From: a virus
Length of the DNA stretch: 35,232 bases
Reading direction: 5' to 3' (one strand)
IMG/VR virus record: IMGVR_UViG_3300043774_000285
Coordinates: 1-35,232 of that record
A model generated the notes under the pieces. The model had not been told where the DNA came from, did no database searches, and saw nothing but the letters and a program-made list of their open reading frames with translations. Below are positions 1 through 35,232 of this stretch, in pieces. Every line of letters begins with the position of its first letter. Positions within the stretch are counted from its first letter, which is position 1. The translations under genes and the position numbers were made by a program.

Positions 1-190
1 ACTGCTTCATAGCAATTTGCACACACTCTAGAAGAAGGTTAACTGACTTTTCATTATCCTCAGCTACCTCTGCTACCCCCTCAAACTTCTTCATGAATGG
101 CTTAAGAAGAGAGATTTTTAGTGGACGCACGGTAATCTCAGTGCCATCGATCAAAGTTAAAGTTTGTTCTGTATAAATTGTGGTTGCCAT
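1..190 (-). CDS. tail assembly chaperone paralogue (partial, C-terminus outside window)
   Basis: Only the first 63 codons are in the window. They open with an ATG preceded by an AAGGA ribosome site. The visible residues align with the N-terminus of the next gene upstream: both share a PLKI segment, a run of hydrophobic and basic residues, and an ECV(Q/R)IAM(K/Q)Q motif at about residues 55-63. The position directly after the tail tube gene and its neighbour is where siphoviruses encode the chaperones that help assemble the tape measure. The role is inferred from position and paralogy; the tape measure gene itself would lie to the left, outside the window. Confidence 0.6.
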   Translation of the reverse strand, partial: MATTIYTEQTLTLIDGTEITVRPLKISLLKPFMKKFEGVAEVAEDNEKSVNLLLECVQIAMKQ

Positions 191-216
191 TTAGTGTCCT
201 TCCATATGGTTATTTA

Positions 217-225
217 ATTATACCA
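217..225 (-). promoter_or_regulatory. extended -10 promoter TGGTATAAT
   Basis: A perfect TATAAT preceded by TGG lies in the 42-bp gap upstream of the partial chaperone gene. No -35 box is obvious. Confidence 0.55.
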
Positions 226-232
226 TAGCTAC

Positions 233-925
233 TTAGCCTTTTACGACTTCGTAGCTTAGGCCCATGCCAATACCAAAACCAGCTTTTTGAGCGTTCATAC
301 CCTGTAATGCAATAATGTCATTGGAGTCATTAGTCGCACCACCACTAAATACCCTGGCTTTCATATCTTCCCATTTTTTCTGTGGGTCTTCTTGCTGCTG
401 TCCATCAAGATCTACACCCTGAAGGGCAGCTAAAAATTTTCGTTCTTCAAAATTGAGCTCTCGTCTAGAATTCAATATTGCTGTTAATTCTGGGATAGAT
501 ATAGATTTTTCTAACTCATCATAATTTTTCCAAATTCCCAATAAAAACACTTCAGTTTCTAGCTTTGCCAAATCAAAGTTGTCCCAGGTAGAATCTGACT
601 GACCCTCTTTGGCCTGTTCTAAAACTGGCTCTTCATCGTTAATCTTAATGCCTGCGGCAGCATCTAGTATTTTATAAATTGACACTAAGTCAAAATTATC
701 TTCAACGTCATCAATACTATTAGAAAACTCTGGATGGTATTGCTGCATAGCTATTCTGACGCATTCAACCATAACTGAAATTGCTTGCTCGTCTGTTTCA
801 CTAATCTTGATAGTTTCAAAACGACTCATTAGCTCTTTAAGGTATTTAATCTTTAATGGTGAAAGCTCTATCTCCATCATATCCATAGTGTAGACGTAGT
901 CTAGTCTGTAGATTTCTGTAGGCAT
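233..925 (-). CDS. tail assembly chaperone-like protein
   Basis: This 230-aa protein follows the major tail tube gene, the usual place of the tail assembly chaperones. Its first 65 residues are paralogous to the following partial gene (shared PLKI and ECVRIAMQQ-type motifs). The C-terminal third is Gln-, Asp- and Gly-rich. The start ATG lies 6 bp after a TGGTAAACT -10 box, so the message looks leaderless, and no ribosome site is seen. Phage chaperones are usually made as a short and a frameshifted long form. I see no obvious slippery site; here there are two separate paralogous genes instead. The function is inferred from position. Confidence 0.6.
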   Translation of the reverse strand: MPTEIYRLDYVYTMDMMEIELSPLKIKYLKELMSRFETIKISETDEQAISVMVECVRIAMQQYHPEFSNSIDDVEDNFDLVSIYKILDAAAGIKINDEEPVLEQAKEGQSDSTWDNFDLAKLETEVFLLGIWKNYDELEKSISIPELTAILNSRRELNFEERKFLAALQGVDLDGQQQEDPQKKWEDMKARVFSGGATNDSNDIIALQGMNAQKAGFGIGMGLSYEVVKG

Positions 926-931
926 TATATA

Positions 932-940
932 AGTTTACCA
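932..940 (-). promoter_or_regulatory. extended -10 promoter TGGTAAACT, leaderless start
   Basis: TGG-TAAACT is followed by exactly six bases and then the ATG at 925, so the predicted transcription start is at or next to the A of the start codon. Confidence 0.5.
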
Positions 941-972
941 TAAAAGCAAAGCCCACCTCCGAAGAGATGGGC
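941..972 (-). terminator. Rho-independent terminator after tail tube gene
   Basis: On the minus strand, GCCCATCTC and GAGGTGGGC form a 9-bp stem (one G-U pair) closed by a TTCG tetraloop, followed by TTTGCTTTTA. It begins 21 bp after the tail tube stop codon. Confidence 0.85.
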
Positions 973-992
973 CAAGCCTTTGTGTTTAGTTA

Positions 993-1637
993 TTAGGTAG
1001 CTGGAACAAATGTACGGTCGATGATCTTTCCATAGGAAGCATCTGTGTCATCTGGTAGCAAACGGAACGAAACTTCAAACATTGAAGCCTCATCACGCTT
1101 TGCAGATACGGTTACGTTCTCAATTGAAAGAGCACGGTAAGCTGCGTAAATACGCTCTACTGTTTCTCCAACTGCACAGTCACCTGTACCTGCACCAACT
1201 GCAATAATACCACGCTCTACTGGGCACTCTCCAAGAGAACCTGAACTTAGGTCTAGGGTTCGTCCTGCAGACTGTCCCTTGTTACCTGATAGCTTATCGT
1301 TATTGTATGCCAATGCAATAAGTAGGTTTTCAAGTGTTGCTTCAGCAAAAGCTGTATTTAGATTAACCTGCATGCCCTGCTTGTATAGCTTTGCTACGTC
1401 AAGGAGCTGGTCAACCTGTACTTCACCAAAATCAGGCTGGAAGCTAAGCTCCAAACCATTCATGGTGTATCCAACGTTTGTGTAATCAGCAGTGTACGGA
1501 GCCTCTGATAGAGTCTCACGGTAAGATTCTGCTGACACGAAAGCTGGTAGGGTATCCGCATCAACGACGGTGTCTGCAACGAAGAACGAAGCTGCACCTA
1601 CGATGATGTTATTTGAATTACCACGTGTGTATGCCAT
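993..1637 (-). CDS. major tail tube protein
   Basis: This 214-aa protein sits between the tail-completion genes and the chaperones, the standard siphovirus position for the tail tube subunit. I placed the start at the ATG of MAYTRGN rather than at an in-frame GTG 9 bp upstream, because that GTG is part of the Shine-Dalgarno sequence (GAGGTGAAATATATG). The protein is rich in small and acidic residues, with no membrane segment. It has its own promoter and a strong terminator, and its translation initiation site is nearly identical to that of the capsid gene, which fits a highly expressed structural subunit. The call rests on context and expression signals more than on a sequence motif. Confidence 0.75.
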   Translation of the reverse strand: MAYTRGNSNNIIVGAASFFVADTVVDADTLPAFVSAESYRETLSEAPYTADYTNVGYTMNGLELSFQPDFGEVQVDQLLDVAKLYKQGMQVNLNTAFAEATLENLLIALAYNNDKLSGNKGQSAGRTLDLSSGSLGECPVERGIIAVGAGTGDCAVGETVERIYAAYRALSIENVTVSAKRDEASMFEVSFRLLPDDTDASYGKIIDRTFVPAT

Positions 1638-1703
1638 ATATTTCACCTCTTTTTCTAGATAGGAATCATTATTAAATTGTGTTGGCGTGTTTCCTCAAGA
1701 CTA

Positions 1704-1712
1704 AGTATATCA
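1704..1712 (-). promoter_or_regulatory. extended -10 promoter TGATATACT for tail tube gene
   Basis: TGA-TATACT lies about 67 bp upstream of the tail tube ATG, giving a leader of about 60 nt. It overlaps a small AAGACT/AGTCTT inverted repeat (1698-1718). Confidence 0.5.
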
Positions 1713-1723
1713 GTCTTTTTATA

Positions 1724-2326
1724 CTACTTGTATTCTTGATCGTATTCTGGGTTAGCCGTATTTGCGTAATAGGCTCTGTCTGAAGCATGGTAGTCAAACT
1801 CAATGATTAGCCTAGTCCTGGCAAACGCTAGATTAACGCTATTTAGCTCTACTAGATCTCTTGATTCGTCTGCTTTAAATACCCTGATTTTATGAAAAAA
1901 GACATTGTGGGGTTTTTCTATATCAAAGCCAAAATTTTCAGATGCCCACTTATTAAGGTCCTGGGCTGCAGCATCTTCTCTGTCCAGCAATTGCTCAATG
2001 ATTGTTGTTACGTTATCTGCAATATCAATATCTGGGTGGTTTATTGTTAAAATTAATTGCTCTTTTTTAATCCTATAAAATGGATTTGTTCTAAAACGCA
2101 TTAGCTTGTCATACTGAATCCAAAGAGGCTGCTCAAGGCCAGTACTCTGAACAAGAGATTCGTAAAAGTCTGCCTCTGCTGCCTGGCTTAAAGATGGGCT
2201 GATTGGAACGAAAGTTTGATTAGAGACAACGGCAACTTCATCAGACGGATATTTCTTTAGCTCGTTAAAAATAAACTGCCTTAGCCAGTAGGCTGGATCT
2301 GGTAAATTAGATACTGATTTAGACAT
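1724..2326 (-). CDS. tail terminator / tail-completion protein
   Basis: A 200-aa protein directly upstream of the tail tube gene, where siphoviruses encode the tail terminator. The start is the ATG of MSKSVSN, with GGAG 7 bp upstream, overlapping the previous gene by 8 bp; a TTG two codons earlier is less likely. The N-terminal part resembles tail-terminator proteins in general character (a helix with YWLRQFIF, then a strand-rich region containing LTINHPDI). No catalytic motif is visible. Gene order is the main evidence. Confidence 0.55.
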   Translation of the reverse strand: MSKSVSNLPDPAYWLRQFIFNELKKYPSDEVAVVSNQTFVPISPSLSQAAEADFYESLVQSTGLEQPLWIQYDKLMRFRTNPFYRIKKEQLILTINHPDIDIADNVTTIIEQLLDREDAAAQDLNKWASENFGFDIEKPHNVFFHKIRVFKADESRDLVELNSVNLAFARTRLIIEFDYHASDRAYYANTANPEYDQEYK

Positions 2327-3005
2327 CTTCAACTCCTACTGTTGTATTGGTAATCCAATTATACCCTGTTTTAACACCAACGGCTTCTCCGCCTCTAACG
2401 CCTTCTGCAAAATTATTTTTATAAATCTTAGGATTTTTTAAGTAATCGTATAAGCCAGAAGCCTTTAAAAAAGACTGTTTGAAATAATTTGTCATAAAAG
2501 AATCGAATACTCTTTGAAAAGATCCCTGAACATCATCTCCACCAGGATTATTAACCCTAACAGAATTTCTAGTAAATACTTCTTCTCCACCCACATTAAA
2601 CCTTAAAGAACTAGATCCAGATGGGGTGATTGTTACAGGGATACCAAGTTCCATAATTCTTGCTTTATCGTAAAATGGCTTTGATGCATCTCTTGATGCA
2701 GTATTAGACTGCCTAAATGTTCCATCCAAAGACAGGCCACCCTTTGACACTTTGTAATCAAAATCAAACAGTCTAGCAGCAGGAGAGCCTTCCTGATACC
2801 ATTCATAAACATGATGCAATGCTTGTCTATCTGATCTGGCCATTGCATCAATGTATTGGTTTAGTGCAATGATTGTTCCATTGCCAAGATTTTTAAGAAA
2901 TAAACTTTTTCCTTTTTCAATGCCACTTAAAAAGCCATTAGAATACTTAACGCTATTAGATAATTTTTTAATTAGGTCATCAGTTTTAAAAGTAATAGTT
3001 ATCAT
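2319..3005 (-). CDS. neck / tail-completion protein (HK97 gp10-like position)
   Basis: A 228-aa protein starting at the ATG of MITITFKTDD, which overlaps the previous stop codon by 4 bp (ATGA), so translation is probably coupled. An in-frame upstream extension to 3053 lies inside the previous gene and is unlikely. The N-terminal lysine-rich helical segment (DDLIKKLSNSV) and the position between head-tail stopper and tail terminator suit an HK97 gp10-type tail-completion protein. The rest is unremarkable, with a Gly-rich C-terminus. Function inferred from position. Confidence 0.5.
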   Translation of the reverse strand: MITITFKTDDLIKKLSNSVKYSNGFLSGIEKGKSLFLKNLGNGTIIALNQYIDAMARSDRQALHHVYEWYQEGSPAARLFDFDYKVSKGGLSLDGTFRQSNTASRDASKPFYDKARIMELGIPVTITPSGSSSLRFNVGGEEVFTRNSVRVNNPGGDDVQGSFQRVFDSFMTNYFKQSFLKASGLYDYLKNPKIYKNNFAEGVRGGEAVGVKTGYNWITNTTVGVEDV

Positions 3006-3463
3006 GAAGTTTCTTGCTCCTCTATAATAACCTGGCTTCCTGTTTTTCTCCAAAGCATTTTATAGTATTCGATTGTTCCAAAAGGACCAATAAATGGCTC
3101 GATAGTAGCAAGCTCGTAAACAGTTCCCTCTCCAGACCTTGGGCCAGAGGTTTCTTTATAAATAACCTCTCCTGAACAATTACGAATATTGGTAATTAAA
3201 ATATTGGTGGCTGACTGACGTGCTCCATCAGCTGTAACTCTGATATCTGACTTTGATCTAGATATAAGTTTTCCCTCATACTGAACAAAAACTTCTGGCT
3301 TTATTTCTTCACTACCAGCACCACCAACGGATGATGCGTTGCAAACTATAGTTTTATCTAAAGTCCATTCTTTTTTGATTTTTCCAGAAGTAGTCTGAGT
3401 TACAGTTGGATAATAGACATCAGCAAAAAATGGATAAAGAAAGTCTATAGTTTCGCATGACAT
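3002..3463 (-). CDS. head-tail stopper-like connector
   Basis: A 153-aa protein that starts next to the stop codon of the connector gene. It begins with an FADVYYPTVTQ segment followed by a run of predicted beta strands. Small head-closure proteins of siphoviruses typically have this size, an N-terminal 'xDVYYP' strand and this position. Contains three cysteines with no obvious metal-site spacing. Assignment is by position and general resemblance. Confidence 0.5.
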   Translation of the reverse strand: MSCETIDFLYPFFADVYYPTVTQTTSGKIKKEWTLDKTIVCNASSVGGAGSEEIKPEVFVQYEGKLISRSKSDIRVTADGARQSATNILITNIRNCSGEVIYKETSGPRSGEGTVYELATIEPFIGPFGTIEYYKMLWRKTGSQVIIEEQETS

Positions 3464-4458
3464 TACAACATCCTCATCTTTTTAACATTGTTCACATACT
3501 TGTTTAAAATCTTGTCTACAAGAATATTTCCTGTGCCATCGATTACAGACTTATCCATTTGAATCCTAAACTGATCAGTAGAATAACTAGTAATATACCT
3601 CTTGTAGTAATCTAGCTTTCCACACTTTAGGTCATCAATAAGCATTAGGGTTGCTTCCTTGATATCTGAAGGCACAATCTTGTAACCTTGCTCAAGCTGG
3701 AATCTATAGTCAAACCTTGATGGGAAGCTTACTCCTGGTCTAAAGGTAAATGTGTTTGCACTGTCATCTGTTTCAAAAATTCCAATTGAATCAGAAACTC
3801 CAATAAAGGTTGGATTTGGATTACTTTCTGATCTGTTATATTCTCCCACGTAGTTTGCAGGTGACTTAGTTATTGCACTCTTATCTTTTGTAATAATATA
3901 ATTCCAGTCTCCCAAGGCTGGTGTTTCTAGAGAAGAATCATACACAAGCTCATCGTTTTCATATGCTTCTAAAATCTTATAAGTTTTTTCCCAAAGTGGG
4001 ACATAGTCAGTGCCCTCACCAGTTGTTTCCATCCAGTTTGACTTTAAGTAAAAACCATCAGTCGCAGAATCAATAATTGCTCTGGCAATCATTTCATCTT
4101 TAGTTGCTTGTGCCAAAGTATATCCTGTTGCAACTAAAGAATTAGGATCCACGTATGGTCTTTCCACCGTTAGGGTATCTTCAACAATAATTTCGTCATC
4201 GCTGTTCTGAATCTCTAAGTGGTAATACTCATCATACTTTCTAAAATCAACAAGAACCACTTCATTGTCGTCCTCGTCTAGCTCTGTAATTACCCATGGG
4301 ATAATTACCGTATCTTCACCATAAGAAACGGTTTCAGTATAGTAAGCTAAAAGCTCATCCCTATCGTGGCTTTTAATATAAATGCTGTATGTGTCTTGTT
4401 CTGGAACTTCATATTCCGCAAAAGAATCAGCATATGGGGGTAACCTTAAAATATTCAT
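3463..4458 (-). CDS. head-tail adaptor / connector protein
   Basis: A 331-aa protein. The C-terminal 80 residues carry the helical pattern of head-tail adaptors: a PSDIKEATLMLIDDLKCG segment followed by a basic Tyr-rich stretch (YYKRYITSY). The N-terminal 200 residues are acidic and rich in beta strands, an extension beyond the usual 100-150 aa adaptor. The gene starts in a TAATG overlap with the preceding gene and abuts the stopper gene. The portal-protease-capsid-adaptor order supports the call. Confidence 0.6.
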   Translation of the reverse strand: MNILRLPPYADSFAEYEVPEQDTYSIYIKSHDRDELLAYYTETVSYGEDTVIIPWVITELDEDDNEVVLVDFRKYDEYYHLEIQNSDDEIIVEDTLTVERPYVDPNSLVATGYTLAQATKDEMIARAIIDSATDGFYLKSNWMETTGEGTDYVPLWEKTYKILEAYENDELVYDSSLETPALGDWNYIITKDKSAITKSPANYVGEYNRSESNPNPTFIGVSDSIGIFETDDSANTFTFRPGVSFPSRFDYRFQLEQGYKIVPSDIKEATLMLIDDLKCGKLDYYKRYITSYSTDQFRIQMDKSVIDGTGNILVDKILNKYVNNVKKMRML

Positions 4459-4769
4459 TATTTAACGCCGTAGTGTTTTGCTACCTCTTCTGGAGTCGCT
4501 AAGCGAACAGTCCTATGAGCTAGCCAAAAATTGGCAGTCTCCTTACTAACAATATTATACCCCTTGCTTAGCTCTCCCCACTTAGCTTGTGAAATATTTC
4601 CTGCTGCAAATAATGCTACAGTATTATTATCTTTTAGGTTTACCTCTATTTTAGGCAGTGTATCTTCTTTTGTTTCTTTTTCTGAAAGCTCTTGCACGGC
4701 CTCTTCATAAAGCACTTCTAATGGCTTTGGGCTAGTAAATTTTAAATCTTTATCATTTTTTTCGCTCAT
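4458..4769 (-). CDS. small head-associated protein of unknown function
   Basis: A 103-aa, charged protein with a good ribosome site (GGAGG) and its own upstream promoter. It ends in a TAATG overlap with the adaptor gene. The C-terminal half has a strand-helix pattern (GYNIVSKETANFWLAHRTVRLAT, too long to be a simple motif) ending in a PEEVAKHYGVK helix. That region resembles small N-terminal peptide-binding or head-decoration domains only loosely. I do not recognise a family. Confidence 0.6.
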   Translation of the reverse strand: MSEKNDKDLKFTSPKPLEVLYEEAVQELSEKETKEDTLPKIEVNLKDNNTVALFAAGNISQAKWGELSKGYNIVSKETANFWLAHRTVRLATPEEVAKHYGVK

Positions 4770-4787
4770 GATAAACCTCCGTTTACA

Positions 4788-4796
4788 ATTATATCA
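4788..4796 (-). promoter_or_regulatory. extended -10 promoter TGATATAAT
   Basis: TGA-TATAAT lies between the post-capsid hairpin and the GGAGG ribosome site of the next gene, so transcription of the connector block can restart after the terminator. Confidence 0.6.
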
Positions 4797-4808
4797 GAAT
4801 ATGACAAA

Positions 4809-4835
4809 GGGGAGTAGGTATTTCTCCTACTCCCC
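4809..4835 (-). terminator. hairpin terminator after major capsid gene
   Basis: A perfect 10-bp stem, GGGGAGTAGG with CCTACTCCCC, encloses a 7-nt loop. On the minus strand it is followed by TTTGTCAT, a weak U tract, so termination may be partial or the hairpin may protect the capsid mRNA 3' end. It starts 20 bp after the capsid stop codon. Confidence 0.75.
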
Positions 4836-4854
4836 AAAGGTATGTCAGTACGGT

Positions 4855-5964
4855 TTAGCTCTCAGCTGCTGCATCCGCAAATGCAACTGCGTCTAGTTCT
4901 TCCCACTCAAGTCCGAAACGAACGAATACGGTGTATTCGATTGTGTCCTTCTTTGGCTTGTACTCACGGTTTACGGTGATGTCTCTCTGGAATCCCCATA
5001 CACGGTTAGCAGGGAATGTCAAATCGACATAGCCAGCTGGGTAGTAAGGAACTTCCTGAACTTCAACTCCAAGAACACGTGTTGTACGTGCTCCACCGAA
5101 AGTCTGAGCTGCTCCGTCAAGATATGACTGACGGTTAGACTCAGTGCCTGGGCCCTTGTTGACAAATGCTTCAGCAATTGCGTCTGCAAGAGTACCGTTA
5201 TTCTTAACGATTCCCTGGAATGCATCAGTTCCTGCGTAGAACTTTAGGTTGTTCTTCAATGCACGGTACTTACGTGGCATTGCAAGAATAATATCCTGCA
5301 TTACGTCTGTAGTCCATGCGTTGTCAGTTACTGTTACAAGTGATTCGTGAGCATCCCCAGTTGTCTTTGCCTTGTGAATGAATCCCTGCATAATAGACAG
5401 GAATGAACCAGTAGTACCGTCACCATTAATGGCTAGGTCTTCGATGTCATTCGCAAAAGCGTTAGTCATTAGACGAACTAGGTGATCCTCAAGAGCAGCA
5501 CCTTCAATATTGTCTTCTAGACCTTCTGTAGATACTTCCCAGTCTAGACGGATTTTCTTGGTAGTTAGTTCCACCTTTGTAAAGGTAGCACCAGCGTTTG
5601 TATACGCACCATCAGCCTGAGCTGCAGCACGGATAACACGCTCACCAACGTTAACCTTTTCAAGTTCCATGGTGTTTGCTCTCATTGTAACTCTGCGTCC
5701 ATCCTTTGCTAGAACTGTACCGTCCCATACATAGTCAATGAACCTCTGAGCTTGCTCAGGAGCAAGAATACCACCAGGAGTTCCTGTTGGATTTACTGCA
5801 TTAGCACCAGTTGTAACACCGAAGTTTGCACCGCTAACGTTTCCGAGAGAGGCTGCTGGGCTTAGGTTTCCATTTGGTCCTGTTGCTGTTGCACTGCCAA
5901 TGGCACCTGATACGGCGACACCTGCATCTGCAGCTTTTTCAATTAATGTTTCTTTTTCCGACAT
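4855..5964 (-). CDS. major capsid protein (HK97 fold)
   Basis: A 369-aa capsid subunit following the protease/scaffold gene. The first ~65 residues are Ala/Gly/Ser-rich and flexible. The core has HK97-type features: FIDYVWDGTVL, a strand-rich segment with TTKKIRLDWEVS, LEDNIEG and the acidic LAINGDG turn. I start it at the ATG of MSEKETL, not at the in-frame GTG 9 bp upstream, because that GTG belongs to the strong Shine-Dalgarno sequence AGGAGGTG. The same AGGTGAAATATATG leader precedes the tail tube gene. A hairpin follows the gene. The capsid assignment is strong. Confidence 0.92.
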   Translation of the reverse strand: MSEKETLIEKAADAGVAVSGAIGSATATGPNGNLSPAASLGNVSGANFGVTTGANAVNPTGTPGGILAPEQAQRFIDYVWDGTVLAKDGRRVTMRANTMELEKVNVGERVIRAAAQADGAYTNAGATFTKVELTTKKIRLDWEVSTEGLEDNIEGAALEDHLVRLMTNAFANDIEDLAINGDGTTGSFLSIMQGFIHKAKTTGDAHESLVTVTDNAWTTDVMQDIILAMPRKYRALKNNLKFYAGTDAFQGIVKNNGTLADAIAEAFVNKGPGTESNRQSYLDGAAQTFGGARTTRVLGVEVQEVPYYPAGYVDLTFPANRVWGFQRDITVNREYKPKKDTIEYTVFVRFGLEWEELDAVAFADAAAES

Positions 5965-5987
5965 ATATTTCACCTCCTAGTGATATT

Positions 5988-6554
5988 TTACTTAAATAAG
6001 TCGTTATTTGTGAGGAAACGACCTCCCCAAAGGGATTTCTGAACTTTCATTTCTGAAAGCTCCTGGATGATCTCGCCAAGATCACCAGACTTACGGAATG
6101 CGGTATCAGCCTCAACCTGATCAACACGCTTTCCAAATTCATCAAAGTTTCCCTTTACAGTTTCAATGTCGTTTGAAACTACTCCAAGAGACTTCTTTAG
6201 TTCTGCAAGTTCAGCACCAAGTGCCTTAACTGTTGCAGTTAGATCGCCAAAGGCATTATTAAGAGAGTCTTTGATTTCGGCTACAGACTCAATTAGAATC
6301 TGATTTGCTTTCGCAACCTCGTCAACAACCTCAACTCCAGCGTCCTCAACAGACTCAGGAGCTGCACTTTCAGAAACTTCTTCTGCTACAACTTCTTCTA
6401 CAGCTTCTTCTGTCTTTTCGACAGCTTCTTCTGCAGCTTCTTCTGTAACATCAGCTGGCTTATCTTCTGACGGTGCCTCTGGAGCGACCTGTACATCTTC
6501 AACAACATCTTCAGTTACTTCCGCAACCTCTGATACATTTGCTTCTTCTGTCAT
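5988..6554 (-). CDS. capsid scaffold protein from an internal start in the protease gene
   Basis: An in-frame ATG at codon 254 of the protease gene is preceded by a near-perfect ribosome site (AAGGAGGA, 7 bp before ATG), stronger than that of the full-length gene. It would yield a 188-aa protein: an acidic Glu/Val/Ala-rich segment of about 80 residues, then a coiled-coil region (about residues 85-160) and a conserved-looking aromatic/basic tail (KSLWGGRFL). Phage lambda makes its Nu3 scaffold from an internal start in the protease gene C in the same way. Whether both products are made here is inferred from the ribosome site and composition. Confidence 0.7.
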   Translation of the reverse strand: MTEEANVSEVAEVTEDVVEDVQVAPEAPSEDKPADVTEEAAEEAVEKTEEAVEEVVAEEVSESAAPESVEDAGVEVVDEVAKANQILIESVAEIKDSLNNAFGDLTATVKALGAELAELKKSLGVVSNDIETVKGNFDEFGKRVDQVEADTAFRKSGDLGEIIQELSEMKVQKSLWGGRFLTNNDLFK

Positions 6555-7313
6555 AGGATCTTCCTCCTTTTTCATCTTAGAAGTATTAATGCCTTTAGCA
6601 CTATCAACTAAGAACTTTATTGTGTCTGCAGTATCAGAATCATCTTTTTCTACAAAACCGATATTCTGCATTGGCTTACCAGAAGTTGGACTCAACGCTG
6701 TGTCCTGATCTGATAGCAAAACTATGTCATTTTCTGAATCCCAGAAAACATTTTCAAGCTCCATCTTTGATGTATATCCTTCTAGATGAGTTTGTCCGTT
6801 AACTTTTTCGATTGAAACAATATTAGCAAATTGATTGGCTGGGTTATCAACAAGAGAAAGCTCAACAAGATCATACTCTTTAATTACACGAATAGCCTTG
6901 TCCATTTCTTCGTTGTAGTCATCATCATATTTCTTAATGCTACCGCCAATAGAAAAACCAGAGTATGTTCCATCAACAACTTTTTCCCAAGCATCCTGTG
7001 CACCCTTAGAAACGTAAGCAGAAACGTAGACTCCAGAATAAAACTTTTTTGCGTTTGGATCAAAGTACTTGTCTTCCTTAAAAGACACTACCTTGCCAAC
7101 AGCAGATGGCTGGTGCATTTCTCTGAGATTGCCTCTAAAATTTTTGAAGGCTACAAGGCTAGCGTTAGTAGAAACAATATCGCCTTGTTTGTCTACGTTG
7201 TCAAGTGTGGCAAATCCAGAAACGGTTCTCCGTTCTTTATCTACTTTTCCAATAGGCATCGATAGGCGAACGTTGTCGCCATCAGTTACCCAATGAGCCT
7301 TGTTAATATTCAT
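5988..7313 (-). CDS. prohead maturation protease fused to scaffold domain
   Basis: A 441-aa protein. Residues 1-170 form an HK97-type prohead protease (family S78): His67 in REMHQ, Ser121 in GFSIGG and an acidic residue near 151 (VELSLVDNPAN) match the expected catalytic positions. Residues about 250-330 are extremely acidic and low complexity, and about 335-410 look like coiled coil, as in scaffold domains. The protease cleaves scaffold and capsid delta regions during head maturation. It lies between portal and capsid genes, with an extended -10 box 9 bp before its ATG and an AAAGGG ribosome site. Confidence 0.88.
   Translation of the reverse strand: MNINKAHWVTDGDNVRLSMPIGKVDKERRTVSGFATLDNVDKQGDIVSTNASLVAFKNFRGNLREMHQPSAVGKVVSFKEDKYFDPNAKKFYSGVYVSAYVSKGAQDAWEKVVDGTYSGFSIGGSIKKYDDDYNEEMDKAIRVIKEYDLVELSLVDNPANQFANIVSIEKVNGQTHLEGYTSKMELENVFWDSENDIVLLSDQDTALSPTSGKPMQNIGFVEKDDSDTADTIKFLVDSAKGINTSKMKKEEDPMTEEANVSEVAEVTEDVVEDVQVAPEAPSEDKPADVTEEAAEEAVEKTEEAVEEVVAEEVSESAAPESVEDAGVEVVDEVAKANQILIESVAEIKDSLNNAFGDLTATVKALGAELAELKKSLGVVSNDIETVKGNFDEFGKRVDQVEADTAFRKSGDLGEIIQELSEMKVQKSLWGGRFLTNNDLFK
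6555..6569 (-). promoter_or_regulatory. strong internal ribosome binding site for scaffold
   Basis: The minus strand reads AAGGAGGAAGATCCT followed by ATG, placing a nearly full anti-16S match inside the protease gene at the boundary between the protease and acidic scaffold parts. Confidence 0.7.
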
Positions 7314-7322
7314 ATCCCTTTA

Positions 7323-7331
7323 ATTATAGCA
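7323..7331 (-). promoter_or_regulatory. extended -10 promoter TGCTATAAT before protease gene
   Basis: TGC-TATAAT lies 9 bp upstream of the protease ATG in the gap after the portal gene. Transcription would begin within about 3 nt of the start codon, cutting into the AAAGGG ribosome site, so this promoter may mainly feed scaffold and capsid translation. Confidence 0.5.
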
Positions 7332-7359
7332 AACATTTTATGACTTTATAACGATTTTG

Positions 7360-8964
7360 TTACTCTGATGATCTTCCTTCACCCTGAGCATTTCTGCCAC
7401 TAGTTGTGGCTTCGCCGTCAGATTGTTCGTTTGCTCTGTTCCTGTCTCGTTCTCTATTCTGTTGTGTATTTGCAGTTGCATCAGCAGCCTGTCTGGGGCT
7501 AAGCTCCATTGGCTCATCGCCATCTGATCTCTGAGGCAAATCTAGCAATTCACGAGCCTCGTTTGGAACCATAATCTTATTACGAACATAACGCTCAAGG
7601 ATTTGAGATTGTGCAATTTCGTCAGTAAGGGTTAGCTCATTAAACTGCAGCTCTAGTATATCAGTCTTTTCACGAACAATCTTATTAATTACCTTTTCTA
7701 GGTATTCTTGCATTGGTCGTGCAACTTGTTCTTTAAATGTCCTGTCTTGGGAAAGAGCTGCAGCAATAGCTGCTGAATCTGACCCACCAAGCTTTGAAAT
7801 TGGAACCTGATGAGCAATCAAGATATCGTCACGATTTGCCCTGCGATATTCTTTAAATGAAGCTTCTTGAATTCCAGCCTCAATTGGCTTCATGTCAAAC
7901 TCGACCTTGCTGCCATCGCTATCTCCAGGAAGTGGGATATATAGTGTTCTGTGAGACTGAGACTTTAGACCAGTTTGCAGGAATCTAAAAAGTTTGTCTT
8001 CTGCATCACCAGATAATTTGGCTCCCTTTAAAGTTACAATGTATCGTGGAACAGCCTTGTTGTTAAAGTAGTCAATATTGTACTGTGCTGCTAGTTGGTC
8101 TCCAACAAGAGAGCTCATTGCTGAAACAATGTCTGGCACTCCATAAAAAGTATTTAGTGGAGAGTATTCTTTAATGTGAATAATTTCGTTTGGCCTTGTA
8201 TCACTTGTTACTGGGTTTGCGTTCTTTGCCCCAAAATTTCTAAAGTAAACTACCTGATTTCCAATAATCTGGATATATCCATCACGAAGTCTGCGAACAC
8301 GAATAGTAGTTGCAGGAATATGTCCAACATATCCAATTTCTCCAGTTACTTTGCGACCAACCTCAATGTATGCATTGCCAGTTGACTGTAAATCAGTAAC
8401 AACCTTTTCCATTGTTTTCTGAAAACTGTCCTCATCATTTAAGTTTTCTAGCCAGTCACGTAGCTGAATCTTTAAACGCTCAATCCTATTTCGTGCACGC
8501 TTGACGGCCTCTTCGTCGTCTCGCATCTCAAGACTCATAGACGTTTTATCTGTAACGCCAAAGTGATAGCCAAGGCCAACTACGTTCTCTACCTTAGCAT
8601 CGATTGCTGCGTGGTTAGCAAATGAAGTATCATAAAAGTTTGCCAACTCATATAGATTGTACGGTGGTGTAATTACATCAAAAAGACCATAGCCATTACG
8701 ATAAACAACTCCTGGGTTAATTTGCTTAGATGATGCATCTGAGCCAGACGGTACTGCATTTGCAGAATCTAAATATGCTGTAGATACTGTTGTAGCTTTG
8801 CTTATATTTCTTACGGTTCTACGCTTAAAGTTTTGATCAATTCCAGAGTAATCCTTAAGCTGATCCCAGTTTTTAACAAACGGATCCTGGTCTTTAAAAA
8901 GATTTGCTGGCTCTTCTTGAGTATTCAGGCTAGCTGATAAATACTCCATTTCATAATCGCTCAT
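7360..8964 (-). CDS. portal protein
   Basis: A 534-aa portal protein, the dodecameric ring through which DNA enters the head. The start is the ATG of MSDYEMEYL, in a TAATG overlap with the previous stop; an in-frame extension to 9021 lies within the previous gene. Portal-like features include the PPYNLYELANFYD segment, a helix starting DAKVENVVGLGY, the 'TGNAYIEVGR' wing strand, an IIHIKEYSPLNTFYGVPDI stretch, and a C-terminal region with VPISKLGG and long helices. The last ~50 residues are polar, Gln/Asn/Arg-rich and probably disordered. The terminase large subunit usually sits just upstream; here it does not. Confidence 0.9.
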   Translation of the reverse strand: MSDYEMEYLSASLNTQEEPANLFKDQDPFVKNWDQLKDYSGIDQNFKRRTVRNISKATTVSTAYLDSANAVPSGSDASSKQINPGVVYRNGYGLFDVITPPYNLYELANFYDTSFANHAAIDAKVENVVGLGYHFGVTDKTSMSLEMRDDEEAVKRARNRIERLKIQLRDWLENLNDEDSFQKTMEKVVTDLQSTGNAYIEVGRKVTGEIGYVGHIPATTIRVRRLRDGYIQIIGNQVVYFRNFGAKNANPVTSDTRPNEIIHIKEYSPLNTFYGVPDIVSAMSSLVGDQLAAQYNIDYFNNKAVPRYIVTLKGAKLSGDAEDKLFRFLQTGLKSQSHRTLYIPLPGDSDGSKVEFDMKPIEAGIQEASFKEYRRANRDDILIAHQVPISKLGGSDSAAIAAALSQDRTFKEQVARPMQEYLEKVINKIVREKTDILELQFNELTLTDEIAQSQILERYVRNKIMVPNEARELLDLPQRSDGDEPMELSPRQAADATANTQQNRERDRNRANEQSDGEATTSGRNAQGEGRSSE

Positions 8965-9344
8965 TATTCTTCTAATGCTCCCTGACCATATTTGTCTACC
9001 GTAGCCTGTGCGTCTGCCCAAGCACCTAAATCGTTCATAGAAGGAATGAGACCTTGCTTCATTCTATCCACCTGCTCTGAATGCTCTTCTTCAGATACCC
9101 TCGTTAATCCTGGAACGAACTTTGCTTCGCCATCCCCTGGATCCCCATAATACTTTGCAGCTTGAATTAGCTCACTAATTTTACTAAGATCGTTTTTGAG
9201 CGAAGGAATATTAAGAACATTGCCTTCTCCATCAGTAAAATACTTTCCATCTGCCCTTTTATATACATAAAGGCCCCATCCATAGTTATCTTCAATAATT
9301 TGTCTACGGACATTACCAACTTTTGATAAAATATCGTTTTCCAT
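8964..9344 (-). CDS. conserved small protein preceding portal
   Basis: A 126-aa protein with a YGWGLYVYKRADGKYF segment and a DGEGNVLNIPS motif followed by a helix (KISELIQAAKYYG). I associate this pattern with a small protein often encoded just before the portal in actinobacteriophages; its function is unknown. Two ATGs are available (9350 and 9344). I favour 9344 because the TGGTATACT box ends 7 bp before it, which would give a leaderless mRNA. It ends in a TAATG overlap with the portal gene, so the two are translationally coupled. Confidence 0.7.
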   Translation of the reverse strand: MENDILSKVGNVRRQIIEDNYGWGLYVYKRADGKYFTDGEGNVLNIPSLKNDLSKISELIQAAKYYGDPGDGEAKFVPGLTRVSEEEHSEQVDRMKQGLIPSMNDLGAWADAQATVDKYGQGALEE

Positions 9345-9351
9345 GTACATA

Positions 9352-9360
9352 AGTATACCA
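9352..9360 (-). promoter_or_regulatory. extended -10 promoter TGGTATACT at start of head gene block
   Basis: TGG-TATACT, then 7 bp, then ATG at 9344. A second TATAAT lies at 9362-9367 just upstream, without the TGN extension. Confidence 0.5.
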
Positions 9361-9362
9361 GA

Positions 9363-12300
9363 TTATACTGCAGACTTGGTCAAATTAGACCAAATCAAAT
9401 TACTATATATTCTGGACTTGTCATAGTCAATTTCTAAACCATCAATGTTATCATCAATAATAGATCTATTAGTTCCAAGGTATAGGTCATAAACATTCTT
9501 TGGATTAACTGCAAAAGCGTTTGTAGAGCTTAGCACCTTTAAGTTATTCCAGGAGTTGTCTTCTGGGTAATCATCTATCCAGTGAGACCAATCAAGCTCA
9601 TCATTTTGGGGTGACAGTTTCACACGTGCCCAAGCTCGGTTTGTTGTGCTTTGGCTTCTTTCTAGACTGCTAGACAAAAAGTAAGATATGTGATTATATG
9701 TTAAAGGACCTGATACATTTAGTCTTCCTGTATAACCAGAGTATGCCAATGGGGTGTTAAAAGATACTGCAAACACAGCCCAAGAGTTTTTTAAAATATA
9801 TGGTCTAGTTACTGATTGACCATTAACAAAATATCTTAAGCTTGTATAGTCTGATCCAGTTTCTCTATTTTTTGCATAAATATAACCACGCCCTTGGCTA
9901 CCGTCATCTTTTAAATAAAAATCGTATATACCGCCTCTAAAATCAATAGAAGCAATAACAATTCCCTCAGTAGGAAAAGCCCTTTCTGAATATTTAAACC
10001 ACATTTGAAATGCACTGATTTCAAAATCAACAGATTTTTCTACGTTTAGTGCTAGAGAAATTCCTCTATCTAACCTATCACTAAAATCTCCACGAAGCCT
10101 CCACCCACTATTGTTTGTCGTATAGAGATATGGAGTACTTTCTTTGTAAATTGTTATTGGATTTTTTCCAGCAAAATTATAGTATAAACCTTCCCGTGTA
10201 TAAGGAAAAATCGGTATGCCAAACTTAGTTCCAATTTGAGTAAAGTCATTTTTATTTAACGTGTTAGAGGACAGCTGAAGATCTCTAAACCTAACTGGTT
10301 GCCTGATTAATCCATCGCTTTCTATCTTTATGTGAGAAACTAATGCTAAAGAATTAAAGTCAACTGGGCTATTACTAGCATTTCTCAATGGAGGGTAAAT
10401 AACAGTATTGTCCAATGCTTCATACATTGTGTCTTCCCAGTTTGTAATAAGGGTATTTGGATCAATAACACCATTAGACTTAATTGGTTCTATTCCAGCG
10501 TAATCAAGTATTGTTTTGTTTGATCCATCAACAATTTCTTGAAACGATACGTATGCTTTAATTTTATTTTTTGATGTATCATAAGCAAATCCAGACTGCT
10601 CTACCAAAGACATATCTTCGTAATCGTTCCATCCAGTAAAGATGTTATTTCCTAAATCTGCATAGGTTAATCGTACTGGAATTGAATATGCTACACGCAA
10701 ATCGTTGTATGACCAAGTGCCTCCAACTCCAGAAGATTGCAGTGTGATAGTTTCTGGATAGTCCATGTTAAATTGTAAATAATCTAAATCATAAATGCTA
10801 TTATTTTCAAAATCTGTGACATATTTTCCAAAGTAAGATAGTGGCTGATAGTCTTCCCAGTATCCAACAGCTGCGATGTCCGTATAAAAAGTGTTAAATT
10901 TTACATATGGCTTTAGTGTATAGTTTGCAATGTGAGCCGCTAAAGCTGTTATGGCACCTGGAGCAGAAACCAAAATTCCAGAAGAATCAAAATATTGTGA
11001 AATAGTTCTGTTGTTAAATTGACTATTAAAGCCTACTCTATAAATTCTTCCAGCAAACGTGTCATTTAGGCTTCCACCCACCTGCAAAGACAGAGACCCC
11101 TGATTAACAAAAAATTTGTTAACTCCATCAATAGAAAGCAAAGCCAGCTTTGTTACATCTGCACCAACAATAAATTTTTGATTTGATAAAACAGAGAACG
11201 TTCTAACTGTCGTGGTAACTCCACCTATTCGTGTTGCATAGGTAACCAAAAGATTATTTACCGAAATTTCAAAAAAGTCTCCACTAAAAAGATTTTCAAT
11301 TCTAAAAAGAGTTTGTTTTGAAGCAACACCACTTGTTGAAAAAATACCATAAAAAGATTGAATTTGATCAGTTAATAAGCCAAATTGATCAAAGGATAAT
11401 CTGCAAGACTTATTGTTCCAGCTAGAATTAGGCCTAAACGTGAGGTATGGGTCTATCGCACTTCCTGTTGTGTAGTTATCGTCATATAGCTTTTGAAGTG
11501 TTAAGTCATCTAAAACAAATTCTGGCAAAGAGTAATCTGGCAAAGATAGAGCTCTTGACTCTGGGTTTAAATTACTAAAAAATCCCTGTGACCATTGTCC
11601 AAAATTTGGATAAGAGTAATTTGCTCCGTAATTAGCAACTGCATAATCGTTTGCTGCTGTTACTGAGTTTAGAGATGAATTAATTGTTTCAAGGGTTGGC
11701 ACTCCCTGCCCCCAAACCCACCTTCTTTTTGCAACCTCGTTAGGAACTGGATATGGATAAATTGCAAAAGAGTCAATTTCTAAGGAAGCTATTTCATCTG
11801 TTGTGTAAAATCCCAGCCAGTCTTGACTTTTACCATTTGAGTCAAACTCTGATGGAAAATTTAACTGGCTTTCTACGATTGGAATTGAAAAAACTTCTTC
11901 TCCGTTAACCATCATAGAAACTAAGTCTTGTGTAAACTTTATGTGAATTAGCATTGGTCTAAACCATTCACCAACATAGTGAGATTTAATATACTTTCCA
12001 AGAACCAGGGTTAGATACCCATTTTCAACATACAAACCATCAGAGCTAGAAATTGGTCCAAAGATTCTTACTGGCTCGTAAACATCAGTATTTATTCTAA
12101 TCCAAGACTCTAAGGTATACTGATTGTAAAGCCCAATGTTATTTAAGAATCCGTACCCTGGAAAAATAATTGATGGATAGCTTACACTATCTACCACATT
12201 TGGAAATATCTTAGTAACATTAGAAGATCCATAGGCTAGTGGTATACCATAGTTGATAGACCTAAGCTTTGTGTCATTTACTAGGTAGTAGCCAGGCTTT

Positions 12301-13010
12301 TCGCTTTCTCCGTAAGGTATTGCTGGAACAACCTCAAAAGTAGATGGCAATGAAATATTTGATGGAATTGATACTGGCAGAGTTCCAACAGTTTTTTGAT
12401 TATACTGTTCAGACCATTGAGAAAAAGATAAACCATTCAGCAAGGCAATATAATCTGTAGACCCACCTCCTACAATTTGAGTTAATCTAATTACTAACTT
12501 AATGTCTGTAGCCGTAGTTGGTGGTAGGTCAAAAGTTTTTCCAAAAAACACCCACTGATTTCTGTCAGAATCGCTAATGTTTTTGCTTTCTAGCACTGTC
12601 TGAGTTGTTGAAGAAGATGTATCAAAATACCTATATCCAAACTTAACAGTGGATATATAAACACTTTCTACATTAAGGTAAAAGCCTAAAGCAAAATTTG
12701 AAAGTGCGTCATCAAAAACAGTGTTTTCATAATCAAAAATGCTAACAAGCTCTATGTCTCTAGTTCCTGGTCCTGGTGGTACTGTACCAGTAATCCTTGT
12801 AGTATTTACAGAAGTAATGGGTGGGTTTGAAATTCTAGCATCAACCAAAGAAACGGATGCATTAGATATTGACCATTTTGCAGCATCTTCAATAACTCTA
12901 TCTGCAGCAGACAAAAATGAGATAAAGCCCACGTCTTCATCAAGCGTCCACGCACTTAGCGGATGCTCTGAATAGACCTTCTCTACGTAAACGTTTGATA
13001 AATTGCTCAT
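9363..13010 (-). CDS. large tail protein with LamG/concanavalin-like domains
   Basis: A 1215-aa protein. Its N-terminus has a 'EHPLSAWTLDE' opening that I associate with phage minor tail proteins. At least three regions look like concanavalin A-like/LamG jelly-roll domains: about residues 295-400 (YTLESWIRI ... MVNGEEVFSI), 555-660 and 990-1100 (FEISAFQMWFKY ... KNSWAVFAVSF). Such domains bind carbohydrate or mediate adhesion. There are no membrane segments. It is preceded by a GGGGAG ribosome site and a TGGTAAAAT promoter. Probably a tail-tip or fibre protein that contacts the host surface. Confidence 0.65.
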   Translation of the reverse strand: MSNLSNVYVEKVYSEHPLSAWTLDEDVGFISFLSAADRVIEDAAKWSISNASVSLVDARISNPPITSVNTTRITGTVPPGPGTRDIELVSIFDYENTVFDDALSNFALGFYLNVESVYISTVKFGYRYFDTSSSTTQTVLESKNISDSDRNQWVFFGKTFDLPPTTATDIKLVIRLTQIVGGGSTDYIALLNGLSFSQWSEQYNQKTVGTLPVSIPSNISLPSTFEVVPAIPYGESEKPGYYLVNDTKLRSINYGIPLAYGSSNVTKIFPNVVDSVSYPSIIFPGYGFLNNIGLYNQYTLESWIRINTDVYEPVRIFGPISSSDGLYVENGYLTLVLGKYIKSHYVGEWFRPMLIHIKFTQDLVSMMVNGEEVFSIPIVESQLNFPSEFDSNGKSQDWLGFYTTDEIASLEIDSFAIYPYPVPNEVAKRRWVWGQGVPTLETINSSLNSVTAANDYAVANYGANYSYPNFGQWSQGFFSNLNPESRALSLPDYSLPEFVLDDLTLQKLYDDNYTTGSAIDPYLTFRPNSSWNNKSCRLSFDQFGLLTDQIQSFYGIFSTSGVASKQTLFRIENLFSGDFFEISVNNLLVTYATRIGGVTTTVRTFSVLSNQKFIVGADVTKLALLSIDGVNKFFVNQGSLSLQVGGSLNDTFAGRIYRVGFNSQFNNRTISQYFDSSGILVSAPGAITALAAHIANYTLKPYVKFNTFYTDIAAVGYWEDYQPLSYFGKYVTDFENNSIYDLDYLQFNMDYPETITLQSSGVGGTWSYNDLRVAYSIPVRLTYADLGNNIFTGWNDYEDMSLVEQSGFAYDTSKNKIKAYVSFQEIVDGSNKTILDYAGIEPIKSNGVIDPNTLITNWEDTMYEALDNTVIYPPLRNASNSPVDFNSLALVSHIKIESDGLIRQPVRFRDLQLSSNTLNKNDFTQIGTKFGIPIFPYTREGLYYNFAGKNPITIYKESTPYLYTTNNSGWRLRGDFSDRLDRGISLALNVEKSVDFEISAFQMWFKYSERAFPTEGIVIASIDFRGGIYDFYLKDDGSQGRGYIYAKNRETGSDYTSLRYFVNGQSVTRPYILKNSWAVFAVSFNTPLAYSGYTGRLNVSGPLTYNHISYFLSSSLERSQSTTNRAWARVKLSPQNDELDWSHWIDDYPEDNSWNNLKVLSSTNAFAVNPKNVYDLYLGTNRSIIDDNIDGLEIDYDKSRIYSNLIWSNLTKSAV

Positions 13011-13023
13011 AAGACTCCCCTTA

Positions 13024-13032
13024 ATTTTACCA
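13024..13032 (-). promoter_or_regulatory. extended -10 promoter TGGTAAAAT
   Basis: TGG-TAAAAT in the 44-bp gap upstream of the LamG tail gene, followed by its GGGGAG ribosome site. Confidence 0.5.
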
Positions 13033-13054
13033 CAGTAAAACTAAAAAAGTCTTA

Positions 13055-13279
13055 TTACTTATCTTGAATTCGCTTTAACTCTTCTTGATGAACTTTAATT
13101 GCGTTTTCTAAAGCAACAAGAGACTTTTTAATGTTTTCTACCTGTTCTTGTGCCTCAAGGGCTTCAGCTGTTTTTAGGTTTAACTGGTACTGATAAGCCT
13201 CTTCTGCAAACTGTGCCAGCCTTCCAGTCACAATTTTTATTTTTTGCTCATCAGTTACAAAATCATCAGTATTAATCAT
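13055..13279 (-). CDS. small coiled-coil protein of unknown function
   Basis: A 74-aa, Gln/Glu/Lys-rich protein that is almost entirely alpha-helical, with heptad-like spacing from about residue 20 to the end, so it is probably a coiled-coil oligomer. It sits between the two largest tail genes, with its own promoter and an AGAGGAG ribosome site. A small tail assembly or chaperone role is possible, but no family is recognised. Confidence 0.65.
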   Translation of the reverse strand: MINTDDFVTDEQKIKIVTGRLAQFAEEAYQYQLNLKTAEALEAQEQVENIKKSLVALENAIKVHQEELKRIQDK

Positions 13280-13307
13280 TCCACATCTCCTCTAAAATGT
13301 TAATACA

Positions 13308-13316
13308 ATTATAGCA
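13308..13316 (-). promoter_or_regulatory. extended -10 promoter TGCTATAAT
   Basis: TGC-TATAAT immediately after the end of the 1884-aa gene, about 30 bp upstream of the coiled-coil protein. Confidence 0.55.
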
Positions 13317-13318
13317 TA

Positions 13319-16300
13319 TTAGGCCTGAGACTCAGACCACGTAATTCTACTAGAAGCTGTAAATGGGCTGGCAGATCCAATACCTGCTGTGCTAACAACC
13401 TTAACTGCTACTGTTAAAATATCTGGACCGTTAGGGAATGTTCCGTCTCCACCCAAAATCGAATTACCCATATCAATAATTTCGCCAAGGTCAAAGTTGG
13501 ATGTTCCAGACAAACGCTTTCCAGTGTTATCTACACCACCACCTGCAGCACGGAAGGAGAACACTTCGACACCACCCAAAACCTTATCTCCAGAATTATG
13601 CCTAATTAACTGAGATAGCGATGGAGTATTTACGTTTTGCCAAGCAACTGTGCTCAAGTCACCATTAATAATAAGCTTAACCTCACAGTCATGAGTCAAG
13701 ATCATACCAACCTCATTAAGCTTTAGTTGCATTCTGTTAATAATTTCACGAGCACCAACATTACCAGTAATACTAGAGTCTGCAGATGGAGCAAGTCTAA
13801 TTGTAATTAGGGGTATAATGTCAGTTCCTAGGTTAACTGCTTCTGTTGCAGCAACTGGTGGCTCACCAATATAAACAGTTGCTCCAGAACCAACCACTGG
13901 AAATACAGCTGGTGCAGAAACACTGTTCTGAATTAAAATAAAAGCGTTAAAGGTAGAGCCAGAGAACTGGGTATAAGCAACGGGCTGACCATTAAGCTGT
14001 TCGTCAGCAGTATACAGGTTAGACCCAGCTGCAATCTTAGAAGCATCTGCACTGGCAAAAGACAGACGAACATACCAGTCTGAAGTTCTTGTTCTACTGT
14101 TAAAAATACTTGTTAGTTGCGATGCAGCATTAGTGTTTGCAGTTAACTGCTGTCCATTTGTAAATGATAAAGAATCTGAGTCAGCAGTAAATAGGTATGC
14201 TTTGTCATCATCAAAAGTTCCATCCATAATTACTGAGGTACCCCAATGGAATAAGGTTGGTGCATAAGTTGGAGTTGGTCCATTAACCACTTCATAACGA
14301 CCTGGCAAGTTACCAGAACGCATGTAGGCTTCATCAAAAAGATTATTGTGTAAGAATTCATGAACATACTTTACGTGACCCTTATTGTCCTTGAATCCAA
14401 AACGAATCTTACCTGCACCATACCAAGAGTAGTCCATGTATGCCATTTGAATTTTATTTAAGTTAAGGTTATATCCTGTAATTCCATCTCCATCACAAGC
14501 ATCTATCGACCAGTTACTTTGAGCTACTCTTGTATCTACTGTCTTGGTAATAATTACATTGCTTGCACTAATTCCCTTATATTGTGGCTGAACGTGAATT
14601 TCGTTTCTATTTACAATCTTAGTTACTTTGTAAGATCCTCCACGAATAACAATCATGTCATCTTGTGTTAGCTGTCCAACAAAGTTTGTATTTGTTCCAC
14701 GAACAATGTTTGAATTACTGACAACTGAGGCTTCTCCAGAAATCTGTTGGGTAGATGAGCGACGTACGCAATACAGGGTTGTTCCATCAAACTCAAAGAA
14801 GAATCCATTCTGGAAGTCAAACATTCCTGCACGAATTGCTGCACCCTGATATCCATTCATATTAAACTGAATAATTCCTGAAGGAATTGTTGAATTTGGA
14901 GTAGATGGTAAGTTGTATTCAAACATAAAATCACTCAAGATGTTAGCAATTCCAAATGTTCCATTAAATACTGGGTCTTGTGATCCAGAAACAACAATGC
15001 TTGATTGTGCGTTTAGTCTGTGTGGATACCTTGTGGTACCTCTTGCTTTAAAAGTTGTAATAAGTGCTTCATCAATAATATTAATTGTTCCAGTCATTCC
15101 AGCGGCATTTTGAGAAACATAGTACAAAGTGTTTGGTGCTCCTACTGGAACAGTAAATGTAATTGTTCCAACAGCAGTTCCACCATTAATTACCCCATTT
15201 GTGTATATATTTGATGCATTGTATGGTGCCGCAGTTGTTTGGAAAAATAGCGGCTGTCCAGTTGCATCCATATTAAAGGTATAAGTTGCTCCTCTTGTTA
15301 GAGTCAATGTTGGGTCAGCTACTCCATTAAACAAATAGTTTGTGGTTCCGCTTGCGGTAACATTATATTCAAGAGTTCCTGTATTTACGGTTTGTGTGCT
15401 AACTGCTTCAATTGTTTCAAACTGTACAGGTGGATTAAAGTTAATTGCAAGCGAGTTCTGGATACCCTTACCTGACTGGTAACGGAAGTACTTACGAGTT
15501 TGACGAACAATTTGTGCCAAAGGGGCTGTTCCAGCAGCCATTTCAACACCACCATCGAACGAACGATGTACTGAGTAACCATCTGGGCGAGCATAAAGCT
15601 TAGTATCTAAAAAGTATTTTGTATCTGTTGAGCTAAACGGAACAAGTGCATTTAGCTCCATAGTTTGATCGTCAGCAATAGCAGCTACAATAAATGATTC
15701 AATTTGGTTGGGAGTTGGTGTGGTGTTCTTAATTGCTACAGTATCTCCAACTTTAAAATATCTTTTAAATAAGGTTGATGGATTACCTTTTACTTTTTTA
15801 GAACCAGCAGTTACTGTTACTAATCCTTGACCAGCAATTCTACCGCTTATAGAAGATGTGATAAGTGCATGAGTGGATGTTCCAGCTGAAATAGCAATAG
15901 GAATTTTTCTAAGTGCATTATCGTATGATGATGCTAATGCAATTGTTCTTTCGTCATAAACAACTACATAATAATTAGACCCATCAGTTAATCCAGACAT
16001 ACTGGTGTTTCCATTATTTTCATATGTTACGATTGCTCCAGGAACGAAGAAATGGTCTATTAGAGTTGTAATTCTGTTAGACGTAACCAGTGCGGCATTA
16101 AACTGAATTGGTGTTGCAGGTGCTACGTAAGGAAGCTGCAGAATAAATGTATTGTCAGAGTTTACCTGAGCAACCGAATAGGTTCCGTCGTTTGCATTAG
16201 ATACACCTTGTTTAGAAATAACTATTGGAGCAGTTCCAGCATTCGAAAGATTATAGTCAAATCCCTCAATTGATCTTAAAACAAATCTGTTGTTGTTAAC

Positions 16301-18973
16301 AACTCTAACGCTAACCTGGCTGTCGTCAGTTAGTGCTGGGTAAACAAAGGCTCCACCAAAATCTTGAACCATTCCACTAACAAGAGCATCTACCTCTGTA
16401 TTTGTGAAGGTTGCACCAGGATCTAGCATAAAGACAGTTCTAAAGTATAGTGGCTTATTAGCATTTGCAGATGTAAATCCAGAAGTTGGTAGAATATACG
16501 AACTTCCATCATTAGAACCAGCAATTGCAGTCATGCTAGTATCTGTTTCTGGAGTCCATCCTAAATTCCAAATAGCAATATTTAGTTCTACATATCCTGC
16601 AGCTGATGCTCCAGTAGAAAATCTTGCAGCATAGGAAGCTCTCCATTGATTGTTTCCTCCCACGGTATAGGTTACGTTATTTTGAACCCTAGAAGACATG
16701 GTTGAAGCTAATACCCTGCTATAATTTCTAAACTCTGTTACATCTTGAACATTTGGAACTCCAACACCCCACGCAAGGCTGTAATGTGGGACAGTTGATC
16801 CTGCCCTGAAGTCTGTTCCTACGTATCCCCAGCCAAGACCAGCAAATGCAGTACCCTCTGCAGCGTCTTTTACTGCGGTTGAACTCTGCTTGTGCAAGTA
16901 CATGTCATTGTTTGGAGCATATTCTGCTTGATACTTGTAGTGACTCTTAATCAATGGCAACTCTGTTGTGCTAAATCTTGTAAGCAAGCTAGTACCAGAA
17001 GCGACTCCTGTAGTAATTGGCTGAGTAGAGTTTGCAGAACCATTAAGAATTAAGTCTTTGTGGCCAGTTAGTCCAGTCGTATAGTCGTCCATGTATGCAT
17101 CTAAAATTTTCCATGCTGCATATAGGTTTCCAGCACCAAATCTTGTATCTAGGATTGCATTGCCTGTAACTGAAGTTGGTAGGGTTCCAGTAGAGGCATC
17201 AACAAACAGCTCATCGTTGTCTACCCAACCATGATTTGGATAGTAGAAGCTATTCGCTAATGGGTTTGTAGCAGATCCAGACATATTGTATGTACCACGA
17301 GCAGCGTATAATCTTGTACTGTTGCCTGGATAAACTAGCTTAAATCTATTTGAAGATACAACCTGCACTGTTGTTGCTCCAGTAAAGTCTTGTGCTGCAT
17401 TAGTATTAAAAATGTCAGTAGTTGAAGTGCTATATGAAACGTTGGCTCCTGAAGCAGTGCTTACAGTAATAGCGTCACCAGTTAGCAATCCATGATTTTC
17501 AGCATAGAAGGTATCTGCCTCTTCATCTTGCTCCAGATACATCATGAAAAGCTGCTTGTTTAATGGAAATTGATCAACGTTAGCATTAAACGATGCAGTA
17601 TTTACAACGCAGTCATTTGTGGCTGACCAAAAAGTACCATTATACTGGAACTGGGTAGTGTTAAATTGCCTATACGTACGATATCTTTCATAGTCTTCGA
17701 TGAAGTTATACAAGCCAACAGTTGCAGTTGGTTCAGGCATAATCATTGAAGAATTAATAAAGCTGCTGTAGTAATATTCGGAAGCAGTATTTGGCAATGA
17801 GTAAGCACTTGGGCTAAAAACCATACGGAAGGTTGGAAGTCTACCGCCCAAACCCACAGAGCCACGCTCTGAAAGGTCCCAACCAGATCCAATTCCTCCC
17901 TGGTTAAATTGTGTGTAATACTCTGTAACATAAGAGTTTGAACGCTTTCTTACACGCCTTAATTCATAAACCAAATGAAAAGCTGCTCTACCAAAAGTAT
18001 AAGCACCTGTTGACGTTAAGTTAACTGTTGTAGAGCTTCCGTAAGTTGTTCCCAGCTTAAAGGTATTTGTTGTTGGCTCTTTTACATAATATACCTGGAA
18101 TCTTTCGAGACCACCAATTGCAGCGTCACCTTGTGATGGAACATAAAGCAAAGTATCGTTAGTTCTAAGACTATGATTATTCCATGTGATTGTATCGTTA
18201 ACAGTGCTTACGTTTGATGCATTAATTTTAGTGTAATAGCTTGAACGCATTTGTTTTGTTTCTGTTAAAGATTCATTAATATCTAGAGTGGCAGTAATTG
18301 TATCTGCAAAATCTACATAAGGTCTTCCATCTGGAGCATTTGAGCTAAAAGTTTCGTCAAGGTCAATTTCTTTGCTACCAACAGAATTAACTAAATAAAA
18401 AGAAGATCCTGTCTTAAATCCGTGAGCTGCTTCAGTTGTAACTACTAAAGCAGAGTTTGGACTACCTTCATCAGTTACGATTCCAAGATCTTGCTTAAAA
18501 GGAATTTGAGAGCCAGAGTAGAATTGTCCAGGAGTAATGGATGTATACAAATTTCCTAGGTTTCCACTTGATGTCTGTGGGCTAGCGGCCTCATAGGTAA
18601 AAGTTGTTACTGATGGTACAGTTTTAATTAAAAACTTTCCTTCAGCAGTTCTTGAGGCTAGTCCCTTGATATCAATTGGAGTACCCTGAACCAATCCGTG
18701 TGACTCTACAGTGGTAACGGTTATAATGTTTGAGCCTGATGTTGATGCTACAGACGCAATGTTTGGAATTGAGGCATCAGAGTCTGACACATAGAATGAT
18801 GGAATATTATTGTTAAGCTCAAGAGTTTCCCATTTAGTAGACTGAAGACCATATTCAAAGTCTGTGTCAATCATGTTTTCTGGAGTAGAAACACGAATCT
18901 TAGAAACTGGATCCATAAACGTCTCTGTAGGCTCAAAGTCCTGAGAGAAGTTAGATAGATACTGTGTAGTCAT
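13319..18973 (-). CDS. giant tail fibre/adhesin-like protein
   Basis: This 1884-aa protein is the largest in the window. It is Ser/Thr/Asn-rich and beta-rich. Several short modules have the pattern 'HGLxxGxxxxI ... F.Y' (residues about 90-135, 180-200, 495-545), seen in phage fibre proteins. Residues about 1200-1305 resemble a plastocyanin-type cupredoxin domain (PTLTLTRGATYTF ... GTITFTVPVGAPNTLYYVSQ), but the usual His, Cys and His copper ligands are missing. The start overlaps the previous stop (TAATG). A role in host binding or tail-tip architecture is inferred. Confidence 0.65.
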   Translation of the reverse strand: MTTQYLSNFSQDFEPTETFMDPVSKIRVSTPENMIDTDFEYGLQSTKWETLELNNNIPSFYVSDSDASIPNIASVASTSGSNIITVTTVESHGLVQGTPIDIKGLASRTAEGKFLIKTVPSVTTFTYEAASPQTSSGNLGNLYTSITPGQFYSGSQIPFKQDLGIVTDEGSPNSALVVTTEAAHGFKTGSSFYLVNSVGSKEIDLDETFSSNAPDGRPYVDFADTITATLDINESLTETKQMRSSYYTKINASNVSTVNDTITWNNHSLRTNDTLLYVPSQGDAAIGGLERFQVYYVKEPTTNTFKLGTTYGSSTTVNLTSTGAYTFGRAAFHLVYELRRVRKRSNSYVTEYYTQFNQGGIGSGWDLSERGSVGLGGRLPTFRMVFSPSAYSLPNTASEYYYSSFINSSMIMPEPTATVGLYNFIEDYERYRTYRQFNTTQFQYNGTFWSATNDCVVNTASFNANVDQFPLNKQLFMMYLEQDEEADTFYAENHGLLTGDAITVSTASGANVSYSTSTTDIFNTNAAQDFTGATTVQVVSSNRFKLVYPGNSTRLYAARGTYNMSGSATNPLANSFYYPNHGWVDNDELFVDASTGTLPTSVTGNAILDTRFGAGNLYAAWKILDAYMDDYTTGLTGHKDLILNGSANSTQPITTGVASGTSLLTRFSTTELPLIKSHYKYQAEYAPNNDMYLHKQSSTAVKDAAEGTAFAGLGWGYVGTDFRAGSTVPHYSLAWGVGVPNVQDVTEFRNYSRVLASTMSSRVQNNVTYTVGGNNQWRASYAARFSTGASAAGYVELNIAIWNLGWTPETDTSMTAIAGSNDGSSYILPTSGFTSANANKPLYFRTVFMLDPGATFTNTEVDALVSGMVQDFGGAFVYPALTDDSQVSVRVVNNNRFVLRSIEGFDYNLSNAGTAPIVISKQGVSNANDGTYSVAQVNSDNTFILQLPYVAPATPIQFNAALVTSNRITTLIDHFFVPGAIVTYENNGNTSMSGLTDGSNYYVVVYDERTIALASSYDNALRKIPIAISAGTSTHALITSSISGRIAGQGLVTVTAGSKKVKGNPSTLFKRYFKVGDTVAIKNTTPTPNQIESFIVAAIADDQTMELNALVPFSSTDTKYFLDTKLYARPDGYSVHRSFDGGVEMAAGTAPLAQIVRQTRKYFRYQSGKGIQNSLAINFNPPVQFETIEAVSTQTVNTGTLEYNVTASGTTNYLFNGVADPTLTLTRGATYTFNMDATGQPLFFQTTAAPYNASNIYTNGVINGGTAVGTITFTVPVGAPNTLYYVSQNAAGMTGTINIIDEALITTFKARGTTRYPHRLNAQSSIVVSGSQDPVFNGTFGIANILSDFMFEYNLPSTPNSTIPSGIIQFNMNGYQGAAIRAGMFDFQNGFFFEFDGTTLYCVRRSSTQQISGEASVVSNSNIVRGTNTNFVGQLTQDDMIVIRGGSYKVTKIVNRNEIHVQPQYKGISASNVIITKTVDTRVAQSNWSIDACDGDGITGYNLNLNKIQMAYMDYSWYGAGKIRFGFKDNKGHVKYVHEFLHNNLFDEAYMRSGNLPGRYEVVNGPTPTYAPTLFHWGTSVIMDGTFDDDKAYLFTADSDSLSFTNGQQLTANTNAASQLTSIFNSRTRTSDWYVRLSFASADASKIAAGSNLYTADEQLNGQPVAYTQFSGSTFNAFILIQNSVSAPAVFPVVGSGATVYIGEPPVAATEAVNLGTDIIPLITIRLAPSADSSITGNVGAREIINRMQLKLNEVGMILTHDCEVKLIINGDLSTVAWQNVNTPSLSQLIRHNSGDKVLGGVEVFSFRAAGGGVDNTGKRLSGTSNFDLGEIIDMGNSILGGDGTFPNGPDILTVAVKVVSTAGIGSASPFTASSRITWSESQA

Positions 18974-20121
18974 TAAGCTAGCCTCCAGCCAATTGTTTCA
19001 TTAATGTAGATGAACACTACGGTAGCTCCACCAACATCTATAATTAGATTTCCTTCGATTGTGTTAATCTTTTCTGTTCCAGGGTCAATTATAACATATT
19101 CGCTCTGGAAAAAATCCTGTGTGTCAAAAACGCTAACGGTGGTTCCTGGAATTGGGTTATCTGGAAGAGTTATAGTAAAAAACCCTCCACGAGTATCACA
19201 AAATAGGTTTGCTCCAACCTCTAGAACAATATCATCAGTAACCTCGATAAAAGCTTCTTGTCCTGGAAGGAAGTCCCAATAAACTTCTTCTCCATCATTT
19301 GTCATCCATTTTCCAGTTGTTCCAGTTCCAACAGTATTGTCTAAAGCAGGAATAAGTAAAAGATTTTCCCAGTAATAAGTTGTTCCATTGTTTGTAAGCC
19401 ACTTTCCAGTTTGTCCAGTAGTAGCTGGTACCTGATTTGGCGAAGTTACCCAAGAAACATTTGTTCCATCAGTAGTTAAAACTTTTCCAGTGTTGGTGGC
19501 CTGTGAAGGATAAAGATCATTAGGGTTACCACCTGTAATAATAGTTCCACTAACATTTGGCAAGGTTAGCACTCTATCCGCAGTAGTGGCTGTTGGTGGA
19601 ACAATACTTATATTAAATCCACTACCAGAATCAAAAAAGTCAAAAGTTGATAAGATATATAAAGCATCTGTTTCTAGCAATTCAGTAACTTGAACGTTTC
19701 CAGTAACTACTAGATCGTGAGGGTTTCCTACTGCTCCAACCATGGCTCTTGCAAGAATTGTGGTTTCTGTATTAAACAAAACATTTCCAGAAGCCACCGT
19801 AAGAGCTGCTGTTGGACTTGCTGTCTGAATACCAACAAAACCAGAACTATTAACTACAAATGGGCTAGAGTCAACGCTGGCACTATCTTCAATTAAGATT
19901 GCTGGACCTGATCCGTTTTGTGTAATCTTTACTGCAGGGCTTGAAGAGTTAACAAGAAATGAGTTAATTCCAGTAAAGGTGTTTGCCACATTTAGGTCTG
20001 ACTTAACAGCAAGAATTTCTTCAATCTTTTGAGCTAGGTCTTCCATGTCTCCATGAACGTCTACACCGTCAGTAGATAACGGATAGGGAAGACTGTAAAT
20101 AGGGGTTAATCCAGATGCCAT
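18973..20121 (-). CDS. tail fibre-like protein with GKxxTNxG repeats
   Basis: A 382-aa protein. The N-terminus (LPYPLSTDGVDVHGDMEDLA) resembles the base of fibre proteins that attach to the tail, and the middle contains a 'GxVGIQTASPTAALTV' fibre-shaft motif. Three related repeats follow at about residues 215-285: GKVLTTDGTNVSW, GKWLTNNGTTYYW and GKWMTNDGEEVYW. The C-terminus is a beta-rich 'ITLPDNPIPGT' domain like the one ending the 363-aa protein at 29195. It has its own promoter, ahead of the run of tail genes to the left. Receptor binding is a reasonable inference. Confidence 0.65.
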   Translation of the reverse strand: MASGLTPIYSLPYPLSTDGVDVHGDMEDLAQKIEEILAVKSDLNVANTFTGINSFLVNSSSPAVKITQNGSGPAILIEDSASVDSSPFVVNSSGFVGIQTASPTAALTVASGNVLFNTETTILARAMVGAVGNPHDLVVTGNVQVTELLETDALYILSTFDFFDSGSGFNISIVPPTATTADRVLTLPNVSGTIITGGNPNDLYPSQATNTGKVLTTDGTNVSWVTSPNQVPATTGQTGKWLTNNGTTYYWENLLLIPALDNTVGTGTTGKWMTNDGEEVYWDFLPGQEAFIEVTDDIVLEVGANLFCDTRGGFFTITLPDNPIPGTTVSVFDTQDFFQSEYVIIDPGTEKINTIEGNLIIDVGGATVVFIYINETIGWRLA

Positions 20122-20130
20122 AGTAACTAT

Positions 20131-20139
20131 ATTATATCA
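20131..20139 (-). promoter_or_regulatory. extended -10 promoter TGATATAAT
   Basis: TGA-TATAAT ends 9 bp before the ATG at 20121, giving a leader of only two or three bases. It separates the tail fibre block from the modification genes. Confidence 0.6.
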
Positions 20140-20164
20140 TGCGAATGTTTTTATTTTTGTATAG

Positions 20165-21577
20165 TTATGTTATAATCTTAGTTTTGTACTGACTCTCCCA
20201 GTTTTTAATGTCATCCTCATCATTAAGAAGAGGTTGGCCCTTTATGTTTAGGCTTGTGTTTAAAAGTATTGGAACTCCAGTCTCTTTATAAAATTTTTCC
20301 AACACAGCATATAGACCAGGGTGTTGCATAGCATTAACTGTTTGTACCCTCGACGTGCCGTCTACGTGGACCACAGAGGGGATAATGTCTGGCTTTAGGC
20401 ATCTGGGGGTGTATTGCATATAAGGGCTTGTATAGTCCATTTCGAACCATTCAGAGGCATATTCTTCCATTACCACTGGTGCAAATGGCCTAAACAACTC
20501 TCGCTGTTTAATTTTATTTACAAGGTTTTTAATATTTGGATCTCTTGGGTCAGCAAGGATGCTTCTATTTCCAAGAGCACGTGGTCCAAACTCTGCCTTG
20601 CCACTTGCAACAGCAACAATCTTATTGGTCATAATTTCGTTAAATATTTTTTCTATTGGATATTCTCCACCAAGATCATAGCCAAGATATGGACCATCCC
20701 AAGTAACATGCTTGCCTCTTAGTGCAAGAGCTGCACCTAAAGAAGATCCAGCATCTCCTGGATTTGGCATAATCCAAACATCTGAAAATATATCCCACAA
20801 CATAGTGTTTGCTTTACTATTTAAAGCACATCCTCCCATAAAGACTAGGTTTGAGCTATCTAGATCCTGCCTAGCAATATACATAAAGTCCCAGAGCCTA
20901 TCTTCGTAAACTCTTTGTACTGCTGCAGCAATATCAAACTTATCTTGCTCGGTTATTTCTTGACCCCAGTCAAGTATACCTTTGTGAAAATTATACTTTT
21001 GCTCATAGACTGATGGAAAGTACTCTGACACCTTGTCAAGATAAACTTTTGAGTTTCCATAGGCAGCCATCCCCATCATAATATATTCTTCTTGGTTAGC
21101 CTTTAAACCTATAAGATCTGTAAAGGCAGAATAGAATAGACCAAAGCTAAATGGGTAGTTCCACTTCTTGTGAAGCTTAATACTTTCTCCCTTTCCAACC
21201 CAAATACTAGAAGTGGTAAACTCTCCTATGGCATCTAAGACTACAATAGTTGCGTCTTTAAATGGACTAGTATAATACCCTGCTGCTGCGTGAGAATAAT
21301 GATGCCTAAAAGCTTTATCATAGAAATGGCGTGGTTTCCAGTCAGACGCCCCACCATGAAGCAAAAGCCTTAGTTTTTTTAAATTTGGCTTCTCGTAATA
21401 AACAATTGCATCTGGTTCCCCAAACTTAAGGGCTTCTAGCCATAAAGCATCGCTAGTATACCAGTCATTTTTTACTTTACTATAGCGTTCTGCATGCCCA
21501 GCAAACAAAATCCTGTCATTATCAACAACTGCTAATGCAGCGTCGTGCGACGTTTCGTTAAAGCCAATTATTCTCAT
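20165..21577 (-). CDS. O-carbamoyltransferase (NodU/CmcH/TobZ family)
   Basis: A 470-aa enzyme that would transfer a carbamoyl group from carbamoyl phosphate to a hydroxyl, typically on a sugar. The N-terminal HSP70/actin-like domain has SHDAAL near the start, the HHYSHAAAGYY metal/His cluster at about residues 91-101, and VFMGGCALN; the C-terminal YrdC-like part has GPRALGNRSILADPR, RPFAPVV, DGTSRVQTV and LLNTSLNIKGQP. It is somewhat short for the family, ending soon after the last motif. As the final gene of the modification cluster, it probably finishes a glycan carried by the virion or host surface. Confidence 0.9.
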   Translation of the reverse strand: MRIIGFNETSHDAALAVVDNDRILFAGHAERYSKVKNDWYTSDALWLEALKFGEPDAIVYYEKPNLKKLRLLLHGGASDWKPRHFYDKAFRHHYSHAAAGYYTSPFKDATIVVLDAIGEFTTSSIWVGKGESIKLHKKWNYPFSFGLFYSAFTDLIGLKANQEEYIMMGMAAYGNSKVYLDKVSEYFPSVYEQKYNFHKGILDWGQEITEQDKFDIAAAVQRVYEDRLWDFMYIARQDLDSSNLVFMGGCALNSKANTMLWDIFSDVWIMPNPGDAGSSLGAALALRGKHVTWDGPYLGYDLGGEYPIEKIFNEIMTNKIVAVASGKAEFGPRALGNRSILADPRDPNIKNLVNKIKQRELFRPFAPVVMEEYASEWFEMDYTSPYMQYTPRCLKPDIIPSVVHVDGTSRVQTVNAMQHPGLYAVLEKFYKETGVPILLNTSLNIKGQPLLNDEDDIKNWESQYKTKIIT

Positions 21578-21655
21578 TAGTATAAGTAATCTTTGCCTTT
21601 AAAATTTTTATATAATTTTGGGTACCTAATTCTAATATAAAGATTTTTTAAAAAA

Positions 21656-22576
21656 TTAATCACTTGCCCTCCATACTTTTAAAAACATTTCTGCAGTAAA
21701 AGCAGAATAGTCAATTCCTGGATGAATGCCATCTCTAGCATAATGCGAATATTTTTTATACTTTTCGTTTATTTTTATAAAACCATTGCCCAACTCACCA
21801 GAAAAGTTACTAACATTGATATAATTATTAAACTTTAATTTTTCATATAAATCAATATCATCAGGTTTCCACGCATGCCAAAAAAGCTTTATTCCGAATC
21901 CTTTGCAAAGTAATTCTAACATTTTAATTTGATTGATAGCCTGGTATGCTCTGTCTTCAAATCTATAGGCTTGAATTACATTAAAAAGGTGCCTATCTCT
22001 TTTTTTATTTTCCACAGAGATTAGGCTTGGAGTATAGGTAATATACTTTTCTTCGTCTGGGTGATATAAGATGTGCCTATTTATATCTGGCAATAAAGCA
22101 AATATTGCATTTGGTGTACCATACTTGGAGACAAAGGTAAGAAAATTATTAATGATAGAATCTACTCCAAGTCCTGGCGATCCTAAATTATGCATTTTTA
22201 CATTGGGTTTATTTTTTTTAATACTGTCTTCCAGAATTTTTGGCCAAGTATATTGCTCTGGAATCCCAAAACCAAAAGTATACGAGCACCCCAAGGCAAC
22301 CACATTGTAGTTCTCATTGCTTAAAGTAGAAAAATGTTTGCCTCTAAATAAATCACTGTTTAAAGTGTAGTCAAAGTCTTTTGCATCTTCATCTTTTTCT
22401 TTTTCATCATTATGAAGATATTGATAATGAAGGTAGCCATCTTTATCAGTGTATTCTGTTTCTCTAGCATAATAAAAAGCATCAAAAATATGAAAAAATT
22501 TACTATCATTTAAATCAGATTTAATTTTTTCAAATGTTTTAAAATCATAAACAAAAGTACTGTGAAGATATGGCAT
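21656..22576 (-). CDS. SGNH/GDSL-type hydrolase or acyltransferase
   Basis: A 306-aa protein with SGNH blocks: Ser98 in ALGCSYTFGFG (block I), Gly in NLGSPGLGVDS (block II), LLPDINR (likely block III) and Asp282-x-x-His285 in DGIHPG (block V). The family removes or transfers acyl groups on sugars and lipids. Residues 1-90 are an extra N-terminal region rich in Tyr, Asp and Lys. It overlaps the preceding gene through TAATG. Placed between glycosyltransferases and a carbamoyltransferase, it could acylate or deacylate a glycan; which direction cannot be told from sequence. Confidence 0.8.
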   Translation of the reverse strand: MPYLHSTFVYDFKTFEKIKSDLNDSKFFHIFDAFYYARETEYTDKDGYLHYQYLHNDEKEKDEDAKDFDYTLNSDLFRGKHFSTLSNENYNVVALGCSYTFGFGIPEQYTWPKILEDSIKKNKPNVKMHNLGSPGLGVDSIINNFLTFVSKYGTPNAIFALLPDINRHILYHPDEEKYITYTPSLISVENKKRDRHLFNVIQAYRFEDRAYQAINQIKMLELLCKGFGIKLFWHAWKPDDIDLYEKLKFNNYINVSNFSGELGNGFIKINEKYKKYSHYARDGIHPGIDYSAFTAEMFLKVWRASD

Positions 22577-23340
22577 TAGACAATCCTTTTTTGATGATCA
22601 TAATATTTTTCCCCAAAAGCGTGCTCTCCATTAAAGTACTTTCTTCCAGATTCGTGTGCTTTTGACTTATCATCATACTGCCTTTGTCGAGAAAACTCTT
22701 TACCATCCATATCTTCATTATCTATAAGCTCTTCATCAAAATAATTTGAAACAATATCTAAGTCAAAGCTATCAACAAAATATCTTGGTACTGGGATAAA
22801 AGCACCAAGAGGATCACCCTTTTTAACGTGAACGGTTCTTCCAGGATCAGTCATTTTAATATTAAACGTGAAATCTCTACGAATCTGGTCAGTCTCAATA
22901 ACACCAGTCATTGCTACCATTCCAGGGATATACATGTTAGGTGGTTGAATTGTCATCAAATTAACACCTGGTGGTGTTTTAAGATGAAACCTATTCTGAA
23001 TAGTTAAAACACCACTAGCAAATCCTGGACCAATGTGTTGCATATCAGAGCCATCGTTATTATGAATGTTTACTGTAATGTCTTTGGGGTTTTCCATTGT
23101 TCCATCCCAGGTTGCATCAAAATCATAATAAGACCTTAAGACAAACCCGTATTGATTTCCAATATTAATTGGCAAGCAATAATAAAAATGACTATTAAAC
23201 CAATCTCTTTTAATGTTTCCTTTTAAGGACTCAAGAACTTCCTTATATCTTTCTTCTTGATCTTTTCTTTCTTTAAAAGGAATTACTAAAATTTTATTTT
23301 CTGGCACCTCATGCCCAGGATCGTTAATGTATTTCTTCAT
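22576..23340 (-). CDS. DUF6065-like protein (second copy)
   Basis: A 254-aa protein starting at the ATG of MKKYINDP; an in-frame extension to 23421 would overlap the glycosyltransferase by 98 bp and is unlikely. The core (YYCLPINIGNQYGFVL, then an aromatic/acidic stretch with ATWDG, then PPGVNLMTIQPPN and GDPLGAFIPVPRYF) resembles what I recall of DUF6065, a phage-associated family of unknown activity. It is paralogous to the protein at 26681 (shared C-P-I ... G..FVL ... WDG). The context suggests a part in hydroxylation or glycan chemistry, but no catalytic residues can be named. Confidence 0.6.
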   Translation of the reverse strand: MKKYINDPGHEVPENKILVIPFKERKDQEERYKEVLESLKGNIKRDWFNSHFYYCLPINIGNQYGFVLRSYYDFDATWDGTMENPKDITVNIHNNDGSDMQHIGPGFASGVLTIQNRFHLKTPPGVNLMTIQPPNMYIPGMVAMTGVIETDQIRRDFTFNIKMTDPGRTVHVKKGDPLGAFIPVPRYFVDSFDLDIVSNYFDEELIDNEDMDGKEFSRQRQYDDKSKAHESGRKYFNGEHAFGEKYYDHQKRIV

Positions 23341-24343
23341 AATTTCTTTCTTTTTTAAAATATGACATTTGTAAGCCGATTGCACCCTGATACAAGTCTT
23401 TATCTGTATTAGCAAGCTCAAATATTTTTTTGTAAAGATCTTTTAGGTTTACTCCAAGTTTGTCACAATAGTCATTATAAGACTCCAGGTCTTTTGCACC
23501 ATAGTAGCCAAACCAGTCGCCGTTTAAAATTTCAGCAACTCTGCAAATTGACTTAGCGGTGTTATGATAAAAAGTTCTCAATCCTTCTGTGTCATTAAAC
23601 CTTTTGTCTTGTCTCCAGTCAAAGCTATATTTTAGACCATACTCTTTAGTTTTGTGCCTAATAACATTGTTTTTAATAGCAAAAATTTTATAGCCATGAG
23701 TGTATGTCCTAATTGCCAATGTTGGCTCTTCACCAGCAAAAACAATAAATGGATCTGGAGAAACCTCACGAGTATATTCGGCATTAGCAAAAATAAAATG
23801 CCCAGACATTAAAAAGTGCTCTCCATAATCATCAAACTCAAAGTTTCCTGCGATGCTTTTGGCCATTGGGTGCCTTTGGTCTGTGTTTAAGTGCATATCA
23901 TCAGTAACAGACAGCTTACAGCCTTCTAAGGTTCCTAAAGCAACAATCTCTCCGTCTTCTGACCAATGCCAAGGTGGCAAGTAGCTGCTAATTACAGACG
24001 GCCCGTGTCTTGTGGTAATTTTTTCATACATATAAACTAAATATGAGTCCCACCCTGGCTCGAATAACATATGTGCATCTATCTGCAAATAATAAGTTTC
24101 ATCCTTCATTAATGAAATAGCTAAAAGCCTGTTTAGTGGACAAAAAGATTGTGAGTTATAATCTAATCCTATAACTTTTACATTATCATATTTAGATAAA
24201 TTTGGCCTGTTTCCGTCTGTGTAATGAGAGACTATGCCAAAATGAATTCTTTCTGGTTCTGTAGCATTTTCTAACGCACTTTGAATAGTTAGCTCTAAGT
24301 CTGGCTCATTATAGGCAGCAATAGAAACAAAAATACTGCTCAT
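23324..24343 (-). CDS. GlcNAc-transferase-like glycosyltransferase (GT60/PF11397 type), copy 2
   Basis: A 339-aa GT-A type glycosyltransferase. It opens with IFVSIAAYNEPDLELTI, has the metal-binding DAH triplet at residues 89-91 (YYLQIDAHMLFEPGWD) and a later acceptor/donor region (VFAGEEPTLAIRTYTHGYKIFA). These match the layout of the PF11397 family, whose best-known member, Gnt1, adds GlcNAc to hydroxyproline of Skp1 in Dictyostelium. It is a paralogue of the gene at 25917. The sugar and the acceptor are not determined by sequence; hydroxyproline is suggested by the neighbouring prolyl-hydroxylase-like genes. Confidence 0.8.
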   Translation of the reverse strand: MSSIFVSIAAYNEPDLELTIQSALENATEPERIHFGIVSHYTDGNRPNLSKYDNVKVIGLDYNSQSFCPLNRLLAISLMKDETYYLQIDAHMLFEPGWDSYLVYMYEKITTRHGPSVISSYLPPWHWSEDGEIVALGTLEGCKLSVTDDMHLNTDQRHPMAKSIAGNFEFDDYGEHFLMSGHFIFANAEYTREVSPDPFIVFAGEEPTLAIRTYTHGYKIFAIKNNVIRHKTKEYGLKYSFDWRQDKRFNDTEGLRTFYHNTAKSICRVAEILNGDWFGYYGAKDLESYNDYCDKLGVNLKDLYKKIFELANTDKDLYQGAIGLQMSYFKKERNYEEIH

Positions 24344-24346
24344 AAA

Positions 24347-24925
24347 TTAAATAATCCATCCATCAAAGTATTCTTTTTCCTGAGTCCAAAATGAAGCTAA
24401 GGTATATCTCATTCCATTTTCAACTTTAGTTACTCCGTGTAGATGTTCTGGATCTCCTGGGTGAACAGCTAAAGTTCCTACTTTTGGAACAATTTCAAAG
24501 TTGTGGTTTGGATAAAATGTGTGACCACCATCATAATTATCGTTTAAATAAATGATTGCACCAAACTCTCTGTGCTTAAACCACTCAACTAAATGTTTTT
24601 CATGTTCCATAGCATCTGTCATATCGTCAGCGTGTGGGTGTTGTTCCATTCCAGGAAACCACCTTACTACCTGAAATAAATCTGGATAAATTTCTGGAAC
24701 CTCGTATAATTTTTTAATTTCTTCGCCCACACGAGCACGAATATCATACAAAAGTTTTCCAATTTCTTTGCTACGATTTTGATAAATCATGATTGCATTT
24801 AGGCTTCTGTTATCCCAGAAGTCAGATCCACCATGCTCCCATGGCTCTATATCTTTTACAAAGTCTAGGATAGCCCTAGCCTCTTCCTGTGAAACAACGT
24901 TATCTACTGTTTTTGCTCTGAACAT
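24347..24925 (-). CDS. prolyl 4-hydroxylase-like 2OG-Fe(II) oxygenase
   Basis: A 192-aa protein with the full facial triad of the family: His98-x-Asp100 (HPHAD), distal His163 (HLHGV) and the 2-oxoglutarate-binding Arg173 (GMRYTLASFW). The fold-typical stretch IIYLNDNYDGGHTFYP is also present. Such enzymes use Fe(II), O2 and 2-oxoglutarate to hydroxylate proline or other residues. The ribosome site (AGGGAG) is good. It lies between the two glycosyltransferases, which would suit a hydroxylate-then-glycosylate pathway. A substrate other than proline is possible. Confidence 0.88.
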   Translation of the reverse strand: MFRAKTVDNVVSQEEARAILDFVKDIEPWEHGGSDFWDNRSLNAIMIYQNRSKEIGKLLYDIRARVGEEIKKLYEVPEIYPDLFQVVRWFPGMEQHPHADDMTDAMEHEKHLVEWFKHREFGAIIYLNDNYDGGHTFYPNHNFEIVPKVGTLAVHPGDPEHLHGVTKVENGMRYTLASFWTQEKEYFDGWII

Positions 24926-24939
24926 TTTTTCTCCCTATC

Positions 24940-25917
24940 TTATATTTTATTAAAATTTTCGTCATTTGTCAAGAATAGGTCACGTTTTTTATACCAGTCT
25001 TCAAAGCTAATGTTTGCAACCTTTTCGTATTCTCTTAAAAGATTAAGGCTGGGTGCTCCCCAATATCCTAGAATTTTGCCAGTCAAAATATCCCTTGTTC
25101 TTAAGTGAGAACGATCTTGCTTTTCTAGCCAATCTTGAAATAAGTCTGGATCTCCTGTAGTAATCCATCTATCATGCTTATAAAGTTTTCCTGCACCTTT
25201 ATTGTAATGCCATACAATGGGATCTGGAATACAAAATATTCGATATCCCCTTGTCCATGCACGTAACGCTGTTGTCATTTCTTCGCCAAAAAACATCATT
25301 TGAATATCTGGCAAAATTTCATACACAAATCTACCTGAAGTAAAAATAAAATGTGCAGATAATCCATAGTGCTCATAATATTCTTTATCAGTCCAATCAA
25401 CACCGAAGCTTTCTTGAACTGGAACTGGGGCTCTGGTATAGCCATCCTCAGAGTATTTCATTGGAGCACATTTTTGTAGGCTATTTGAAGAATAATGAAG
25501 AATATTGTCATTTTCATCATTCGCCCACCATGGAACATAGGTTGTGATTAATGGAAATTCACATTTTTCTTTTTGTTTGATATTTTCGTATGCGTTTACT
25601 AAAACATCATCCCAATCTTTTTGGAAAAGCATGTGAGCATCTAATTGTAAATAATAATCTTCGTTATTATACATAAACAGAGCAGCAGTTCTTGCAGAGC
25701 ATACTCCTAAAAGCGTGGGGTATTGTGCAGTGATCATTTTAATGTTATCAAATTGTGACATATCTGGCATGACATCATCGTTGTTGTGTGCCCAAATACC
25801 AAATACCAATCTCTCTGGATACTTAGCCATCTCAATGCAATTTTGAACAGTTTGTTCTAAGTATGACTCATTATAAGAGCCTATGGCAATAAAAATAGTT
25901 TTTTCTGAATTATTCAC
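24940..25917 (-). CDS. GlcNAc-transferase-like glycosyltransferase (GT60/PF11397 type), copy 1
   Basis: A 325-aa paralogue of the glycosyltransferase at 24343. It has the same opening (IFIAIGSYNESYLEQTV), the DAH metal site at residues 93-95 (YYLQLDAHMLF) and FFGEEMTTALRAWTRGYRIF further on, followed by a His-rich VWHYNKGAG. The start is GTG, preceded by a G-rich ribosome site; no in-frame ATG fits. The two copies differ clearly and so may add different sugars or use different sites. The family is firm; the substrate is inferred from context. Confidence 0.8.
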   Translation of the reverse strand: MNNSEKTIFIAIGSYNESYLEQTVQNCIEMAKYPERLVFGIWAHNNDDVMPDMSQFDNIKMITAQYPTLLGVCSARTAALFMYNNEDYYLQLDAHMLFQKDWDDVLVNAYENIKQKEKCEFPLITTYVPWWANDENDNILHYSSNSLQKCAPMKYSEDGYTRAPVPVQESFGVDWTDKEYYEHYGLSAHFIFTSGRFVYEILPDIQMMFFGEEMTTALRAWTRGYRIFCIPDPIVWHYNKGAGKLYKHDRWITTGDPDLFQDWLEKQDRSHLRTRDILTGKILGYWGAPSLNLLREYEKVANISFEDWYKKRDLFLTNDENFNKI

Positions 25918-25928
25918 AGCATACCCCC

Positions 25929-26681
25929 TTATTCTTTATTGATTGTTGATGGACATGGCCTAAAAGGCTTGTCTAAATGTTTTACATCGTCTGACTCTAT
26001 GCCATGCTTATACATTTGATGCCACTTCCAATCTTCGTTGTTTTGGTAAAAACTATCTCGTTTTTGATTATATGCTCCAACTCTTTCCAGCTCTTCTTCG
26101 TTTGCATCAGATATAGAAAATTCTGTTGTCTCAAGAAGACTTTTTGGATAAGTCATCATAAACATAAATGGAGTTCCAGCAGGAATAGTAATTTCTTTAT
26201 TTGCCCTTGTTATCTTCCAGCAGAATTGAATAGTGTTATAGTGATACCAGTTTGACTGCAACAAAGCATTCATTGGCTGAACACCATCAATAAAGTAATT
26301 TGGTGCACCCATTAACCAAACATAGTGATCTGAATCAGTCTCAATAATGCAATTTAGCTGAAAGGATATTGTAGCGTTAGCTGTACCATTATCAACAAAT
26401 ACGCTTCCACTACTAGATACCCCACCTTCAAGAATTTTAACATGATCTCTAGAACTATCTGAAATTCCATCCCAGATAAACTTAACATCATTTTTTAATA
26501 CGAACTCCCAACCATGTGATCCAGCAGTGCTTATTGGCTGGCACATATACCCATGAGCATTGTGCGTATTGTCTAAATGGTCTCTTTTTAGCTTTCCCTG
26601 TCTAACTTCATAGAAGTCCGAATTGTCGCCTAACATCTTCAGAGTAATAGATGGGTGAGTCTTTGGCATGTGCAAAATCAT
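25929..26681 (-). CDS. DUF6065-like protein (first copy)
   Basis: A 250-aa protein resembling DUF6065: YMCQPISTAGSHGWEFVL, then FIWDG, then an ITIPAGTPFMFMMTYP segment near residue 170 and a C-terminal helix rich in Arg, Glu and Gln. It is paralogous to the protein at 23340. Its reading frame overlaps the oxygenase gene by up to 74 bp; ATGs at 26669 and 26636 are alternative starts. I kept the longest because the ITLKML strand looks like part of the domain. Function unknown. Confidence 0.6.
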   Translation of the reverse strand: MILHMPKTHPSITLKMLGDNSDFYEVRQGKLKRDHLDNTHNAHGYMCQPISTAGSHGWEFVLKNDVKFIWDGISDSSRDHVKILEGGVSSSGSVFVDNGTANATISFQLNCIIETDSDHYVWLMGAPNYFIDGVQPMNALLQSNWYHYNTIQFCWKITRANKEITIPAGTPFMFMMTYPKSLLETTEFSISDANEEELERVGAYNQKRDSFYQNNEDWKWHQMYKHGIESDDVKHLDKPFRPCPSTINKE

Positions 26682-27312
26682 TCCTGTCTGTCATAATTAC
26701 TAGTGAATACTTAATTCCGTCATCGGTTACTGGCTCTGATGAATGAGCGTATGAGAATGCTGATGGGGAGATAACAAAGTCTCCTGCTTTTGGCTTATGT
26801 TTTACATCAAACAGTGGGAACCACAGCTCTCCACCTTCATAATCATCATTTGGATAACCAACAGCAGAAATAGTGCAGCGATAAGGCTCTCCATCATCAC
26901 TATGAATTTTAAAGTATTCACCTTTTCCATATTTAACAATGTTAATTGCTTCAATGTATTCCATAGTTCCCGAATAAGTTAGTCTGCTGTAATGCTCAAG
27001 GCATACTTTTAGGCTAAGTTCAATTTCGCCATGAAGTTTGTAGGCGTCCTCTGAATATTCGTTTAATTCTCCTAGATCTCTAGGATGAAGCTTCCAGTCT
27101 TTGCATTTTCTTGCATCGTTAATTACATCTCCGTACCCAACCTCGGCAGAAGCCCACTGAAACCTAGTTCCCTCTTTAGACAAGATAGTCTCAACTCTAT
27201 TAATAATATTCATGCTTTTTGGCAAAGCATTGCGGTATACAATAATGCCAGGTGCTAAAACTTCATAGTCTACTTCGTATTCTTGGTCTTCAAACCAAAC
27301 TACATCTTTCAT
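26608..27312 (-). CDS. 2OG-Fe(II) oxygenase, prolyl-hydroxylase-like, divergent
   Basis: A 234-aa protein starting at ATG 27312 (AAAGGGG ribosome site), not at the in-frame ATG 27351. The triad is His137-x-Asp139 (KIHSDD) and His190 (SYAHSSEPV); the usual 2-oxoglutarate Arg is replaced by Lys201 (IKYSLVIM). GGELWFPLF and KAGDFVISPSAF are typical jelly-roll strands of this superfamily. It is the first gene of the modification cluster and follows the proline-repeat protein by 72 bp, with a promoter between them. A prolyl target is inferred. Confidence 0.8.
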   Translation of the reverse strand: MKDVVWFEDQEYEVDYEVLAPGIIVYRNALPKSMNIINRVETILSKEGTRFQWASAEVGYGDVINDARKCKDWKLHPRDLGELNEYSEDAYKLHGEIELSLKVCLEHYSRLTYSGTMEYIEAINIVKYGKGEYFKIHSDDGEPYRCTISAVGYPNDDYEGGELWFPLFDVKHKPKAGDFVISPSAFSYAHSSEPVTDDGIKYSLVIMTDRNDFAHAKDSPIYYSEDVRRQFGLL

Positions 27313-27339
27313 TATACCCCTTTCGAAAGGCCCATAAAA

Positions 27340-27348
27340 ATTATAGCA
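27340..27348 (-). promoter_or_regulatory. extended -10 promoter TGCTATAAT for modification cluster
   Basis: TGC-TATAAT lies between the proline-repeat gene and the first oxygenase. It gives the cluster its own start, with a leader of about 20 nt containing AAAGGGG. Confidence 0.55.
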
Positions 27349-27384
27349 CATGCAAGTCTTTTACGAAATACATATGCCATAATC

Positions 27385-28104
27385 TTATCTAAAAAATCTA
27401 GGTGGTGGTGGAGGGAATCGTGGTGGAGGTGGAGGGAAGCGTGGTGGAGGTGGAGTAAAGTATGGTGGTGGTGGAGTAAACATTGGTGGAGTAAACATTG
27501 GTGGTGGTGGGATGAAGTATGGGGGTGCTGTAAACATAGGTGGTGGAACTGAAAACATTGGTGGTGGCACAAAAAATGCTGGTGGTGGAACTGAGAATCT
27601 TGGTGGTGGAGAAAACACAGGCGGAGGAGTAAATACTGGTGGTGGAGTAAATACTGGCGGTGGGGTAAATACTGGTGGGACAGTAAATACTGGCGGAGGA
27701 GTAAATACTGGTGGGGTAAATACTGGTGGCACAAAAATAAAAACTGGCGGTGCAGATACTGTTGTAATCGAATTACTTGATGCACTTTCTGGAGAGCTAC
27801 CCAAAATATTTGTTGCTCTAACTTTAAAGGTGTATGCCACTCCTGGAGTAAGTCCATTAACAATTACAGGGGAAGAAGTTGAAGTTCCTACAATATTGCC
27901 AGGAGTTGAGGTAGCTATATAGCTAATTTCATTAAATACGCTGTCTTCATCTCTTTTACCCAAATACACTGGAGAAGTAAAAGTAATCGATGCAGATGGT
28001 AGCTGATCCATTCCAGGTGCAATAGCCGTGGCTGTTCCAATAAGTGGTGCTGTTGCAATTTTACCAGCAGAACCCTCAGCCCCCTTTTTGCTATACCTAG
28101 ACAT
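27385..28104 (-). CDS. fibronectin-III protein with long PPxF repeat tail
   Basis: A 239-aa protein. The start is the ATG of MSRYSKKG in a TAATG overlap with the preceding fibre gene; an extension to 28134 is inside that gene. Residues 1-35 are small and basic, about 35-117 form a fibronectin type III domain (YTFKVRATNILGSSPES), and 118-237 consist of about 19 units ending in Phe, mostly (T/S/V)PPP(V/M/R)F. This part would form an extended polyproline-II rod. It sits among virion genes and directly before two prolyl-hydroxylase-like and two hydroxyproline-GlcNAc-transferase-like genes, so it is the obvious candidate substrate. Function in the virion is not known. Confidence 0.75.
   Translation of the reverse strand: MSRYSKKGAEGSAGKIATAPLIGTATAIAPGMDQLPSASITFTSPVYLGKRDEDSVFNEISYIATSTPGNIVGTSTSSPVIVNGLTPGVAYTFKVRATNILGSSPESASSNSITTVSAPPVFIFVPPVFTPPVFTPPPVFTVPPVFTPPPVFTPPPVFTPPPVFSPPPRFSVPPPAFFVPPPMFSVPPPMFTAPPYFIPPPPMFTPPMFTPPPPYFTPPPPRFPPPPPRFPPPPPRFFR
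27388..27753 (-). repeat. PPxF-coding tandem repeat
   Basis: About 19 imperfect units of 15-21 bp encode PPVF, PPPVF, PPPMF, PPPPRF and similar. Units at the end nearest the stop codon carry four or five prolines. The DNA is GGT/GGA-rich on the + strand, so slippage in copy number is likely. Confidence 0.85.
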
Positions 28105-29195
28105 TATGCTATTAGATCTCCAGTTAGTGCCCACTCTTGGTTTGTGGCACTTGGATCTGTTAGTTTAGTGACAGTGCATGAAGAATACCTTGCTCTTAGT
28201 TTGTTTCCTGGAGATGCCAGTATTAAAACAGTAGCGTTAAGTGGAGCAACTGACACTTGACCAGTTCCTTTTTGAAAAATTGTAAATTGTGATCCTTTTG
28301 GAAAAGAGGCAAGTGCAGTATCTGGAAGCGTTACGCTTATTGGACTAGAACTATCTACAATAACAAGTTGTCCATCCCAAGATGTTTGAGCACCTGAATT
28401 AGATGTTAGTGTTATCATATCAACATGATAAACCACGTTTCCTGTAACAGATAAAGAAGATAAAGTTCCTGTAGATGTAATAGATGAAAGATTTCCAGTG
28501 GTTATGGCAGTTCCAGTTGCATCTGGTAGGGTGATTGTTCTATCAGCAGTAGGTTCGCCACCATTAAGAATAGTTTCAAAATCATTCGCAGTAGTTCCTT
28601 CAAAAGTAATTCCAGCATCAGAAATATATAACCCAGTTGCAGTTGCAGAATTAATTACTGGAGAAGTTAGCGTTTTATTTGTAAAAGTTTCTGTTCCTGC
28701 AAGGGTAGCAAAATCGTTATCACTTAAGGCGGTGTTAAACTGTGCAGTAGTTCCCGTTAAAGTGTTTGCGGTTAACCCTATTGTTTTGTTAGTTACGGTA
28801 ACTGTATTATCTGGAGTAATTGATGGGGCAGCCCACTGAATTCCATTTGGGACTGAAGCGTTTGCAACTAAGATAAATCCGTCAGCACCAACGGCTAGGG
28901 TAGCAGGAGTATTAATTGCTGTACCAGTAATAAGTGCTCCCTTCCCAGTGATCTGAGAGGGCTGAATACCAGGAGATGCTTCTAATGCAGCAACTTTAAC
29001 ATTAAGTGTATTGATATAGGAAGCTATAGACTGCGGAACAAGAGTACCACTGTTTGCATTTGCTGGATCATATTCACCAATGTTAGTTCCTGATGTAGCA
29101 CCATAGTGATAAAGTCTAAATGCCTCCTGAATATCAGCAGCTTCAGATAAAGATGGAACTTTAGTTGGTATTAAGGTACCAATTGTTTCTGGCAT
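28104..29195 (-). CDS. tail fibre-like protein
   Basis: A 363-aa protein: an N-terminal helical segment (VPSLSEAADIQEAFRLYHYG), then long stretches of the 'TVTNKTI ... NTLTGTTAQFN ... TFTNKTLTSPVI' repeat type common in phage fibres, and a C-terminal beta domain with ISVTLPDTALASFPKGSQFTIFQ. The C-terminal domain resembles that of the 382-aa protein at 20121. It has an AAGGAGA ribosome site and is coupled to the proline-repeat gene by TAATG. Likely part of a fibre or a receptor-binding structure. Confidence 0.7.
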   Translation of the reverse strand: MPETIGTLIPTKVPSLSEAADIQEAFRLYHYGATSGTNIGEYDPANANSGTLVPQSIASYINTLNVKVAALEASPGIQPSQITGKGALITGTAINTPATLAVGADGFILVANASVPNGIQWAAPSITPDNTVTVTNKTIGLTANTLTGTTAQFNTALSDNDFATLAGTETFTNKTLTSPVINSATATGLYISDAGITFEGTTANDFETILNGGEPTADRTITLPDATGTAITTGNLSSITSTGTLSSLSVTGNVVYHVDMITLTSNSGAQTSWDGQLVIVDSSSPISVTLPDTALASFPKGSQFTIFQKGTGQVSVAPLNATVLILASPGNKLRARYSSCTVTKLTDPSATNQEWALTGDLIA

Positions 29196-29206
29196 TTATA
29201 ATCTCC

Positions 29207-29764
29207 TTACGATGACAAATACGATATAAAAAGGTGCACGTCTTTGCTTACACCATTTAAGTTTGACCAAGTTGTTCCATTCCACGATGCAGCTTTAACC
29301 GTAATGTTAATGTTATTAGCATCTACTGTATAGGTAAATGCTGTTGCTACTGGAACTGTGTCTTCAATATTATATCTAATTGTAAATTTGTCTGCTGTCG
29401 GACCAGAGTCTGAAGTTAATAGCGAAATTGGAACTGTTACTGTACCGCTGCCAGTTGTAAAAGCTGTTGCAATCTGAGCAGAATATTGTGATGGATTTAG
29501 TCTTAAAACTCTAACCCAGGTTGGCGAACCAACTTCTATGATATATTGATAGAGCCAACCGTAAAACGGATCGATTGTGTTTGTATTAATAAAAAGATCA
29601 TAAAGCTGAACTGGCTGACTTGCTAAAATGCTAGCTGGGTCTCCAGCTCCAACCCATGTACGAGTTCCACGCACTCCAGTTTCACCAAAGTCTACAGAAA
29701 CATCTAAAGATGTTGGGCCACCAAAAACATCAAGGTTTACCGTACTAAGAACAACATCTGCCAT
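29207..29764 (-). CDS. probable virion protein of unknown type
   Basis: A 185-aa protein rich in Thr, Ser and Val, with predicted beta strands throughout and a GVRGTRTWVGAGDPAS segment followed by LYDLFINTNT. That segment resembles the start of small fibre-associated or 'attachment' proteins with collagen-like GxRG openings, though there is no real collagen run. It begins one base after the stop codon of the previous gene. Placed among tail genes, it is probably structural; no family recognised. Confidence 0.55.
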   Translation of the reverse strand: MADVVLSTVNLDVFGGPTSLDVSVDFGETGVRGTRTWVGAGDPASILASQPVQLYDLFINTNTIDPFYGWLYQYIIEVGSPTWVRVLRLNPSQYSAQIATAFTTGSGTVTVPISLLTSDSGPTADKFTIRYNIEDTVPVATAFTYTVDANNINITVKAASWNGTTWSNLNGVSKDVHLFISYLSS

Positions 29765-29765
29765 A

Positions 29766-30113
29766 TTAAGAAGCTCCAGTAATGTCGTCTGTTACTGTGA
29801 TTCCTCCATTTAGCAAAGTATATGTCTTAATGTCGTTAGTAATCTCAACGTCATATACCCAACTAACGGAAGGAATTAGGTTTCTACCAATACCAGAAGT
29901 AATTGTACAGGTGACAAAATTGTCTATTGTATTTACAGAAGCTGTACCAACATAGCTAGCACTTGCTGTTGATCCACGAAAGTTGGCAATAGTGAATTCA
30001 GCTGTATAGCCGTCTAGATCAAATGGTTGACCGCTAGCATCTTTTGGTTTTACGATAAACTCAAAAGTGTCACCACGATAGTAGTTAAAATTATATGTAC
30101 CTGGAAATGCCAT
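29766..30113 (-). CDS. small Ig-like tail-associated protein
   Basis: A 115-aa protein starting YNFNYYRGDTFEF and containing a DLDGYTAEFTI strand. This 'YRGDT ... DLxGYTA' pattern is common in small phage proteins with an immunoglobulin-like or baseplate-upper-protein-like fold. It is the first gene of the leftward virion operon, with ribosome site AAGGTGAG and an extended -10 box 21 bp upstream. A structural role is inferred. Confidence 0.6.
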   Translation of the reverse strand: MAFPGTYNFNYYRGDTFEFIVKPKDASGQPFDLDGYTAEFTIANFRGSTASASYVGTASVNTIDNFVTCTITSGIGRNLIPSVSWVYDVEITNDIKTYTLLNGGITVTDDITGAS

Positions 30114-30134
30114 GACTCACCTTACCTTGATATT

Positions 30135-30143
30135 ATTATAACA
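30135..30143 (-). promoter_or_regulatory. extended -10 promoter TGTTATAAT at head of the virion operon
   Basis: TGT-TATAAT lies 21 bp upstream of the first virion gene, with no clear -35 box. It lies immediately downstream, in transcription sense, of the 30157-30206 inverted repeat. Confidence 0.55.
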
Positions 30144-30156
30144 CAAAAGATAAAGA

Positions 30157-30206
30157 CTAGTGCCTGAGCTGCAGAGGGGTATGTGGGTAGAAAACTCAGA
30201 CACTAG
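30157..30206. repeat. long inverted repeat / hairpin
   Basis: CTAGTGCCTGAG and CTCAGACACTAG form a 12-bp stem with one mismatch around a 26-nt loop. Read on the minus strand it is followed by TCTTTATCTTTT, as in a terminator that would stop transcripts arriving from the 30794 gene. It could also be a structured leader or regulatory RNA. Confidence 0.7.
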
Positions 30207-30242
30207 CCAGCTTAATTATAACATAATTATAAATTATAATAC

Positions 30243-30413
30243 TTATCAACATAGTTATCCACAGATATTAGAAACTTTATAAATCGTTATAAAAGAGTTA
30301 TCAAAAATATAGTCAAAAACACTTGACAAACTCCAAATGGCTATTATAATAATATATATTATATATATAGATTTAACCTTAATAACTTTATAGATAGATA
30401 TATATTATATATA
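30243..30413. other. candidate replication origin: DnaA-box-like pair plus AT-rich repeat
   Basis: TTATCAACA (30243-30251) and TTATCCACA (30255-30263) are tandem, 12 bp apart; the second is a perfect E. coli-type DnaA box. About 60 bp on, an almost pure A/T stretch contains a 16-bp exact direct repeat, ATATATATTATATATA, at 30352-30367 and 30398-30413. This combination, in the gap between diverging gene blocks, resembles an origin with an unwinding element. No replication gene is in the window to support it. Confidence 0.4.
30323..30350 (+). promoter_or_regulatory. near-consensus sigma-70 promoter facing right
   Basis: TTGACA, 16 bp, TATAAT. It is the best classical promoter in the window, yet points into the antisense strand of the membrane protein gene. 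The next + strand gene begins about 650 bp away. Confidence 0.65.
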
Positions 30414-30794
30414 CTAATTATAGAAATTCTTTTTAATGCTTTTTACTTCGTTATAAAGATCATCAAACTTTTTATCGCCATCAGCCAATCTATTATCAAT
30501 AGTGCTGATCTTGTTTTCAATGCGATCTACGGCGTCTTTAACAGATGATCCGCCATTATTCTTTAATTCCCCATCAATGCTATTTAGTCTTTCCATAACT
30601 CCTGGAACTCTACTTCTGCCAGGACGAGCTTCCTCTCCTGACCAATCCCTCATAAAACCTTCCCATGTTGCAATCCAAGATCCAATTCTTTTGAAAAAAG
30701 GTGAAATAAACTTAACAACCAAAAACCAGGCAGTTAATACTAACACTAAGCTGCTGATAGCAGTAGTAAGCATATTTAGTTCGTCATTTGTCAT
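30414..30794 (-). CDS. membrane protein with one TM segment and coiled coil (holin-like candidate)
   Basis: A 126-aa protein: a hydrophobic span at about residues 8-28 (LTTAISSLVLVLTAWFLVV), a basic/aromatic juxtamembrane segment, then an Arg/Gly-rich linker and a coiled-coil C-terminus (VDRIENKISTIDNRLADG). This layout resembles small phage membrane proteins such as DUF2746 members often annotated as holins. No endolysin is visible nearby, so the lysis role is only a suggestion. It has its own promoter 8 bp before the ATG. Confidence 0.65.
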   Translation of the reverse strand: MTNDELNMLTTAISSLVLVLTAWFLVVKFISPFFKRIGSWIATWEGFMRDWSGEEARPGRSRVPGVMERLNSIDGELKNNGGSSVKDAVDRIENKISTIDNRLADGDKKFDDLYNEVKSIKKNFYN

Positions 30795-30802
30795 ATCTAA
30801 TA

Positions 30803-30811
30803 ATTATACCA
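30803..30811 (-). promoter_or_regulatory. extended -10 promoter TGGTATAAT, near-leaderless
   Basis: TGG-TATAAT, then 8 bp, then the ATG of the membrane protein, so little or no leader is expected and no ribosome site is present. Confidence 0.6.
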
Positions 30812-30986
30812 AACTGTTTAGTGATTTTGGCGTAAAAGCTCAGCGGTAAAATAGGTTTTCAGTTTTTTCGATTTTATAAACGGCGATTTTAACTCGGCGT
30901 GATAATAGATGTTATACCCACATAGCAAACACAACGAACAACAAAAGATTACTACGTAATCAACAATGTTCGAAACTTTGGATATG
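30812..30986. other. divergent intergenic region with nested inverted repeats
   Basis: There is no gene here. It holds CGGCG-containing segments (30882-30897) similar to the motif of the right-hand modules, and a nested inverted repeat: CGAAC/GTTCG (30935-30939 and 30968-30972) around GATTAC/GTAATC (30947-30952 and 30956-30961). The repeat lies 15 bp upstream of the + strand promoter and could be an operator. Confidence 0.5.
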
Positions 30987-30995
30987 TGGTAAAAT
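30987..30995 (+). promoter_or_regulatory. extended -10 promoter TGGTAAAAT, leaderless start
   Basis: TGG-TAAAAT, six bases, then ATG at 31002. This is the same geometry as at 932-940 on the other strand. Confidence 0.55.
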
Positions 30996-31001
30996 ATACT
31001 T

Positions 31002-31211
31002 ATGGCTGAAGAAAAGAAAGATGTTCAAATATGGGATATGCTAAACCCTAATGAACCACGTTCTTTGGAAGATCAGGTAGAAGCACGATTAGCAATTTGT
31101 AGAGAATGTCCTTATTTTAGAGCATCTACAGAACAATGCAGAAAGTGTGGATGTTTTATGAAGCTTAAAACTAAACTAGAAAGGGCACACTGTCCTATTG
31201 GAAAATGGTAG
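31002..31211 (+). CDS. small Cys-rich, putative zinc-binding protein
   Basis: A 69-aa protein with a CRECPYF motif (C-x2-C), a CRKCGCFM motif (C-x2-C-x-C) and a C-terminal CPIGKW. It resembles a short family widespread in phages (DUF6171-like) thought to bind zinc; its role is unknown. Its mRNA appears leaderless. It overlaps the methyltransferase start by 14 bp, so the two are probably co-translated. Confidence 0.75.
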   Translation: MAEEKKDVQIWDMLNPNEPRSLEDQVEARLAICRECPYFRASTEQCRKCGCFMKLKTKLERAHCPIGKW

Positions 31212-31935
31212 AAATCCGTTCTATTGTGAGGACGCTGCAGAGGTATTTTTAGATAAAGATTCGGTAGATCTTTTTATTGGTCATCCCCCATACTTTATGA
31301 CAGAGCCTACTGGTAACGGCGGAGACTCAAACCTTCAAATGCAAAACGTAGAAAATATTGACGAATATTTTTACAGGTTCTTTAAAAGTGTAAAACACAT
31401 GGAGCATGCACTAAGGAAGAATGGGCATATATTCATAGCACTGCCTAACTCTGCAACAGGTTTGGGAATGATCTCAAAAATCGAAATGAATACAAACCTC
31501 AAACTTCAAACCGTTCGTATCTGGGATTACTCGAAGTCTTGGGACAACATAGGAAACCACACAGTTGTGTTTGCCCATTTTTCGAGGGAATCCTGGAACC
31601 CAGAAGGACCTCAAGGCCCATTTGTATTAACTAATACATGGGAAGAAGCATTACCTGAGATAGCTGGATATGATGAGTATGCTACAGCTGGCACTGCCCC
31701 AAAAGCCATTTATAACGAATTTATAACGAACTATTCAAAACCAGGAGATGTGGTTTGTGATCTATTTGCTGGATCTGGAACGGTTTGTCTAGTAGCTATG
31801 GAGCTAGGACGAAAGTTTATATATAATGACGTATCTGAGGAAAGAGTTATTATGGCCAAGAAGCGTATAGATAGTGCTTATAAGGGTTTGATGGCCAACG
31901 AGAGCTTCGCTCTTGATATTCCCCGAAATAGTTGA
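31198..31935 (+). CDS. DNA methyltransferase, beta class (N4-cytosine or N6-adenine)
   Basis: A 245-aa enzyme with the motif order of beta-class amino-methyltransferases: catalytic motif IV first (GHPPYF, residues 28-33), AdoMet-binding motif I last (DLFAGSGTV, residues 188-196) followed by YNDVSEERV. The catalytic box is normally (D/N/S)PPY; here the first residue is His29, which is unusual. The start is TTG within the previous gene. Probably protects phage DNA from restriction or marks it; no restriction enzyme is nearby. The target base and sequence cannot be told. Confidence 0.85.
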   Translation: MENGRNPFYCEDAAEVFLDKDSVDLFIGHPPYFMTEPTGNGGDSNLQMQNVENIDEYFYRFFKSVKHMEHALRKNGHIFIALPNSATGLGMISKIEMNTNLKLQTVRIWDYSKSWDNIGNHTVVFAHFSRESWNPEGPQGPFVLTNTWEEALPEIAGYDEYATAGTAPKAIYNEFITNYSKPGDVVCDLFAGSGTVCLVAMELGRKFIYNDVSEERVIMAKKRIDSAYKGLMANESFALDIPRNS

Positions 31936-31960
31936 CAAACCTTTAAACGTATGATAACAT
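31932..31960 (+). promoter_or_regulatory. promoter TTGACA-N17-TAACAT for the HTH gene, leaderless
   Basis: A perfect -35 box and 17-bp spacer, a TAACAT -10 box, then six bases to the ATG at 31967. It overlaps the methyltransferase stop codon. Confidence 0.65.
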
Positions 31961-31966
31961 TCATTT

Positions 31967-32137
31967 ATGGAAAATACTGAACTCATCGAATTAAGAAACA
32001 CCAAACCTCACAACGACAAAGACTGGCTATATAACGCATATGTGGTCCAAGGAAAAGAAGTTGGAGAGATCGCTAACGAATTGTCTATCTCTGTTAAGCT
32101 TGTACATATTAAGCTTAAAGAGTTTGGGATCCGCTAG
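31967..32137 (+). CDS. small helix-turn-helix DNA-binding protein
   Basis: A 56-aa protein. Residues about 20-55 read as a homeodomain-like HTH: DWLYNAYVVQGK, then EVGEIANELSIS and a recognition helix VKLVHIKLKEFGI. Such short proteins occur in phages as regulators or as DNA-binding fragments of HNH-type enzymes. It has its own promoter and a leaderless start. It is the only evident DNA-binding regulator in the window, so it could control the adjacent early array. Confidence 0.7.
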   Translation: MENTELIELRNTKPHNDKDWLYNAYVVQGKEVGEIANELSISVKLVHIKLKEFGIR

Positions 32138-32165
32138 ATACCCTGGTTTTTACCAAACCTTTATA

Positions 32166-32213
32166 TTAGTTCTTCTTGCCGCATGGGCAGTTTGAACACT
32201 TGCATTCATCCAT
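32166..32213 (-). CDS. possible 15-aa Cys-rich peptide
   Basis: The peptide is MDECKCSNCPCGKKN, with four Cys in nine residues, suggesting a metal-binding mini-protein. Its ATG is 3 bp after the stop of the membrane peptide, with AGGGA as a possible ribosome site. Its small size makes it tentative. Confidence 0.35.
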   Translation of the reverse strand: MDECKCSNCPCGKKN

Positions 32214-32215
32214 GA

Positions 32216-32296
32216 TTAGTCCCTGTCTCTGTATTTGATCAGCATGGCAATAGCGAATAACATCAAGAAAATTATTGTGCCTTCTATTGCTGCCAT
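32216..32296 (-). CDS. possible 26-aa membrane peptide
   Basis: A 26-aa frame with a hydrophobic core (GTIIFLMLFAIAMLI) and a positively charged end (KYRDRD), like a single-span phage peptide. A perfect TATAAT ends 5 bp before its ATG, as in leaderless genes. Both tiny frames read against the flanking genes. A longer frame covering 32166-32516 was rejected because it lacks these signals. Confidence 0.45.
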   Translation of the reverse strand: MAAIEGTIIFLMLFAIAMLIKYRDRD

Positions 32297-32301
32297 GATT
32301 A

Positions 32302-32307
32302 ATTATA
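32302..32307 (-). promoter_or_regulatory. TATAAT -10 box before 26-aa membrane peptide
   Basis: TATAAT, five bases, ATG; no TGN extension and no clear -35 box. Confidence 0.4.
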
Positions 32308-32430
32308 CACCTTTGGATACCCTGGAAATCTGAAAAAATTTTTAAATTCAAATTAACAAAAATCTGAATATTTTGTGGAGATGTATGATGCAGGTTTTGT
32401 AATAAAAATGTTATAAAAAATAGTGAGCAC

Positions 32431-32451
32431 ACACGGCGTGTCGCCTTGACT
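32431..32451 (+). promoter_or_regulatory. short copy of GGCGTGT-N4-TTGAC element
   Basis: ACACGGCGTGT is an odd palindrome, followed by CGCC and TTGACT. In the longer modules at 32913 and 33757 this start is followed by TCGGCG and DnaA-like sites; here it joins the early promoter directly, as if the central ~100 bp were missing. Confidence 0.6.
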
Positions 32452-32479
32452 TTGTCATAGGTGTATGTTAGGTTATATA
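32451..32479 (+). promoter_or_regulatory. early promoter copy 1 (TTTGTC-N17-TATATA)
   Basis: First of seven copies with a wwTGTC box, exactly 17 bp and a TATAAG-like box. The TTGACT at 32446 with TAGGTT at 32469 is an alternative pairing. Confidence 0.6.
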
Positions 32480-32518
32480 TATAAAGATAAATAGAAATAA
32501 ATAGAAAGGATAACAAAA

Positions 32519-32629
32519 ATGATTGATTTCAAGTTTTGTGAAATAGATGATAACTATGTACCAACTGTAGAGGTTGAAGGCGAGATTGCTTGCCAGTACT
32601 GCTATGAAGCTTATGGTGAAATAAACTAA
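32519..32629 (+). CDS. 36-aa Cys-containing mini-protein, paralogue of 33106
   Basis: The 36 residues include FCEIDDN near the N-terminus and a CQYCYEAYGE C-terminus. They align with the 42-aa product at 33106 (FCEICDN ... CELCYDAYGE). Here the second Cys of the first pair is Asp, so a four-Cys zinc site is incomplete. The start is preceded by the array's shared AGAAAGGATAA element. Function unknown. Confidence 0.7.
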   Translation: MIDFKFCEIDDNYVPTVEVEGEIACQYCYEAYGEIN

Positions 32630-32636
32630 GCTAATA

Positions 32637-32665
32637 AATGTCAGTAGTATATGCTACTGTATAAC
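32637..32665 (+). promoter_or_regulatory. early promoter copy 2 (AATGTC-N17-TATAAC)
   Basis: The spacer contains a perfect inverted repeat, CAGTAG/CTACTG (32642-32647 and 32654-32659), a possible operator. Confidence 0.65.
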
Positions 32666-32690
32666 TAACTAAACAAAAGGATAATAATAA

Positions 32691-32819
32691 ATGACAATAA
32701 CAGTAAACATTCTAGGCGTAGATGTATACGCTGGAGTAATAGCCTTTGCTATTGGTATGCTAATGATGACTGCCCTAATGGTAGCTACCTACATTGATTC
32801 AAAGAAAGAAGATAACTAA
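32691..32819 (+). CDS. 42-aa single-span membrane protein
   Basis: A 42-aa frame with a membrane span at about residues 13-33 (YAGVIAFAIGMLMMTALMV) and a charged C-terminus (DSKKEDN). The ribosome site is AAAGGA. It overlaps the next start in TAATG, so the two are coupled. Unknown function; small coupled membrane pairs are common among phage lysis or superinfection genes, but nothing specific supports that here. Confidence 0.65.
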   Translation: MTITVNILGVDVYAGVIAFAIGMLMMTALMVATYIDSKKEDN

Positions 32820-32899
32820 TGCTTACAGTAATAACCTCCATACTAGTAGCTGGCTTGGTTAGCAGGGTAGTTATATCCCTATGGAATAGAGCCTACTAA
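32819..32899 (+). CDS. 26-aa membrane peptide coupled to 32691
   Basis: The 26 residues include a hydrophobic stretch (VITSILVAGLVSRVVISL) and end in WNRAY. It starts in TAATG with the preceding gene, so translation depends on it. Unknown function. Confidence 0.5.
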   Translation: MLTVITSILVAGLVSRVVISLWNRAY

Positions 32900-32912
32900 T
32901 ATAGATCAGTAC

Positions 32913-33024
32913 GGCGTGTCTACTTGACATACCCCTAGAAATAGGGTCGGCGTTTTCCACAGGCTGTGGATAACTCTTATGGAAACCTACAAAAAACCCC
33001 TAAAAAGTTTGTACGCAACACGCC
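32913..33024. repeat. repeated regulatory module, copy B
   Basis: GGCGTGT, 4 bp, TTGACA, 17 bp, TCGGCG; then TTTTCCACA (32953-32961) facing TGTGGATAA (32965-32973), both fitting a DnaA-box consensus; then a CTACAAAAAACCCC segment with TACAAA/TTTGTA arms, ending in ACACGCC, the reverse complement of the opening GGCGTGT. Early promoter copy 3 follows. It closely matches copy C. Confidence 0.75.
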
Positions 33025-33039
33025 TAAAAATGTACCCAA

Positions 33040-33068
33040 AATGTCAGAGGGTTGTGATAGGTTATAAG
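33040..33068 (+). promoter_or_regulatory. early promoter copy 3 (AATGTC-N17-TATAAG)
   Basis: Follows module copy B and precedes the 42-aa Cys gene. The spacer AGAGGGTTGTGATAGGT is close to that of copies 5 and 7. Confidence 0.7.
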
Positions 33069-33105
33069 TATGAAAGATAAATTAGAAATAAAGAAAGGAG
33101 TTCAG

Positions 33106-33234
33106 ATGATGAACTTAGTATTAGATGTAGCATTTTGCGAGATTTGCGATAACCACACTCCAAGAGTGTATGTAGAAGAATTCGCTCAAGAGTGTTGCGA
33201 ATTGTGTTATGACGCTTATGGCGAATGTAATTAG
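33106..33234 (+). CDS. 42-aa zinc-ribbon-like mini-protein
   Basis: The protein has FCEICDN (C-x2-C) and CCELCYDAYGEC (C-x2-C with extra Cys), consistent with a four-Cys zinc site. It is a paralogue of the 36-aa product at 32519 but with the full set of ligands. There is an AAAGGAG ribosome site and two successive ATGs; the first is taken, the second (33109) has slightly better spacing. Unknown function; possibly a host-directed early protein. Confidence 0.75.
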   Translation: MMNLVLDVAFCEICDNHTPRVYVEEFAQECCELCYDAYGECN

Positions 33235-33266
33235 TTAGAATTAGAATAAATAGAAAGGATAAATAA

Positions 33267-33506
33267 ATGAATAAAATGAATGAAATGTTTGAGGCTTTAG
33301 TTAGACTAAAAACTGATACTCACACCGCTAGGTTTAGTGATGATGGCTCTGCCATTCAGCGTGATGAAGAACGCTATGAAAAGGCTTTGGCTAGTCAATA
33401 CTATTTCACTGATGAACAAATCACCGCTGAAAGTGTAAAGCGTTGGAATGAAATGATTCAGAAGATGAATGAAGAATACCGCCAAAGACAAAATGTCAGT
33501 GGTTAG
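33267..33506 (+). CDS. 79-aa early protein of unknown function
   Basis: A highly charged, helical protein with no transmembrane segment or Cys motif. Notable segments are FEALVRLKTDTHTARF and a C-terminal helix (VKRWNEMIQKMNEEYRQ). The start-associated AGAAAGGATAA precedes it. An AATGTA-N17-TAAATA match spanning the end of the previous gene may be a decayed early promoter. Early promoter copy 4 overlaps its last codons. Confidence 0.65.
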   Translation: MNKMNEMFEALVRLKTDTHTARFSDDGSAIQRDEERYEKALASQYYFTDEQITAESVKRWNEMIQKMNEEYRQRQNVSG

Positions 33507-33520
33507 TGATAGAGTAATAA
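33492..33520 (+). promoter_or_regulatory. early promoter copy 4 (AATGTC-N17-TAATAA)
   Basis: Overlaps the stop codon of the 79-aa gene, so the promoter and the 3' end of the coding sequence share bases. Confidence 0.55.
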
Positions 33521-33540
33521 CAAATAGAAAGGATAACAAA

Positions 33541-33639
33541 ATGATAGAACTAACATTCGAGACTTGGGAAGAGTTCGATAAGGCAATTTCAGGAATTGTC
33601 AAAATTGTTTCTACAATCGCAGAGGAGAACAACAAATGA
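33541..33639 (+). CDS. 32-aa early peptide
   Basis: A 32-aa acidic, helical peptide (WEEFDKAISGIVKIV) without recognisable motifs. The AGAAAGGATAA element lies directly upstream, and the frame overlaps the next start by ATGA. It may serve partly to couple translation of the membrane peptide that follows. Confidence 0.5.
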   Translation: MIELTFETWEEFDKAISGIVKIVSTIAEENNK

Positions 33640-33755
33640 TTTTTTATAACGGATTCAATTTGCTTGTTGATTTGGCTATCGCTGGATTTGTTTATCTATG
33701 GGCTCACGGTGTTGGATACCGCAAAGGTCTCTGGAAAAATAAACCTCCGTTCTAA
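33636..33755 (+). CDS. 39-aa membrane peptide ending KPPF
   Basis: The 39 residues have a hydrophobic middle (LLVDLAIAGFVYLWA) and a basic tail ending in KNKPPF. The last residues echo those of the 46-aa membrane protein at 35042 (KNEPPF), and both genes are followed at once by a GGCGTGT/ACACGCC module. There is a GAGGAG ribosome site and an ATGA overlap with the preceding peptide. Function unknown. Confidence 0.6.
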   Translation: MIFYNGFNLLVDLAIAGFVYLWAHGVGYRKGLWKNKPPF

Positions 33756-33756
33756 C

Positions 33757-33890
33757 GGCGTGTTGATTTGACATTGATCAAAAAAAATGTCGGCGAACTG
33801 TGGATAACTCTGTGGATAACTTTAAGGAAGTCTTTACGTTTCCTACAAAAAAACCCCCGAAACTTTGTAGAAAAACTTTTGCGACACGCC
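33757..33890. repeat. repeated regulatory module, copy C
   Basis: GGCGTGT, 4 bp, TTGACA, 16 bp, TCGGCG; then two direct TGTGGATAA sites (33799-33807 and 33811-33819), a CTACAAA/TTTGTAG inverted repeat around a run of C's, and ACACGCC. The TTGACA/TCGGCG interval contains GACATT/AATGTC arms. Early promoter copy 5 follows. Confidence 0.75.
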
Positions 33891-33905
33891 CATAAATGTC
33901 CCATA

Positions 33906-33934
33906 AATGTCGTAGGGTTATGGTAGGTTATAAG
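33906..33934 (+). promoter_or_regulatory. early promoter copy 5 (AATGTC-N17-TATAAG)
   Basis: Follows module copy C. The spacer is GTAGGGTTATGGTAGGT. A second AAATGTC lies 11 bp upstream. Confidence 0.7.
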
Positions 33935-33954
33935 TAGATAGAAAGTAGGAATAA

Positions 33955-34143
33955 ATGAGTAATGTAGGAATGAGAATCTGGACTTGTAAGGGCTGTGGCT
34001 TTGAGGAAAAGCAGGTTGGCACTTATTACAAAATGAAGAAGGCTTGGGACACTACCCACACCCTAGCTTTTTGTAAGGCTAGAAAAATTGAGATGTTTCC
34101 TGGCACTATGGATAGTTTAGCAAAACTGTCTATAATGTCGTAG
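33955..34143 (+). CDS. 62-aa putative zinc-binding protein
   Basis: The protein has a CKGCGFEE motif near the N-terminus and a later CKARK, with His at THTLAFC, suggesting a C-x2-C ... H-x4-C zinc site. The rest is basic and helical. Its last codons form part of early promoter copy 6, so coding and regulatory sequence overlap. Possible C2HC finger; function unknown. Confidence 0.65.
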   Translation: MSNVGMRIWTCKGCGFEEKQVGTYYKMKKAWDTTHTLAFCKARKIEMFPGTMDSLAKLSIMS

Positions 34144-34162
34144 GGTTATGCTAAGTTAGAAT
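34134..34162 (+). promoter_or_regulatory. early promoter copy 6 (AATGTC-N17-TAGAAT)
   Basis: Overlaps the stop of the 62-aa gene; TAGAAT is a five-of-six match to TATAAT. Confidence 0.65.
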
Positions 34163-34184
34163 TACTAAAGAAAGGAAATAACAA

Positions 34185-34325
34185 ATGGATAAAATGTGTG
34201 TTTACTGCGAGAGTGTTTTCACTAGCGACACGATTGTTTGCCACAACTGTAATGAGTATGACGGAATGATGCCGTTGGAAAATGCGATTGACTACCTAAA
34301 CCTAGACCCTAATGATTTTTACTAG
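34185..34325 (+). CDS. 46-aa zinc-ribbon-like protein
   Basis: Two clean C-x2-C knuckles (CVYC at residues 5-8, CHNC at 19-22) separated by ten residues form a compact zinc ribbon, followed by an acidic tail (LENAIDYLNLDPND). There is an AAAGGA start-associated element. It is the third kind of four-Cys mini-protein in the array and is not clearly paralogous to the others. Confidence 0.7.
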   Translation: MDKMCVYCESVFTSDTIVCHNCNEYDGMMPLENAIDYLNLDPNDFY

Positions 34326-34345
34326 AAAGAAAAGGAAATAAATAA

Positions 34346-34564
34346 ATGAATAAATACAAAATGGAAATGAACAACATTAGCGAATTGCTAATTGGAAAAG
34401 AGTATCACTCAAGAATTAGAACAGGATACGGAACTATCTTGGAGGCTAAATCTAGGGGAGATGTTCACTTTCCAGGTGCGTATGTGTATGCGGTTAGAGT
34501 TTCTACTAATGGCTACTCACCTAACTCAAAAGAGTTTTGGGCTACTGTTGGAGTGTATGCCTAA
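34346..34564 (+). CDS. 72-aa early protein of unknown function
   Basis: A mixed alpha/beta protein with SRIRTGYGTILEAKSRG and a FPGAYVYAVRVST strand, so it may be a small beta-barrel. It has no Cys or membrane span. An AAAAGGA element lies upstream; the stop is followed at once by early promoter copy 7. No family recognised. Confidence 0.65.
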   Translation: MNKYKMEMNNISELLIGKEYHSRIRTGYGTILEAKSRGDVHFPGAYVYAVRVSTNGYSPNSKEFWATVGVYA

Positions 34565-34593
34565 AATGTCAGAGGGTCATGCTAGGGTATAAG
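34565..34593 (+). promoter_or_regulatory. early promoter copy 7 (AATGTC-N17-TATAAG)
   Basis: Begins at the base after the TAA of the 72-aa gene. The spacer is AGAGGGTCATGCTAGGG. Confidence 0.7.
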
Positions 34594-34611
34594 TAATTAG
34601 AAAGGATAAAA

Positions 34612-34785
34612 ATGTACTACAACAGAGAAGCTCACCAACTACTAGAGGACACTCTAAAAGTTCTTCAGACTAAAAGAAAGCACGCCTACCCATACATGGT
34701 TGGACTACTAATGCCAAATGTTCCATTGACAGAGGCTAAGAGAATTGCTAAGATTGTAGAAGAAATGGAGAGTGAAAATGACTGA
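34612..34785 (+). CDS. 57-aa helical early protein
   Basis: A basic, helical protein with LLEDTLKVLQTKRK and a C-terminal TEAKRIAKIVEEME helix; no metal or membrane signatures. There is an AGAAAGGATAA ribosome element directly upstream. It overlaps the next gene by 8 bp, so the two are probably co-translated. Function unknown. Confidence 0.65.
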   Translation: MYYNREAHQLLEDTLKVLQTKRKHAYPYMVGLLMPNVPLTEAKRIAKIVEEMESEND

Positions 34786-34957
34786 AGAAGAATTTGATGA
34801 TTGGCTAGATGATGTTTACCCAACTTACCAAATTGCTGGTGTTGAATTGCGTCCCTCGCAAATGCTAAAGAACTGCGACCCAATCGCATACAGGATTGCG
34901 TTATCAGAATGTGAAGATAGAGAAGAAGAGTGGAATGGCTACTTTGACAACAAGTGA
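34778..34957 (+). CDS. 59-aa acidic early protein
   Basis: Very acidic (EEEFDDWLDDVYPTYQ, then ECEDREEEW), compatible with a DNA mimic or an inhibitor, though nothing specific shows this. I place the start at ATG 34778 rather than at GTG 34772, since the GGAGA site is better spaced from it. It overlaps the genes on both sides. Confidence 0.65.
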   Translation: MTEEEFDDWLDDVYPTYQIAGVELRPSQMLKNCDPIAYRIALSECEDREEEWNGYFDNK

Positions 34958-35039
34958 ACTAGAGCAACTAATTTTCCAAATTGACCTAATGCTAACTGAA
35001 GATGTTAGCCAACTATTCACAACACCAGAGGAGAAATAA
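34935..35039 (+). CDS. 34-aa early peptide
   Basis: A 34-aa helical peptide (SELEQLIFQIDLMLTEDV) starting inside the preceding gene in another frame and ending 2 bp before the next ATG. A GAGGAG site for the next gene lies in its final codons. It is unrecognised and tentative, supported by compact packing. Confidence 0.5.
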   Translation: MATLTTSELEQLIFQIDLMLTEDVSQLFTTPEEK

Positions 35040-35041
35040 AA

Positions 35042-35182
35042 ATGGATTTGATAATAATGATTGCGGTAATTTTTTCGTTGATTGTTGTTTTTGTTGGAAC
35101 TCAAGCAGCTGCTTTGTTTTTCTTTTTGAGAGAGAACGCAAGACTTAGAGAAGAAATAGAAAAGAACGAACCACCTTTCTAA
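35042..35182 (+). CDS. 46-aa single-span membrane protein ending EPPF
   Basis: A long hydrophobic N-terminal span (residues about 2-29) is followed by a charged helix (RENARLREEIEKNEPPF). The ribosome site is GAGGAG. The C-terminal (K/E)PPF and the downstream module motif match those of the membrane peptide at 33636, suggesting duplicated cassettes. Function unknown. Confidence 0.65.
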   Translation: MDLIIMIAVIFSLIVVFVGTQAAALFFFLRENARLREEIEKNEPPF

Positions 35183-35185
35183 ACG

Positions 35186-35232
35186 ACACGCCCAGACCAG
35201 GACTTGACAAAAGTCTTTGGATCTGGTCGGCG
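35186..35232. repeat. regulatory module, copy A (cut by window end)
   Basis: ACACGCC, then TTGACA (35204-35209), 17 bp and TCGGCG (35227-35232). The DNA also forms nested arms, GACCAG/CTGGTC and GACTT/AAGTC. The order differs from copies B and C in that ACACGCC comes first. Confidence 0.65.

Follow-up and report, generated by a model that had tools for sequence, protein, structure and literature searches.

What does a phage do with prolyl-hydroxylase-like genes that lie beside the gene for a proline-rich repeat protein? Genes for 2OG-Fe(II) oxygenases and prolyl-4-hydroxylase-like proteins occur widely in aquatic phages and have so far lacked an explanation. We analyzed a run of such genes in a stretch of 35,232 nt from an uncultured phage (IMG/VR record IMGVR_UViG_3300043774_000285, hereafter the window), for which an earlier note had proposed that the phage hydroxylates its own polyproline protein, adds sugars and caps them with acyl and carbamoyl groups. 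Taken as a whole, we consider it likely that the run is a phage cassette for the post-translational modification of the phage's own Pro-repeat protein.

Gene families and active sites of the cassette

The cassette encodes, in minus-strand order, a PPxF repeat protein, a P4H-like oxygenase (P4Ha), a DUF6065 protein, a PF11397 glycosyltransferase (GT), a second oxygenase (OXYb), a second GT, another DUF6065 protein, an SGNH-like protein and an O-carbamoyltransferase (Table 1). The genes, order and single strand named in the earlier note were all borne out by the window ORFs and a Pfam profile search. Both HxD...H oxygenases and both DUF6065-like proteins passed the profiles of their families, the two GT60-like GTs with DAH motifs scored 114 (GTa) and 112 bits (GTb) against a PF11397 cut-off of 21, and the O-carbamoyltransferase carries PF16861 (1e-53) and PF02543 (3e-41) domains and matched TobZ/GdmN-family chains in a PDB profile search (2e-48). 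No Pfam family matched the SGNH-like protein, and its GDSL match in the PDB was marginal (E 0.2). None of the enzymes was assigned to a lipid-, LPS- or nucleotide-specific family, the outcome that the earlier note had named as speaking against its reading.

Table 1. Genes of the cassette and its conserved flanks, with positions in the window.
Feature	Position	Strand	Basis
Tail-fibre-like protein, upstream conserved flank	28104..29195	-	phrog_38058 2e-15
PPxF repeat protein with fn3 domain, 239 aa (candidate substrate)	27385..28104	-	fn3 E 7e-6; repeat statistics; homologues
P4Ha, prolyl-4-hydroxylase-like 2OG-Fe(II) oxygenase	26608..27351	-	PF13640 4e-8; H150xD152...H203...K214
DUF6065a, conserved companion of P4Ha	25929..26681	-	PF19541 4e-30
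GTa, PF11397 (GT60-like) glycosyltransferase	24940..25917	-	PF11397 1e-32; DAH at 93-95
OXYb, second 2OG-Fe(II) oxygenase, HxD...H...R	24347..24925	-	PF13640 4e-8
GTb, second PF11397 glycosyltransferase	23324..24343	-	PF11397 7e-32; DAH at 89-91
DUF6065b	22576..23421	-	PF19541 1e-35
SGNH/GDSL-like protein, outside conserved core	21656..22576	-	motifs only
O-carbamoyltransferase (TobZ/NodU type), outside conserved core	20165..21577	-	PF02543/PF16861; phrog_1601; PDB profile
Tail protein, downstream conserved flank	18973..20121	-	weak tail PHROG matches; sister-phage homologues

The PPxF protein starts with an ATG at position 28104 and contains exactly 19 PPxF repeats, where about 19 had been noted. 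Its repeat region of 121 aa includes 58 Pro and 22 Phe, and shuffling this region gave a mean of 5.0 PPxF and a maximum of 12. Neither this protein nor the DUF6065 protein had a match among GenBank phages. We found no published literature on DUF6065, and the gene that relatives carry in the gap between DUF6065a and OXYb had no Pfam match. The fold of DUF6065a showed only weak similarity to dUTPase (E 4.5e-4, TM 0.39 by query length), too weak for a dUTPase-like function to be drawn from it.

P4Ha has a collagen-type site of two His and one Asp plus a Lys, and these residues (H150, D152, H203 and K214) are invariant across 41 homologues. Its best PDB profile match was the B. anthracis P4H (3itq, 1.4e-6), and the top Foldseek matches of its AlphaFold model (pLDDT 89.8) were prolyl hydroxylases, namely P4H, vCPH and PHD2 (E 1e-9; TM up to 0.70, normalised by target length). 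As judged by its iron triad, 2OG Lys, profile and modelled fold, P4Ha is a prolyl 4-hydroxylase-type 2OG-Fe(II) oxygenase; that it may hydroxylate peptidyl proline is supported indirectly by the repeat linkage described below. OXYb has H98xD100, H161 and an Arg further downstream, and its PDB profile matches included prolyl 3-hydroxylase 1 (5e-4) and P4H (1.6e-3).

Linkage of the repeat and the oxygenases across phages

Among 68 viral loci fetched solely by a PPFFPPFF DNA pattern, a P4Ha relative was found no more than 6 kb downstream in 54 and a DUF6065 gene within the same distance in 50, all compared contigs being fragments and many of them mutually related. None of 119 viral loci drawn at random (1.0 Mb) had a P4Ha relative, any other cassette family or such a repeat, which places the co-location of these genes far beyond chance. 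In this survey of co-occurrence, of the kind proposed in the earlier note, the oxygenases track the repeat. The same was seen in the reverse direction: when loci were fetched by P4Ha, a PPxF protein was present in nearly all of those that extended far enough upstream. Of 20 PPFF records lacking a nearby P4Ha, 15 have PF13640 genes elsewhere, in up to 11 copies. The 57 repeat-adjacent P4Ha proteins fall into 45, 22 and 7 clusters at 90, 70 and 50% identity, respectively. In close sister phages the flanking tail genes, including the tail-fibre-like gene upstream, are kept and the repeat and enzymes are both absent at the same site.

The Pro/Phe repeat is borne by fn3, PASTA and S74 scaffolds, which are mutually unrelated, and P4Ha adjoins PASTA-scaffold carriers as well; the enzymes therefore appear to follow the repeat. 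There were counter-examples: in L453 the window-clade genes P4Ha-DUF6065-GTa-OXYb lie next to a Cys/Thr-rich protein without PPxF, in L008 P4Ha accompanies an IIATP repeat instead, and L210 has a window-like PPVF repeat and no P4Ha on its 14-kb contig.

Since repeat and hydroxylases co-occur across many phages, the hydroxylases probably modify the appendage-like repeat protein. P4Ha, perhaps with OXYb, would hydroxylate prolines of the PPxF repeat in the fn3-repeat protein from the same tail-gene region, with DUF6065 as a regular partner in the cassette. Hydroxylation may yield a stiffer polyproline rod and may also improve the solubility of a very hydrophobic Pro/Phe repeat. The comparative support for such an action of the oxygenases, as proposed in the earlier note, is strong, coming from the linkage, the scaffolds, the absence in sisters and the P4H fold and site, so that we infer hydroxylation of the repeat with good support. 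The earlier note had also set the PPxF protein on the virion; we infer this location, and its nature as a tail appendage.

By portal, the nearest isolates are Streptomyces Stanwilliamsviridae (46%). In the part of LukeCage that we examined the cassette was absent, and isolate matches were few, so an actinobacterial host is only a guess. A scan of genome contigs for cellular homologues gave only 6 MAG contigs, of which L445 and L446 have the repeat and are therefore probably misbinned phage.

Glycosyltransferases, outer genes and alternative explanations

A PF11397 GT was present in 6 of 40 oxygenase-bearing records and absent from 34, and the majority of PPFF phages lack it. P4H, GT and repeat protein are near neighbors in the window and in L007, L462, L495 and others; in L005/L451, GTa is 93% identical to that of the window and GTb is absent. 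The GT search profile was built from five closer GTs, all 13 together being too diverged, and a divergent subclade (L068, L405) lacks the DAH motif. The PDB profile search returned no solved GT homologue, and only three GenBank phages matched, all large Xanthomonas/Stenotrophomonas phages.

When GT-fetched loci were considered, an oxygenase accompanied Pro/Phe repeats in 6 of 6 cases and Tyr-rich repeats in 0 of 10 (7 of 7 and 1 of 12, respectively, over whole records). In one GT clade the neighboring repeat is instead Tyr-rich (APPVYY) and oxygenases are nearly always missing, the pattern that a requirement of the GT for a hydroxyl acceptor would predict. The GTs beside Pro/Phe repeats are dispersed over several lineages of the GT tree, whereas those beside Tyr repeats form a single clade, and the contrast between the two may represent one evolutionary event. 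A scan with a Tyr-repeat DNA pattern returned mostly contigs already fetched by GT, together with three unrelated-looking proteins with neither gene, and is weak as independent support. The GTs would place sugar on the new hydroxyls in the window phage and a minority of relatives. The earlier note's claim that they glycosylate the hydroxylated repeat is thus narrowed by the 6 of 40 records to a subset of phages, for which it is plausible given the recurrence in several GT lineages.

Among 76 Pro/Phe-repeat loci that had 8 kb of downstream sequence, the carbamoyltransferase was found within 10 kb in only one, and the SGNH gene was likewise near only one. Both genes lie outside the conserved core, and the acyl and carbamoyl capping once proposed finds no backing, as neither tracks the repeat.

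We therefore think it unlikely that the earlier note's full scheme holds, in which hydroxylation, GlcNAc-type glycosylation and acyl/carbamoyl capping give an extensin-like virion glycoprotein. Every gene does lie in one run; several GT lineages include PF11397 enzymes that accompany Pro/Phe repeats together with oxygenases, and in L452, L457, L471, L478 and L480 a GT and an oxygenase again occur with the carbamoyltransferase and SGNH genes. However, beyond the counts just given, the same SGNH/carbamoyltransferase group also occurs in repeat-free contexts, and XacN1 has GT and carbamoyltransferase beside replication genes. Alternatively, hydroxylation may be the only modification, with the GT, SGNH and carbamoyltransferase forming a separate moron cluster for a cell-surface glycan or other target. 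This would fit both the scarcity of the GT among oxygenase-bearing records and the groups of SGNH, carbamoyltransferase, oxygenase and GT genes found in other phages without the repeat. We rate it as rather unlikely, since GT-fetched genes are often neighbors of Pro/Phe or Tyr repeat proteins that share one architecture, and none of the scanned window proteins pointed to a sugar-nucleotide or polysaccharide export gene.

Phage 2OG oxygenases can have other targets. The linkage could reflect shared ancestry of one appendage locus, with the oxygenases acting on host proteins, nucleotides or metabolites: portal and tail genes are common to many loci, cyanophage 2OG oxygenase arrays occur near tail-fibre genes without such repeats, and one paper groups the 2OG oxygenases of cyanophages with nitrogen metabolism (PMC5628999). 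Yet the repeat sits on unrelated scaffolds and still beside P4Ha, repeat and enzymes are jointly absent from close sisters, and P4Ha forms 22 clusters at 70% identity, all of which makes shared ancestry an improbable explanation. TET-type phage pathways comprise gene sets of the oxygenase, GT and carbamoyltransferase kind, and the cassette would fit DNA hypermodification, in which an oxygenase hydroxylates a base that the other two decorate. OXYb does have a TET/JBP (PF12851) match, but at 13 bits (E 0.062) it falls below the cut-off of 34.9, and P4Ha has none; both oxygenases match PF13640 and prolyl hydroxylases. Moreover, no C5 methyltransferase was found among the scanned window proteins, and the repeat linkage and tail-gene location would be left unexplained. 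We regard hypermodification as very improbable and favor modification of the phage's own repeat protein.

Comparison with known systems

In the Skp1 pathway of Dictyostelium and Toxoplasma, a cytoplasmic P4H (PhyA) is followed by a GT (Gnt1) acting on hydroxyproline (PMC3515798). The analogy drawn in the earlier note is fair at the family level, as the phage GTs belong to PF11397, whereas Skp1 is modified at a single Pro143 in oxygen sensing and the phage candidate substrate is a tail-region protein with 19 PPxF repeats. Extensins and other HRGPs share proline repeats in extended proteins, and the Chlamydomonas P4H with (Ser-Pro)5 (3gze) is among the fold matches of P4Ha. They differ in having Ser-Pro4 in place of PPxF or PPFF, and in belonging to plants and algae rather than to a prokaryotic virus; the phage repeat lacks Ser-Pro(n) extensin motifs, with 3 Ser in the 121-aa region. 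Plant and algal HRGPs use GT families different from PF11397. In mycobacteriophages, a phage GT has been proposed to modify the phage's own structural protein, and we know of no hydroxylation step in that virion-protein glycosylation.

Among viral enzymes, vCPH of the chlorovirus PBCV-1, the second-best fold match of P4Ha (5c5t), is described as active in vitro on proline-rich peptides (Eriksson et al. 1999, in PMC9301287). An unpublished amino acid analysis, as cited in a review (PMC7019647, ref 162), reportedly found no hydroxyproline in PBCV-1 particles. That algal virus has no known dedicated neighboring substrate, whereas the phage enzyme is linked genetically to a repeat protein. Cyanophage 2OG-Fe(II) oxygenases (phrog_61, phrog_2297) belong to the same superfamily and form arrays near tail-fibre genes, but the best matches are only 27-36% identical and no Pro/Phe repeat lay beside those examined. 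A Baltic virus survey called the viral use of prolyl 4-hydroxylase cryptic (PMC9301287).

A broader reading, which we hold tentatively, is that of a widespread dedicated system of mostly uncultured phages, with hydroxylated and sometimes glycosylated Pro-aromatic appendages, in which Tyr repeats, having hydroxyls of their own, need no oxygenase and Pro/Phe repeats obtain hydroxyls from an array of up to about 11 2OG oxygenases, possibly acting on Phe as well as Pro. No account of such a system turned up in the published literature; if true, this reading would give prokaryotic viruses a counterpart of the hydroxyproline-rich glycoproteins. The unexplained phage oxygenases would gain a concrete, testable candidate substrate, the range of prolyl hydroxylation, and possibly of hydroxyproline glycosylation, would take in bacteriophage structural proteins, and phage assembly would gain an oxygen-dependent step.

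Enzyme class of P4Ha and the candidate substrate

All nine genes named in the earlier note on this 35-kb IMG/VR virus fragment were found, on the minus strand; their family assignments held, that of the SGNH enzyme being based on motifs, and the observation as a whole was confirmed. The 121-aa repeat region of the PPxF protein contains 58 Pro, 22 Phe and 19 PPxF motifs, against a mean of 5.0 in shuffles. The 2OG-Fe(II) oxygenase P4Ha was assigned to PF13640 by Pfam. H150, D152, H203 and K214 are invariant in an alignment of 41 phage homologues, and a PDB search with the homologue profile returned B. anthracis prolyl 4-hydroxylase as first match (1.4e-6). The AlphaFold model (pLDDT 89.8) had B. 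anthracis P4H, PBCV-1 vCPH, HIF PHD2 and Chlamydomonas P4H with (Ser-Pro)5 among its near-top Foldseek matches, at TM of 0.70 or less by target length. Active site, profile and fold fix the enzyme class of P4Ha, leaving the substrate aside.

Features of the window and of compared loci (L-numbers are fetched loci)
Feature	Record	Position
Portal gene	window	7360-9021
Protease gene	window	5988-7313
Major capsid gene	window	4855-5973
P4Ha	window	26608-27351
Repeat protein, Hint/intein-like end	L013 (Hint_2, 1e-5)	8448-9803
Repeat protein, Hint/intein-like end	L483	6471-7982
Protein of ~240 aa	L016	3297-4031
2OG oxygenase array	Synechococcus phage S-SCSM1 (L553)	882-9904
Tyr-rich repeat protein	L467	6648-7283
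Tyr-rich repeat protein	L468	1-1275
Tyr-rich repeat protein	L496	6685-7254
Tyr-rich repeat protein	L497	5365-7335
Tyr-rich repeat protein	L474	6899-7504
Divergent PF11397 protein	L068	8913-9920
Divergent PF11397 protein	L405	1342-2337
GTa region without GTb	L005/L451	590-2937
GTa region compared	window	22576-25917
Zinc-ribbon protein	L453	5904-6146, 6366-6599
Zinc-ribbon protein	L465 (DUF6171, 2e-6)	3253-3531
Zinc-ribbon protein	L467	7697-7984
Glycosyltransferase and carbamoyltransferase	Xanthomonas phage XacN1 (L554)	7992-11709

Linkage of Pro/Phe repeats to oxygenases

The P4Ha scan gave 65 viral loci, and nearly all with enough upstream sequence encode a same-strand PPxF protein upstream. 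Its repeat, typically PPFFPPFF, is carried on fn3 domains, and the protein often ends in a Hint-like domain. One arrangement recurs: a tail gene, then the PPxF protein, P4Ha in one or two copies, DUF6065, OXYb (the second oxygenase) and further oxygenases. PPxF is absent from three long P4Ha-fetched loci, which have SPGF/DPGF (L007), PFFPSF (L019) or IIATP (L008) repeats in its place. A PPFFPPFF DNA pattern, blind to oxygenases, yielded at least 118 analysable loci; among the matches listed, 68 had a repeat protein followed by 2.5 kb or more of sequence, and within 6 kb downstream 54 of these had P4Ha, 56 either oxygenase and 50 DUF6065. Neither oxygenases nor DUF6065 occurred in 119 loci (1.0 Mb) fetched with a random 14-mer. 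Among the matches listed, 15 of 20 PPFF records lacking a nearby P4Ha have PF13640 matches elsewhere, up to 11.

These counts are non-independent because many loci are kin: the 57 repeat-adjacent P4Ha fall into 45 clusters at 90% identity, 22 at 70% and 7 at 50%. Unrelated repeat scaffolds (fn3, PASTA, S74 chaperone, others) and cassette-free sister phages nevertheless speak against mere shared ancestry. P4Ha is also nearby in PASTA carriers with enough flank (e.g., L122, L145, L152, L167 and L446). The sister phages (G062, G067, G072 and G073; ~72-74% portal identity to the window) keep homologues of tail28 and tail13/19 and lack both cassette and repeat, the two flanking tail genes lying ~350 bp apart in G072 and G073. 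In whole-record searches of portal relatives, PPFF occurred in only two records, both P4Ha-bearing. The 14-kb contig L210 carries a window-like PPVF repeat and no P4Ha. The comparative linkage is stronger and broader than was visible to the earlier note, whose interpretation, a phage that hydroxylates its own polyproline protein, adds sugars and caps them with acyl and carbamoyl groups, is supported in part.

Several further arrangements were observed. Hint/intein-like C-terminal domains on many repeat proteins are suggestive of autoprocessing or attachment of the appendage. The L016 protein, without a Pfam match, fills a DUF6065a-OXYb gap common to many relatives. The S-SCSM1 array is interleaved with tail-fibre genes and has no Pro/Phe repeat; its oxygenases may act on another fibre sequence.

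Glycosyltransferases and repeat type

PF11397 glycosyltransferases (GTs; GTa and GTb in the window) are an optional part, because only 6 of 40 records, most of them with oxygenases, contain one, and 3 of 34 portal relatives have a match above cut-off. Loci fetched with GT sequence alone had an oxygenase within 5 kb in 23 of 47 cases, and a DUF6065 gene likewise in 23 of 47. Oxygenases accompanied Pro/Phe repeats in 6/6 GT loci and Tyr-rich repeats (APPVYY, AAPQYY, YHAP) in 0/10; in whole records, PF13640 was present in 7/7 versus 1/12 (near-duplicates included, e.g., L467/L493). Repeat stretches of the Pro/Phe type consist of 43% Phe, 42% Pro and <3% Tyr, and those of the Tyr type contain 29% Tyr. 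Our reading is that the GT requires a hydroxyl group, which either comes with Tyr or is created by hydroxylation. The contrast may be a single switch, since the Tyr-repeat GTs group in a single supported clade; the Pro/Phe-repeat GTs are scattered, with 11 changes in the tree, of which supported branches force at least 10 (L475, labelled Tyr there, in fact has a PPTF repeat). In the Tyr-repeat phages, almost without 2OG oxygenases, the repeat proteins adjoin PF11397 GTs and Tyr O-glycosylation is possible.

Other GT neighbourhoods vary. In L068 and L405, a divergent subclade has CGH instead of the lost DAH, and L068 adjoins a PPGFF repeat protein. GTb is a recent gain or loss, because it is missing from L005/L451, a phage whose GTa is 93% identical to that of the window. 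Small Cys-rich zinc-ribbon proteins lie by repeat/GT genes, and a similar segment is fused to the GT in L125. L453 departs from the scheme of the earlier note, having P4Ha-DUF6065-GTa-OXYb with a Cys/Thr-rich protein replacing the PPxF protein; by reading of the sequences, its P4Ha is closest to that of the window.

The carbamoyltransferase and SGNH enzyme, proposed earlier as capping steps, do not fit that scheme: of 76 Pro/Phe-repeat loci, just one has a carbamoyltransferase nearby and just one an SGNH gene. Where no Pro repeat is present, PF11397 GTs recur with carbamoyltransferase and often also with SGNH and oxygenases (L457, L471, L478, L480; GT and carbamoyltransferase adjoin in XacN1), and these groups likely act on another target.

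Precedents and proposed modification

In the open-access papers searched, no account was found that ties a phage repeat protein to prolyl hydroxylases. Use of viral P4H has been described as cryptic (PMC9301287), and cyanophage 2OG oxygenases are listed under nitrogen metabolism (PMC5628999). PBCV-1, whose viral P4H is known, is a warning for the present proposal because its particles are reportedly without hydroxyproline (unpublished amino acid analysis cited in PMC7019647). The nearest two-step precedent is the Skp1 pathway, hydroxylation then glycosylation (PMC3515798).

Because the cassette lies among tail genes and the scaffold domains are typical of appendages, we infer that the repeat protein is located on the virion. 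Fold comparison of DUF6065 gave only a weak dUTPase-like match. Hydroxylation on Phe of the repeat is possible; most likely, P4Ha acts inside the infected cell with O2, Fe(II) and 2OG and hydroxylates prolines of the repeat. In the phage of the window, GTa and GTb may afterwards add sugars to these prolines.
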